A program made the position numbers and the translations under genes. 64,000 nt of DNA from Erodium maritimum (taxonomy: Eukaryota > Streptophyta > Magnoliopsida > Geraniales > Geraniaceae). Positions within the stretch are counted from its first letter, which is position 1; each line of letters begins with the position of its first letter. The notes beneath the pieces were generated by a model that saw only the letters and a program-made list of their open reading frames with translations, was not told the DNA's origin and did not search any database. The stretch is from the NCBI GenBank assembly GCA_963921825.1, contig OY997589.1:41798638-41862637 (forward strand). Reading direction: 5' to 3'. Shown here in pieces: positions 1-64,000 of the stretch.

Positions 1-25
1 ATATATATATATATATATATATATT
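1..25. repeat. (AT)n dinucleotide repeat
   Basis: The window opens with an uninterrupted AT dinucleotide run. It may continue to the left of the window. Confidence 0.9.
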
Positions 26-94
26 CTAAAAATATCATATCATCCTAAAAAAACAATATAAATAAATATGACTTAACAAAAAAAAATCAATAAG

Positions 95-158
95 GTAATT
101 TGAACTCAAGACCTAATACTTGATTAAAGTGTCCGCAACCAACTCAACTAGCACAATT
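95..158 (-). repeat. possible tRNA-derived SINE head (relic)
   Basis: Read on the minus strand, 137-153 contains TAGTTGAGTTGG, which fits the polymerase III A box, and about 40 nt downstream 97-114 contains a decayed B box (GAGTTCAAATT). This order and spacing is that of a tRNA-derived SINE head. No clear 3' tail or target duplication is seen and the B box is poor, so this is tentative. Confidence 0.3.
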
Positions 159-678
159 TAATAGTAATATTTAGTTTGTAAAATATAAATATTGGTATAG
201 CATGGAAGTATTTCAAACCAACCATTTTAAAGTCCCACATTGCCCGAGTTTCACTAAGACTCTCTTCCTTTTTTCTATAAAAGTCCATCCCTTGTGCCAA
301 CTACTAAGCGCTTAATTCTTAACTAATTTTGGGCTCCATCTTTTTTGGGGCTCAACTTCAGTAACGAATTAAAAAAAAGGGTTCAAGTTGTAGCCTTTTA
401 TTAGTTCAAATTTTTAGTTTTTTTTTTTCATTTTTTTGGGCTCGTTGTGAGTGGGCCGATTAATTGGCGAAATTGCTGATTAATTGGACCAAATCGGGTT
501 GGGCCACCCGACCCTTATAAAATTGGGCGCCAATGGTCATATGGGCGCCTAGCCCGATTTTTACATGCCTGTTCCTAAGGCCTACTTTCTTGGTGCTTAA
601 TGTCTGTCAAATCTGGTTTCAAGGCCTTTTTAGTTTTACTTTGCTCTGTTGTTGTTTGGTCTTCTGTTGTGTTGGTCT
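159..678. other. unassigned AT-rich flank
   Basis: No gene is visible. About 430-580 is more GC-rich, with GGGCC-containing words (GTGGGCCGAT, GGTTGGGCCACCC), and looks like the remains of a repeat, but no termini were found. The short open frame at 600-809 runs into the MULE terminus at 688 and is not a gene. Confidence 0.4.
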
Positions 679-687
679 TTGTTTTTA

Positions 688-2604
688 GGGAAAATTTCAT
701 TTTACCACCCTGTCAAACATTTAACTTCAGTTTCATACCCTGGCATAAATTTTTATCAGTTTCATACCCTGACAAACTTTTAATTTCACTTTCATACCCA
801 GCCGGGTAAAATGTCCAAAATACCCCTAACTATTACTCAAATTTTCATCCCATGCCATTGCCTCAGAATTTGAAAAGAGGTGAAATGACAATAATACCCT
901 TCATTGTTTAGGGTGTTAAACTGAAAATTTCAATAATTTTAAAACAAAATCAGTTTTTTTATAAATTAAAATTTTAATTTCAAAAAATCAGATTTTAATT
1001 TTAAAAATACATAAAAAAAGTTTTTTTTATATAAAAATATTTTTTTTATTAAAAACAGTTTTGGTTAAAAATATTTCAAATTCAATTTTTAATTTCAAAA
1101 AATCAGATTTTAATTTTAAAAATACATAAAAATAAGTTTTTTTTATTAAAAACAGTTTTATATATAAAAAATTATTTTTATTTTCAAAAAATAAGATTTT
1201 AATTCAAAAATACATAAAATCAGTTTACATAAAAATAAAATAATAATTTTTTTTATTTAATAAATAAAGAAAAACTAAAAAAAATCTAGTATACAAACCT
1301 CTCTCCTATTGTCTGAATCAACGTTTCATATTCCATTCATATGTAAAACAGATCTAAACCTTCACCTTCATCTGCAAATCCGGCCACACTTGTCTAGAGC
1401 AAGCCTCACCGGACCTGAAATCCGGCGTCACCGACTTCGATGCTTCGTCTCCGACGGAAAAATAACCACGATGACTACCTCATCGTCGCCGCAGAGAAAT
1501 CTGGAATCGAGTGGAACCGATCTGAGCCACGCTCCTTCACCTCGTCGTCGTTCTCGTTCTTGCTCGGATCTGGGTTTCAGAAACCAGAGGCGTCGATTTA
1601 GCTTCCCACCGTCGTGGTCACCGCCGGAGCCACCTCCGTTCTTCCTCGATACAACTCTTCGCAGGTCATCGGAGACGATGGCTTCATGGTGAGGTCGGCT
1701 TCTTCTCTGATCCAGGCTTCTTCTCCAGAGCTCGTAAATATTTGTTTTGATTTGGGTCTGATTTTTGTTGAGTCGATTTGTGAAATCGATTCGATTTGAG
1801 GAGTCGATTCGAGTTGGGTCTCCATTTGACTGTCGGAGTTGCTCCAGAGCTCGTCAGAATTGTTTGGTTTGGATCTGATTTTTATTGCTTTGTTGTATTG
1901 GACTCAGTAATAATCTGAATGATTTTGGTTTTGTTTATCTTGTTGGTGGTGAGTTCATTACTGATTGGTGTTGTTGATACGATTGTCCACTATGTTGATT
2001 GGTTGTATTTTGATTTGGAGCTCTTCAGAATCGTTTGATTTGGAGCTGATGAACACGATGAGCAATAGGGGAAAATATGAAAAGAAATGAAAAATATGAA
2101 AAGAAATAGTGAAAAATAAATTAAAGAAGAAATGAAAAGTAAAATTTTGATTTTTATGTATTTTTTTAAATTAAAATATGATTTTTTGAAAATAAAAATA
2201 ATTTTTACAAAAAAAAACTGAATTTTTGAAAATATAAATATTTTTTATAAATAAAAATTGAATTTATAAAAATAAAAACATAATTTTTGAGAATAAAAAT
2301 AATTTTCATAATTAAAAAATGAATTTGTAAAAAAAAACTGATTTTATTTTAAAATTAGTGAAATTTTCAGTTTAGCACCCTAAACAATGAAGGGTATTAT
2401 TGTCATTTCACTTCTTTTCAAATTCTGAGGCAATGGCATGAGATGAAAATTTGAGTAATAGTTAGGGGTATTTTGGACATTTTACCCGGCTGGGTATGAA
2501 AGTGAAATTAAAAGTTTGGTTAGGGTATGAAACTGATAAAAATTTATGCCAGGGTATTAAACTGAAGTTAAATGTTTGACAGGGTGGTAAAATGAAAATT
2601 TCCC
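688..2604. mobile_element. non-autonomous MULE, family I copy 1
   Basis: The ends are long inverted repeats of about 240 bp (688 to about 930 and about 2366 to 2604), starting GGGAAAATTTCAT on the left and GGGAAATTTTCAT on the complementary right. The element is flanked by an exact 9-bp duplication TTGTTTTTA (679-687 and 2605-2613), the hallmark of Mutator-like elements. No transposase is present. The interior is AT-rich except for a GC-richer block at about 1300-1900. Each inverted repeat contains ACCC words spaced 29-31 bp apart. Confidence 0.9.
1309..1692 (+). pseudogene. possible captured gene fragment inside MULE
   Basis: This GC-richer block inside a MULE has an open frame of 127 codons rich in Ser, Pro and Arg. 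It is followed by ATGGTGAGG, which could be a splice donor, and then by T-rich intron-like sequence. This is the usual look of a host 5' exon captured by a MULE (Pack-MULE). I recognise no domain. It could equally be chance reading through GC-rich DNA. Confidence 0.2.
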
Positions 2605-2613
2605 TTGTTTTTA

Positions 2614-2852
2614 TCTGGATTATACTCACCGTGTTTAGTTTTGGTGCTTGTTTTTCATCTTGGTTGTTCATTTGTGTTGTATCTGTCTTCTAACCTGGTT
2701 GTGGGCTCTGGTTCTTGAGGTTCCGATTCAGAATGCTCGTAGGTTGTATCTTGGTTCATCATCCCATGCTCTTTACTTCAAAGAGCCGGTTAATTTAAAT
2801 TTTCTTTGCTGATATAAAAAAGAGTGGGAATTAGTATAATTTTGTGTCTTAC
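2614..2852. other. spacer between two MULEs
   Basis: A T-rich spacer of about 240 bp separates the right target duplication of one MULE from the T-run target of the next. No feature is visible. It continues the sequence left of 679 once the first MULE is removed. Confidence 0.4.
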
Positions 2853-3224
2853 TTTTTTTTTGGGAAAATTTCATTTTACCACCCTGACAAACATTTAATT
2901 TCAATTTAATACCCTGGCATAAATTTTTTTCACTTTCATACCCTAACCAAACATTTAACTTCACTTTCATACCCAGCCGTTAACTTTCAGTTAGTTTGGA
3001 TGGGAAAACGTAAAAAGACAATAATACCCCTAACTATTACTCAAATGTTCAAACTCATGCCATTGGTTCAGAATTTGAAAATAAGTGAAATGACGATAAT
3101 GCTCTTCATTGTTAGGGTGTTAAACTGAAAAATTCCACTATTTTTTTTTTATAAAATCAGTTTTTTTTAAATTAGTTTTTATTTATGAAAATTATTTTTA
3201 TTTATCAAAAATTCAGTTTTTTTA

Positions 3225-4963
3225 GGGTAAATTACAAATGCATACCCTTAAGTATGCACGTTTAACCGATGAATACCCTGAAGTTTAAAGTTAACTGATG
3301 CATACCCTAAAGTTTCATGTATTAACCCAGAACCCCTTCCGTCAGTCAACTCCGTCCGTTTACTGTTCATTTTTCCAAAAATACCCAAAATACCCCTGAT
3401 ATATATCTGATTTTATTTTAATAATAAATATGATTTTATTTTATTATAAAATACAAAAATATCTGATTTTTTTAAAAAAATCTATCCTTATCGCAAAAGC
3501 TACCCTTATCCCTTACAAATCTCAAACACACCCCATCTTCCTCCACATCCAACCACTCCCATCCCAGCTCCATTTTTCCACCTCCGGTCCATGGAGGCAA
3601 CAACCACGAAGATCAGAGCTCGTGCGCCGCCGTTGTCGATTTGGAGCTGGCGCGTCTTCTCCGACAAGTGCGTGGCGGCCAAATCAGAACTTCGCCACCA
3701 CCTGGTCAAGGTTCGAACCCCAAGCTTCTGTTCAGATCTGCGACTCTCCACCACCTTTCTCTTTATAATTTCCCGATTCGTCGTTCTAGAAATCACCGGT
3801 TCCTAATATGGTTAACGATTCGATGACCAAGGTGTTGCCGATTGCATTAAGGGAGAGGAGTGACAATGAAGAATTGGCCATTACAGCTCTGGTGAGTGGG
3901 CATTTGGGGAGATTGGGTGTTGAGGGCTTTGATGAGAATAAGGTTTCTGAGGTTCTTCATATGCATGTGCATATTGGGGCTTTTGTTCCACCTGTGTTTG
4001 TTGTTGGAGGTAATGGTGCTCATTTGGCTATGGTGGGGCATGGGAGGGATTATGCTGTGGCAAAGTCCTCCAATTTTGTTGTTGTTTTACTGAAGCTCGC
4101 TGGAATCGTGAGACCAAATTTGATTTCTTTTCATTTTTTTTCGTTTTTGATGTATTTGTTTTGGGGAAATTTTGAAGTTCCTTCTCGATTTCATGTTGTT
4201 CTGCTATGTTTGAGACGTTGATAGTCTGGAACTCTGGATTTGGAACAGGTTAAGACTACGCAAAAGTGAGCATGGTTTAGATCTAGAACAACAAAAACAA
4301 AAAGGGTGAAACGAAGAACAAATTAACATTTATTTAAATAAATGAAAATTATAAATAAAAATAAAACTGACTTTTTAAAAATAAAAACATGATTTTTGAG
4401 GTTAAAAAAATGATTTTTCAAAAAACGACTTTTATAAATTAATAATATAAAAAATTAAAAGGAAAATTAGTAAAAAAAACTCTGAAAAACAATTAGAAAA
4501 CAAAAAAATAAATAATGAAAATTAAAGTACTGAAAATTTAAAAATAAGAGAAGAAATAAAAGAGGATATAGATGGGTTTAAACAAATAAATTAAATAATA
4601 AAGAAAATAAAATAAATAGATTTATACTAAAATCTGAAAATTTAAAAAAATTAATCTGAAAATTGTAAATAAAGATTTGAAATTAAAAACAGAAAATTAA
4701 AAAAATATATAAACAAAAGAAAAGATTATAGAAAGGAAAAAAATAATAATAAAAATTTAAAACTGAATTATGACTGGTTGTGTAATATAGAAGGGTGGTG
4801 GAGGGCAATTTGGTCTTTTTACACTTCACTTTTACAGTCTGGCTGACGGAAGGGGTTCTGGGTTAATACATGAAACTTTAGTGTATGTATCAGTTAACTT
4901 TAAACTTCAAGGTATTCATCGGTTAAACGTGTATACTTAAGGGTATGCATTTGTAATTTACCT
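3225..4963. mobile_element. nested Pack-MULE, family II
   Basis: The inverted ends (3225 to about 3370 and about 4838 to 4963) begin GGGTAAATTACAAATGCAT and differ in sequence from the host MULE. Flanking 9-mers GTTTTTTTA (3216-3224) and TATTTTTTA (4964-4972) agree at 7 of 9 positions. ACCC words occur at 3244, 3275, 3304 and 3325, with mirror copies at 4941, 4910, 4881 and 4860, so the spacing 31/29/21 is the same at both ends. The interior carries a gene-like fragment (3808-4221). Confidence 0.85.
3808..4221 (+). pseudogene. captured exon, possibly class IV aminotransferase-like
   Basis: The frame reads through a gene-like segment containing LVSGHLGRLGVEGF, HVHIGAFVPPVF and GNGAHLAMVGHGRDYAVAKSS. 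From memory this resembles the N-terminal part of plant D-amino-acid/branched-chain aminotransferase-like (fold type IV PLP) proteins, which have similar YVPPVF and NGAHLAVVGRGRD segments. Resemblance stops near 4090, where T-rich intron-like sequence begins. The fragment lacks any catalytic region and sits between MULE ends, so it is read as a captured host exon. The family assignment is by recall only and could be wrong. Confidence 0.35.
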
Positions 4964-5149
4964 TATTTTTTATAAATTCAATTTTCATTTATAAAATTAT
5001 TTTTATTTTTATAAATTATGTTTTTATTTATGAAAATTATTTTTATTTTCAAAAAATCAGATTTTAATTTAAAAAATACATAAAATCAGTTTTTAAATTT
5101 AATTATATTTATTTTTTATATTTTATATTTTATTTTTTTTCATTTTTCT

Positions 5150-5650
5150 ACCCTTTTCACCCATCTCATTCCAGAACTTTCATTTCTATTCTCCATCACC
5201 CAACCTCAACCCTCACCACCACCACCACCACCACTCCTCCGACACTCCCTCGTTCTCTTCAAAATTCACCCAAATACTCAAGAACACCCAAATAAAATTC
5301 CAGATCTTATTTTTTTGTGCAAATCCTCAAGACAACGACGAAGCCGAAGGAGGTCCGGCGAAGCAAGCCCCAACGAAGCAGACCCTGTCAACAAGACGAG
5401 GAACTCCGGCCTGAGCCCGAAGTCGTCACCGGCGAGGGCGGAATAGATCTGGACCCAGGCCTGACCCAAACCCTTGCTGTTCAGATCTGTGTTCGTCCGG
5501 AGAAGAAGCCATTGTCTCGGAGCCGCACGCGAGGTGTTTCGGGAACTCGATCATCAGATCGGAGACGGAGACGGGACAGTGATAGATCTTCACGACCCAG
5601 TCGGATTTAATGATCTTCATGACCCACATTTCCTACGAGAGCTGTAGAAG
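5150..5650. other. GC-rich internal block of MULE (possible capture)
   Basis: A GC-rich block sits inside the AT-rich MULE, with open frames on both strands (97 codons at 5317-5610 plus, 67 codons at 5426-5629 minus). It contains a (CCA)n stretch near 5216-5233. I recognise no domain and cannot say which strand, if any, was coding. Confidence 0.25.
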
Positions 5651-6547
5651 AAGATGGTGTTTTTTAGATTGGATTGATTTGGAAAGAGAGAGAGACGAGG
5701 TAGGAGATTTGGGTTTGGATTTGTAGATAGGGAGATGAAGGAGCAGATTTGGGTTTGAGGGCGTGAATCTGTGAAAAAAGGAATAGAAAAAAAAGAAAAA
5801 GGTAAAACAAAAAAAAAAGAGTACAAAAAATGAGGCTTGAATTTGTAAAAAAGGAATAGAAAAAAAAAGAAAAAAGGTTAAACAAAAAAAAAGAATAAAT
5901 TTGATTTTTTTAAAAAATAAAGCTGATTTTTATAAATAAAAACTATTTTTTTGACATAAAAATAATTTTTTTAAAATAAAAACTGTTTTATACATAATTT
6001 TAAAATTAAAATTTGAATTAGATATATATTATTTAAAAAAACGATTTTTATGTATTTTTTAAATTAAAATATGATTTTTTGAAAATAAAAATAATTTTTC
6101 ATAAATAAAAACTGAATTTAAAAAAAACTGATTTTATAAAAAAAATAGTGGAATTTTCAGTTTAACACCCTAACAATGAAGGTCATTATCGTCATTTCAC
6201 TTATTTTCAAATTCTGAACCAATGACATGAGTTTGAAAATTTGAGTAATAGTTAGGGGTATTATGATCTTTTTACATTTTTCCATCCAAACTAACAGAAA
6301 GTTAACGGCTGGGTATGAAAGTGAAGTTAAATGTTTGGTTAGGGTATGAAAGTGAAAAAAATTTATGGCAGAGTATTAAACTGAAATTAAATGTTTGCCA
6401 GGGTGGTAAAATGAAATTTTCCCTTTTTTTGAGAAGAAATGGAAATATTATTAATTAAAGCATTCAGGTGATCGCTGCTACCACCATACAAACCAAGAAA
6501 CTAGAGTAATACTGGAAAGCAAGAACTGAAAAGTAAATGTTGCTCAT

Positions 6548-6579
<32 letters not shown>
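6548..6579 (+). repeat. poly(G) tract, 32 bases
   Basis: An uninterrupted run of 32 G on the plus strand, near the join between LINE ORF1 and the LINE 3' end. It may contain base-count errors. Confidence 0.85.
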
Positions 6580-6582
<3 letters not shown>

Positions 6583-6589
6583 TAGATAG

Positions 6590-8923
6590 CATCCAAAGAC
6601 ACCGATACAACATGCTCCAACCAAAAGCCACTGATCGAGCAGACCAAGTGGAAAGTTTGTAGTGGTGGACCGATATCTCCTCTGGGAAGTCAGCGTGCGT
6701 CGTCCTCCCTTGACTGATACTTGTAGGGCTCCTAAACGCTGGAGTGCTGACCCCGAACTGGTAGGGGAGAATCCTATTGACTATTGGCAGAACCGTTGCC
6801 ACCATTCTGACAAGGAGGTGGTGCAGTCGACCAACCCCTGCCTGGGTTTCCAGAGACTCATTCCTGGAGGCAGGGGTGCTTGTGCTCCCCCCCCCCCCCC
6901 CCCCCCCCCCCGCCGCTGCTATATGTGACTCCCCATCTGACGCCGTCGACCCCCCCGATTCCTCTGGTTCCCCTTCTCTCTCTAGTCGTTTCTTTTCAGA
7001 AAGTGATGTGGTGGGTTCCCTCGGTAACCATATAGTCGGTATCTCCTCACAACGGGTCTCATGGCCTCTGTGCCCCCCATCTCCTGACTCTGCTGGGGCG
7101 TTGTCGGCCTCGAAAACCGAGGCCCTCCCCTAAGACCCCCTCCCAGGTATGCCTAATTACTCCCCGAGACGGCTTTACCATGCTTAGCCTTTTCCAATGC
7201 TGACCGCGGGTCTGCCGGAGCCCTCAACGACGGCCCACGTACATCCCCCCCCGACCGGACACACCGAGAATAAATGTCCCGGACAGTTACAACCAAAGTA
7301 ATGGTCCGGAAGATGTTCGTATGATATGTGGAGGAGAGTGTGTACCTGTGATTTCGACAACCGGAACCAAATCTAACTCTACAGGGGAACTCGAATGTCA
7401 GCTCGAACCCTTATTTTCATAAAATCCCCTCAGCAGAGCCCCAACTTATCCACATCCACCGCTTGACAGATTCCCATCGCATTCCCCACTCGGAATCCCA
7501 CCTCTTTATTCCACGCTCCCACCAGCAGGTTAGACACTCTAGGCCAGACCGAGAATGATGGAAGCTGAGATCCCCCACTTGCATATGGGCCTGGTGATTT
7601 GTGAATAGTACCAAGGAGTCCCAAAATGCCTATGGTTCCCATAAGAGAACCCTCACCCTCTCCTTAGCCGACCTGAAGAAGAATGCCACCAACCCCCCTT
7701 CCAGATGTTTCGCTTCTACCTTCATCCCCCACAAATACTCCAACCGAGCCACCAGAGACTTCCAGAAAAACCTCTTCGACGTAAGCACCTTAGCGGCCAG
7801 TGCAGACTGGTACTGAGCTCCATGACCGGAAACCTCCAGTGTCGGAACTACCACCTCCTTAATGCGCATCGATGACAATTTGGACCCTAGATCCCCGATC
7901 TGCTCTCCAGGTCCTCAGGATTCACACCCATTCCGCTCTCGAACCCCATTCGGGCCTGACCCCGCCCTTAGATTCGGCCCACCCGGAGTACCCGACTAAA
8001 CCGGATGAGGCCCAGGCCCAGCCTGGAAGGCCCACAGATGAGAAACCCAGGCACGACCCGACCTAGCCCGTACCCATTAGGTTCTTCCACCAACCTGTCC
8101 AAGCCGATCCGCTGTTGTTCGACCCGATCCCGCCCCGCACCGGACACATACCGGGCATCCCAACGTGCGACGTCCCCCGGCCCACCACGGGTCCAGCCCG
8201 TTAGACCCATAGTCTTCAACCTCTGATCCGGACCTGTCCCTACACGTGGTTGCCAGTCCGGCCACCCCGCCCGACCCGCCGGGCGTCCGCGAGAAAGCCA
8301 CGGCCCAGGCCCTCATCCCCGCAGCCCCGACCCAGCCCAACGCCTGAAACCCTAGAGTCCTCCGGCGCCATACCCTTCCCTTTGCTTTTTCTCCACGCCA
8401 GCACCGCCGACGATTCCTCTTGCGAATCCCCCGTATCCGATGACACTACGATCGGCAGCAGCCCATCCCCCCCTTTGATGGACCCTTCTTCGCCGACCTG
8501 CTCTGATTCTAGGAACGACTTCCATCCGAAGCCCTCCCCCGTCTCCTGCACTCTCCCCACCGAACCACCGCCGTGTGTCGGCCGCGACCCCCTCGCCGAG
8601 GTACGCCTTATGCCTCTCGCCGCCGAGTGGTACCCGCCACCCTCGCCCCGTGCCTCCTCCCCAGATCTCTGAGCCGAGAACCGCATCAGGGATGTACTCC
8701 CCCCACGCGCCGACATAGACCCTGCCGGAGTGAGCGATGCTCCCTCCACGGACGCCGCCGGCAACCCCGACTGCGCATCGTCTCCTGCAGCCCGCTCATG
8801 CACCTCTCGCTCTGGACTACTCGGCTCCCTGAAGAGCTCGACATCGAAGCACCATTCACCCCCGTCGAGATCACCTGTAGAAGCCATGATCGCTGCAGTC
8901 GAAGGTCTTTTTCGCAAAACCAC
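6590..8923 (-). pseudogene. LINE ORF1 (DUF4283 / zinc-knuckle type), broken
   Basis: The minus-strand open frame 8923-8240 gives a 227-residue acidic, Gly/Ser-rich N-terminus. Further along, 7878-7630 encodes LTSKRFFWKSLVARLEYLWG, and after frameshifts 7620-7430 encodes a segment with SVWPRVSNLLVGAWNKEVGF and IGICQAVDVD-like text. About 7300-7230 gives a decayed zinc-knuckle region (ERLPDHYFxCxCPGH). That order, DUF4283 RNA-binding-like domain then CCHC knuckle, is the ORF1 architecture of plant L1 LINEs. Several frameshifts and stops exclude function. In life such a protein binds LINE RNA. Confidence 0.55.
6887..6911 (+). repeat. poly(C) tract, 25 bases
   Basis: An uninterrupted run of 25 C on the plus strand, 307 bp from the poly(G) tract. 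On the LINE sense (minus) strand it is G25, upstream of C32. Confidence 0.85.
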
Positions 8924-8935
8924 AAAACCCTAGCT

Positions 8936-9367
8936 CACGAGGCTGCGCTAATCGTACTCTATTTTTTGAGTTTCGAAAAGATATTGTCTGATTATTATAA
9001 GAATAAATATATGATATTTACGATGAAATATTTGTATGAACTGAAAATATTAGAATAGACTAATATTTTTTTATGAAAGACCAGTTGGTTGCTAGCCCCT
9101 GCCCATTGATTCACATAATCATACTCTTACCTACTCGCAGCAGCAGCAAAAGCCGCCTTCGTCATGTTCGTCAGATCTGGACTCCATCTCATATGTCAGA
9201 TAGAAGAAGACTTGACCATCGTTAGCTAGGAGATGCATTACAAGGACTACATGGTTGAGGTTGAGAGCATGCACAATTGAGTCTCTGATGGATGCCTGGT
9301 TTGATTGTTTATGTTATTAGGACAAGAGATAGAATGTTGAGGTCACGCTACCCACATGTAGTCTCTG
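8936..9367. other. unassigned AT-rich segment
   Basis: No coding region, repeat terminus or RNA gene is visible here. Confidence 0.4.
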
Positions 9368-10873
9368 ATGATCAGAGGTGAAATCGGCTACAAACCACTA
9401 TCAACCTAAGAACCGTGAGAATCAATCTTAGCCACAGACACTTAATATCCAACATTCACCATGATGCCACATCATCACCCCAATTCCACCCAAATTCACG
9501 TCACTGTTGTCCTTTCTCACACAAGCAAGGGCATAATTGTAATAGCATGGTGCCATGTGACAAGTGTCCATTTTTTTCCTTCACCAATTCACTAATTTAA
9601 TATTTTCCTATTCGTTTGAACTTCGATTAGCTTCAAACTTGCGCCAATATTTTTATTTTTTCAAGGGCTTTAAATCAAGATCAATCATGAATATATTTTG
9701 AAGCACGAAAGTAAAAAGGTATATCGGGGTGATAAAAATAATGTTGAGTGTTGATAATTTTTCACTAATAAATGTTTTTATATCGGAGGTATCAAACTAG
9801 TGCTAAATGTTGATAAAAACACGTACTGAGGTGATAAAAATCATGTTCAATGTTGATAATAAGTGTGATCAACTAGAGTTTAGCGTTGATAAAAAAACAT
9901 GTGATGTGGTGATAAAAACACATGTAATTTAATGATAAACATACTGTTTATTGTTGATAAACCTAGTGTTCATAAAAACACGTGATGCTGTGATAAAATC
10001 ATGATCAGTTTTGGAAAATAAGGTGATAAAACATGTGTTCAGTGTTGATAAAACCAGTGTAAAGTGTTGATAAAACCAATGTACAGTGTTGATAAAAATT
10101 ACCCAAATACAATTTTTTTTAAATCATCCCCAAAATAATTCTTTTTTTCACGCTTAAAAAAAACATGTGATGCAGGTGATAAAGCACACGTAATTTAGTG
10201 ATAAACCTAGTGTTTGGTGTTGATAAAACTAGTGTTCATAAAAACACGTGATGATGTGATAAAATAATGTTCAATGCTGATAATAAGTGTGATAAATTAG
10301 AGTTTAGCATTGATAAAAAAAACATGTGATGGAGTGATAAAAACACATGTAATTTAATGATAAACATAGTGTTTAGTGTTGATAAAACTAATGTTCATAA
10401 AAACACGTGGTGAGGTGATAAAAATCATTATCAGTTTTAGAAATGAGGTGATAAAACCAGTGTAAAGTATTGATAAAAACAATGTAAAAGTGTTGATAAA
10501 ACCAGAGCAAAGTGTTGATAAAAATTACCTATATATATTTTTTTAGATCAGCCCCAAAATAATTTTTTTTCGTGCTTCAAAATATATTCATGAGTGATCT
10601 TGATAGAAAGCCCTTGAAAAAACAAAACTAATGGCGCAAGTTTGAAGCTAATCGGAGTTCAAACGAATCGGGAAAAATTAAATTAGTGAATTGGTAAAAA
10701 AAATGATAGTTTTACTAAAAAACCCTTCACACTTACTAAAAAAATGCTGTTTTTTTTGCAGTCAACAACTCAATTGTATCTCATCCCTCCATTCTTAAAA
10801 TAGATGGCTTAGATTGATTCTCACGGTTTTTAGGTTAAGACATAGTTTGTATTAGATTTCTCATCCTGATGAC
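9368..10873. mobile_element. long-inverted-repeat element with minisatellite core
   Basis: Left arm 9368-9710 and right arm 10560-10873 are inverted copies. Shared landmarks include AACCGTGAGAATCAATCT, ACCAATTCACTAATTTAAT, GCTTCAAACTTGCGCCA, TTTTTTCAAGGGCTTT and TATATTTTGAAGCACGAAA. The arms are interrupted by indels. The outer limits are approximate and no clear target duplication was found. There is no transposase. It is probably a fold-back or MULE-like non-autonomous element. Confidence 0.65.
9735..10530. repeat. degenerate GTGTTGATAAAA minisatellite
   Basis: Irregular tandem copies of GTGTTGATAAAA joined by short linkers such as ACCAGT, CACGTGATG and TCATGTTCA. The repeat distance varies between about 20 and 35 bp. 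It fills the interior of the inverted-repeat element. No open frame spans it. Confidence 0.75.
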
Positions 10874-11146
10874 CATCCTTCTTTTCTAATTTATTATATT
10901 AATTATTTGAATATGTATTTTTTTTACTTAATTAGATATAAAGCACACCGAGATTGCTCATCATATTAAATGTTACAAATATTAACTACAATTAAATTAG
11001 ATAGTACATAAACATTGTATATCTCAAGACCAAATGAAATCAATATCTTCATTATAAACATTAATTTAATAATTTATAAACTAAAGACCAATACAATAGA
11101 GAATTTCTGATCCTCGATGAAATATATGAATTACGTAAACTAGTTG
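10874..11146. other. AT-rich segment, nothing recognised
   Basis: AT-rich sequence with no gene or repeat termini that I can support. Confidence 0.4.
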
Positions 11147-11180
11147 TCTTCTTCTTCTTCTTCTTCTTCTTCTTCTTCTT

Positions 11181-11210
<30 letters not shown>
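11147..11210 (+). repeat. (TCT)n microsatellite
   Basis: About 21 uninterrupted TCT/CTT triplets. Confidence 0.95.
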
Positions 11211-11211
<1 letters not shown>

Positions 11212-11361
11212 AGAGATGCTACATAAGGGATACCATTTGTACAGATGTCTAAAACCCCTGAAGGTGTGTGGTATAATATGCATCAATAATGGAATGAAGA
11301 CTATCCATCTTTCAGAATGAGAGGTTTTTCTTCTTCAGTAGGAGAATTTGACATTTTCCCT

Positions 11362-12030
11362 TCAAGGTGCACGAATGGAGAAGGATATGGTACACAAGTG
11401 GAGACCATTTATATTAGTTATCACTTGTTTTTGAAGATTAAGAGTATGATTTCTTTCAATCACATAATGTAGACTCGTCTGAAGAGATAATATTTGAGAA
11501 TAGGATTTAGAATCGATCCACAATTGCCCCTTAATGAACGTCTCGAAGAATGAAAAACTGAGTAAACGAAGATCCATTGATAACAATCGATGAGTAGGCC
11601 CCAAGACAAGCAAAACTCCACATAAACCAATGAGAACCGAATCCCATAGAACTCATCACTCGTTTAAGATTTAACCAATCAACCTTTTCAAACGATTTCT
11701 CGAAATCAAGCTTGACCAATGTTGAACGCCTCTTCTTACATAGAGTGTCATCCAATACCTCGGTAGACACCATCACACTATCAACCATTGGCGATCCTTA
11801 AGACAAGACGACTAAGTATCGCTGATAAAACTACCAATGACAGAGCGAAAGCGAAGAAAAAGAGTTTTGGCCATAATCTTATACATGGTAGTGGTAAGGA
11901 TAATAGACCAAAACTCATAAAATTCTTAGGGAAATCAACCTTAGGAATGAGCACAATAAAACTCAAATTCTGGCATTTCTGAACATAACATTGGTGAAAA
12001 GAACAATCGACAAAGCTCATAAAGTCATCA
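11362..12030 (-). pseudogene. LINE ORF2 reverse transcriptase fragment
   Basis: The minus strand gives LSFIVLIPKVDFPKNF (cf. ALIPKVxNPxxxxxFRPIS), then in another frame STEVLDD, KLDFEKSFEKVDWLNL (cf. KxDFEKAYDxVDWxFL) and SSIVINGSSFTQFF (cf. SVLVNGSPTxxF). This is the palm region of a LINE reverse transcriptase. The catalytic FADD box was not found before the trace ends near 11362. Frameshifts at about 11785 and 11600 mark it as a relic. It lies downstream of the endonuclease fragment, as expected. Confidence 0.7.
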
Positions 12031-12788
12031 TGAGTAATATGTAAAACAATACTTAAAGAGGAGATTCAACCTGTCCGGATCTGAGACTTTATATTTATCA
12101 CACGAAGAGATAGAGAGTCTCCTCCTTAGAGAAGGGTACTCCAAATGATTCACAATCACATGTATAGGGGAATGGGTCGAGAAGGGGAGATGGAGAAGCC
12201 TGAATATCTCCTATCAGAATGAAACCTAGATGCAAAATGGGAAGTAGTAGATGCTTTCATAGCATTGAGATCCTAGTGCTTAAATCTATCCAATACAGTT
12301 GTGGAGATGCGATTCTTGATCGTTCAACCTTTCGTTACCTTATGAGTTATGCTTATAACTTGTGTTACGATCTTCATCCAAGGATTACTAGAGCGAGACT
12401 TTTGCCTCTACAAGACCGCGCGTTGACTAGCTTAAATGTGATGCTGACTGTTAGAAGTGTTCTACCACGAAACTCCTCATCAATAAGGGCCTGAGAATCG
12501 GCCAGCGTAATAAATGTTGTCGCTTTGTACTCAATGTTGACGATATTTATGTCTTAATTACCAAAAACCGTGATGTTCCAACTATGAAGATCATGCCAGA
12601 GATGCTCCTACAGTCTACCCAGGAAATAATGAAGCAAAACGTGCAAGAACCTCCATCCGTCTCAAATGAAGTCAACAAGATAGAAGAACATATGTGTTAG
12701 GCCATATGAAAGAATTCGAAAATAAGTCAAGTATCTCTATAGACATGAGGAACCGATTGATGCTACTACAACGAAATAGAGGTCCGTA
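12031..12788 (-). pseudogene. degraded linker between LINE endonuclease and RT
   Basis: No long frame survives. The minus strand near 12145-12055 reads KYKVSDPDRLNLLF, resembling the SPGPDGFNxxF box that precedes LINE reverse transcriptase. The small plus-strand frame at 12219-12494 has no recognisable similarity and is treated as chance. Confidence 0.4.
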
Positions 12789-13180
12789 TTAGGAGTACTT
12801 CCTATTCAAAAGAAGGAGATCGACCAACCCAAAGGCTGAAATAAAATACTTGAAATCACCATTATCTGCATTAACTCTACTACCTGGTGATACCTCATCC
12901 AAGGCCTCAACCATGATGAAATCACCAGCTATAACCAAAAATGTCCGGAAAAAGGAATAGATCAAGAGAGGAAAGACCAAAGCTCTTTCCGAGCTACTAA
13001 TGTAGAGAGAAAAAAACATTAATGATCGTATCCGGCTTCCCAGATGTGAGATACTCACCTAACCAGAAAAAAATATCCATTGCGAGGAACACAGTAGGAC
13101 ATTCAATACCAAAATGTTCCAAGTAGATAACACACTGCCCATGGTTCCAATTGACAGGCAAAAGGCGAAGTCGTGGTCCA
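12789..13180 (-). pseudogene. LINE ORF2 endonuclease domain fragment
   Basis: The minus strand encodes GTMGSVLSTWN (like the GxxGGLLxxWN of plant LINE endonucleases), then, after a frameshift, VIAGDFIMVEALDE (matching the GGDFN motif, here with Asn to Ile) and FGLVDLLLLNRKYS (matching GLxDLPLxGRKFTW). These are ordered motifs of the exonuclease-endonuclease-phosphatase domain that nicks target DNA for LINE insertion. Two frames are used and a conserved Asn is lost, so it is dead. The Athila 3' LTR begins at 13181. Confidence 0.7.
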
Positions 13181-13999
13181 TGACGCCCTGCAGTTTTAAC
13201 ACAGAAAAGGACGCGGCAAGCGTACCGGTCGTCAAGTAATATTTCGGGATATTTAGTTCCGAGTTATCGAACCCAAAGGAGCACGAGTCAAGCATGTTCT
13301 ATCTCAAAGTCGTAGTCAAGCTATTTTGATAATATGATGGTTTTTTTGTTTTAAAATATGTAAAATTAAACAGTAGGAAAATTGACAGTGAACAAGTACT
13401 CGCAAAGCTTGAAAGAGTTTTAATTTAGAGAAAACGCAATCTAATGTTTTGAGTTCATATAGACCATTTCCAATGCATTTAAATGACGATGAATATGGTG
13501 AAATTGACTGATTTTAGGGGAAACGAATCATCTCTTAAACTAGTCCTAACTCCTCACGTTGTTTTGGACCCTAATGGAATCTAACCACCCAGTTCTCACG
13601 AATCAAGATGTAGGAAGACCCAAAGCACTACGTTCTTTGATAATTTCTAACTTTCGGTACGAATCATATGGTTGTTGCAATCGTGTTAACCTAGCTATCA
13701 CTAGTCCAGATTTAAACTCAATTTGTATAAGATTTTTGACCTAATTGAAACCCACCTCTCACGAGTGTCAGATTGCAATTCCCACCTTCTATCAAGCCTA
13801 CCCGGGAGATAAAGCATTAAACTTAAATTGAATACAAACCCTAAATCAAATCATTCAACACAATACCCATTCATACATTCAATACATTAAAAACTAAATC
13901 TATACTCCCCCATAACCTTAGATTATGGGGTTTTAGTTACTCATGAACAAGGAAGAAGAAGATGCCATTGATGAACACAAACAAAGCTTCATAACGAAA
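13181..13999 (-). repeat. Athila 3' LTR, distal part
   Basis: Homologous to 39088-39990 of the other LTR and continued at 22380-22909. In between lies Copia-1 with its (C/T)GAAA target duplication. Without the insertion this LTR is about 1.35 kb. It begins TGACGCCC on the plus strand, so the sense strand ends in CA. Several substitutions against the other LTR are visible, so the insertion is old. Confidence 0.9.
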
Positions 14000-14159
14000 T
14001 GTAGAAATAAGAAGTTGTTCTTATTCACTTGATCTGAATATACATAGAGACTAGATATATATACACAATTACATGACTTCTCAAGTACCCCATTAATGGG
14101 TGACTCTTAGACTTCTAGGACAACTAATAGGTGGCCCTTTGTTTCCCACATTCATTACA
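14000..14159 (-). repeat. Copia-1 3' LTR
   Basis: TG...CA-bounded 160-bp repeat (plus strand TGTAGAAATAAG ... TTACA) matching 22200-22374 with several substitutions. Confidence 0.92.
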
Positions 14160-14170
14160 CTCCCCCTCAG
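14160..14170 (-). promoter_or_regulatory. Copia-1 polypurine tract
   Basis: The sense (minus) strand reads CTGAGGGGGAG directly against the 3' LTR, the position of the plus-strand DNA primer. Confidence 0.75.
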
Positions 14171-14466
14171 GCTGATGCATAGATGTTAATCATGCCCAGC
14201 TTGTTACAAAGATAATCAACCTGAGTACCCGAAAGTGCTTTGGTGAACATATCTCCTAATTGTTCTCCGGTTTTGACATATGCAGTAGTAATCAAATTCT
14301 GATGAAGCTTTTCACGAACGAAATGACAATCAATCTCAATATGCTTGGTTTGTTCATGAAATGCGGGATTTGAGGCAATATGAATAGCAGTTTGATTATC
14401 ACACCATAATGTTGCTGGCATGGAGACTTTTAGATCGAGTTCTGATAGTAGTTGATAGATCCACAT
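14167..14466 (-). pseudogene. Copia-1 RNase H, C-terminal part
   Basis: The minus strand encodes WCDNQTAIHIASNPAFHEQTKHIEIDCHF-type text (CDNxxA, then HxRTKHIExDxHFVRE), the C-terminal half of a Copia RNase H. It ends NKLGMINIYAS before the polypurine tract. The N-terminal half lies at 17852-18178; the solo LTR 14471-17817 splits them within the AESEYRAM region. RNase H removes RNA from the RNA:DNA hybrid during cDNA synthesis. Confidence 0.85.
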
Positions 14467-15069
14467 AATCTGTCACACCCCAATTTCAGCGAATCGAACT
14501 CGGGACGCGAACTTTTAAAACATGAATACTTAAAAACCTGTTTTGAATAAAAGCTTTGACATTTCCATTTATTTACCAAAATAATAGTAGTATTTACAAT
14601 ACAAAAACGTCCCAACAAGTGGACAAGGTACACATCCGTCACTAGACTCAACAAAAGTAAAGACCAGACTCCGCTCCAAGCGCCATGAACTTCAAGAGCT
14701 CACCTAGTCCGTCCCACGAACAGTACCTGTAGGAAAAGCAGCTAGGGGTGAGCGTTCGCTCACCACCACGGATAACAAACTGACTACGGCATAATTAGCA
14801 GACAAAGCCAGTAACACTAAAACCAAACCCAACACTGGGACTATAGTCCCCAACTCAAGTACCCAACTGACCCACAACCCGTTACCTTCCTCAACAGACT
14901 CAACACTCGATAACACAATGTAGACCCGACACAACTATCGACGACCTCCTCCAAGGACACGACAGAAAGACTACACAACGCCAAACAAGATCACAAAGGA
15001 TCGCACACCAAACAAGATCACAAAGGATCGCATACCAGCTGCTCAGTAACCTCTCCCACTCACACGAAC

Positions 15070-15300
15070 ACGGATCATGCTAGCCAAAGAATGCTTACAA
15101 CCTGTGATACTCAAACTCGGACCAGGCCAGCCAAAGAATGCTTGCAACCTGTGTTACTCAAACTCGGACCAGGCCAGCCAAAGAATGCTTGCAACCTGTG
15201 TTACTCAAACTCGTGTCAGGCCAGCCAAAGAATGCTTGCAACCCGTTGATACTCAAACTTGGTCAGGCCAGCCAAAGAATGCTTGCAACCTACCGGGATC
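15070..15300. repeat. LTR minisatellite, about 44-bp unit
   Basis: About five tandem copies of a unit containing GGCCAGCCAAAGAATGCTTG, at the position where the other LTR copies carry different repeats. Confidence 0.88.
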
Positions 15301-15599
15301 CGCAATCACAATCACACGCAAATTCATCAACTAGTAACAACACAAGTTCAACACTCACAGGCACTCATGGCCACCAAGACACCAACAGTAAAACTCGAAC
15401 TCAACAGCCCCACAGGCACTCACGGCCTCCCAAGACACACCGACAGTAAGACACGGACTCAACAACCCCACAGGCACTCACGACCTCCCAAGACACCAAC
15501 CATAAGACACGCTTGCAACTTACCGGGACTCTAACTCGTAAGCCAGCTAAAGGAAGCTTGCAACCCCCCCTCCGAGACTCTAACTCGGTCAGGCCAGCC

Positions 15600-15915
15600 A
15601 AAGACACCATCCTTAGTACACGGGCCCTCAAGGCCACCCAAAACACCAATTTAAATACACGGGCTCTCATGGCCACCCAAACTCAATCAATAAATAATAC
15701 GGGCTCTCAAGGCCACCCAAACCTCGATAATAAAAATACGGGCTCTCAAGACCACCCAAACTCAATCAATAAATAATACGGGCTCTCAAGGCCACCCAAA
15801 ACTCGATAATAAAATACGGGCTCTCAAGACCACCCAAACTCAATCAATAAATAATACGGGCTCTCAAGGCCACCCAGAACTCGATAATAAAATACGGGCT
15901 CTAAAGGCCACTCAA
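15600..15915. repeat. LTR minisatellite, GGGCTCTCAAGGCCACCC unit
   Basis: About eight copies of a unit of roughly 37 bp containing ACGGGCTCTCAAGGCCACCC. The same family recurs at 53860-54090, 60170-60400 and, inverted, 27180-27600. Confidence 0.9.
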
Positions 15916-17605
15916 GACACCAAATAAGCAATCAACCTCCGGCTTAACCAAGCCTCCAACAGTCCTAACATCAACAGTTTCACAATCAACCTCCGGGCAT
16001 GGTCATATGCCTCCAGTACTCCTAATATAGATAAGTTCACAAACAACCTCCGGGCATGGTCATATGCCTCCAGTAAAACAATTAACGCTAAGTTCTCTGT
16101 TCCTACGACACTACTAAGTGTCACAAGCCTTTCCAATAATTACTAAGTCCCCGTAACATGCTTTTCTAATAAACGCTACAAACTCGTATCATGCTTTTCT
16201 AATATTTAAATAAACCTATTCAACCCACGACACCCCAGTGTCACATGCAATTCTACTGTTAACTTTCCCCAGTAAGGGCCGAGATCCGGCTACTTTTCCC
16301 TACCTCGTATATAATCCCAAAAGCGCTCCAACAACACCCGAAGTACACCCAGTCACTCGCCGAGCTTCCCTTTGCCTCGGTCCGTAGCACGATCTAAAAG
16401 AACACAAATTCAAAGTACTTTTAAACTAGTACGAATAAACCGAAAATTAACATACTTAACGCCCAAACGTAACCCCGACAATGCCGATCACTCCCAAACT
16501 TCACAATTACTCGATATTTTCGATAAAGGACCCGTAAAGGCCAGATTCGCCCGACATGGCGAATCTGCCCGGGTTTTGGTTAATTGCCTTCCGGGGCTCC
16601 AAAAGTTCCCGTTTTCGTTTCTACGGTCTTAGAATATTTCAAGGAACCCAACGCACTTGACGGAATTGAATTCCGACTTCTAAGTCAATTAATTAACGTT
16701 TAAAGTTTCCAAAACCCGTTAATTACAACTTCTCCAATTTAATTCCAAATTTCGATTCGATTAAGGATAAATGGTCCGGGGAACGTTTTAAACCACCCGA
16801 ACGATAAAAACCGAGCACCCGAGCATGTGGGCCCCACCCACACTACTTGGCCGAGACCCTAGGGTTTAAGGGGAGGCTTGGCCACCATGTGGTGGCTGCT
16901 GCCAGCTCCGGCCAGCCACCTCATGGCCGGCCGGCCACCACCCACGGTGGCCGGAGCTCCTCCCGAGCCTCCGGTCATCGGAAAACGTGAAATTAAACCC
17001 CCAAACACCTCTAAAACGTCTCCAACACCTCCCCACACTCTACACAACCCTAAGCCTTAGTTTATACTCAAACCCTAGCTTCCAAGAAAATAACCAAAAC
17101 GAGAATCGATTCGGGTATTACCGTAGAGGAGAACGAGGGGAACGGGATTGCTCTTTGCTTTGACTCGATCCAAGGGCTCGATCACAAACCCTAGCTCAAC
17201 CTCCCTTATTCTCTCTTCTTCTCCTTCTCCTTCTCTCTCTAAAACCTCTCTTCTTCTTTCTAATTTAAAACAACTAACACAAAAACCCAATTAAAACTCT
17301 TTTTTTTTCTTTTAAAACCCAAGTCTCGGCCAGCCCTTCTCCTCCATTCATTTTCCCCCCAAAACTAACACCACCACATTTAGGACATGTGTCAAGGTGG
17401 GTCCCACACCTTTTGGAAAATATCTAGTTAATATTTTCCAATCAGATTCGCGAAAATCGGACGTTTCGGGCCCCGAACGGGCACTTTTTCCCAAAAATTA
17501 TGAAACTTGGCGGGCCACAAGGAAACGGCTCAACTAAGACCGCTGCGATGACGGTTAAGCTTTTCGGATCCAAAACGGTCCTCGAATGGACCAAAACGTC
17601 GCTCG

Positions 17606-17631
17606 GTTGACTTTTCCAGCAAAAAGTCAAC
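17606..17631 (-). promoter_or_regulatory. inverted W-box hairpin in solo LTR A
   Basis: GGTTGACTTTT and an AAAAAGTCAAC arm face each other across a 4-5 base loop. TTGACT is a WRKY-factor W box. The element lies about 190-210 bp inside the LTR 5' end and recurs in other copies. Confidence 0.5.
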
Positions 17632-17851
17632 ATTTCTCAAATTGATCAGAAAGTTGCCCTGAGGCCCCCGTAACTCACTTTGGTCAATAACGGGGTCAGC
17701 TTAAGTCCGGTATGACACTCGGGGTCATTTTAGGTTCATTAAGTGTCCGTCTTAAAATTTTTAAATTTTCCTGTTTTTCGCAGGTTTGACTGGCGTTGAC
17801 CGGGAGTGGTTATTACATAATCTCAGCAACCGAATGAGCCATGGCTCTATA

Positions 17852-18378
17852 CTATGATTCTGCACTAGAATGTGAGACAACATTTTGTTTCTTACTTTTC
17901 CAAGAGACTAAATTTCCTCCCACAAATACACAATATCCCGACGTGGATCGTTGATAAATTTTGGATCCTGCCCAATCTGCATCTATGAAACATTCTATAT
18001 GAGTATGATTGTGGTTCTTGTAGAGTAAACCACGTCCTGGTGCTCCTTTTAGATATGCCAAAATATGTTCAAGAGTAGTCCAATGTTCAACAGTAGGGGA
18101 CGACATAAACTGACTTACAATGCTTACTGAGTATGCAATATCAGGCCGGGTTACCGTAAGGTAGTTCAGTTTCCCCACAATTCTTCTGTATCTCTCTTCT
18201 CAAATAGTTCACCTTCTTTCACGAGTTGCATATTTTGAGGTAATGGGGCAGAACATGGCTTGACTCCTAGCTTCCCAGTTTCTGATAACAAATCCAGCAC
18301 GTATTTTCTCTGAGATAAGAATTTGCCCTTCTTGCTTCTTGATACTTCTACTCCCAGAAAGTACTTCAAGACTCCCAA
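17852..18378 (-). pseudogene. Copia-1 RT C-terminus and RNase H N-terminus
   Basis: Two overlapping minus-strand frames give GVLKYFLGVEVSRSKKG, then YLTVTRPDIAYSVSIVSQFM and FIDADWAGSKIYQRSTSGYCVF and LVSWKSKKQNVVSHSSAES. These are the standard connection and RNase H segments of Copia Pol (RPDIxYAV, DADWAG, RSTSGY, WxSKKQxxVxxSSAE). A frameshift at about 18170 separates the frames. The end at 17852 meets the solo LTR target site; the protein continues at 14466. Confidence 0.85.
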
Positions 18379-18392
18379 GTCTTGGTATTAAA

Positions 18393-18953
18393 CTAGCTGT
18401 GGAGAAAAGACTTCAGGGAAGAGATGCCCAAGTTATCGCTGCCAGTGATAACAATTTCATCCACATATACGACTAAAAGAATAACACCTGCTGGAGATTT
18501 TCTGTAAAACACATAATGATCGGACTTGCTCTTGTGCATTCCAAACTTTTCAACTGCTTGGCTAAACTTTCCAAACCAAGCTCGAGGACTCTGTTTGAGA
18601 CCATATAATGATTTCCGAAGGTGACACACCAGTCCACACTCCCCCTGAGCGACAAAACCAGGAGGTTGCTCCATATAGACTTCCTCATTCAAGTCCCCGT
18701 GCAAGAAAGCATTTTTGATATCCAGTTGGTATAAAGGCCAACCATAAGTGGCTGCCAAAGAGATAAAAAATCGCACAGAGGTCAGCTTAGCCACATGGTA
18801 GAAAGTATCAGAGTAATCCACTCCATAAGTTTGAGCAAAGCTTTTGGCCACGAATCGAGCCTTAACGCGGGCTACAGAGCCATCAGATTTCAATTTAACA
18901 ACAAACGCCCACTTACAACCAATAGCCTTCTTCCCGGGAGGAAACGGGATCAA
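18393..18953 (-). pseudogene. Copia-1 reverse transcriptase (RVT_2)
   Basis: The minus strand encodes AIGCKWAFVVKLKSDGSV, FISLAATYGWPLYQLDIKNA, FLHGDLNEEVYMEQPPGF, SLYGLKQSPRAWF and VVYVDEIVITG. This is the Copia-type RT fingers and palm. The catalytic YVDD motif reads YVDE, losing the second aspartate. Together with a stop just upstream (about 18957) and a frameshift downstream, this makes an inactive enzyme. RT copies element RNA into DNA in the cytoplasmic particle. Confidence 0.9.
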
Positions 18954-18956
18954 CTG

Positions 18957-19376
18957 CTAAGTACCATTCGCATCCAGTGCACTCATTTCTTCTATCATCG
19001 CTGAACACCAGCCAGGATGGGATAGAGCCTCATTAACAGTTTTAGGGATCGAGACTGAATCAATAGAGGCTATGAAGGAACATGATGAAGGAGACAATTG
19101 ATCATATGACACAAAGGAAGAGATAGGATACGTACATTGTCGTTTACCTTTACGGAGGGCGATGGGGAGGTCATCAGGATCTGGTGGAGAAGAGGAATTT
19201 GGCTCCGGACATGCAGCGGGAGGTGCTTGACGACAGGAATAAATGTAACAGATAAGCAGTGGTGGTGGTGGTGGTGGCGGGTCCGGAATAACAGATGGTG
19301 TCGGCGTGGTGATGGGCAATAAAACAGGAGGTGCTGGTACAATCGGTTCTCGATGAGAGATGTGGTAGATTAACAA
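18957..19376 (-). pseudogene. Copia-1 integrase-RT linker
   Basis: 139 codons, Pro-rich at first (PPPPPPPLL, encoded by a GGT-type repeat near 19259-19276), then NEALSHPGWCSAMIEEMSALDANGT, the conserved box immediately before Copia RT (ALxxPxWxxAMxxExxALxxNxTW). It ends in a stop where a Trp codon is expected. Confidence 0.8.
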
Positions 19377-19391
19377 GTCATCGGTCTCCCC

Positions 19392-20714
19392 CTATCTTGG
19401 AGTGTGAGGAATTGCTGAATAAAAGAAAGGGCAATGTTCCATAAAAGTGACATCAATGGAGACAAGGTATCGATGAAGATCAGGACAATAACAACGATAA
19501 CCCTTCTGTACCCGAGAATACCCCAAGAAAAAACATTTAACAGACTTAGGATCCAGTTTCGTACGAGTAGGACGAACATCACGAACAAAAAACGTACTCC
19601 CAAAGATACGAGAAGTAATAGGAAAAAGAGGTTTGGTGGGAAATAAGACTTGATATGGGATGTCTCCTTGAAGGACAGATGAAGGCATACGATTGATGAG
19701 AAAACATGCAGTTGAGACAGCGTCAGCCCAAAAACATTTTGGTACATGAGTCTGAAATAAAAGTGCTCTTGCAGTTTCAAGAAGATGTCTATTCTTTCTT
19801 TCAGCAACTCCATTTTGAGACGGGGTATCTACACAAGATGATTCATGAAGGATACCATTTTGGGCCATGTAAGTAGTGAATGGCTCAGAAAAGTATTCTT
19901 TGGAATTATCACTTCTCAAAATACGAACATTAGAACCAAATTGAGTTTGTATTTCAGCACAAAAGGCAATAAAATGGGAAAACAACTCAGAACGATTTTT
20001 CATGAAGTAAAGCCATGTAGTTCGAGGAAAATCATCCACAAAAGAAACAAAATACCGAACCCCAGTTTTAGACACTACAGGGGACGGACTCCAAACATCA
20101 GAATGGACTAATTCAAAAGGAGAGCTGACTCTTTTCTTCACTCGAGGAGTAGATTGTACCTTCTCAAACTGGGGATAAAGCTTCTTCAAGGTTGGAAGAG
20201 ACGGATGGCCAGAGCGACAATGGGCTTCAAGTAAGGTTAAGGTGGCTGAACAAGCGACTGATGGTGCGGGTTTCTCGGTATTCATGATGTAAAGCCCCCC
20301 TGACTCATGTCCTTTACCAGTAATCCGCTTCGTCAAAAGATCCTGAAACAGACAATGATCAGGATAAAATGAGACACAACAATTTAGGGCACGTGTAACT
20401 TTACTAATGGACATCAAATTGAAAGAGAATCCAGGTAAGCTTAAGACTGAAGGTAAAGAAATGGATGGTGTAAGGTGGACCGTCACATACCCGAGAACAG
20501 GGCACTGAGAACCATCAGCTAAGCTTACAGAAGAACATGAAGTACGAGGCTCAAAAGTGTCAAGTAATTTAGGGTTACCTGTCACGTGATCTGTGGCACC
20601 AGAATCAAGGACCCATTGAGAGGGGGATTGGGACGAAACGAGGCACTTAGGTAGATTACCTGACTCAGCGGAAGAGGTGACAGAGTGAGATGAGTGCGTG
20701 GATGTATCCTGATA
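19392..20714 (-). pseudogene. Copia-1 protease and integrase
   Basis: In one minus-strand frame: WVLDSGATDHVTGN (aspartic protease, about 20625-20580), then AHCRSGHPSLPTLKKLYP (GAG-pre-integrase HxGH box), HSDVWSP, LRSDNSKEYF and NGVAERKNRHLLETARAL. These supply all three integrase acidic residues (D, D, E). WADAVSTACFLINRMPSSVL and the C-terminal KCFFLGYSRVQKGYRCY box follow. About 400 codons are open from 20585. This is the best preserved part of Copia-1. It is in the same frame as gag, separated from it only by a TAG at 20715. Confidence 0.9.
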
Positions 20715-21634
20715 CTAGCGAAGGCGGTCATACTCGTCTGCAGATATAATGATGGTCTGATTGGACGAAGTAGCAGCAACATTGGCAGATGATCGTGGGA
20801 TCAATTTTGGGCACAATCTCTTGGTATGTCCTGGTTCATTACAATAGAAGCAGATAACTCCCCCTGTCTCATGATTTCGACTACTCCAACAACTAGGATT
20901 ACTTGCTCGTCTACTTCCCATGTGAGTGCCTCTCCCATAAGGGAGAGAGTTGAGAGGACCGCGTGAATGACCAATAAGAGCATTGTGAGCCTCGGGGGTA
21001 GATGACACTTCACCTTTCTGGGTATCTGTGCGAAGAACTCTGCTAAACACCTCGACCAACGAGGTTAGCTCTGTGCTAGAAAGGATATGAGATTTGACCG
21101 ACTCAAACTAAGAGCCAAGTCCTGCAAGAAAGATCATTATCACCATTTGTTCTCGCTGTGTCTGTTGAACCTTAACATCTGTGCTGAAAGGCATTACTGC
21201 ATTTAGTTTCTCATAAGTCTTCTTGAAGTTCATGAAATAGGTTTGTAGGCATTGTCCTCCTTGCTCAGCACGATAAAATCCCTGACCAACATCATAAATA
21301 CGAGCAACATTCCCTTTCCCAGAATAAACAAAGTCTAAATATTCCATCAACTCTTTAACATACTCACAGTGGTTAACCAAACTAACAACCTCCGGATCAA
21401 TAGAGTTCCTGATTTGAAGGAACAAGCGTGCATCATCACGCACCCATTCTTTCTTAGCTTCGTCATCAACAGGGGGTCATTAGAAAGGTGATCATCCTTT
21501 GAAATACTCCGTAAATAAATACGAACACTCTTTGACCAACCCGGATAATTGGGTCCAGTCAATTTATGATCGGTTATTCGGGACATTATGGGAATACTTT
21601 CAATCAAAATAGTATTTTTAGTCTCTTTGGCCAT
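20715..21634 (-). pseudogene. Copia-1 gag with CCHC knuckle
   Basis: It starts MAKETKNTILIES at 21634 and includes LTGPNYPGWSKSVRIYL (the Copia gag NYxxWxxxxxxxL box). After a frameshift at about 21440 it continues QIRNSIDPEVV, LQTYFMNFKKTYEKLN and the zinc knuckle CFYCNEPGHTKRLC (CX2CX4HX4C). A TAG at about 21108 (probably from GAG) and another at 20715 break the frame. Gag packages the element RNA. The knuckle itself is intact. Confidence 0.85.
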
Positions 21635-21754
21635 TCAAATAAGTAAAGAGTAGATACGAATAACAATAGATGGAAAATACCCGAACCAGGCTGGCTGAAG
21701 CAAGGAAACAGAACCACTGTCACTCACTAGGTGCGTGGTGGCGGCGGATGGAGG

Positions 21755-21836
21755 CGCGTGACTTCACGCGTGGCGACGGACGACGGCGCGTGACTTCACG
21801 CGCGACGGCGGACGGAGGCGCGTGGGGCCCACGCGC
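21755..21836 (-). promoter_or_regulatory. three GC-rich stem-loops in Copia-1 leader
   Basis: Perfect inverted repeats at 21755-21770 and 21787-21802 (CGCGTGA, 2-base loop, TCACGCG) and at 21818-21836 (GCGCGTGGG, 1-base loop, CCCACGCGC). They start 32 and 31 bp apart, between the primer site and the gag start, where retroelements carry packaging or dimerisation signals. Confidence 0.55.
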
Positions 21837-22170
21837 AGTTGTGGGCGGCGGCGAAAAAATCCAGAAACTCGCCGGAGGCCGGTTTTTCCCTTCTGAAGCC
21901 TCACTCACCGGAGGTGAGATTAAATTATGACTGGAAGCTTGTCAAACGATCCAAAATAAATTCAAAAACCCCTTAGTTTCTCCAGGCAAGTGAGATTCCG
22001 GTGGTGGTCGGATGGGTCTCAAATTTCAGATATAGGCAACCCAGAAGATCCTCGATCTTATGGGATAGGAGGTCAGAAAATAATATGAATGGACTAACAC
22101 ACCTGCACACCTGGGCAGTAAACGTGCACACCGGGGCTCCAATGGAGTCTCACCTAAACTCACTAATCCC

Positions 22171-22194
22171 TCAGAGCTATAACCATAGCTCTGA
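22171..22194 (-). promoter_or_regulatory. perfect hairpin overlapping Copia-1 primer site
   Basis: Ten-base arms TCAGAGCTAT and ATAGCTCTGA flank a 4-base loop. The right arm overlaps seven bases of the tRNA-Met primer site (22188-22199). Confidence 0.6.
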
Positions 22195-22199
22195 TACCA
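22188..22199 (-). promoter_or_regulatory. Copia-1 primer binding site (tRNA-iMet)
   Basis: The sense strand reads TGGTATCAGAGC immediately after the 5' LTR, the standard plant Copia primer site. Confidence 0.95.
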
Positions 22200-22374
22200 T
22201 GTAGAAATAAGAAGTTGTTCTTATTCACTTGATCTGAATATACATAGAGACTAGATATATATACACAATTACATGAATTCACTAGTACCCCATTAATGGT
22301 AGGACCATTAATGGGTGACTCTTAGACTGCTAGGACAACTAATAGGTGACCCTTAGTTTCCCACATTCATTACA
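22200..22374 (-). repeat. Copia-1 5' LTR
   Basis: Partner of 14000-14159. On the sense strand it is the upstream LTR. It has a 15-bp internal duplication (CCATTAATGG region). Confidence 0.92.
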
Positions 22375-22379
22375 TGAAA

Positions 22380-22909
22380 TAGAGTAGAGAAATACAATAC
22401 CCAAAGTCTATACAAAGATGTTCTTCCGAGTAGAAATCCTCTCCCTAGCTTGCTCTCAACGCTCCTCTCTTCTTAGCTCTCAAAAATACAAGTCAAGTCT
22501 ATTGGAAGGATGAGTTTTGGGTTAAATAGGGTAAAAATAGATTCTGAAACAAATTAGGGAAGACAGTCTGCGCACGCGTCACGACTCCTTGGGCGTGCCC
22601 GTCACGGCCACCGTCACGGATCAATGAGTTCTGGCAAATTTTTGTCTTTGTCACGGCTTCGTGACCCTACCCGTGACGGGCTCCGTCACGGATCTGTGAT
22701 GGATCTGTCTTGGTCCACCGTCTTGAATGCTGCTTTCAAATTTATTCCCTTTTTGACGTATTTATGCTCGTATTCCACTCTATAACCTGTTAAACATGAG
22801 AAATGCTGGAAACGAGTAAAACACGGGAGAGTGAGACAATAATCGGCTAAAATCACTGATAAAATCCCTCTAAATGTGGTATTTTTAATGCTAAGATGCG
22901 TCCGCATCA
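22380..22909 (-). repeat. Athila 3' LTR, proximal part
   Basis: Continuation of 13181-13999, matching about 40005-40540. It contains clustered CGTCACGG/CCGTGAC words (22570-22705) and ends GCATCA (sense start TGATGC). Confidence 0.9.
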
Positions 22910-22919
22910 ACACCCCACA
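22910..22919 (-). promoter_or_regulatory. Athila polypurine tract
   Basis: The sense strand reads TGTGGGGTGT against the 3' LTR. Confidence 0.75.
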
Positions 22920-24611
22920 CTTAGACTGTTTCTCGCCCCGAGAAAATCAAAACAAGAAGACATCATCACTAAGATAGAACCGGTTAAACCCCGAGGTTCA
23001 CCCCGATAGGAGAAGTTTGGTACTCCTTTATTCAAGACATTAAGACATAAAGATGCACGTGCAATGCATGAATCCTAACTCTAAAGTATTCCTATAACAC
23101 ACTATATGATGCATGAAAAATGGCATAAAAAGCAGGTGATATTCAAAGCCGTGCATAAAATATCACATGGGTTTTCTCAGAATCGCCACATGCCAAAAAA
23201 TTTACACTCATCAAGGAAGCATATGAACCAATGAATACATTAAAGCAGGACGCTACTCACATTAAAGAGTTAACTCTTTCCTTTTAAACTTGCATTTACT
23301 CATTCACCATAACCGTGAGTTTCCTCATTTCCCCATACATGGAGTTTAGAGATTCATATGCTATCATGCTAGACCCATCTCCACTAATTGTAAGGAACCA
23401 TGGTTATTCAAGAATCAAAAGGGTCTTTAAATCAGCTTGTAATGTAATGCTAGGTAAAGGGTAGTCAAAAGAAGCTCAAATAAATGCCTCAGGACAAAGC
23501 TCAAATAAATGCCTCAAGACAAAGCTGCTTCATTCTCACACATCCCAAACCCCATTTGTTTACCATCCAACTCTTGCAATCTCTAATACCATTTTTTTTA
23601 TTGAATAGCTAATAGTAGCACTACTATGCCATCGCTATCCATAAGTTCATCACCTTTCTAAACCACTATCACGCCTTACCCCACACTTATTTTTCACTAG
23701 GGATATTAATTAATTATTTTTCTCTGTCCCTTTTTATTTTCTTTTCTTTGGGGTAAGGCGATGATAAAATTGTTCTCAGTACAAACCAATGGCATATTAT
23801 CCTTTCATCTCTTTTTCTCTCTTTCGCTCACTCATTATCCAAAAAATAACCACTCTCAATGAAGCAACTAAGCCTAGAGATATGGGTTCAAACAATAATG
23901 GGGATGTAAACATGAAACGAAAGGCACATAGGATTGTAATGTTGGGTTTAGAAACGAAAGGCTTAGGCTCAAATGGGTAACTAAGAGATTCAATCATGCA
24001 AGGGTAGGCAATTTTTAGCTCAAACGATCCATAGATGGCTTAAAATCATTTTCCTAAACAACCATGTTCCTTATTCTTATTTCGCCTCTAATGGGTCGTA
24101 CATGTAGTTCCAGACTCAAGTCTCCACGCATAGGAATCAAAGGCAAACAACACGAGTTCTAGAAAACACTCAAAAGCAAGTGGAAGAGTTAATCCTAATG
24201 CATGTGCTTTCACTACTTATTTGATTCATTCATGCCCATATACAACCTTTATTTATGCAAGAACTAAGCATTTGCGACAATTCAATCATCGAACCCTTAG
24301 GAACATAAACACTAAACTTACATATCACAAGAAAATATTTTTTGATTTTTCAAAAAAATTCAATTTTTGTGGATTTTCCAAAAAGTTTATATCACATAAT
24401 GATGCATGAGCACACAAAAGAAAACACAATGCAATGCAAGGCATACCCCACCCTCACTTTAAAACTAAGCATTGTCCCTAGTGCGACTCTAAACACATAT
24501 TTACAATCTAAACACATATATCCACATGCACATAATAGAAGCTAACAATAAAGCACCCCACACTCATAGTTAGCAGGTATACAATTCACACACCCCTATA
24601 TGCATAGTCTA
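22920..24611 (-). other. Athila 3' untranslated region
   Basis: Low-GC sequence between the small membrane ORF and the polypurine tract. No frame over about 70 codons and no domain is visible. Such long 3' UTRs are usual in Athila. Confidence 0.6.
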
Positions 24612-24809
24612 TCAGCATGGCATTCGGGCACTCAGGGCCCACCAGATAGCATAAAGGAAGTAAATAGCGATAACAGTGTAAAATAGGAGGGGTAGAGATA
24701 CTGCCCCTCGAAGAACCGCTACGTGAACTACACTGACTGTGGAGATCCTCGTGCATGGATGGATTGAGAGCTCTTCGTCCGAGAGAATATCCAGGACGTT
24801 CGGCGCCAT
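24612..24809 (-). CDS. small ORF with one membrane segment (Athila)
   Basis: 65 codons starting MAPNVLDILSDEELSIHPC and holding one hydrophobic stretch (VSLPLLFYTVIAIYFLYAIW), followed by a short tail. It starts 41 bp downstream (sense) of the second hairpin module at 24850. It could be the membrane part of an env-like region or a chance frame. I do not recognise it. It has no start-context or codon evidence strong enough to prove translation. Confidence 0.35.
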   Translation of the reverse strand: MAPNVLDILSDEELSIHPCTRISTVSVVHVAVLRGAVSLPLLFYTVIAIYFLYAIWWALSARMPC

Positions 24810-24849
24810 AATCTGCTACGCTGAACTCATCTCGCTCTCCATGCGATGT

Positions 24850-24926
24850 GTTGGGTTGCCACCCAACGAGCGCATTTTTTTAACGCCGTTAGCTCGACGA
24901 AAGGGGTGGCCATAGAAGCCACCCAA
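24850..24926 (-). promoter_or_regulatory. Athila two-hairpin module, copy 2
   Basis: Hairpin one at 24850-24867 has arms GTTGGG and CCCAAC. Hairpin two at about 24905-24926 has arms GGGTGGC and GCCACCC. Between them is AGCGCATTTT...TTAACGCCGTTAGCTCGAC, matching the copy at 30659-30727. Confidence 0.65.
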
Positions 24927-25147
24927 GCACCTCTCCAGAAGCCACTGATCGGCAGAGCTAATGCTGACACAGACTCAAACAAAAACATAAAATGCATGGG
25001 AAATAAAACACAACTTACGCTTTCCCAAATCCATCAAGCCCTAGCGATGCTGAAATCAGATAATGATCAGAAACCACGCAACATGCATAAAATAAATGAT
25101 GGGAAAGCGTAAAACACATATATACAAAATGCAAATGGACCCTCTCA

Positions 25148-25222
25148 CTGCGGGTAGTCAGGAGGGAGGTCAGAGAAATGGCCAGACCAGTGGCTGCAAC
25201 CCCACCAATTAGACCCCATGCG
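25148..25222 (-). pseudogene. env-like ORF, C-terminal exon beyond solo LTR B
   Basis: With the solo LTR removed, the frame from 28464 runs straight on from the ATGCG target site into MGSNWWGCSHWSGHFSDLPPD and stops at about 25148. It is the C-terminus of the env-like protein described at 28464-29733. Confidence 0.7.
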
Positions 25223-28200
25223 TGTGAAGACCGCTTCAAAAAAAAAAACTGTTGGGTCGGTCCGGGTCAGACCAGACCCGACCAGCAACCCGGCCAGACC
25301 AGCAACCCGGCCCGGGCAGGCCATCTCTGGGCCGCGCGGCCCACTTCGGCAAAGCTCGAAAATCAGGCCCGGTTGGGGTGGCCCAAGCCCGTGGGAGCTC
25401 GGGTATAAAACCCCTCCTCCTCCCTCAGAAACCCTAATCCCCTCACTCTGCCGCCCCTCTCCTCTCCCGAACCTGACGTCACCCTCTCCCTTCCTCCTCT
25501 TTCACGCCGTCTTCTCCCTCACCGGATCCGGCCACCACCCTCTCCCTCGCCTCCTCTCCCTTCCCTCACTCCGTCTTCTTCGAACCTCATCCCCGACCTC
25601 CCCTTCGACGCCGCCACCTCCTCCGTCCGACCACGACATCCACCGCCCTTCCTTCCTCTCCGGCCCTCTCAACGCCACCGTCCCTCCCCCCCCTCACAGT
25701 TCGTCTCCGACCTCCTTCTCCCCTCCGACCACCGTGAAACCCTTCCTCCGTCGCCTCCCTCTCGAAGCCGTAGCCTCCGCCTCTCTGACCTTCTGAACCA
25801 CCTCGTCCCCGACCCCGCCGGTATCGTCCTCAACGTCGCCGGCGCTCACCAGATCCGGCGAGTTACGGCCGGATTCAGTCAGATCCGAGGGGAAACCCTC
25901 AGCCGCGCCCCGTCGCGCCCACGACCACCACCACCACCGCCGCCGTCGTCGCCCTTTCCCCCTTCCTACGGTGAGCCCTACCACCGTAAGGTTCTGATCG
26001 GCCGACTTCGAAAACCGAGCTTCTCCTTTTGTTTATTTTCTCTCCAGAAAAAGTTTGAATCTGGCCGTGTATTTTTGGAAATGAAATCAGAAAATTAAAG
26101 ACGTTGATCTGTAAAAATGGGAAATTGTGTAAAACAAAACCGGATTTGACTAAAGGAGAAAAATGGTTTAATTTGAGTTTTATATTAAAATCAGATTTGT
26201 TCAAAAGGGGGTTATGATCTGTTTTGATCAAAAGAACTGATTTTTGGGCGTGTGGAATCGAAGTTGGAACATAAATGTGAAAAGAAAAAAAAAATTCAAA
26301 AGGAAAGTATAACGAAACCTAAGTTAGATAGAAAGGGGTTTAAAAATCAGATTTAAATTGGAAAATGATTTAAAATAAAATGAATTAACATCAATTTGGT
26401 TTTAATAACGGTTTTGAGTCGAGGAGTTTTGAGAAACAAATTGGTAGGAAAATGAGCTAAAACGACTTTGGTTTTAAAAAGGAATTAAAAAGAACAATCA
26501 GATTTGATTTAAAATGGGCCTTGAACTGTTGAGCGTGGAACGAATAATCGGGCTGTTGAAACGGACTTAGGATGGGTTTAACAGCGGAACACGGAATCGG
26601 TGCCTCGGGAGCCGTGTCTCGAAATCCATGCACCGGGTTCTGTGCTTGGGGCTCGAAACCGATTCGTCGTGATCCCGCTTTTAGCCCGCTCGAGTTTAAA
26701 AGACAAATGTCGGATTTAAACTGGACAAATCGTAATCTTTAACCTAACGGTGGAACCGTTATTAATTTATGGCTTCGTGTTAAATTTAGAGTGCGGCTTC
26801 GATCGAAGTGAAGCCCGGAGGTAGCGAGCCAGGACGTCAGCAGCTAGGAGACGTAGCGGTTGCTCTTCAGTTGAGGTAGGGAAAAGTAGCCGGATCTCGG
26901 CCCTGACTAGGGAAAGTTAACAGTAGAAATGCATGTGACACTGGGGTGTCGTGGGTTGAGTAGGTTAGCGAATATTAGAATTGCATGATACGGGAACGTA
27001 GCGATTATTGGAAATGCATGTGACATTTAGTAGTGTCGTAGGAGCAGAGAACTTAGCGATAATTGAATTACTGGAGGCATATGACCATGCCCGGAGGTTG
27101 TTTGTGAAACTAGCGATCTTAGGACTGTTGGAGGCATCGATTATGCCGGAGGTTGTTGCTGTTATTTGTTGTTGAGTTTGGGTGTCCTTGAGAGCCCGTG
27201 TTATTTATCATCGAGTTGGGTGGCCTTGAGAGCCGTGTTTTTTGTTGTTGAGTTTGGGTGGCCTTGAGAGCCCGTGTTATTTATCGTCGAGTTTGGGTGG
27301 CCTTGAGAGCCGTGTTGTTACTGTTGAGTTTTGGGTGGCCTTGAGAGCCCGTGTTACTATTGCTGAGTCTTGGGTGGCCATGAGAGCCCGTGTTGTCGTT
27401 TTGGTGTTTTGGGTGGCCGTGAGTGCCCGTGGGGTTGTGAACCAGTGAGTTACCATTGGTGGTTTTGAGTGGCCGTGAGTGCCCGTGGGGTCGTTGAGCC
27501 GTGAGTTACTATTGGTGTATTTTGGGAGGCCGTGAGTGCCTGTGGGGCTATTGAGTCCGTGTTTTAGGGTTGGTGTCTTGGGTGGCCATGAGTGCCTGTG
27601 GAGTGCTGAACTTGTGTTGTTGCTGTTCTTGAACTGTGATTGTGATTGTGGTTACCTGAGGTTGTGGGCCCGCTTCATTAAACGGGGGTCCTCGATCACA
27701 TGCGTCTGCACGTTCAGACGGGGTAGGGGGCCCGCCCGTCAGTAAAGGGGTCCTGGCCGCGCGTGTGTGGTTCGGTGGTTGTGAGTGTGATAGGTCGACA
27801 GCCTGATCCGACTTTGTGTCGAGGAATTGCAACAGGTCGACCGCCTGACCTGATGAGATCGGTAAATGGCGCAAGGGAGGTTACTGAGCAGCTGGTTTGC
27901 GATCCTTTGTGATCTTGTTTGGTGTGCGATCCTTTGTGATCTTGTTTGGTGTTGCGTAGCTTTCTTTCGTGTCCTTGGAAGAGGTCGTGGTCGTCGTGTC
28001 GGGTCTACATCACGAGTCTGAGTGTTGAGTCGTTCGAGGAAGGTCACCGTGGGTGTTTGTCAGTCAGAGTACTTGAGTTGGGGATAGTGTTCCCCGGGGT
28101 TGAGTTTATTGTGGTGTTACCGGCATTGTCTGCTAATTATGCCGTAGTCAGTCTGTTATCTGTGGTGGTGAGCGAACGCTCACCCCTAGCTGCTTTTCCT

Positions 28201-28458
28201 ACAGGTACTTGTCGCAGGTCGGACTAAGTGAGCTTCCGAAGCTTGAAGAGCTAGGGGCGGGAGTCCGGGTTACTTTTAGTCTAGCGACGGATACCTCGCT
28301 TTTTGTCCGCTTGTGGGACGTTTTATTTTGAGTTGTAACTATCCTTTGTTGAACTAAACTGGTATTGTAAAGTGTTTTAATGGAAATGGTTTCAAAGTGT
28401 TTTTCTTATTTTTAACATTCGCGTCCCGAATTCGGTTTACCGAAATTGGGGCGTGACA
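25223..28458 (+). mobile_element. chromovirus solo LTR (B), 3236 bp
   Basis: It starts TGTGAAGACCGCTTC and ends ATTGGGGCGTGACA. Exact 5-bp duplication ATGCG (25218-25222, 28459-28463). The 3' half (from about 26820) matches the other LTR copies: GTAGCCGGATCTCGGCCC, the GAGAGCCCGTGTT repeats, and the AGCGAACGCTCACCCCTAGCTGC block. The first 0.8 kb differs from the others and is very C/T-rich (25430-25980), so this is a divergent subtype. The long frames at 25218-25796 and 25694-25984 come from this low-complexity DNA. Confidence 0.9.
27180..27600. repeat. LTR minisatellite (inverted relative to 15600)
   Basis: About nine copies of a unit with GGGTGGCCTTGAGAGCCCGT or GAGTGCCCGTGGGG variants, the complement of the GGCTCTCAAGGCCACCC repeats. 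Confidence 0.9.
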
Positions 28459-28463
28459 ATGCG

Positions 28464-29733
28464 GGTCTGGATCCAGTCAACAGACATCGACACAGTGGAC
28501 AAGGACTCAAGACTGGAGTCCACCGTGTCAAATCGGGTGTGAACCCTGTCGAACTGAGCATCCATCCCACCAAACCGAGTATCGACCCCATCAAATCGAG
28601 TAGATATACCCTGAAACCGGGTAACATACTCATCATGACGAGTCTACTGTCTCTGGAAACCCGCTCGCATCTCCCCTTGGACAGCTTTGATCTGGGCTGA
28701 CAGGGCCGCATACCTAGCATCTTCTTCTCCCTCGTCCTCTCTTGGCTCGGGGATTGCCTTTCTCATCTCGGTACCGTTAAAAACTGACTGGCCGACATAA
28801 GTGGACTTGAAGAGCATGTGGGATTCCTGCGGGTTGTCCCAAACCCCAAAAAATTGGGCTAATTGTGTGGAAATCATCGCACAACCAATCCTCCCAGTAG
28901 GCCTGACAGCATGCTGTTCCAGGTGTTTCATAAGGAGCTTCTCAAAGGGGGCTTGAATTCCCTTTTCGAAATAGTGAAGAATCCAAACCTCCTTATGCTT
29001 CACGATGTGTAAGTTATCACTCCGTGTAAAAAGAGTGTAACTCAACACCCTATGCATGTATTTAAGCATAATGGACTTGAGATGCTTGGCATGGGGACTC
29101 GAGGACAGGGGTATGTTGGGTTCACTAATCTCATCCCAAGCATCCTTGATTGGACAATATTGGGGGTAGTCCCCCTCAATAGGAGTAAACCCGCATGCTT
29201 CTCAAAAATTCAAATCTGTCGAGTTTAAATACTCGCCCACACAATCTAAATTCCAAAGTTTTGTCGCTCCAGATTTCCCGACCAAACGACGTGAGAAAAT
29301 CGAGAGTGAGTTTCTCATAATGTCGGGGTTCCCAACCCCATAGTCTCGACCACCCAAAGGCATTTAGGCGTGCCTGGAATTCATCCGCAAAACCCAAAGT
29401 TCGTGTGACAAACTTGGTATCCACGAAACGATTTTGCATAGTGCCTCGTTTCAAGTTTTGTTCAAGAAGCTTAATTTCCGATTCATGGGTAAAAATTAGG
29501 CACGGGCGATTGGGAGTACCTATGGACGAGTTCCGAGCAGTCCGAGGTCTCTGTTCAGCCTCCTCCGAATCAGAGCTCGGGTCCGGATGAAGGATTCTCA
29601 ATGGTGCAAGCTGTGATCTCGACACCTCTCCCTTTGACTGCTTCCGCTTGTTAATGGGTGCCATCTGAAACAAAACAACCAAGGAAAGATCAAAGCAAAC
29701 AAATAAAAATTTTGCACAAAAAGCAACCCTCAC
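28464..29733 (-). pseudogene. Athila env-like / ORF3 protein
   Basis: The minus strand starts MAPINKRKQSKGEVSRSQ near 29661 (the open frame begins at 29733). It continues NRFVDTKFVTRTLGFADEF and LNAFGWSRLWGWEPRHYEKL, then after one frameshift (about 29210) AWDEISEPNIPLSSS, RVLSYTLFTRSDNLHIVKHK, GRIGCAMISTQLAQFFGVW and a Glu-rich segment. One in-frame TAG (28641-28643) precedes a perfect seven-residue repeat (consensus TRFDxVD, five copies), a probable coiled coil. This is the extra ORF found downstream of pol in Athila-type elements. Its function is unknown. The solo LTR at 25223 splits off the last 25 codons. Confidence 0.7.
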
Positions 29734-29758
29734 TGCCCAACCAAGGAGGTCACCACAG

Positions 29759-29946
29759 AGCCGTGAAGAGGTCCGTCACGGAGATCAGGTCGGAGCCGTG
29801 AGGAGGTCCGTCACGGAGATCAAGTCGGGGCGTTGAGAAGGTCCATTACGGGTTCCAGGCCGGAGCTGTGAGGAATGCGCTACGGAGAATAGGCCGGAAC
29901 CGCGATGTTGTCCGTGATGGTGAACAGGCCGGAACCGTGAGAGATC
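29759..29946. repeat. 35-bp minisatellite in Athila leader
   Basis: About five tandem copies of a 34-35 bp unit (GAGGTCCGTCACGGAGATC, then GGCCGGAGCCGT). It lies upstream (sense) of the hairpin leader block and just 3' of the pol-env spacer. Confidence 0.85.
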
Positions 29947-30404
29947 TTAGCGGCCAAAATTTCCAGCCACACTTCACCGAACGCCGGCGATGAGGTCCAG
30001 TCCGAAGCTCATGGTTAGGAGGGTATGGAGGTTGGGAAGTTTGAAGGGAAGAGTGGTTTGGGTTTAAGGGTTAAAGAAGGTGAGATTGAGTTAGGGTTAA
30101 GAAAAGGGTAGAAGGAGAAAGGTTTGGAGATTGGCGTGATAGTGGTTGAAGGTTTGAAAGGTTGAAGGAGAATGGAGATTGAAGAGAATGTGTGTGGGAT
30201 GATGAGAGGTTGAAGAAAAAGAAGAGTAAGTGGGTGGAGGCGTTAAAGAGGGGATGAAGAGAGGAGTTAGGTTTTGGAGAAAGAAAGAAGAAGAGGGTTC
30301 AGATTAGGCTTTGTTCAGTGGGCTTCGAACTGGGCCTGAGTGGGCTTCAAACTGGGTCTGGTTGAATGGGCCGCCCGACCTGATCTCTATTTTTTTTCTT
30401 CTCT

Positions 30405-30545
30405 TCGCTCGGTCACGGACCCGTGACCCTAACCGTGGCGGCCACCCTGACGGAGCCGTGATGCAGCTCCGTTTTTTTTGTTTTCACTCTGTTGCGTCAC
30501 GGAGCCGTGATGGTCTCCGTGACGGTGTTCCTCCCGGAGCCGTAA
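30405..30545 (-). repeat. LTR-like CGTCACGG block in Athila pol-env spacer
   Basis: It contains GGTCACGG-AC-CCGTGACC and TCACGG-AG-CCGTGA inverted repeats. The stretch GTCACGG..CCGTGACCCTA.CCGTG matches LTR positions about 40281-40330 and 22650-22700. Confidence 0.6.
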
Positions 30546-30658
30546 CTCTACAAAACATGTCTTTGCTTTTTATGATCCTCCTATTCTTCCTCTGACAATC
30601 CTGCACACAAATGCATCTATCAATTCACGAAAAACAATTAAAATAAACATAAAATAAC

Positions 30659-30727
30659 CTCGGGTTGCCTCCCGAGAAGCGCTTTTGTTTAACATCGTTA
30701 GCTTGACTCAAAAGCGGCTTAAGCCGC
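30659..30727 (-). promoter_or_regulatory. Athila two-hairpin module, copy 1
   Basis: Hairpin one at 30659-30676 has arms CTCGGG and CCCGAG. Hairpin two at 30714-30727 is GCGGC-TTAA-GCCGC. It begins 7 bp after the pol stop codon (30734). Conserved words between the stems are AGCGCTTTT, TTAAC and CGTTAGCTTGAC. Confidence 0.65.
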
Positions 30728-30733
30728 CTCTAC

Positions 30734-30956
30734 TTACTCATAATCTGGCTCCTCCAGGTATAGGCACTCCTCTGGTCCCAATGGTCCACCATAATAATGC
30801 TTAACTCGGTGTCCATTGACCAAAAATGGGGCCCGCTTTCCATCACAAATCTCCACCGCCCCTTTTGATAGGACTCGAGTTACTGTAAAGGCCCCGCTCC
30901 ACTTCGAAACGAGCTTCCCGGAGAAGATATTCAACCTATAGTTATATAGAAGGACC
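30734..30956 (-). pseudogene. Athila integrase C-terminal domain
   Basis: The minus strand encodes NIFSGKLVSKWSGAFTVTRV, GAVEICDGKRAPFLVNGHRV and KHYYGGPLGPEE, the small beta-rich C-terminal domain of gypsy integrases (FPGKLxSRWxGPFxV...VNGxRLKHYY). It ends pol at a stop at 30734. The solo LTR at 30962-33703 separates it from the catalytic core. Confidence 0.85.
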
Positions 30957-31148
30957 CTATCTGTAAGAACCGCTCCCGGTCAATGCCAGTCAAATCGGCG
31001 GAAAAACAGAAAAATTTAAAATTTTGGGACATACACTTAAATGAACCTAAATTTGACCCAGAGGGTCATATCGGACTTAAGTCGACCCCGATATCGACCA
31101 ATGTGAGTTCTGGGGGACTCAGAGCAACTTTTTGACCAATTTGGGAAA

Positions 31149-31176
31149 GGTTGACTTTTTGCCAGAAAAGTCAACC
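31149..31176 (+). promoter_or_regulatory. inverted W-box hairpin in solo LTR C
   Basis: GGTTGACTTTT and AAAAGTCAACC arms form an 11-bp perfect stem, about 190 bp from the LTR start. Confidence 0.55.
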
Positions 31177-32814
31177 GAGCGACGTTTTGGTCCGTTCGAG
31201 GACTGTTTTGGATCCAAAAAGCTTAGCCGCCGTTACATCGGTCTTAGTTGAGCCGTTTCCTTATAGCACGTGAAATTTCGTAATTTCTTGGAAAATGGGC
31301 CCGCACGGGGCCCGAGACGGAAGAATTTCGCGAATCTGACTGAAAAATATCTACAAAGATATTTTTCAAAAAGGTGGGACCCACAAGACACTTGTCACCT
31401 AAGTGGTGGTGGTTGGTTTTTAAAATTAAGAAAAATAAATAAGAAGTGGTAGTTTTGTAATTAAGAGGTTGGTGTTGTTTTTGAACAAAACAAAAGGAAG
31501 GAAATGGCAGAGTGTTCGACCATTTGATAAAAAAGGAGAAGAAGGAGAGAGAAAGGAGAGAGAAGAAGGAGGAAAGGAAAAAGGAAAAGGAAAAGGAAAA
31601 GGAAAGGGTGGGTTTTTTGTGATTTCCCGACGATCCGACCGACCGATCGACTCAACGACTGCGGATTCAAACTCCCCTCGTCATTCCCTACGGTGAGAAC
31701 CCATTCTTTTCTCGTTTTGGTACGTTTGAAAATTAGGTTTTGAGTTTAAACGAGTCAAATGTGGTTGGGTTTTGGTTAGAATTGGTTTAAAGACGAATGG
31801 TTGAGGTTTGGGGTTCGTTAGGAACGTTTTGTGGCGAAAAGGAAAATTTTCCATTGTGGCCATGTGGGGCCCACTTGCCCGGGACTCAGGTTTTTCGTGT
31901 TCCGGTGGTTTTGGACGATCCCCGAATCGATAATTCACACCCGGAAGGAATTATGGAATTAAATTGTGAAAGTTGGAAACTTCGGGTTTAGTAACTTTAA
32001 ACGCGAATTAAATCGCTCGGAAGTCTGAAATTGATTCCGTCGATTGCATTGAAACCCTTGAATTATTTTAAGATCGTAGAAACGAAAACGGGAATTTTCG
32101 GAGCCCTGGAAGGACGTTTTCCGATCCCGGGCAGATTCGCCGAGCCGGGCGAATCGGGCCTTTCCGGGCCCATTGTTGACAATGTCGAGTAATTGGGAAG
32201 TTTGGGAGTGATCGGCATTGTCGGGGTTGCGTTTGGGCGTCAAATTCATTAAATTCGGGTTTCACTTGCTTATTTAAAAAGTGTGTTATTTGGGATCATT
32301 GTAGACAGTGTCGCCGACCGTGGAAAGAGGAGGCTAAGCGGGAAATCTGGAGCATTGCCGGAGCGCGAGCATCGGTTTTGACACGCTTCAAGAGGTGCGG
32401 AAAAGTAGCCGGATCTCGGCCCCGACTAGGGAAAGTTAACAGTAGAAATGCATGTGACACTTGGGTGTTGTAGGATCAGTGAACGTAACGAACATTAGAA
32501 ATACATGTGACACCTAGAGGTGTCGTAGGATAAGTGAACGTATCGAACAATAGAAATGCATGCGACACTTAGTGGTGTCATAGGATAAGTGAAAGTATCG
32601 AACATTAGAAATACTTGTGGCATTTGGTTGTGCCCGTAGGTTGATTAAATTGTTTGTGTTTGTGGGTGGCCATGAGTGCCTGTGGGGATTTGAACCCGTT
32701 TTGGTTGACTGACTTGCCGAGTGGTAGTTAGTCGTGTTGTCGTATTTTCTTTCTATTTGCGGGGTATTGTGTGTTATTTGGTTGTGACTGTGATTGTTCT
32801 GGTGATGACTGTTG

Positions 32815-33175
32815 AGCTATGCCCGATGGGTGTGTCGTACCCTCCGGTGCGCGGTCGGTAAAGTGCTGAGGGCTGTGGTTCCCGTCAGGTGCGTCGTACC
32901 TTCCGGCGCGTGATCGGTAAAGTGCTGAGGTTAGAGCTGTGCCCGAAGGGTGTGTCTTACCCTCCAATGCGTGGTCGGTAAAGAGCAGAGGGCTTTGGTT
33001 CCCGTAGGTGTGTCGCACCTTCCAGCGCGTAATTGGTAAAGTGCTGAGGCTGGATTTATGCTCGAGGGGTGTGTCATACCCTCCGGTGCACGGTCGGTAA
33101 AGAGCAGCGAGCTGTGGTCCCCGTCAGGTGTGTCGCACCTTCTGACGCGTGATCGGTAAAGTGCTGAGGCTTGTG
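32815..33175. repeat. LTR minisatellite, about 57-62-bp unit
   Basis: Six units, each with GTGTGTCGTACCCTCCGGTG or a close variant and CGGTCGGTAAAGTGCTGAGG. Odd and even units alternate slightly (CCGA(T/A)GGG versus CCGTCAGG), suggesting a dimeric repeat. Confidence 0.88.
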
Positions 33176-33708
33176 GTTGTGGTTTGCGTGACTTTGATCA
33201 CTTTTGTGTTGTTGTGCTCTTTGTGGTCGTCATTACGGTGTCGGGTCTACACTACGGGTACGGGTGTTTAGATTGGTTGGGGAAAGTAACAGTTTTCGTG
33301 TGATAGTCAGGTTATTTTGAGTTTGGGGATAGTAGTCCCCGGTGTTTTGTTTGTTGTTGGTGTTTCCGGCATTTCTACTAGTATGCCGTAGTCAGTCTGG
33401 TATCCGTGGTGGTGAGCGAACGCTCACCCCTAGCTGCTTTTCCTACAGGTACTGGTCGCGAGGCGGACTAGGGGAGCTCTCGAAGCTTGAAGAGCTGGGA
33501 GCGGGAGTCCGGGTTTTTCGGAGTTTAGCGACGTACGCTTTGGTTTTTGTCCGCTTGTTTTGGACGTATTTTCAGTTCTAGAAATATTGTTTTTGATTAA
33601 CTTTAGTGGTGATTTTAAGCCGTTTATTAAAATGTTTGAAAATTGTTTTACTGTTTCACCGTTCGCGTTCTGGGTCCGGTTATACCGAATTCGGGGCGTG
33701 ACACTATC

Positions 33709-34638
33709 TCCTTCCCTAAACTCCCTTTGCACAATTTTCTTGTCATGGGCGATCTTGGTGCGCTCCTTGTATAGCTCTGTGCTGAAATAAGAAGGGGACT
33801 TAAACTCGTCCAGCTCATTAATCTACATCAACCTCTTTTCAGCACAAAGATTAGCATCAAAATTTAAGAACTTAAGCGACCAATATGCTTTATGTTGTAA
33901 CTCTAACGGTAAGTGACATGACTTCCCATATACTATCTTATGCGGTGACATTCCAATAGGGGTTTTATATGATATTCTATATGCCTAAAGTGCATCATCT
34001 AACTTTTGTGCCCAATTTTTCCTATACATATCAACAGTCTTTTCTAAAATACTTTTTAATTCCCTATTAGTAACTTCCACTTGCCCGCTAGTTTTGGGAT
34101 GGTAGGGTGTAGCTAAGCGATGGGTGACTCCATACTGATTTAGAAGTTTCCAAAATATCTTATTGCAAAAATGTTTTCCACCATTGCTTACTATTGCCCT
34201 GGGTGTGCCAAACCGGAAAAAAATGTGCTTCTTAAGGAAAGCGACCACCGGCTTGGCATCATTAGTGGGTAAGGGTATCGCCTCTACCCATTTTGACACA
34301 TAATCAACTGCAACTAGTACATATTCCATACCGTTAGATCGAGGGAATGGACCCATGAAATCGATGTTCCATACATCGAATAACTCTACCTCTATGGTAA
34401 TGTTTAAAGGCATCTCCTGCTTCTTTGATGTATTGCCTGTTCTTTGGCACCTGTCACATTGCTCAACAAATCGAATAGCTTGATGAATAAAGTAAGGCCA
34501 ATAAAAACCTGATTGAAGTACCTTTTGAGTTGTCATCTGTGGTCCAAAATGGCCTCCTACATCACCCCGTGGCATTGATGCAAAATAGTTTCTTGCTCCT
34601 CTTCGTGGACACACCTTCTCACCATTTGATATGCACAA
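33709..34638 (-). pseudogene. Athila integrase zinc finger and catalytic core
   Basis: The minus strand gives [20 protein letters not shown] and [11 protein letters not shown] (HHCC zinc finger), [12 protein letters not shown] with the first catalytic Asp, [17 protein letters not shown] where the second catalytic Asp is Asn, and [19 protein letters not shown] with the Glu. After a stop at 33984 the frame reads AYRISYKTPIGMSPH and VYGKSCHLPLELQHKAYW up to the solo LTR. Loss of the second Asp means it cannot insert DNA. Confidence 0.9.
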
Positions 34639-35309
34639 ATTTTAAACAGAAAAGGATCATCCCAAAAATATTTTTTCAAATCATGTAAGAACTTCTTCTT
34701 TTGGTAGGATGTCATGTCGCGAATTAGAGCACCACTTGTCAAGTATTTTTCAAAACTTGCAAACCACGGGGCTTCGACGAGCTTTGCTTGGAATAGGTGC
34801 TCATCTGGAAACTCTTCATTTATCAGTTTACTTAGTTCTTCATATGGATTCTCAATCCTAGATAAATGGTTTGTTATCACATTCTCTACTCCTTTCTTGT
34901 CCCGTATTTCCAAATCAAATTCTTGGAGTAGTAAAATCCACCTTAGCAGTCTAGGCTTGACATCCTTCTTGCTAAACAAGTACTTAAGAGCTGCATGGTC
35001 AGTGTATACTATAACCTTGGACAAGACAAGATATGGGTGAAATTTGTCACATGCAAATACAACAGCTAATAGTTCTTTTTCAGTAGTAGCATAATTTAAT
35101 TGAGCCTCATTGAGAACTCTACTAGCATAGTATATGGTATGAAAAATCTTATCTTTCCTTTGCCCTAAAACTGCTCCTACCGCTATATCACTAGCATCAC
35201 ACATCAATTCAAAGGGTATTACTAGTGCATTTACCAATTTTTCTTTTAAGGTTAAGAAGCTTTTCAAACATGCATCATCAAAATTAAAAGGGACATCTTT
35301 TACTAGCAA
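34557..35309 (-). pseudogene. Athila RNase H
   Basis: The minus strand encodes [20 protein letters not shown] (first RNase H Asp), [36 protein letters not shown] (catalytic Glu) and [20 protein letters not shown] (catalytic Asp), then [19 protein letters not shown] and [10 protein letters not shown]. The order and spacing are those of the Ty3/gypsy RNase H. The frame is long and open, but joins RT and integrase through frameshifts. Confidence 0.9.
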
Positions 35310-35446
35310 GTTACATAATGGTTTAGAGATTTCAGAAAGTCCTTTTATAAATCGCTTATAAAACCCTACATGTCCTAAGAAACTTCAAATTCCTTTTATA
35401 TTAATAGGTGGAGGTAATTTCCCTATTACATCCACTTTGGCCTTAT

Positions 35447-36322
35447 CTACCTCAATCCCTTTAGAAGAGATTTTGTGGCCTTAGACAATTCCCTGTTGTA
35501 CCATAAAATGACATTTTCCCAATTAAGAACAAGGTTTGTTTCTTCACATCTAGTCAACACTTTATGCAAATTATTTAAACAGTTATCAAACGAAGAACCA
35601 AACATAGAAAAATCATGCATAAATACTTCAAGGTAATCCCCAATCATGTCATGAAAAATAGCAGTAATGCATATTTGAAATGTAGCAGGCGCATTACATA
35701 AAGCAAACGACATTCTCGTATATGAAAATATTCCATAAGGGCAAGTTAAAGTTGTTTTCTCTTGATCCTCAGGAGCTTTGGCTATTTGGTTGTACCCACT
35801 ATATCCGTCTAGAAAGCAATAGTATTCATGTCTAGCTAATTTTTCTAACATCTGATCAATAAAAGGCAAGGGGAAATGGTCTGTTCGGGTGGCATCATTT
35901 AACTTCCTATAGTCGATGCATACTCTCCACCCTGTAACAGTTCTAGTAGGAGTTAATTCATTCTTATCATTTGTTACTACCGTCATCCCCCCTTTCTTAG
36001 GCACACATTGAATATGACTAACCCAAGCACTATCAGAAATGTGATAGATAATACCTGCATCGAGTAGGTTTATAATTTCTTTTTTTATTACCTCTTGCAT
36101 TAATGGGTTGAGCCTCCTTTGTGGTTGCACAATTGGTCTGTAAGTATCTTCCATTAAGATCTTGTGCATACATGTTGACATGCTAATTCCTTTAATGTCA
36201 GCTACTGTCCATCCAAAAGCCTTTTTATGTTCCTTGGGCACCCTCATTAGCTTTTCCTCCTGTAGAGAAGACAATTCAGAAGAAATTATTACAGGTAAAG
36301 TATTGTCTTCATTCAAAAACAT
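35447..36322 (-). pseudogene. Athila reverse transcriptase
   Basis: The minus strand encodes KAFGWTVADIKGISMSTCMH, RRLNPLMQEVIKKEIINLLD, SAWVSHIQCVPKKGGMTVV, GWRVCIDYRKLNDATRTDHF, FLDGYSGYNQI, TCPYGIFSYTRMSFALCNAP and LEVFMHDFSMFG. The last is the catalytic box, where Athila-type RTs have FMDD; here the first Asp is His. Otherwise about 290 codons are open. RT and RNase H (35309) are separated by a short broken region. Confidence 0.92.
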
Positions 36323-36327
36323 GTATT

Positions 36328-37074
36328 TTAAATTATCTTAGATATTTCAAGCTTTGGGGCTTGTTCAACAGAGGGTTTTAGCATAGGCCCTTGCCTCGCT
36401 TCCAAGGTGAGACGAGTGTAGGGTCTATCTCTCTTTCTTGGAGGGCATGCCTCCAAGAGATTGACCATCTCTGGTTCATTATCCTGCATAAGATCACAAG
36501 TGTTTGTATCCTCATTAATTAAACATGCTGGCAAAGGATCCTCATGAATAAAATTTTCCTGCACTACAGAATCAATCAAGTCAATCCTATAACAAGTATC
36601 ATCAATTATAGCATGTTTAAGGGATCTGAAAACATTAAAACCCACTTCGTCTTTTCCATATCGGATGGTCAATTTCCCTTGCTCTACATCAATAAGAGCT
36701 CGGGCTGTGGCCAAGAATGGTCTTCCTAGGATTAGGGGAATCTCATAATCTTCTTGCATGTCCAAGATAACAAAGTCAGCAGGGAAAATAAAATTTTCAA
36801 CTTTTACCAACACATCTTCCACAATCCCTCTAGGGTACTTAATAGATCTATCAGCTAGCTGTAGGGACATAGAAGTTGGTTTCAATTCCTCTTTCAATCC
36901 TAATTGCTTGAAAATATTTAAGGGCATCAAATTTATACTAGCCACTAAATCACACAAAGCTTTTGCAAATGAAAGGGACCCCATTTCACATGGTATAGTA
37001 AAGCTACCCGGGTCTTTCAATTTAGGAGGCAGTTTATTTTGTAAGATCGCAGAACACTCCTCACTTAAATTCAC
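36328..37074 (-). pseudogene. Athila aspartic protease
   Basis: 248 codons. LPPKLKDPGSFTIPCEMG and ALCDLVASINLMPLNIFKQL give the retropepsin active site, where the usual D-L-G-A-S is D-L-V-A-S (Gly to Val). FVILDMQEDYEIPLILGRPF follows with the conserved ILGRPFL flap-side box. The Gly change next to the catalytic Asp should abolish cleavage of the Gag-Pol protein. It ends 5 bp before the RT frame. Confidence 0.9.
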
Positions 37075-37684
37075 CCTTTCATGCTCGTCAACTTCCTTTT
37101 GTTAGATTGATATCCTTCAAGAATTTTGGCAAAAATAGGCATGTTTTTAATTGCATCAAGAAAAGGAATATTAATATTAAGCTTCCTAAATACATTCAAG
37201 AATTTAGCATACTGATCATCATGTCTAGATTTTTTAACAACAGAGGGGAAAGGGAGAGGTGGAGTCCGGGTTTATGAATCAACCACGGGCTCCCTTACCT
37301 TCTTACCTGTAGAGCGCTCTCTGCTTACTACCTCTGTTAAGTCTTCTTGCTCTTGATCTTGAATTTGTTCTACAGATATTTCTTGTGATAACTCTTTCTC
37401 ACTTTCCTTCTCTTCTGGTTCCACCACCTTACCACTTCTTGTGGTAATTACATGTTCATTTTCTCTAGGATTCCTCTCGGTGTCACTAGGTAGGGATCAT
37501 GGAGGTCTGTAGTTCGCTGTTGTGGCAACCTGTCCTAGCTGAGTATTTACTGATCTATAATTATTATCTGCTTCAGCTTGTTTCCTAAGCAGGTCCCTTA
37601 TCTACTAATCTTTTTCCTCTAACAGCTTGTGTATTTTCCTGTTCTCCTCATCATGTATCCTATTCTTCTCCTCATATATCTGCA
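37075..37684 (-). pseudogene. Athila gag-protease spacer
   Basis: After in-frame stops the minus strand reads TPPLPFPSVVKK, KFLNVFRKLNINIPFLDAIK and MPIFAKILEGYQSNKRKL, the box that precedes the protease in Athila and related elements (PPLPFP ... FLDVFKKLxINIPFxDAL). A Glu/Lys/Ser-rich segment lies before it. No catalytic function. Confidence 0.7.
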
Positions 37685-38831
37685 TCATTTTAAAATTAAA
37701 ACAATTGGGTCAGAAGAAGGTTGTTGGTTACCTTGATTTTGCTGAGGTTGAGGATTTCTCTGCTGGTTGGCCTGATTTTGAGGTCTCTGATTGAATCCGG
37801 GAGGTACTGGATTTTGGCTTCTTTGAATCTGATCTCCTCCCCATTTGAATTCAGGGAGATCTTTCCAACCCTCATTATAAGTGTTGGAATAAGGGTCGTA
37901 CTTTCTCCCTTGGTTGTTGTTGTGATTCGCCCAGTTAGGCTCCTCATAGTCCATTGGATTAGGTTGTGGCGATTGTCCCTGCATGCCTTCCATCATCAGC
38001 TTCATTTCTTTTAACTACTCCATGACTTGATTTATTTCTGCTGATGAGTTGACTGAATTGACTGTAGAACCTCCAGGTCCTCTTTCAGAATGCCAAGCAT
38101 CATTGGCCATAATATTCTCTAGAATATCTTGGCATTCCTGCAGAGTGTGTTTGGTGAACGACCCACCAGATGCGGCGTTCAGCTCTGCTTGACTTGCTCT
38201 GTTTAACCGTTGGTAGAACGTCTGCAGCTGCAACCACAACTCTTTTCCATGATGAGGACACTTCCTCATGAGTCCTTGATAACTCGCCCAAGCTTTTGTA
38301 GTGATTCAAAGTTTGATTGAGCAAAGTTCTGGATCTTGGCTCTAAGCTCCTTAGTCTTCCTTGGCGAGTATAATCTAGCTAGAAAATTTTGTGATAGATC
38401 GGCCCATGTTGTAATTGTGTGGTTAGGCAGGCTTGCAATCCAGTCAGCTGCCTCATCTCTTAAAATAAACTTGAAGACCAGTAGTTTAATTACATCGTCG
38501 GACACTCCATTGTACCTGAAAGTTAAACATATCTCAATAAATTTAGTTAGATGCGCAACAGGATCGGGATCTGTGTTTGGATTCCCGCTAAATTGATTTT
38601 GTTGAAGTAAATGAATGGTAGAGGTTTTAATCTCAAAGTGGTGAGCTTCCACTGGTCGTAGGCGAATGCTCTGATGTATGTTATTGGTATGAGGTGCTCC
38701 ATAGTCACAGAGATATCTTGTGGCTCCACGACATCTATAGGACCCTCTTGTTGATTTACTTGAACCACCTGGTTATTCGGCTGTCCGCCTCCTGCATTCT
38801 GCCCAGTGGTAGTAGCGCCCTCTATTTCCAT
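37685..38831 (-). pseudogene. Athila gag
   Basis: It starts MEIEGATTTGQNAGGG at 38831. After a frameshift it contains NQFSGNPNTDPDPVAHLTKF, DEAADWIASLPNHTITTWAD and NFLARLYSPRKTKELRAKIQ, the Retrotrans_gag domain. A third frame has FYQRLNRASQAELNAASGG and TLQECQDILENI, and a fourth a Gln/Asn/Pro-rich tail (38005-37685) lacking a zinc knuckle. At least three frame breaks. Gag would form the virus-like particle. Confidence 0.85.
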
Positions 38832-39063
38832 CGTATCTGAGTTGACACTCCCCTCACCAAGTTTCTTCTTTACAGCTCTTATCTACAACTGTCCCGCTTC
38901 TCGTAAATATGTATCACTAAGAAAATCACTTGTAGTGGATTTAGATCTTGTGAGCATAAAATATCTTCAGTAACAGACGCACGATGAAAGCTGAATGTAA
39001 AGCAAAAATTATAAAATGAAATAGTCGTAACACAACTTTTATAGAATGGGTTGGCTCAATTGC

Positions 39064-39081
39064 TCCCCGGCAACGGCGCCA
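39064..39081 (-). promoter_or_regulatory. Athila primer binding site (tRNA-Asp)
   Basis: The sense strand reads TGGCGCCGTTGCCGGGGA, complementary to the 3' end of plant tRNA-Asp, 6 nt from the 5' LTR. The segment 38832-39063 is the untranslated leader. Confidence 0.93.
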
Positions 39082-39087
39082 TTAACT

Positions 39088-40540
39088 TAACGCCCTGCAG
39101 TTTAAACAAAGAAAAGGACACGGCAAGCATACCGGTCGTCAAGTAGTATTTCAGGATTTTTAGTTCCGATTTATAGAACCCAAAGGAGCACGAGTCAAGC
39201 ACATTCTATCTCAAAGTCGTAGTCAAGCTATTTCGATAATATGATGGTGTAGTATTTCAGGATTTTTATTTCCGAGTTATCGAACCCAAAGGAGCACGAG
39301 TCAAGCATGTTCCATCCTAAAGTCGTAGTCAAGATATTTCGATAATATGATGGTTTTTTGTTTTGTTTTAAAACATGTAAAAGTAAACAGTAGGTAAATT
39401 GACAGTGAACAAGTACTCGCAAAGCTTGAAAGAGTTTTAATTCAGAGAAAAAGCAATCTAAGGTTTTGGGTTCATACTGGCCATTTCCAATGCATTTAAA
39501 TGACGATGAACATTGTGAAGTTATCTGATTTTAGGGGCAACAAATCATCTCTTAAACTAGTCCTAACTCCTCACGTTGTTTCGGACCCTAATGGAATCTA
39601 ACCACCAAGTTCTCACGAATCAAGATGTAAGAAGACCCAAAACACTACGTTCTTTGATAATTTCTAACTTTCGGTACGAATCCTTATGTTGTTGCGATCG
39701 TGTTAACCTAGCTATCACTAGTCTAAACCCAATTTGTATAAGATTTCTGACCTAATTGCAACCCACCTCTCACGAGTGCCAGATTGCAATTCCCACCTTC
39801 TGTCAGGCCTACCAGGGAGATAGAGCATCAAGATTAAATCGAATACAAACCCTAAATCAAATCATCCAACACAATACATATTCATACATTCAATACATTA
39901 GAAAGTAAATCTCTACTCCCTCATAACCCTATATTATGGGGTTTTAGTTACTCATGAACAAGGAAGAAGAAGATGTCATTGATGAACACAAACAAAGCTT
40001 CATAATGAAATAGAGTAGAGAAATACAATACCCAAAGTCAATACAAAGATGTTCTTCCGAGTGTAAATCTTCTCCCTAGCTTGCTCTCAACTCTCCTCTC
40101 TTCTTAGCTCTAAAAAATAAAAGTCAAGTCTATTGGAAGGCTGAATTTTGGGTTAAATAGGGTAAAAATCGAATCTGAAACGAATTAGGGAAGACAGTCT
40201 ACACGCGCGTCACAGCTCCTTGGGCGTGTCCGTCACGGCCACCGTGACAGATCAGTGAGTTCTGGAAATTTTTTGTCTTTGTCACGGCTCCGTGACCCTA
40301 CCCGTGACGGGCTCCGGCACGGATCTGTGATGGATCTGTCTTGGTCCACCGTCTTGAATGCTGCTTTCCAATTTATTCCCTTTTTGACGTGTTTCTGCTC
40401 GTATTCCACTCTATAACCTGTTAAACATGAGAAATGCTGGAAACAAGTAGAACACGGGAGAGCGAGACAATAATGGGCTAAAATCACTAATAAAATCCCT
40501 CTAAATGTGGCATTTTTAATGCTAAGATGCGTCTGCATCA
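39088..40540 (-). repeat. Athila 5' LTR, 1453 bp
   Basis: Matches 13181-13999 plus 22380-22909. It is about 104 bp longer because of a tandem duplication starting at 39143 and 39249 (unit about 106 bp, with TTTCAGGATTTTTA and CGAGTCAAGCA landmarks). The sense start is TGATGCAGACGC; the sense end is TTA where the other LTR has TCA. Confidence 0.92.
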
Positions 40541-40745
40541 GTCAACTTCGAAACCACAAGACCGAATAATGGTGAACGAGACCTTCACCATCTTCAAATC
40601 CTGAACAAATATAAAATCGGGATGAACGTGTCCTATCTTAAAGGCCAACAACTTCTTATTTGACCAAGAGTTTAACTTCTACACTTCTAGGGGAAGAGCT
40701 TCATTGACCACTGGTGGGGGTATATCATCGTGCTACTAGTAGGAG
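40541..40745 (-). mobile_element. LINE-1 relic, 5' part beyond Athila
   Basis: The minus strand gives FTIIRSCGFEV just before the Athila target site, which joins to DFAFCLSIGTMGSVLSTWN on the far side (13180). Together these are the beginning of the LINE endonuclease. The upstream limit is approximate. Confidence 0.6.
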
Positions 40746-40782
40746 AGCATTGATTCTATCATACGAAATGTTTCACTATCAG

Positions 40783-41023
40783 TGTCATGATAAGTCACCC
40801 CATGATATATTAGCTTAATCCTTACTCTTCTGTTTATTTTTTCTGCTGAATAATTCTTCTATGTTATTTTTTTGTACTAATATGTTTCCTAACTTGTAGA
40901 CACTTATCTTTTCTCTATTTTTGGTCTTATCTTCCTATAAATAAAAGATCATAACCCTGATCACAATATCAGGTTTTATCAATTACATTTGTGTTTATCC
41001 CTTTCTTTCTCCCTGAGATAACA
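40783..41023 (+). repeat. Copia-3 5' LTR
   Basis: Starts TGTCATGATAAGTC and ends GAGATAACA, immediately before the primer site. It contains CTATAAATAAAAG near 40935-40950, a good TATA box. The start was chosen as the TG giving a TG...CA repeat and is not confirmed by a second copy. Confidence 0.65.
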
Positions 41024-41025
41024 TT

Positions 41026-41037
41026 TGGTATCAGAGC
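41026..41037 (+). promoter_or_regulatory. Copia-3 primer binding site (tRNA-iMet)
   Basis: TGGTATCAGAGC, two bases after the LTR end. Confidence 0.93.
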
Positions 41038-41160
41038 ATCAAGCATCACACTTGAATCACCAAAGAAAGTTGGACCAACATGAACATCCAGCTCGAAACA
41101 AATGAGAGGAGGAGGTCTGTCACTTGCATATCCCATGTAAACTAACAGTAACTACGGAAT

Positions 41161-41470
41161 ATGGATGTACAAGATGATTCCAATGCTGAATGTCGTAAGT
41201 GTTTGGGGAGCAATTGTAGGGATGAATTTGTGAGCGAGGAAAAATATCAAGGCGCACTGGAGATCATCACACAAACCGTCTCAGAGGCAACCTTGATGTC
41301 AATTTCACTCGCTAAGACTGCCAAAGAGGCTTGGGGTGCACTGGCAAAAATGTACATTGATGAGAAAAGGGTGAAGTAAGCAAACATCCTGAGCTTAAAA
41401 TGCAATTTTGGAAAGCTATCCATTAAAGAATCAGAAAATTAAAAAGCGTACGAGTTTACACTGAAAGGAA
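41161..41470 (+). pseudogene. Copia-3 gag fragment
   Basis: The plus strand encodes AKTAKEAWGALAKMYIDEKR, then after a stop NILSLKCNFGKLSIKESEN, the UBN2-type Copia gag (WDALxxxYxGxxRVKxxxLQxLxxxFExLxMKExEs). The N-terminal part is short. Stop codons follow at 41377 and 41440. Confidence 0.7.
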
Positions 41471-41639
41471 GAAAACAGGAGAGTGAAGGTGGGTGATTAT
41501 TACTCACTCAAGCTCAGTGGGAGTCCAAATCCAAAGGATCCAGAGCTGGTGAGAGCTCGAATGGAAGATGAGGAGACATAATGCACATCATTACCCAAGA
41601 TCCAAATAAGGATCATTATTCAAAATTTGGTCACTATGC

Positions 41640-42436
41640 TACAGAAAAGGGAAAAGAGAAGAGGCAAACTTCATTGAACACGTCAATGATGATGAACCTG
41701 CTTTGTTAATGTTTGAAACAAAAGAAAAGGGTGCAGAGTTCATTATGTTAAATGAAGAAAAGGTGAATCCCACATTTGGAGGAAAATAGAGATAAGAGAG
41801 CGATGCCTTCTATCTTGATACAGAAACCAGTAACCACATAACAGACAGAGAAAAGTGTTTTCATTCTTTGAAAGAAAAGTGCAAGGGAACATCAAACTTG
41901 GAGACAAATTTGTAGTTGAAATCAAAGGCCATGTCATGATTATGGTTTGAAGGTCAGAATGAGGAACATAAGCTAAAAAAACAATATAACTAGCTCAAGA
42001 AAACTTGAAGAAACTGGTTGCAGAACTGAATTAGAAAAGGCATGCGAAATGTATTTGATCAGTAGAAAATTTGATGTTTAGAGTGATGAAATCACATAGT
42101 CATCTAGATGCAATAAAGATGAAATGTGCAGCACTTGAAGAAAATGCAAAGTGAACACATGGTTGAATGGTTACCAGGAATTGTTCAACCAAAGCAACTC
42201 TTTGATGGTTGTCTGGTTGGGAAGCAAAAAACGCACGCATTCTCGAAGCTTGAACTGGTCAACACTGATCTCTGAGGGCCGATCACACCTGAGACACTAG
42301 TAGAGTACACATATTTCTTGTTGATTGTTGACGATTTCTCACGATTTATGTGGGTGGCTATGTTAAAAAGAAAGGACATGACTCTAGAGTTGTTCAAGAA
42401 AGAAATGATAAGAGCCGAAGTCGAAGCAAAAGAGAA
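41640..42436 (+). pseudogene. Copia-3 protease to integrase fragment
   Basis: The plus strand gives EKGAEFIMLNEEK, then FYLDTETSNHITD (protease active site, where LDTGASNH is expected; the Gly is replaced), and further on LFDGCLVGKQK, GPITPETLVEYTYFLLIVDD and FSRFMWVAMLKRKDMTLELF (integrase core start). Stops are frequent. It ends abruptly at about 42436 in a T-rich junction. Confidence 0.7.
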
Positions 42437-42439
42437 ACT

Positions 42440-42716
42440 TCTTTTTTTGATATACGATGATTTTTTTTTGATCCGCAAAAAAATAGATTTTATTGAATTA
42501 AAGAGAAAGATACAAGCTGAGGACATAAACTGCCAAGAGATCAGATCATGGAGCTTAGCGGAGAGAATTTATTAATATCAGGATTCTAAACCGGAAACCT
42601 GAGAAAAGATACAACCAAAACTAGGGGATCTAAACCTTCTAAACACCGAAAAAGAACACTTGTTAAAAACACAATAGGAAAAACTACCAAATAAACAATA
42701 GGAAAAACTACCAAAT
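42440..42716 (-). mobile_element. LINE-2, 3' untranslated end
   Basis: The minus strand ends TTTTTTTGCGGATC followed by poly(A) at about 42462-42470, typical of a LINE 3' end. It continues the LINE body at 51625 once the MULE at 42726-51624 is removed. The words AACAATAGGAAAAACTACCA are tandemly repeated twice near 42670-42715. Confidence 0.55.
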
Positions 42717-43156
42717 AAACAATAAGGGTTAATTCCACCTCAGTACCCTAAATCTTTCGTATTTCATTTAAAGTACCCTAAATATTTTTTGTGTCACCTG
42801 AGTACCCTAAAATTTCATTAATTCATTTAGAGTACCCTAAATCTTTTTTGTATCAACTCAGTACCCTAAAATTTCATTAATTTCATTTTAGTACCCACCG
42901 TTAACTTTACATCTGATTTTTCATCCAAAACAGGTAAAATGACCATAGTACCCTCACTAACAATCAAATTTAAGGTAAAGTTAACGGTGGGTACTAAAAT
43001 GAAATTAATGAATGTTTAGGGTACTGAGGTGACACAAAAAAGATTTAGGGTACTCTAAATGAATTAATGAAAGTTTAGGGTACTGAGGTGACACAAAAAA
43101 GATTTAGGGTACTCTAAATGAAATATGAAAGATTTAGGGTATTGATGTGGAATTAT

Positions 43157-44843
43157 TGTTGGGTCTCGAGGTATGGTTGGAGATGAACCAACTCGCAGCG
43201 GAAAATCAATGAAAACCAAGAGACGATTAAACCGTGAAACAACTAACAAAGAATGGATTAACAAGAGAAAAATTCAGCACTAGTTCTTACCAAAACAAGA
43301 ACACCGGTTAACGAATGATTGGCTTGAGTCTCCAAGACGCCTACGTATCCACATGGGAATCAAAGCCACGTAGTTCTTCTCTTTGAGGACTCAAGAACAC
43401 AAAAATGGAGGAGGAAACTAGCCAAACCCGAAATGGCCATGGAAGAGGGAGAGAAAATGTGTTTCCTATTCTTGTCTTGTGTTTGTTATGTTGAAAAAAG
43501 ATGACTTAAACATAACAAAACCCATACTTGTCCAACTAAAGGCATGGGACAAGTATGGTGTCAAGTAAGGTGTAAATAGGACAAAGTATGGCAAGACAAG
43601 ATTGGGTTAGGTGGTGAATCACCAACACCTTAATCCTTGTCTTGCTTACTTAGTACTAATTAATCAAGACTTGATTAATTAGTTCCATGGGCCTTGGTTG
43701 CATGGGCCTTTCATGGGCCTCTTGGAACATGGCCCGTGACCATTTCCAACGAGGTCCCGTGATTCGCTCATCGCCTCCATGCCTTCCATACCGGAAATGT
43801 CCAACATTATCCGATGCGATCAATCCCAAGACTCCAAGCCTTGTCTCGATCCGTAAAGTCCTATTCACTTACGGGCACATGACCCAAAACCCAGTTTTGG
43901 TCATGTCCCGAGACAACTCCCTTTTGGCCATTCTCCATAAATGTGTCAATGAGTTTCATCCTCCGGTGTGACCCTTAGGTTTATGCATGTCAATAGATCA
44001 ACGTAAAATCCCATTTTACTTGATCCTATTTAAGTGGCAACTAACGAGACTTTAGTATTGCCTGACACTACATAACGAATCGACCCTGTCGATTCTAACC
44101 TTTCCGTCGTCCCTGTCATTATCCTTTTATCTCCGATATCCTGATTGAGATAAGGCATAGAGCCGTCATCCTTATTATTCTCAATCACCGTTCCTTGATA
44201 TGTGAGATGACTGAAGATATGATACCCAGTATCATGTGCATGGCCATGCTATTCTTCCAGTCACTCTCGATCAAGCGGCCGAGAACCGATATCTTTCCCA
44301 TACCTCAGTATGAGGGATAAATCCCTTAGCCGCCTTTCGTGTCACTCATGTAGCCCGTCCCCAAGCCAATCCTGGCCGTTATGGAAGCCCTGTTACGGAC
44401 AACGTTAGGCTCAGGTCAAACTCAGTTGTTGACTACATAGCGATCACAAAGACTCCTTGGTCTAAGGATACATAACAAGCTACAACACTGAATATGTTCA
44501 TGACTTAATCTATGGCACATATTCAGGGCGGGTCGTCCAATATCATGTCCCACATGATATCTATGATCAGACTCCGGAATCTCATTCCAATGACTAACAG
44601 AACGTAAGCCATAAAGAGCCATCTTTCATACTAGTCGCTTCTAGTGAAGCTTTGTTGACTAGGGACCCATCGAGTGTGATCTATCTCGATCTATGGTTCT
44701 ATTCGCATGGTGGGCATAGATCAGAGCACACATCGATATATTACTCCAACACATAAGTAATATAAAGCCGCTTTAATTTTATTGCTAACGATGATATATA
44801 CATTTGGACATTTAGGATTGAACTACGGGCACTAAGACTAACA
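43157..44843 (-). repeat. Copia-2 3' LTR
   Basis: Starts TGTTGGGTCTCGAGG and ends GACTAACA on the plus strand. Same length as its partner at 49930-51616 and nearly identical to it. The LTR frames at 43656-43971 and 44422-44622 are shadows repeated in both copies. Confidence 0.95.
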
Positions 44844-44855
44844 ATCTCCCACTTG
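44844..44855 (-). promoter_or_regulatory. Copia-2 polypurine tract
   Basis: The sense strand reads CAAGTGGGAGAT directly before the 3' LTR. Confidence 0.8.
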
Positions 44856-44994
44856 CCCTAGTTTCAATCTAAACTCCAATATGTCCCCATCGACTTTACA
44901 TGTCTAACATGTTCAGGCAGTGACACTGCCTTAGTCAAAGGGTTGGCTATGTTATCATCTATTGCAATATCGGTTATCTTCACTTCACCTCAGT

Positions 44995-46418
44995 TCAGTA
45001 TTTATCTGATGAGGTGGATACGCCGCAGTACATGTTTGGATTTGTTATGCGATCTAGGCTTTTAGCTTGCGCAATGGCCCTTGTGTTGTCGCAAAATGGA
45101 TTCACCGGACTGGATGGGTTTTTAATTACACCCAGCCCTGCCATGAATTTCCAAATCCACATAGCCTCCTTAGCTGCCTCTGCAGCATCCATGTACTTGG
45201 CCTCTGTCGTAGATTCGGCAATGGTATCTTGCTATACGCTTTCCCAGCTAAAGCTCTGCCATTCAGCGTAAACACATATCCTGATTGACTTCTAAAGTCA
45301 TCTGGATTTGTCTTGGAAAACTAGCGTCTACTCATCCTTCGACGACTAGTTCAGCATCATCTTTCCCCCGGGTTAGAATGATGTCTACTGGTACAACATA
45401 AGGCTTACGAGACGTCTGGTCTCATACATGTCATGGCATATATGATCGATCCTGCCCCCAGGCGCATAGGATTCTCATCATCCTTTTCAGCTAATCAGGT
45501 GTCTTAGGACACTGAGTCTTGCTGAGATGAATGCCATGACTAGTGGGTAAGAGTCCTTTCTTTGAATCGAGCATTAAGAACCTACTCAATGCCTTGTTCA
45601 CATAGGTTCCCTGACTTAAATCCAAGACCCTCTTGGTGCGATCTCTACATATCTTAATCCTTAAGATATGAGAAGCATCGCCTAAGTCCTTTATTGAAAA
45701 ACACTTCCTCAACCAAGCTTTAGTCTCGTGCAAGGTTGGGATGTCGTTTTCAATGAGAACCAGAAAGGTAATATTGCTCCCACTAGCCTTCTTATAAACG
45801 CAAGATTCATCCTCGTTTTTGATTAAGCCAAATCCAATTACAGCTTCATCAAAACGAAGGATCCAACTCCGAGAAGTTCGTTTCAATCCATAAATGGATT
45901 TCAACAACTTATAAATCTTTCCTTTATTCTTCGGATCGTCAAAACCTTTGGGCCGAGACATACAAACGTACTCAGTCAAATTTCCATTTAGGAAAGCGGT
46001 TTTGACATCCACTTGCCATATCTCGTAATTATGATACGCAGTTATGTCAAGAAGAATTTGGATCGATTTTGACCATAGCCACTAAGGAGAAGGTTTCCTC
46101 ATAGTCAATCCATTGGATCTGCCTATAACCTTTCGCCACCAGTTGAGCTTTGTAGGTCAGAGGGTTGCCGTCCATGTCCATCTTCACCTTGAAGATCCAT
46201 TTGCATCCTATGGTCCTCACACCATTGATGGGATCAACCGGTTCCCAGACTCGGTTGTCTGACATGGATTGCATTTCCTCCCTCATGGCTCCCAGCCATA
46301 ACTCGGAGTTGGGCCCATCCACGACTTCCTGAAAGGTGGCTGGATCATCGTGATCCACCATGACTTCATTGTCACCTCCGGATACCATATCTTGGAGGTG
46401 GAAGATTGATCCTTTCAA
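44995..46418 (-). pseudogene. Copia-2 reverse transcriptase and RNase H, catalytic box deleted
   Basis: The minus strand encodes TFQEVVDGPNSELWLGAMRE, TIGCKWIFKVKMDMDGNPLT, MDVKTAFLNGNLTEYVCMSR, SIYGLKRTSRSWILRFDEAV and CFSIKDLGDASHILRIKICR, then RNase H AAEAAKEAMWIWKFMAGLG and CDNTRAIAQAKSL. At the catalytic site it reads FLVLIENDIPTL: relative to the family's usual box (FLVL, then YVDDILLIG, then NDIPTL) about seven residues including both Asp are missing in frame. It cannot copy RNA. Three further frame breaks occur. Confidence 0.92.
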
Positions 46419-46506
46419 ATCGCCTTGGACCTTCCGGAATTGTAACAGGAATTGGTTCTTACTCTACGACAATCTCTGGCTCCTTTCTACTGGGTTGCCA
46501 ATTGGT

Positions 46507-47743
46507 TTAGACAGATCTGTACCATCCTGAATTTCTTCGAGATGCACAGTCCTCCCAATGACGTCTTTGGAAACAAAACTTCTTTTCCATAAAGACCCCA
46601 CCCCAAGCGACGAACACCATGTTCTCACTGGGATTGTAGAAATAGTATCCCCTTGTTGCTTTGGGATACCACACGAAGGTGCATATCTCAGATCTTGGTT
46701 CGAGCTTAGTCGAAACCAAATGTTTCACATAAGCCTCGCAACCACAAATCTTTAGGAAGGACAAAGCGGGCATCATCCCATACCATTTTTAAAATGGTGT
46801 CCCTTCCACACCATTCGTCGAAGCCCGATTCACTATGAATGCGGTCGTCTCTAGAGCAAAACCCCTAAAAGAGATTGGGAGATCAGTCCAACTAATCATG
46901 GAACAGACCATTGTCTAACAATGTCCGATTTCTCCGTTTGGCTACACCTTTCAACTACAGTGACCTAGGAGGAGTCCATTCCAAAAGGATCCCATTCTCT
47001 TTTAGATGATCTAATAACTCTGTGGTCAAGTATTTTCCACCTCGATCCAATCGAAGTGCCTTAATACCTTTGTCCAACTGGTTTTCTACTTTAATCTTAA
47101 ACTCTTTGAATTTATCAAAAGCTTCAGACTTATGTCTCAGCGAATAGACATAACCATATTTACTGTAATCATCAGTAAATGTGATAAAGTAGCTAAAACC
47201 CCTCCTGGCAAGTGAAGTTATTGGTCTACACACATTCGAGTGTATCAGCCCCAATAATTCACCCGCCCTTTCATCGCGATCGATAAAAGGGCACTTTAGC
47301 CATTTTGGCCATCAAACAAACCTTGCACCTATCGATCGAATGAAATTCGAATGAACCTGAAAGTCCGACTTCTGAAGTGCTGATAGGTGCTTCTTGTTTA
47401 TGTGACATAAATGACAGTGCCATAACAGAGTTAGGTTTAAATCGTTGGATTTAGACCTCTTGGTATTAACGGAATATATAGAACTTGAGGCATTGTTACC
47501 CATATCTAATATGTACAATCCTCCAACCAAGTCAGTACTGGTATAAAACATATCATTGCATAGAACATTGAAAACTCCATTTCCAATATTAACATTATAT
47601 CCTTCCTTGTCAAACACGGATACAGATATAATATTCCTACTAAAAGTAGGTATGCAATATACATTATACAATACTAAGACAAGGCCTCTTGGCAAAGCAA
47701 GACTCATGGATCCTACAGCAGTTGCCACAACTCTGAGGTCCAC
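46507..47743 (-). pseudogene. Copia-2 integrase, catalytic residues changed
   Basis: LWHCHLCHINKKHLSALQKS is the GAG-pre-integrase box. IHSNVCRPI has Asn where the first catalytic Asp belongs (HSDV). ALRLDRGGKYL keeps the second Asp. GVAKRRNRTLL (minus, about 46950-46920) has Lys for the catalytic Glu. The C-terminal KICGCEAYVKHLVSTKLEPR box follows in a new frame. Two of three DDE residues are lost, and at least three frame breaks are present. Confidence 0.9.
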
Positions 47744-48372
47744 TTCGTGCTTTCCAAACCTCTCCTACTTTCAGCCACCATATATAAGTGCATGTGTGAG
47801 ATTCAGTCCTGGTATCTAATACCCATGAATCTTTGGAAGTAGAGAGATGTAGCTCTATAGAGTTAATACCGGATGAAGGCACGGTCCCACCGCCCTTCCT
47901 TAGATCATCCAGGTTTCCTGATGAAGGCGCAGTCCTACTGCCCTTCTTCAGATCATCCAGGCTATTTGATGAAGGCGCAGTCCCACTGCCCTTCTTCAGA
48001 TCAGCCGTGAACTTCTTGTAATCCCGGTTCCAATGACCAGGCTGTTGGCAGTAGAAACAGACATTCTCAGGTGTCTCATCTTTCCTGCCAAGTGCGCATG
48101 GGCGCAGCCCTTGCCACTTCCAATTCCCTTGTTGACCATCAGAATATCCTTGGATCCCAGATCCCTGAGATATTCTTCTCAGCAGCTGATGACACTTCAT
48201 GTAACTCTGATATGGTATTAGAGACAGCCTTGTCAAGGACATATTCTTTGCGTTCAGACTTGAGGACTATCCTCAAAATTCTGTACCAGTCCAAATAGTT
48301 TGTCCCATTTAGCTTGACCCTGTCAAGAATGGTTTTTAATGACAAACTATTAATGTTCGCTGAATTTGCCAT
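47664..48372 (-). pseudogene. Copia-2 gag and protease, internally deleted
   Basis: It starts MANSANINSLSLKTIL at 48372, with KLNGTNYLDWYRILRIVLKS (Copia gag box), then jumps after SELHEVSS to a segment near the zinc knuckle; roughly the middle half of gag is missing. The knuckle reads CFYCQQPGHWNRDY, with the last Cys replaced by Tyr. A triplicated 16-residue linker follows (47870-48015). The protease box reads WVLDTRTESHTC, with Arg for the essential Gly of DTG. Two frames are used. Confidence 0.88.
47870..48015 (-). repeat. 48-bp in-frame triplication in Copia-2 gag-protease linker
   Basis: Units start at 47877, 47925 and 47973, exactly 48 bp apart, and encode DLKKGSGTAPSS-type 16-residue repeats between the zinc knuckle and protease. 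Confidence 0.92.
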
Positions 48373-49916
48373 TTGATCTACAACAGATAAAATTCAATCA
48401 GTAAACTGAATAAATTTTATGAAGATCAAGCTTAAACACCAACAATCAATTCTAAACCTTTAGAATCTGAAACCAAGATCCTTGATTCACTCGATTAAGC
48501 TGAACTAATGCTCACCACTTAATCGAGCTATGTAGGTAGGACTCCATCCAATCACATCCAATGTGACTCTTGGCTAGGGTATGTACTTATGTACACGACT
48601 TACCCTATCTGTTACCCTAGCTCAACCTCAGGCCGAGAATCGTAGTCGGGTCCACCAATTTTCAACTATGGCTCGTCACTATGTAGGTGCTCCGCTAATG
48701 CGCACGACACCCACATATGTCGTCCAAACCTACTACCCCGCTTCCCCATGGATGCTCCGCTAATGCGCACGACACCCATAGGACGGGGAGGTAGTAAGGT
48801 GTTGATGATTGGGAGGTATCGGACATGACCCGCTTTTACTTGTCCAGTTGTGTTCAAAACTTTGGCACATCCTAGATGCGATGAGCACATCAACTACATT
48901 CCAAATGCAATGATGCCTCAAATTACATCCAATGTAATTCTTCCTTTGAACCCTTCAACTACATCCAATGCAATGACGGTTCTAAGGGTTCACACACAAG
49001 GATTAAAATTCCAATTTTATCTTTGCATGTGAGGTGATATGCTCGGTAAATAAAGTTAAGCATGCAATTCTAAAACACATAGAATTAATCATGCATAAAC
49101 TAAACCAAGCATAAAGCGATAAATGTGCACATAATAGCCCCCTAAACTAACTCCCACTAGCTTCTTGAGCTCCACCGACTCCAAGCCGATGTCAACACCC
49201 GAAAAGCCACCAAATGACCTTTTCGCCCTTTCTTCGTCTTGAGTAAAATATTACAATTTAATACACGACTCGCAGGTCGGGAATAAATAAATATTACAAA
49301 CAAGTGGTTCGACGACCACACCTTGAAAGAATAATTACACTCTAACTCTAACGGCTCGCAGGCCGTGAAAAGCGATAAATAATTAAATCGAGCTCGGGGC
49401 TATTATGTACACCATGCCAACATCACATCACACATCGTGTTATCAAACAAGCATGTTATCAAACATCATGTGATTTTCCGGTTTTAATTAATAGCCAAGT
49501 TTCGAAATTTTTTGATGCTCGGTTTATCGAAACCGTTCAAAAATGAAACTTTTGAACATTTGATCTTCGAGTTCGTCATGACGGTTCCAAACTCGTCATA
49601 ACTGAAAAAAACGGTTTAGCCTTGGCATATCAACCATCCAATGGTCATGCTTGGCCTAGCTCCGTCCAACGGAGCCCCGTTCGGTCCCGGTTTCGGCTCC
49701 CCGAGAGTCCCACTCCCGAGACCCGAAAAATCAAATTTTTTTCAAAATTTCCAGATTTGAAATAATTTTCAAAAATTCATTTTACATGCATTAAATCCAT
49801 AAACAATAATTTAAAACATGTTATGAAACAATTTAGCAAAACAACATGCCAAAAACGAAACTTTCAAGCAAAACCGAAACTTTGAACACCGTCTTGTGAA
49901 TCCCGAAGGTAGCACG
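48373..49916 (-). other. Copia-2 untranslated leader
   Basis: About 1.5 kb without a gene between gag and the primer site, unusually long for Copia. It contains a direct repeat GCTCCGCTAATGCGCACGAC at about 48689 and 48749, and CATCCAATG repeats (48545-48980). It may hold packaging signals; none can be proved. Confidence 0.6.
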
Positions 49917-49928
49917 GCTCTGATACCA
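49917..49928 (-). promoter_or_regulatory. Copia-2 primer binding site (tRNA-iMet)
   Basis: The sense strand reads TGGTATCAGAGC, one base from the 5' LTR. Confidence 0.95.
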
Positions 49929-49929
49929 C

Positions 49930-51616
49930 TGTTGGGTCTCGAGGTATGGTTGGAGATGAACCAACTCGCAGCGGAAAATCAATGAAAACCAAGAGACGAT
50001 TAAACCGTGAAACAACTAACAAAGAATGGATTAACAAGAGAAAAATTCAGCACTAGTTCTTACCAAAACAAGAACACCGGTTAACGAATGATTGGCTTGA
50101 GTCTCCAAGACGCCTACGTATCCACATGGGAATCAAAGCCACGTAGTTCTTCTCTTTGAGGACTCAAGAACACAAAAATGGAGGAGGAAACTAGCCAAAC
50201 CCGAAATGGCCATGGAAGAGGGAGAGAAAATGTGTTTCCTATTCTTGTCTTGTGTTTGTTATGTTGAAAAAAGATGACTTAAACATAACAAAACCCATAC
50301 TTGTCCAACTAAAGGCATGGGACAAGTATGGTGTCAAGTAAGGTGTAAATAGGACAAAGTATGGCAAGACAAGATTGGGTTAGGTGGTGAATCACCAACA
50401 CCTTAATCCTTGTCTTGCTTACTTAGTACTAATTAATCAAGACTTGATTAATTAGTTCCATGGGCCTTGGTTGCATGGGCCTTTCATGGGCCTCTTGGAA
50501 CATGGCCCGTGACCATTTCCAACGAGGTCCCGTGATTCGCTCATCGCCTCCATGCCTTCCATACCGGAAATGTCCAACATTATCCGATGCGATCAATCCC
50601 AAGACTCCAAGCCTTGTCTCGATCCGTAAAGTCCTATTCACTTACGGGCACATGACCCAAAACCCAGTTTTGGTCATGTCCCGAGACAACTCCCTTTTGG
50701 CCATTCTCCATAAATGTGTCAATGAGTTTCATCCTCCGGTGTGACCCTTAGGTTTATGCATGTCAATAGATCAACGTAAAATCCCATTTTACTTGATCCT
50801 ATTTAAGTGGCAACTAACGAGACTTTAGTATTGCCTGACACTACATAACGAATCGACCCTGTCGATTCTAACCTTTCCGTCGTCCCTGTCATTATCCTTT
50901 TATCTCCGACATCCTGATTGAGATAAGGCATAGAGCCGTCATCCTTATTATTCTCAATCACCGTTCCTTGATATGTGAGATGACTGAAGATATGATACCC
51001 AGTATCATGTGCATGGCCATGCTATTCTTCCAGTCACTCTCGATCAAGCGGCCGAGAACCGATATCTTTCCCATACCTCAGTATGAGGGATAAATCCCTT
51101 AGCCGCCTTTCGTGTCACTCATGTAGCCCGTCCCCAAGCCAATCCTGGCCGTTATGGAAGCCCTGTTACGGACAACGTTAGGCTCAGGTCAAACTCAGTT
51201 GTTGACTACATAGCGATCACAAAGACTCCTTGGTCTAAGGATACATAACAAGCTACAACACTGAATATGTTCATGACTTAATCTATGGCACATATTCAGG
51301 GCGGGTCGTCCAATATCATGTCCCACATGATATCTATGATCAGACTCCGGAATCTCATTCCAATGACTAACAGAACGTAAGCCATAAAGAGCCATCTTTC
51401 ATACTAGTCGCTTCTAGTGAAGCTTTGTTGACTAGGGACCCATCGAGTGTGATCTATCTCGATCTATGGTTCTATTCGCATGGTGGGCATAGATCAGAGC
51501 ACACATCGATATATTACTCCAACACATAAGTAATATAAAGCCGCTTTAATTTTATTGCTAACGATGATATATACATTTGGACATTTAGGATTGAACTACG
51601 GGCACTAAGACTAACA
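49930..51616 (-). repeat. Copia-2 5' LTR
   Basis: Partner of 43157-44843, 1687 bp. The only difference noticed is C at 50910 versus T at 44137. Confidence 0.95.
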
Positions 51617-51624
51617 ATTATCCC

Positions 51625-52934
51625 AAACAATAATACAACCGGGCCGAACATCTGCTAAGCTCCTAAACACCTCCCATGCGACTTCCACGCCGAGTAGCCG
51701 CCAAAGGGTTAAAACACCACAACTCAAAAGAACAGCCAGGTACTAGATCACCTGCGAGCTTAGCTAAATTGTAATTTTGTGGATGAAACTTTAGAAGCAC
51801 CTTAGCCAAAGAATCCAATTTGCAACCAAATATGCCAGCAAGTCAAATAGAACACCTTCAACCAAACCAAGTTGTGAAGGAAATCGAAAATTGTCAACCA
51901 CCCTTCAAGTGCCGACGAAGCCGACTTTAGCATTACCCAAATCAACGACCACCACGAGAAAACTCTACCCCAAAGGTCCCACGAATAATCACAATGTAGG
52001 AATAGACGTTCCAAGTCTTCGAAACCAAGCATACAAAAATGACATCACATGACATTCAAAGAAATATTGCAACCACGACCTCTAGAAAACACATGGTCGG
52101 CGTTTCCTTATGGATGATCATCCAGATAAAAGTGCAGTACTTTGGTGGTAGTTCTTTGAGCCATAAATAAGATGCCCATGCCAGAACCTCAAAAGAAGGA
52201 GCCAACAACTTATAAACCGCCCCTACAGAAAATCTTGGCCCTGTGACCCAAACCACTTGATCCACGCTATCTGATAAACTCACTGAGGCTAGGATCCCCT
52301 TCAACTCCAAATCCTCTCCCTGATCCCACGAATGGGTGTTTCTCCGATTGGCAATCCCCCAACTACCATTAAACCAATTCGCCCCAACCAAACTTTCTGA
52401 TTAGCTGCTGCCACGAATAAAACAAGGAATCTAAAACGGAAAGGAACATTTCCTAACCACGCATCATCCTCAAACCTCACCCTCGAACCATCACCCACTT
52501 TGCAGTGTAAACCTTGCCCAAAACAAATATTATGAAACCGTGGTCACCTGCCAGACTTATAATGTGACCAAACAAAAAAGAGTTACCTGGCTTATCCATT
52601 TTTGAGAGGTCCCATTCATTTAAATTCCAACTAAAATTTTCACAAATAAGTTTCTTCCACGAAGACTTATCATCCTCGGCTAACCTCCAATACCACTTCG
52701 CAAGGAGACTTAAATTTAATTCTTCCAATCTCCTGAGACCGAGCGTCCTTGCTGCTCTAGGCACGTATACCAAGTTCCACTTCACCTTATGAATGGTACG
52801 TCTAGCAACATTGTGCGACCATAAAAAACTCATTTGTAATTGCTTCAATTTCTGAATAACCGCTTTTGGGGCCTGAAAAATACTCATATAAAAAACAGGT
52901 AAAGCAGCAAGTGTTGATTTAATTAAAACCACTC
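51625..52934 (-). pseudogene. LINE-2 ORF2 C-terminus (thumb, zf-RVT)
   Basis: The minus strand encodes VVLIKSTLAALPVFYMSIFQ, APKAVIQKLKQLQMSFLWS and GLRRLEELNLSLLAKWYWRL, then in other frames GPRFSVGAVYKLLAPS, KELPPKYCTFIWMI and LERLFLHCDYSWDLWGRVF. These match the region after the RT palm and the zinc-binding zf-RVT domain of plant L1 elements. Two frameshifts. It continues from 55890 across the solo LTR. Confidence 0.85.
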
Positions 52935-53509
52935 TGTCACGCCCCAATTTCAGAGAACCGAACTCGGGATGCGAACCTTTAAAAACATGAATACTTAAAA
53001 CCCGTTTTCAATAAAAGCTTTGACATTTCCATTTACTTCTCAAAAATAATAGTAGTATTTACAATACAAAAACGTCCCAACAAGTGGACAAGGTACACAT
53101 CCGTCACTAGACTCAACAAAAGTAAAGACCAGACTCCGCTCCAAGCTCCATGAACTTCAAGAGCTAACCTAGTCCGTCCGGTGATCAGTACCTGTAGGAA
53201 AAGCAGCTAGGGGTGAGCGTTCGCTCACCTCCACGAATAACAGACTGACCATGGCATAATTAGTAGATAAAGCCAGTGACACTAAAACCAAACCCAACAC
53301 CGGGACTACAGTCCCCAACTCAAGTACTCAACTGACCCACAACCCGTCACCTTCCTCAACAGACTCGACACTCGATAATACAGTGTAGGCCCGACACAAC
53401 TATCGACGAACTCCTCAAGGACACGACAAAAGACTACACAACGCCAAACAAGATCACAAAGGATCGCACACCAGCTGCTCAGTAACCATTCTCACTCAGG
53501 TCAGGGTTC

Positions 53510-53660
53510 GACCTATCGCAATTCCTCGACACGAAGTCGGATCAGGCTGTCGACCTTTAGAACTCGCAATTCATCGACACTAAGTCGGATCAGGCTGTCG
53601 ACCTTTAGAACTCGCAATTCATCGACACTAAGTCGGATCAGGCTATCGACCTTTAGAACT
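53510..53660. repeat. LTR minisatellite, about 51-bp unit
   Basis: Three tandem units containing GACACTAAGTCGGATCAGGC and TGTCGACCTTTAGAACTCGC. It occupies the place where copy A has the 44-bp repeat. Confidence 0.9.
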
Positions 53661-53859
53661 CACCACCCCAGGTAACCACAATCACAATCACAGGCAAGTT
53701 CAATCACACAGGCACTCAAGGCCACTCAAGACACCTCAACAGTCAAGACTCGGGTTCAACAACCCCACGGGCACTCACTGCCACTCAAGACACCTCAACA
53801 GTCAAGACTCGGGTTCAACAACCCCACGGGCACTCACTGCCACTCAAGACACCAAATTA

Positions 53860-54090
53860 AAGACACGGGCTCTCATGGCCACCCAAACTCAACAATAAAA
53901 ACACGGGCTCTCAAGGCCACCCAAACTCAACAATAAATAACACGGGCTCTCAAGGCCACCCAAACTCACAATAAATAACACGGGCTCTCAAGGCCACCCA
54001 AACTCAACAGTAAATAACACGGGCTCTCAAGGCCACTCAAACTCAACAATTAAATACGGGCTCGCAAGGCCACCCAGACTCAACAATTAA
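53860..54090. repeat. LTR minisatellite, GGGCTCTCAAGGCCACCC unit
   Basis: About six copies of a unit of 35-38 bp, same family as 15600-15915. Confidence 0.9.
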
Positions 54091-55889
54091 ATACACACAA
54101 CAACCTCCGACATACACGATGCCTCCAATAGTCCTAAGATCACTAGTTTCACAAGCAACCTCCGGGCATGGTCATATGCCTCCAGTAATTCAATTATCGC
54201 TAAGTTCTCTGTTCCTACGACACTACTAAGTGTCACATGCTTTTCTCTTAAACGCTACAATCCCGTATCATGCTTTTCTAATAATTAAATAATTCTACTC
54301 AACCCACGACACCCCGGTGTCACATGCAATTCTACTATTAACTTTCCCTAATCAGGGCCGAGATCCGGCTACTTTTCCCTACCTCGTATATAAATCCAAA
54401 AGCGCTCCAACAACACCCGAAGTACACGCAGTCACTCGCCGAGCTTCCCTTTGCCTCGGTCCGTAGCACGATCTAAAAGAACACAAATTCAAAGTACTTT
54501 TAAACTAGTACGAATAAACCTAAAATTAATATACTTAACGCCCCAACGTAACCCCGACAATGCCGATCACTCCCAAACTTCCCAATTACTCGATATTGTC
54601 GATAAAGGACCCGTAAAGGCCAGATTCGCCCGACATGGCGAATCTGCCCGGGTTTTGGTTAATTGCCTTCCGGGGCTCCAAAAGTCTCCGTTTTCGTTTC
54701 TACGGTCTTAGAATATTTTAAGGAACCCAACGCACTTGACGGAATCGAATTCCGACTTCTAAATCAAATTATTAACGTTTAAAGTTTCTAAACTCGTTAA
54801 TTTCAACTTCTCCAATTTAGTTCCAATTTTCGATTCGATTAAGGATAAAAGGTCCGGGGAACGTTTTAAACCACCCGAACATTAAAACCCGAGCCACCGA
54901 GCACGTGGGCCCCACCCAAGAGGCTTGGCCGTGCCCTAGGGTTTGAGGGAGGGGCTCGGCCACCAAGTGGTGGCTGCTGCCACCTCCGGCCAGCCACCAC
55001 ATGGCCGGCCGGCCACCACCCACGGTGGCCGGAGCTCCTCCCGAGCCTCCGGTCACCGGAAAACGTGAAATTTCTCTCCCAAACACCTCTAAAACGTCTC
55101 CAACACCTCTCTAATCTCTACACAACCCTAAACCAAAATTTATAACCAAACCCTAGCTCTTGAAAATAATCGAAACGAGAATCGGTTCGGGTATTACCGT
55201 AGAGGAGAATGAGGGGAACAGGATTGCTCTTTGCTTCAAGACGATACAAGGGCTTGATCACAAACCCTAGCTCCACCTTTCTTCTTCTCTCTTCTTCTTC
55301 TTCTTCCCCTTCTCTCTCTAACTCTCTTCTTCTCTCTAATTTAAACAACTAACAACTAATAAAAAAACTAACATTTTTCCCTTTTAAAACCCCATTCTCG
55401 GCTACAACTCACCACCACACCTTTTCCCTCCAAAAATTACACCACCATATACTTGACAAGTGTCAAGGTGGGTCCCATACCTTTTGGAAAATATCTAGTT
55501 GATATTTTCCAATCAGATTCGCGAAAAACGGACGTTTCGGGCCCTGAACGGGCACTTTTCCCAAGAAATTTTTAAACTGGACGGGCTTCAAGGAAATGGC
55601 CCAACTAAGACCGCTACGACGACGGCTAAGCTTTTCGGGTCCAAAACGGTCCTCGAATGGACCAAAACGTCGCTCGGGTGACTTTTCCAGCGAAAAATCA
55701 ATCTTTCCCAAATTGACCAGAAAGTTGCCCTGAGTCCCCCGTAACTCATTTTAGTCGATAACGGGGTCAACTTAAGTCCGGCATGACCCTCGGGGTCAAT
55801 TTAAGTTAAGTTAAGTGTCTGTCTTAAAAATTTTAAATTTTCCTGTTTTTCGCAGGTTTGACTGACGTTGACCAGAAGTGGTTATTACA

Positions 55890-56782
55890 CACTCGAACGA
55901 CCAAATTGAGAGTTTTTTCTTTCCACCCGTTAAGGTACGATATGAAGTTTACAATCACCGACTCCCCAAAAGAAATCCTTTTGGGACTTGGACCCGACTG
56001 GAACCCCAAATAAGGGATTGGGATATCACATACTTCACACCCCATAATGGATTAAATCATGTCATCCGAAAGATCTTTCCCATTTAGTAATATCGATTTC
56101 GACTTCGCGAAATTAATCTTTAGCCCAGAGATCTCTTATAACAAATCTAACACATACTTCAAATTTCTCACTGCCGTCTCAGACCCCTGAATAAAGAGGA
56201 TAATGTCATATGTAAACTGTAAGTGGGAAATTTCCATCCCACTCCTCCCCTCCTTGACGCCCCGAAAATCATAACCATGATACCATCAACCAGGATCTGA
56301 TGAAGCCCCTTGCGCCGCTAATAAGAAAATGAAAGTGGATAGAGGGTATCCCTGGCGAATCCTATATTCTGTAAAAAAAATCAGCACTTGGACCTCCAAT
56401 GGTCAAAATCGAAAGATTTGCTTTAAAATAACTAGTCATCCACAATCTCCGTTGGGCATTAAAACCCATGATCTTCATCGCATCCAGAAGGTACGACCAC
56501 ATCACCTAATAATAGGTTCTTTCGAAATCAAGTTTCAGAATAACCGATTCTATGTTAGACCGTTTTACTACATGTATAACTTCTGATGTAGTAAGAACCC
56601 CATCTACAAGCTGTGTCTCTGTGCAATGAAACCACTCTATGTATCACTGATTAGATCCAGTATCACCCTCTTCAGCCTGTTTTCTAATAAATTGGATATT
56701 ATTTATAAGGCCTTGAAATCAAACAAATCAGCCTAAATTAAACAAAAGAACTCGGGTTCAGAACTTTGGGGATCAACACCAT
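55890..56782 (-). pseudogene. LINE-2 reverse transcriptase palm
   Basis: From right to left the minus strand reads MVLIPKVLNPSSFV, then SNLLENRLKRV, QLVDGVLTTSEVIHVVKRSN and ESVILKLDFER, and near the solo LTR CDIPIPYLGFQSGPSPKRI. These are consecutive RT motifs of a plant L1. Stops are frequent and the catalytic FADD box is not readable. The hAT insertion at 56783 splits TFMVLIPK. Confidence 0.8.
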
Positions 56783-57465
56783 TGAGGCTGTGCAAGTATT
56801 CGATCTTCACTGAAAACCCACCGGCACCGACCGCCCCCATCATCGGAATCATCCAAACCGGAGTCACCGACGACAGTTACGGTTAAAAAAATACCAACCC
56901 AACAACATTTTGAGTGAGTACGGTTTTTTATCTTTCAAACCGGTATAAAACCGAACGACCTTCTTTTATTTTCATAAACCTATTACAACAATATCATGAA
57001 TGGAATTTGATGTATTAATGAATTTATTTGATTTTAAAGTTCAAAGTTTATTTGTTTTTAATGAACTTAAATTCAAATCATTTTGCTTGAATAAAAATAC
57101 ATTATAATCCTTTTATTTATTTTTTGTGGCATGTACTTCACTTGAAGGTTTTTGTTTTTAAAGACCATTGAAGACTTTTTTTAAAGATGTGTTTCTTGAT
57201 GTAATAGTTTAATAACAAATTACCAATGATAGATGCCTGTTTCAGAAATTGATATTTTTTTCTATGTTAGGCTTTAATTGAAGGCCCAAAAAAAGGCCAA
57301 TGGGTCGGTTCAAAATTGTAACCGGTCGGCTCCATAACGGTCAATTTCAAGGTTGCTCGTTGGAACCCGTTATCGATGTCGGTTATGGATTTCAAGTAAC
57401 CGGTCCTCCCGGTTTGATTACGGATATTGAAAATATTATCGAGGCCCGACCGATGCCCACCCCTA
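56783..57465. mobile_element. hAT-like non-autonomous element, 683 bp
   Basis: Exact 8-bp duplication AACACCAT (56775-56782, 57466-57473) within the LINE RT, consistent with hAT. Imperfect 12-bp ends TGAGGCTGTGCA (left) and TAGGGGTGGGCA (complement of right) agree at 8 of 12 positions; the latter is typical of plant hAT ends. Subterminal ACCGGT/GGTCGG words recur on both sides. No transposase. Confidence 0.88.
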
Positions 57466-57473
57466 AACACCAT

Positions 57474-58940
57474 AAAGGTTGGGCTAAGGCCCTTGCCAAA
57501 AGTTCCCGAGTTGTGGAATTCTTCTACAAATCCGATCACATCTAATTTTATCACTTCCCAACATGCTTTGTAGAAAACCATTGAAAAACCATCAGGCCCC
57601 GGGCCTTGTCACTTCCACAATCTGAGACCTTTACGTAAATTTTCTCAGGCAAAAAAATAGCTTCTAATTCTAATGCCTAAAAAACTAAAAGCTTCTTAAA
57701 TTGGAAAGTCAGGATGTCGAAAGGAGCTTCTGGAGGTTTAGAGAATCTGTTCCGGAAGTGCAACACGACTTGCTTCTTGATACCCATGGGATCCAAGATC
57801 CACTCATCCCCTATCAGTGCTTGCAAAATTTTATTGGATAAGCCCATTTGTGAAAAAGTTTGGAGCATTGATCCCCCTCGAGAAACCATTTGATCCTTGT
57901 GTTTTGACCCCAAATTATGGCCAACAATTTGTGTTTCTCAATCAAAGAAACCTTTAAGAGCGATCTTTGGATGCATTCTTCATCTGTGAGGTTTCTAGAC
58001 TACATCAACTTGTTTAAACTTTCCATATCACCATTTAGAATTTGAATTTCATTATCTACTCGGCCAAAAACCTCATTGTTCCAAATTTGCAGCTCCCCTC
58101 TCGAAGTTTTTAGCTTTTTCTACAGAATATAACTCGGAGAACCCGAGAAATTCAGGCCGACCAATTTTACAGCTATAAAATCGAAAAAATCCGGATGTGT
58201 AGTCCACACATTTAGGAATCTGATGGCTTAGGTCCCCAATTGATTGCAGACGATTCCAAGATCAAAGTCTTGTGATCAGATAAGTGCCACGGCAACGCAC
58301 GTTGGAATAGACTTGGCCTGATCGATAAGAGCTCCGACGAAACTAAAAATTTGTTAATTCGGGAAGCCTTGGAGGCCGGTTCGTACCAAGTGAATTTACT
58401 ACCTTCTAAAGGAAAATCACATAGAGCCATCTCAAAAATAAAATCGAAGAAGGCTTCACTGTCTCTTGCTGAGAATTTGCAATTCAGTCTCTCATCACTG
58501 ACACATACAATATTAAAATCTCCTCCCACCAACAAGCAATCATCAAACGAAGACTGCAACAATGATTTTATCCCACAGAACCCAACGATCTCCACACAAA
58601 GTATGTGCATAAATATTTAAAACTGTCAGAGGAGTAGAATCAGATAACAGTGTACCTTTCCAAACGAGAACGTTGTCTACAACATTTGTAGATACTAGAG
58701 AGAAAATAGCTTCCTTCCATAACAACAAAACTCCACCCGAAGCACCATCCGAAGGAATAAGAGCTGAAAGCCATCCCTATGCAAACCCACAACTTCTCAT
58801 AATAAATAAAGGAATGTCCTTCCTCTTTGTCTCTTGGAACAAGACCATATCTACATTTTGTTTCAATAATGCCACCCTGATACTCCGTATCTTTTGGACG
58901 ACATTCATCCCCCCTGACGTTTCAGGAGATGAATTTCACC
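57474..58940 (-). pseudogene. LINE-2 ORF2 endonuclease and RT N-terminus
   Basis: It starts MVKFIS at about 58938, then ASGGVLLLWKEAIFSLVSTN, LTVLNIYAHT, DCLLVGGDFNIVCVSDERLN, PLEGSKFTWYEPASKASRIN and LPWHLSDHKTLILES, the complete set of plant L1 endonuclease motifs, with GGDFN intact. After stops, IGDEWILDPMGIKKQVVLHF, then MVFYKACWEVIKLDVIGFVE lead to the RT. Several stops and frameshifts. The endonuclease would nick target DNA to prime reverse transcription. Confidence 0.85.
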
Positions 58941-59190
58941 ATTGAGCTGGAAAAAATTTAGAACGGAAGAAAAGAGGGTAGTGAAACACCCTCCTCGTCT
59001 TCGGTATAAAACTCCTCTTCGGAATCCTCGTTCCTGAAATCCTAATCACACAAGTCCCCTAGCTCAAAATCAAGAGCTTCGATCTGTTCCACCACCTCAG
59101 GATTACCGGCCAACGCTTTACGGCCTACAACTTTGATATTTTTCCATCTCAGCTCTTGTTCCACTCTTTCCCTTCTTATGGAACGGTTTC
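58941..59190 (-). pseudogene. LINE-2 ORF1 C-terminus
   Basis: The minus strand reads RERVEQELRWKNIKVVGRKA and PEVVEQIEALDFELGDLCD, ending in an acidic tail before the ORF2 start. Its position directly upstream of ORF2 and its charge pattern suggest ORF1. No recognisable domain is within this short piece. The chromovirus 3' LTR starts at 59195. Confidence 0.5.
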
Positions 59191-59689
59191 TTGTTGTCAC
59201 GCCCCAATTTCAGTAAACCAAACTCGGGACGCGAACATTTAAAAACATAAAACACTTGAAACCTATTTTGAATAAATGCTTTGATATTTCCATATAGTTA
59301 TCAAAAATAATATTTACAATACAAAAAACGTCCCAACAAATGGACAAGGTACAAGTATCCGTCACTAGACTCAACAAAATAAAGACCAGACTCCGCTCCT
59401 AGCTTCACAAGCTTCAAGAGCTCACCTAGTCCGTCCGATGATCAGTACCTTTAAGAAAAGTAGCTAGGGGTGAGTGTTCGCTCACCACCATGGATAACAG
59501 ACTGACTATGGCATAATTAGTAGATAAAGCCAGTAACACCAAAACCAAACCCAACACCGGGACTACAATCCCCAACTCAAGTACTAAACTGACCCACAAC
59601 CCGTTACCTTCCACAACAGATTCAACCTCAAACTCACAAAGCAAACCCGACACAACCGTTTATGACCTCCTCCAAAGACACGAACACGG

Positions 59690-59925
59690 ATCAGGCTAGC
59701 CAAAGAATGCTCAGAACCTGCCGAGACTCGTCACGGATCAGGCTAGCCAAAGAATCCTCGTAACCTGCCGAGACCCGGTCACGGATCATGCTAGCCAAAG
59801 AATGCTCATAACCTTTCGAGATCCGGACACGAAACAGGCTAGCCAAAGAATGCTCAGAACCTGTCGAGACTCGAGTTTGGTCAGGCCAACCAAAGAATGC
59901 TCGTAACCTGCCAAAATCCACACCA
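59690..59925. repeat. LTR minisatellite, about 46-bp unit
   Basis: Five units with GGCTAGCCAAAGAATGCTC and CCTGCCGAGA. Related to, but longer than, the 44-bp unit of copy A. Confidence 0.9.
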
Positions 59926-60169
59926 CTCCCCGACACGAAGTCGGGTTGCTAACCCTGGGCAAACGCAATCACAATCACAAGCAAGGCTCAACAAATAGTA
60001 ACAAGACCAGTTCAACACTCCACAGTCACTCACGACCACTCAAGACTCCAACGGTAAGGACTCGGGTTCAACAACCCCACGGCCCTCATGGCCTCCCAAG
60101 ACACACCAACTGTAACTCATGGGCTCAACGACCCCACGGGAACTCATGGTCTCCCAAGACATCCCAACA

Positions 60170-60400
60170 GTAAAAACACGGGCTCTCAAGGCCACCCAAG
60201 ACACCAACAACAATACACGGGCTCTCATGGCCACCCAAGACACCAACAACAATACACGGGCTCTCATGGCCACCCAAGACACCAAAAAAAAATACACGGC
60301 TCTCATGGCCACCCAAGACACCAACAACAATACACGGCTCTCATGGCCACCCAAGACACCAACAACAATACACGGGCTCTCATGGCCACCCAAGACATAA
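60170..60400. repeat. LTR minisatellite, GGGCTCTCATGGCCACCC unit
   Basis: About six copies of a unit of roughly 42 bp with CACCAACAACAATACACGG and GCTCTCATGGCCACCCAAGA. Confidence 0.9.
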
Positions 60401-61685
60401 ATTAAACAGTCAACCTCCGGGCATGGTCATATGCCTCCAGTAATTCTAATATCGCTAAGTTCTCTGTTCCTATAACACTACTAAGTGTCACATGCTTTTC
60501 TCATAAACGCTACAATCCCGTATCATGCTTTTCTAATATTTAAATAAACCTACTCAACCCACGACACCCTGGTGTCACATGCAATTCTACTGTTAACTTT
60601 CCCTAATCAGGGCCGAGATCCGGCTACTTTTCCCTACCTCGTATATAACTACAAAAGCCAACCAATGAGCTCCGGTGTGACCTCAGTCACTCACCCAGCT
60701 TTCCCTTGCCTCGGTCCGCGGTACGATCTAAAAGAACACAATTTTTAAAGCACTTTAAACTCGCAGGAAATAAACTGGAATTTAATAAAACTTAACGTCC
60801 AAACGTAACCCCACCAATGTCGATCACTCCCAAACTTCCCAATTACTCGACATTGTCGATAAAAGACCCGATCACTAAACCCGATCACCCGAGCACGTGG
60901 GCCCCACCCGAACACTAAACCCGATCACCCGAGCACGTGGGCCCCACCCGGCCCACTTGGCCGTGAGCCCTAGGGTTCAAGGGGGGCTCGGCCACCATGG
61001 TGGTGGCTGGTCCCAGCTCCGGCCAGCCACCCCATGGCCGGCCGGCCACCACCCACGGTCGCCGGAGCTCCTCCTGAGCTTCCGGTCACCAGAAAACGTG
61101 CAATCTCACCTCCAAACACCTCTAAAACGTCTCCAACACCTCCCCAACCTCCATACAACCCTAAATCAATAGTTTCACCCCAACCCTAGCTTTCAAAAAT
61201 TAACAAAACGACGATCTGTTTAGTACAAATCGTAGAGGAGGATGAGGGGAAGTAGCTTCCTTCTTGCCTTGAGGTGATCCAAGGGTTGGATATGACGTGA
61301 ATAGTGCCCACCAACCTAGCTCCTCTCTTCTCTTCTTCTCCTTCTCTCTCTAACTCTCTTCTTTTTCTAATTTATGAAAACTCTCTCTAAAAACCCTAAG
61401 TGGCCGAACCCCTCTATAGCTCTCTTCTTATTTTCCCCCCAACTCTAACACCACCACTTGGTTGACAAGTGGCAAGGTGGGTCCCACACCTTTTGGAAAA
61501 TATCTACTAGATATTTTCCAATCAGATTCGCGAAAATCGGACGTTTCGGGCCCCGAACGGGCACTTTTCCCAAGAAATTACGAAACTTGACGGGCTACAA
61601 GGAAACGGCTCGACTAAGACCGTTGCGACGACGGCTAAGCTTTTTGGATCCAAAACGGTCCTCGAATGGACCAAAACGTCGCTCG

Positions 61686-61711
61686 GTTGACTTTTCCAAC
61701 GAAAAGTCAAC
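61686..61711 (-). promoter_or_regulatory. inverted W-box hairpin in chromovirus 3' LTR
   Basis: GGTTGACTTTT and GAAAAGTCAAC arms across a short loop, at the same LTR position as in copies A and C. Confidence 0.5.
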
Positions 61712-61898
61712 ATTTCCCAAATTGATCAGAAAGTTGCCCTGAGTCCCCCGGAACTCATTTTGGTCGATAACGGGGTCAACTTAAGTCCGGTATGATCCTC
61801 GGGGTCAATTTAGGTTTAATTAAATGTCTGTCTTAAATTTTTTAAATTTTCCTGTTTTTCGCAGGTTTGACTGTCGTTGACCGGAAGTGGTTATTATA

Positions 61899-61912
61899 GT
61901 CTACCCCCCTTA
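61899..61912 (-). promoter_or_regulatory. chromovirus polypurine tract
   Basis: The sense strand reads AAGGGGGGTAGAC directly before the 3' LTR. Confidence 0.85.
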
Positions 61913-61997
61913 AAGGAATTTCGTCAACGAAATTTAAAACAGACGTACATCGGGAAACGAACAAGGCGGGATACTTCGCGCGAACCTCGTCCTCGCG

Positions 61998-63079
61998 CTA
62001 CCAAGTCGATTCAGCCCCGTGATGTTTCCACTGCACTCGCACCAGGCGGATAATCTTGCCTCCCCGCAAGACCTGCTCCCGTGTGTCTATGATCCGAACC
62101 GGCTGCTCCTCATAGGAGACATCGTCAGCCACCTCGATATCTGTCCACTCAATGACATGGGAGGGGTCTGCGTTGTACTGCCGCAACTGGGACACGTGGA
62201 AGACGTTATGGACTCTCCCAAGTTGCGGTGGCAACGCCAGACGATAGGCCACTGTTCCCACTCTTCCCAAGATCTCGAACGGGCCAGTGTACCGCGGAGC
62301 CAACTTGCCCCCGCTGCGTCTGTACCGTGCCAGCCCCTTCCTAGGGCTCACCTTCAAGAACACGTGATCCCCGACTGCAAACTCCAGAGGTCGACGTCGA
62401 CGTCGCCTGTCGGCATAACTCTTATGTCGACTCTGCGCGGTCCTCAACCGATCGCGTATCAGCGCGACCTTCTCTGTTGTCTCTCTGACGAGATTCGACC
62501 TCAGTAGAGTGTTGTCCCCCACCTCTGCCCAACGCGCTGGTGATCGACACGGCCTCCCATACAATGCTTCGAACGGTGCCATCCCGATACTGGCCTGGAA
62601 GTTGTTGTTGTAGGCGAACTCGACCAACGGCAGGTGGGTCTCCCAAGATCCCCTGAAATCCAGCACACATGCTCGCAGCATGTCCTCCAAGATCTGAATC
62701 GTGCGCTCGGACTGACCGTCTGTCTGGGGATGATGTGCTGTACTGAGTAGAACTTCGGTCCCCAACGCTCTCTGCAGACTCGGCCAAAACCTGGATGTGA
62801 AGCAGGATCCCTGTCAAAAACTATCGACACCGGGACCCCATGGAGACACACTACCTCCTGAATATACAAGCTGCTCAACTTGTCGACCGGGTCAGTCATC
62901 CTCATAGTCAGGAAATGGGCCGATTTGGTCAATCGGCCGACTACCACCCATACAGCGTCGTTTCCCTTCGGCGATCTCGGTAGTCCACACACGAAGTTCA
63001 TCCTAATGTGCTCCCACTTCCATTGGGCAATCAGTAGTGGCTGTAACAATCCTCCGGGACGCTGATGCTCGGCCTTCAC
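61998..63079 (-). pseudogene. chromovirus integrase and chromodomain
   Basis: EHQRPGGLLQPLLIAQWKWE, HIRMNFVCGLPRSPKGNDAV (first catalytic Asp changed to Asn), RLTKSAHFLTMRMTDPVDKL and HGVPVSIVFDRDP are in one frame. After a frameshift near 62800, LLSTAHHPQTDGQSERTIQI (catalytic Glu), ASIGMAPFEALYGRPCRSPA and GPFEILGRVGTVAYRLALPP follow. The C-terminal VRIIDTREQVLRGGKIIRLV and QWKHHGAESTW form a chromodomain, which targets insertion to marked chromatin. A TAG at 61995-61997 replaces the usual Glu after Trp. Confidence 0.92.
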
Positions 63080-63164
63080 ATGCTAACAGACGAGACATCT
63101 CGACACAAATTCTGCGACTGCTCTCCGCATCCCGCGCCACCAGAAATGCCGTCTGACCCTAGCT

Positions 63165-64000
63165 TATTTTTTTTGCAATTTAATACCCTGACAAACATTT
63201 ATTTTCACTTTCATACCCAACCGTTAACTTTCCATCCAAAATGGATGAAAAGTCCAAAATACCCCTTGAGACCAATCATATTTTCAAAACCTACCACAAA
63301 AAATCAGATTTTTTATATATTTCAAAAAACTATATTTTATTTCAAAAAATATTTAAAAAGTCAGTTTTTAAATATTTCAAAAATCATATTTTTATATAAT
63401 TAAAAAAATCAGATTTATTTCAAAAAATATTTAAAAAATTCAGTTTTTATATATTAAAAAAGATTTTTATATATTTTTAAAAATAGTTTTTATTTCAAAA
63501 AAATATTTTTTTAAAAACAGTTTTTATATATTTAAAAAATAAATTTTTATATATTTCATAATAATATTTTTATATAATTAAAAAAGAAGATTTATTTCAT
63601 AAAAAATAATTAAAATCAGTTTTTTTTTATATTATAAGAATCGGATTTTTATATATTTTAAAAAATTAGATTTTATTTCAAAAAATATTTTTAAGAAATC
63701 ACTTTTTATATATTTAAAAAAAATAAATTTTTATATATTTCAAAAATCATATTTTTATGTAATTCAAAAAAACAGATTTATTTTTTTAAAAAAAATAAAA
63801 TCAGTTTTTTATATATTAAAAAAACAGATTTTTATATATTTCAAAAAAATTATATTTTATTTCAAAAAATATTTTTAAAAAAATCGGTTTTTATATATTT
63901 AAAAAAATCAAAGATTGAAGGGTGTTTTGGGTATTTTTTGAAAAAACAAGGTCATGTGCAAAACACATGACTACTTTCCATCCATTTTGGATGGAAAGTT
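63165..64000. mobile_element. MULE family I-like element, left part
   Basis: GCAATTTAATACCCTGACAA, TTTCACTTTCATACCC and CCGTTAACTTTCCATCC match the inverted-repeat text of the elements at 688 and 2862, with ACCC at 63185 and 63215 (30 bp apart). It interrupts the chromovirus pol. The interior (63290-63910) is a quasi-repetitive AT-rich run of TTTTTATATATTTCAAAAA-like units. The last 20 bases repeat the CCATCCAAAATGG word inverted, so the right inverted repeat is just beginning at the window end. The exact left end is unclear. Confidence 0.75.

Follow-up and report, generated by a model that had tools for sequence, protein, structure and literature searches.

The direct repeats (DRs) of Rous sarcoma virus (RSV) are structured RNAs of about 100 nt, two copies of which flank the last extra gene (PMC3856414, PMC9143442); the gene flanked is src, and strains that lack it retain one DR or more (PMC3856414). 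RSV also possesses a stability element (RSE), CU-rich and 155–400 nt in size, which is located immediately behind the gag stop and is followed by long untranslated RNA (PMC5580461, PMC9143442). Turnip crinkle virus, a plant virus, carries RNA regions conferring resistance to nonsense-mediated decay just behind stop codons (PMC6277124). Among plant retroelements, Calypso and Diaspora pair with tRNA-Asp; Diaspora, an env-less soybean element of the Athila/Calypso lineage, is a gag-pol element without an extra ORF, with a pol stop 128 bp from the polypurine tract (PMC1142308).

The window analysed here is a 64,000-nt stretch of the Erodium maritimum genome. Its minus strand carries two copies of a module of about 75 nt, composed of hairpin 1, a conserved core and hairpin 2 (Table 1). 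The preliminary description had placed two hairpins joined by conserved words at these two sites, and both are present there. In sense order, copy A reads UAGAGGCGGC-UUAA-GCCGCUUUUG, GUCAAGCUAACGAUGUUAAACAAAAGCGCUU and CUCGGG-AGGCAA-CCCGAG; copy B reads GGGUGGCU-UCUAU-GGCCACCC, GUCGAGCUAACGGCGUUAAAAAAAUGCGCUC and GUUGGGU-GGCA-ACCCAAC. The fold of copy B has a z-score of −4.76, with 0/200 dinucleotide shuffles equally good; that of copy A is modest (z −1.54, 14/200 shuffles equally good).

The host element shows the RT–RNase H–integrase order with Ty3-type domains, and an LTR-like insertion at about 30961–33703 interrupts its integrase end. The primer-binding site was located with a pattern that we take to be that of tRNA-Asp. 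The broken extra ORF (ORF2), at about 29664–28647 in sense order, is a homologue of the ORF that the paired modules of another locus, L163, enclose; part of the L163 ORF2 matches the ATHILA profile PF03078 below its cut-off (E = 0.032, 13.5 bits against 20.2), and the window's own ORF2 pieces gave no match. Judging by domain order, primer-binding site and extra ORF, the host is probably an Athila-group Ty3 element.

Table 1. Features of the module and its host element in the window.
Feature	Position	Strand	Basis
Copy A, whole module, directly after the pol stop	30659..30732	-	
Copy A hairpin 1, UAGAGGCGGC / GCCGCUUUUG, loop UUAA	30709..30732	-	
Copy A conserved core GUCAAGCUAACGAUGUUAAACA	30686..30707	-	
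Copy A hairpin 2, CUCGGG-AGGCAA-CCCGAG	30659..30676	-	
Copy B, whole module	24850..24924	-	
Copy B hairpin 1, GGGUGGCU / GGCCACCC	24904..24924	-	
Copy B conserved core GUCGAGCUAACGGCGUUAAAAA	24877..24898	-	
Copy B hairpin 2, GUUGGGU-GGCA-ACCCAAC	24850..24867	-	
TAA stop codon of pol, shortly before copy A hairpin 1	30734..30736	-	
T-rich stretch ending GTGTGCAG↓G, 3′ splice-site-like (candidate)	30601..30658	-	sequence reading
pol: RT 35450–36337, RNase H 34560–35384, integrase core 33988–34641	33988..36337	-	Pfam
Integrase C-terminus, ending at the pol stop	30737..30961	-	tblastn
Extra ORF2 (env-like region), broken	about 28647..29682	-	tblastn
tRNA-Asp-type primer-binding site sequence, just behind LTR-like sequence reaching about 39090	39067..39081	-	exact match, 15 nt
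5′ LTR, part; 93.5% identical to 22374–22909	40005..40540	-	
3′ LTR, part; 1.94 kb downstream of copy B in sense	22374..22909	-	

The window alone gives weak evidence that the linking words are conserved: GGGNGGCAACCC, with at most one mismatch, has three matches against 0.66 expected, a number reached by 5/100 shuffles. Across the whole 763-Mb genome the counts far exceed chance, with 642 exact occurrences of GGGNGGCAACCC against 64 of the reversed word, and 622 of the core word CGAGCNAACGNNNTTAAACAA against none. Post-pol copies are present even in lineages with integrase ends only 37.5% identical; in a lineage with this integrase identity and an RT 57% identical, the core is near-identical. 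Between post-pol copies of different families (five comparisons), core identity is 81–91%, and identity in the 60–340 nt downstream is 28–53%, the shuffled control giving 32–41%. For second copies, the flanks of L163 and L164 are also similar (78–83% identity), so the module is no island there; flank identity in two other between-family comparisons is 47–69%. The two copies of one element have flanks at background identity.

Hairpin 1 differs by lineage, appearing as GGCGGC/GCCGCC, GGUGGC/GCCACC, GGAGGC/GCCUCC, GGACCC/GGGUCC or GGCGGUUCAU/AUGAACCGCC; copies of type E2 have a G-G mismatch in its middle. The palindromic form of the GCGC and AGCU words is not kept in every lineage. The AACGACGTT palindrome was considered as a conserved feature and rejected, being lost in lineages A2 and D.

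Stem changes on both sides, put forward earlier as covariation evidence for RNA structure, were examined in 84 distinct rows (946 column pairs, 16 of them structure pairs) against 400 tree-aware simulations. The pairing of both hairpin 1 and hairpin 2 exceeds all 400 simulations, which supports a structure maintained by paired changes. Column pairs 2-9, 26-43 and 28-41 have the top scores among the 946; their E-values are 0.006, 0.038 and 0.049 within the 16 structure pairs, and over all 946 pairs none passes 0.05 (best 0.72). In a subset of 30 rows, retrieved without a requirement for either hairpin, both helices again exceed 400/400 simulations and two pairs pass 0.05. In the MAFFT alignment A1, the paired cells and the covariation score are reached by 0/500 shuffles, and the number of pairs changed on both sides (four) by 107/500. 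Compared with mononucleotide shuffles, hairpin 1 is better only on average, 3.7% of shuffles reaching the median observed score. A middle hairpin, GUCG/CGAC, fits most copies without covariation, 13% of simulations reaching its pairing, and was set aside; so was a switch between hairpins 1 and 2, which a single C-type copy, L175, adopts as its best fold and which does not appear in the A, B, D and X folds shown.

Non-stem pairs, such as 26-28 and 19-43, score directly after the stem pairs, a sign of shared descent. Together with the small number of independent lineages and the many decaying copies, this would fit an inherited repeat without function, its pairing produced incidentally by shared ancestry or by gene conversion among copies. 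The excess of both hairpins over the tree-aware null, the near-identity of the core despite diverged integrase and RT, and the background identity of the flanks of one element's two copies already disfavour such a repeat, which is extremely improbable.

The position of the module is linked to ORF ends, as had been proposed, and random placement is not borne out: of 115 copies, 84 (post-pol, C and E) are at an ORF end and the remaining 31 belong to the second type. In 75/84 post-pol, C and E copies, against 5/31 second-type copies, a frame open for at least 45 codons ends close to hairpin 1; the limits, set once the data had been inspected, are 20 nt upstream and 22 nt downstream of the hairpin's first base. 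In post-pol copies, the stop codon is mostly inside or just before hairpin 1; it lies inside the hairpin in three lineages, and in a divergent lineage it ends 13 nt before a long stem in 4/4 copies. After this stop, another in-frame stop follows within 36 codons in 73/75 copies; of the remaining two, one closes at 49 codons and one reaches the end of the examined sequence at 69. These closures and the stops inside hairpin 1 disfavour a readthrough or frameshift signal for pol; a short extension is possible in lineages A2 and D, where the frame remains open through hairpin 2.

Such adjacency could mean that the module marks each ORF stop as genuine despite a long untranslated region, and so shields the RNA from nonsense-mediated decay in the manner of the RSV stability element, which stands immediately behind gag (PMC5580461, PMC9143442); the 75/84 ORF ends and the divergent-lineage stops speak for this. 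It is nevertheless unlikely. Copy B was first described as following the env-like ORF; it is not directly behind ORF2, being 3.7 kb away in the window with an LTR-like insertion between, and in five other loci the second module is 219–512 nt behind the ORF2-frame stop. A ribosome terminating inside hairpin 1, as in three lineages, would presumably open it. In turnip crinkle virus, protection comes from an unstructured stretch and was abolished by a two-base change making a stable hairpin (PMC6277124).

In 7/7 inspected ORF2-bearing elements, which were scored in part, T-rich sequence running up to (C/T)AG↓G is found 52–79 nt behind the post-pol copy. Such an acceptor-like site would be predicted for an extra ORF made from a spliced mRNA, and the RNA processing role suggested earlier is to that extent partly supported. 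A second acceptor-like site, TT(T)CAG↓ATG, stands at the ORF2 start in 4/7 elements, all of one family. The module might therefore regulate the acceptor behind it, leaving enough RNA unspliced while some becomes ORF2 mRNA, and the 907-nt leader of L163, with one ATG against 7.1 expected, would suit this. Depletion of ATGs is not general: the fraction of shuffles with as few ATGs as observed, or fewer, is 0.002, 0.018, 0.18, 0.21, 0.45, 0.48 and 0.79 in the seven elements, clear in two only. Second-type copies also lack the T-rich stretch (the 31 copies have a mean T of 0.23; the 20 A and 9 D copies reach 0.47 and 0.44), and ORF2-less elements keep a module; control of splicing or of ORF2 expression is decidedly unlikely as the module's role. 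A branch point CUAAC in the core was rejected, since other lineages have A or C in place of its U.

Reinitiation, also suggested for the downstream ORF, and an internal start are not supported as a general role: no recognised ORF follows the second copy, ORF2-less elements keep one module, and 1 to 17 ATGs stand between the first copy and the ORF2 start, which is about 0.83–1.0 kb further on (for L170 and L172 this start is uncertain). A role in expressing the downstream ORF is supported only in part.

Module number follows the extra ORF. Among 20 loci and the window itself, 21 stretches in all, ORF2 was found in seven, six of which have two modules; the exception, L170, has no second module within the stretch examined. 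All 10 stretches of types C and E have one module and no ORF2, and the remaining four have neither ORF2 nor a module. One module is kept both by short-ORF elements (types C and E) and by gag-pol elements without ORF2; L158, whose two LTRs share 99.93% identity, is one such element. The short ORF of type C resembles gag/protease by eye alone and has no Pfam match. An envelope reading of its end was rejected, the excess at codon position 3 being weak (2632, 1969 and 2939 differences at positions 1, 2 and 3, compared with 180, 208 and 438 in A2 pol ends).

In the one-module gag-pol elements of L241 type (six copies in the set), hairpin 1 is post-pol-like, and hairpin 2 and the flank are second-copy-like. 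Such hybrids fit recombination between two copies, and non-autonomous elements keep a module; an element that helps to package, dimerise or reverse-transcribe the RNA, with the repeat doubling as a strand-transfer site that removes ORF2, might be imagined. It is highly unlikely: recombination between repeats requires no function, and the GCGC and AGCU palindromes are not universal.

The reading that we prefer, with a probability of about one half, is that the module is a cis-acting element through which unspliced RNA is handled, be it for export, stability or packaging, in the way of the RSV DR. The first copy of this Athila-group element, two hairpins around a conserved core, would act directly behind the gag-pol stop, just upstream of the acceptor-like site, and the second beyond the extra ORF, where a long untranslated tail begins. 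A protein of the host, or Gag, would bind the module, and the bound module would keep unspliced element RNA exported, stable or packaged. The single module kept by short-ORF and ORF2-less gag-pol elements counts for such a cis role. Against the handling of unspliced RNA count the modest fold of copy A, the similar flanks of the L163 and L164 second copies, the missing second module of L170, the 8/30 non-duplicate second-type copies without a post-pol partner in the sequence examined, and the tight stop-codon adjacency of most copies, which the DR analogy does not demand.

More tentatively, the module may be a general plant retroelement RNA element, one per ORF unit, the counterpart of the DR and of the constitutive transport elements (CTEs) of retroviruses; recombination between copies would remove the envelope-like ORF, and non-autonomous derivatives would need the module in cis. 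To our knowledge, the export and stability of intron-containing genomic RNA in plant retroelements, and the expression of their extra ORFs, are not well understood. Being small, well delimited, covarying and present in hundreds of copies, the RNA element offers a handle testable by reporter; it is also a possible marker for Athila-type elements, non-autonomous ones included, and its repeat offers a specific way in which the envelope-like ORF may be lost.

The view that the structure had not been described is supported: window positions 24000–31500 have no meaningful Rfam match. Among the matches listed for a viral contig collection (148 loci checked jointly), there were chance matches or none, and loci L278–L280 and L286 have no module on inspection. 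A genome contig collection gave a single match, by eye a LytTR-type bacterial gene and thus chance; a protein search with the translated module frame found nothing. The literature searched, of partial coverage, held no earlier description, though one may exist; the module's sequence words matched unrelated papers only.

Compared with known systems, the module resembles the RSE where it adjoins an ORF stop with long untranslated RNA after it, as in most post-pol, C and E copies and few second-type ones; it differs in being structured and shorter, and copy B does not adjoin a stop codon. The turnip crinkle virus regions are likewise plant RNA elements just behind stop codons, but the 3′UTR region works unstructured and the other goes with readthrough (PMC6277124), unlike the early frame closure here. 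The ORF2-less gag-pol elements recall Diaspora; unlike the short distance to the polypurine tract reported for it, the two examined, of L241 type, keep the module and a longer tail. With the RSV DR and the CTEs of simple retroviruses (DR/CTE), the module shares conserved base-paired structure, two copies flanking an extra gene, and retention of one copy when that gene is missing (6/7 two-module and 10/10 one-module stretches); it differs in its plant Ty3 host, in the tight position of its first copy behind the pol stop, and in its two small hairpins around a core. Compared via Rfam alone, it would be classed with the DR/CTE as working alike, not as a member.

The module of Athila-type elements, a putative RNA element of about 75 nt consisting of hairpin 1, a conserved core and hairpin 2, occurs twice in the window (C2:41798638-41862637 of the 763-Mb genome G000): as copy A after the pol stop and as copy B nearer the 3′ LTR, with ORF2, an extra ORF of the env-like region, between them. 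The stems, loops and conserved words that the preliminary description gave for both copies are correct. The window is plant DNA, and the RT relatives with the best names are plant proteins.

Features of the host element in the window
Feature	Position	Strand	Remark
Partial LTRs	40005-40540 and 22374-22909	minus	93.5% identical
tRNA-Asp-type primer-binding sequence	39067-39081	minus	
RT, RNase H, integrase core	36337-33988	minus	
LTR-like insertion ahead of integrase C-terminus	about 33703-30961		in host element
Integrase C-terminus	30961-30737	minus	behind LTR-like insertion
pol stop	30736-30734	minus	
Module copy A	30732-30659	minus	
Broken ORF2	29682-28647	minus	
Module copy B	24924-24850	minus	1.94 kb upstream of 3′ LTR part

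An LTR-like family is present at five places in the window (14469-17817, 26873-28458, 30961-33703, 52933-55889 and 59195-61896), one copy interrupting the C-terminal integrase region of the Athila host. Direct repeats at 43157-44845 and 49930-51618, 99.94% identical over 1689 nt, enclose a Ty1/copia RT (45494-46081, minus strand) and a zinc-knuckle ORF slightly under the Pfam cut-off (47667-48266, minus strand); the whole is probably a very young copia element. A 426-nt near-palindrome (42730-43155, 85.8% self-complementary) adjoins the repeat resembling a young copia LTR.

The analysed set comprises 115 module copies from loci L157-L236 and L238-L277 and the window, one of them present twice, since L249 and the second copy of L172 are identical places. 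The loci L238-L277 came from the core-word list, restricted to places outside the GGGNGGCAACCC list. By context, there are 26 A, 9 D and one divergent X copy, all post-pol, 39 C and 9 E copies from short-ORF elements and 31 second-type (B) copies, C and D being called from hairpin-1 letters, A, E and X from the translated ORF end, and B being the remainder. The ORF ahead of the C-type module is gag/protease-like by eye, with no match in a Pfam search, and that ahead of the E-type module is an RT stub (tblastn, L165); C and E elements look like non-autonomous derivatives. LTR identity is 95.6% in L176, 99.36% in L159 and 99.93% (1396 bp) in L158. The non-autonomous element of L158 (1375-7502) has kept one module, and its short ORF region has a hydrophobic stretch at its end, with the stop within the hairpin-1 loop.

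Genome-wide, the word GGGNGGCAACCC has 642 occurrences and its reversed form 64; for the core word CGAGCNAACGNNNTTAAACAA, the counts are 622 and 0. At the 88 GG.GGCAACC sites of L157-L236 and the window, the core, counted as present when at least 20 of 30 letters match, was found in 73 and was absent in 15, one of which, L173, is yet a module by model search. Among the 100 core places listed for contig C1, 13 same-strand neighbour pairs lie 2.0-2.8 kb apart (2238-2558 nt) and no opposite-strand pair does; 2000 random placements gave a mean of 0.03 such pairs and a maximum of 1. At C1:122994441-123008986 of G000, four core words on one strand recur with a period of 4841-4843 nt, possibly as a head-to-tail array of one-module elements. 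Words similar to those of the module probably occur in other plants. An Rfam search gave no meaningful family match, and no description of the module was found by a text search of a limited set of papers, which took in portions of two plant papers, PMC1142308 and PMC7264820.

Pairing was tested on 84 distinct rows (80 earlier ones, one re-entered out of the 115 whose anchor had been missing, and three new X copies) against an in-house null inspired by R-scape and distinct from R-scape itself, in which columns were simulated 400 times on a FastTree tree with the change count of each column kept. Hairpin 2 forms a mean of 5.61 of 6 pairs (null mean 4.31, maximum 5.39). For hairpin 1 the mean is 5.49 of 6 (null mean 3.80, maximum 5.06); as its loop varies in length, the arms were positioned separately for each lineage, which biases toward pairing. 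The whole test covers few independent lineages. An earlier test (80 rows, 150 simulations) agreed. A middle hairpin (3.68 of 4 pairs, null 3.28) is unsupported, because 13% of simulations reach its pairing. Of the 946 column pairs, the three with the highest scores all belong to the stems, with E of 0.006, 0.038 and 0.049 within the 16 structure pairs; several non-stem pairs score directly below them, and across all 946 pairs none has E below 0.05. In the 30 rows retrieved without a hairpin requirement, two pairs fall under 0.05 (0.008 and 0.027) and both hairpins lie above 400 of 400 simulations. In a MAFFT alignment, three of the six hairpin-2 pairs have changed on both sides, with 97.6% of cells paired; for the whole structure, 0 of 500 shuffles reached the paired cells and covariation score observed, but 107 of the 500 reached the count of pairs altered on both sides.

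The best single test of the structure is lineage X, whose hairpin letters differ from those of the other lineages: in L288, hairpin 1 is GGCGGUUCAU/AUGAACCGCC and hairpin 2 is CUAGG-AGGCAA-CCUAG. Places of this lineage were located by the integrase end and the module lies behind it in 4/4, with damage to hairpin 1 in L289 and to hairpin 2 in L287. Folding z-scores are -1.54 and -4.76 for window copies A and B, -3.12 for L175 (C), -3.21 for L172 (D) and -4.39 for L271 (X); the best fold of L175 pairs hairpin 1 to hairpin 2 instead.

Between post-pol copies of different families (five comparisons), the core is 81-91% and hairpin 2 80-95% identical, and the region 60-340 nt downstream 28-53% (shuffled control 32-41%). 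Second copies of different families have cores 88-91% identical, but here the sequences downstream also resemble one another (78-83% between L163 and L164, 47-69% in the two other comparisons). Copies A and B within one element (five elements) have 75-91% identity in the core and background identity, 30-44%, in the flanks. A third-position excess marks the pol ends (differences by codon position 180, 208, 438 in the A2 lineage and 102, 88, 363 in D) and is absent upstream of B (108, 119, 118).

ORF2 was sought by tblastn with the L163 ORF2 in 20 long loci and the window, and is present in seven of these 21 stretches (L163, L164, L169, L170, L172, L174 and the window), all except L170 having two strong model matches (6/7). 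Ten stretches (L158, L159, L162, L165-L167, L171, L173, L175 and L176) have one module and no ORF2. L157, L160, L161 and L168 are chance word matches with neither. Among the matches listed or loci retrieved, 22 of the 30 non-duplicate second-type copies have a same-strand post-pol copy at most 10.3 kb upstream, two of these partners being recognised by the core word only; the other eight (L184, L196, L233, L253, L261, L267, L268 and L277) have no such partner. The L241-type gag-pol elements (six copies) have a post-pol-type hairpin 1, but their hairpin 2 and flank resemble second copies, as expected if two copies had recombined; neither a second module nor ORF2 was found within 4.5 kb downstream in L281 and L282 of this type.

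In 7/7 ORF2-bearing elements, the post-pol copy is followed at 52-79 nt by a T-rich run with (C/T)AG|G which, judged by sequence, is a candidate splice-acceptor-like site. Over the 60 nt that follow hairpin 2, the T content averages 0.47 in A (20 copies), 0.44 in D (9) and 0.62 in X (one copy); elsewhere it is 0.43 in C (39), 0.29 in E (9), 0.26 in L241-type (6) and 0.23 in B (31). In L163, L169, L174 and the window, a second acceptor-like TT(T)CAG immediately precedes the ORF2 ATG.

In 75 of the 84 A, C, D, E and X copies, versus 5 of the 31 second-type copies, an open frame of 45 codons or more terminates near hairpin 1, in an interval that starts 20 nt ahead of the hairpin's first base and extends to 22 nt past it; these bounds were chosen post hoc. 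Three lineages carry the stop codon within the loop of hairpin 1, as UAA in A1, UGA in C and UAG in D, and in lineage X it ends 13 nt ahead of the long stem (4/4); from the ORF2-frame stop to B there are 219-512 nt (L163, L164, L169, L172 and L174). The closeness to stop codons would also suit a decay shield of the kind of the RNA stability element behind gag of Rous sarcoma virus (RSV), which adjoins a stop codon; copy B speaks against such shielding as the sole role, as do the turnip crinkle virus results.

We give about an even chance to the general class of reading in which the module would be a cis-acting element for the unspliced RNA. This reading fits because non-autonomous elements keep the module, because there are two modules when the extra gene is present and one when it is absent, and because the module lies between the pol stop and the acceptor-like site and again heads the long tail. 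RSV is the closest working model. In the available portions of PMC3856414, 115-nt direct repeats lie on both sides of src, and src-less strains retain at least one; the repeats are described as important for RNA export in a portion of PMC9143442.
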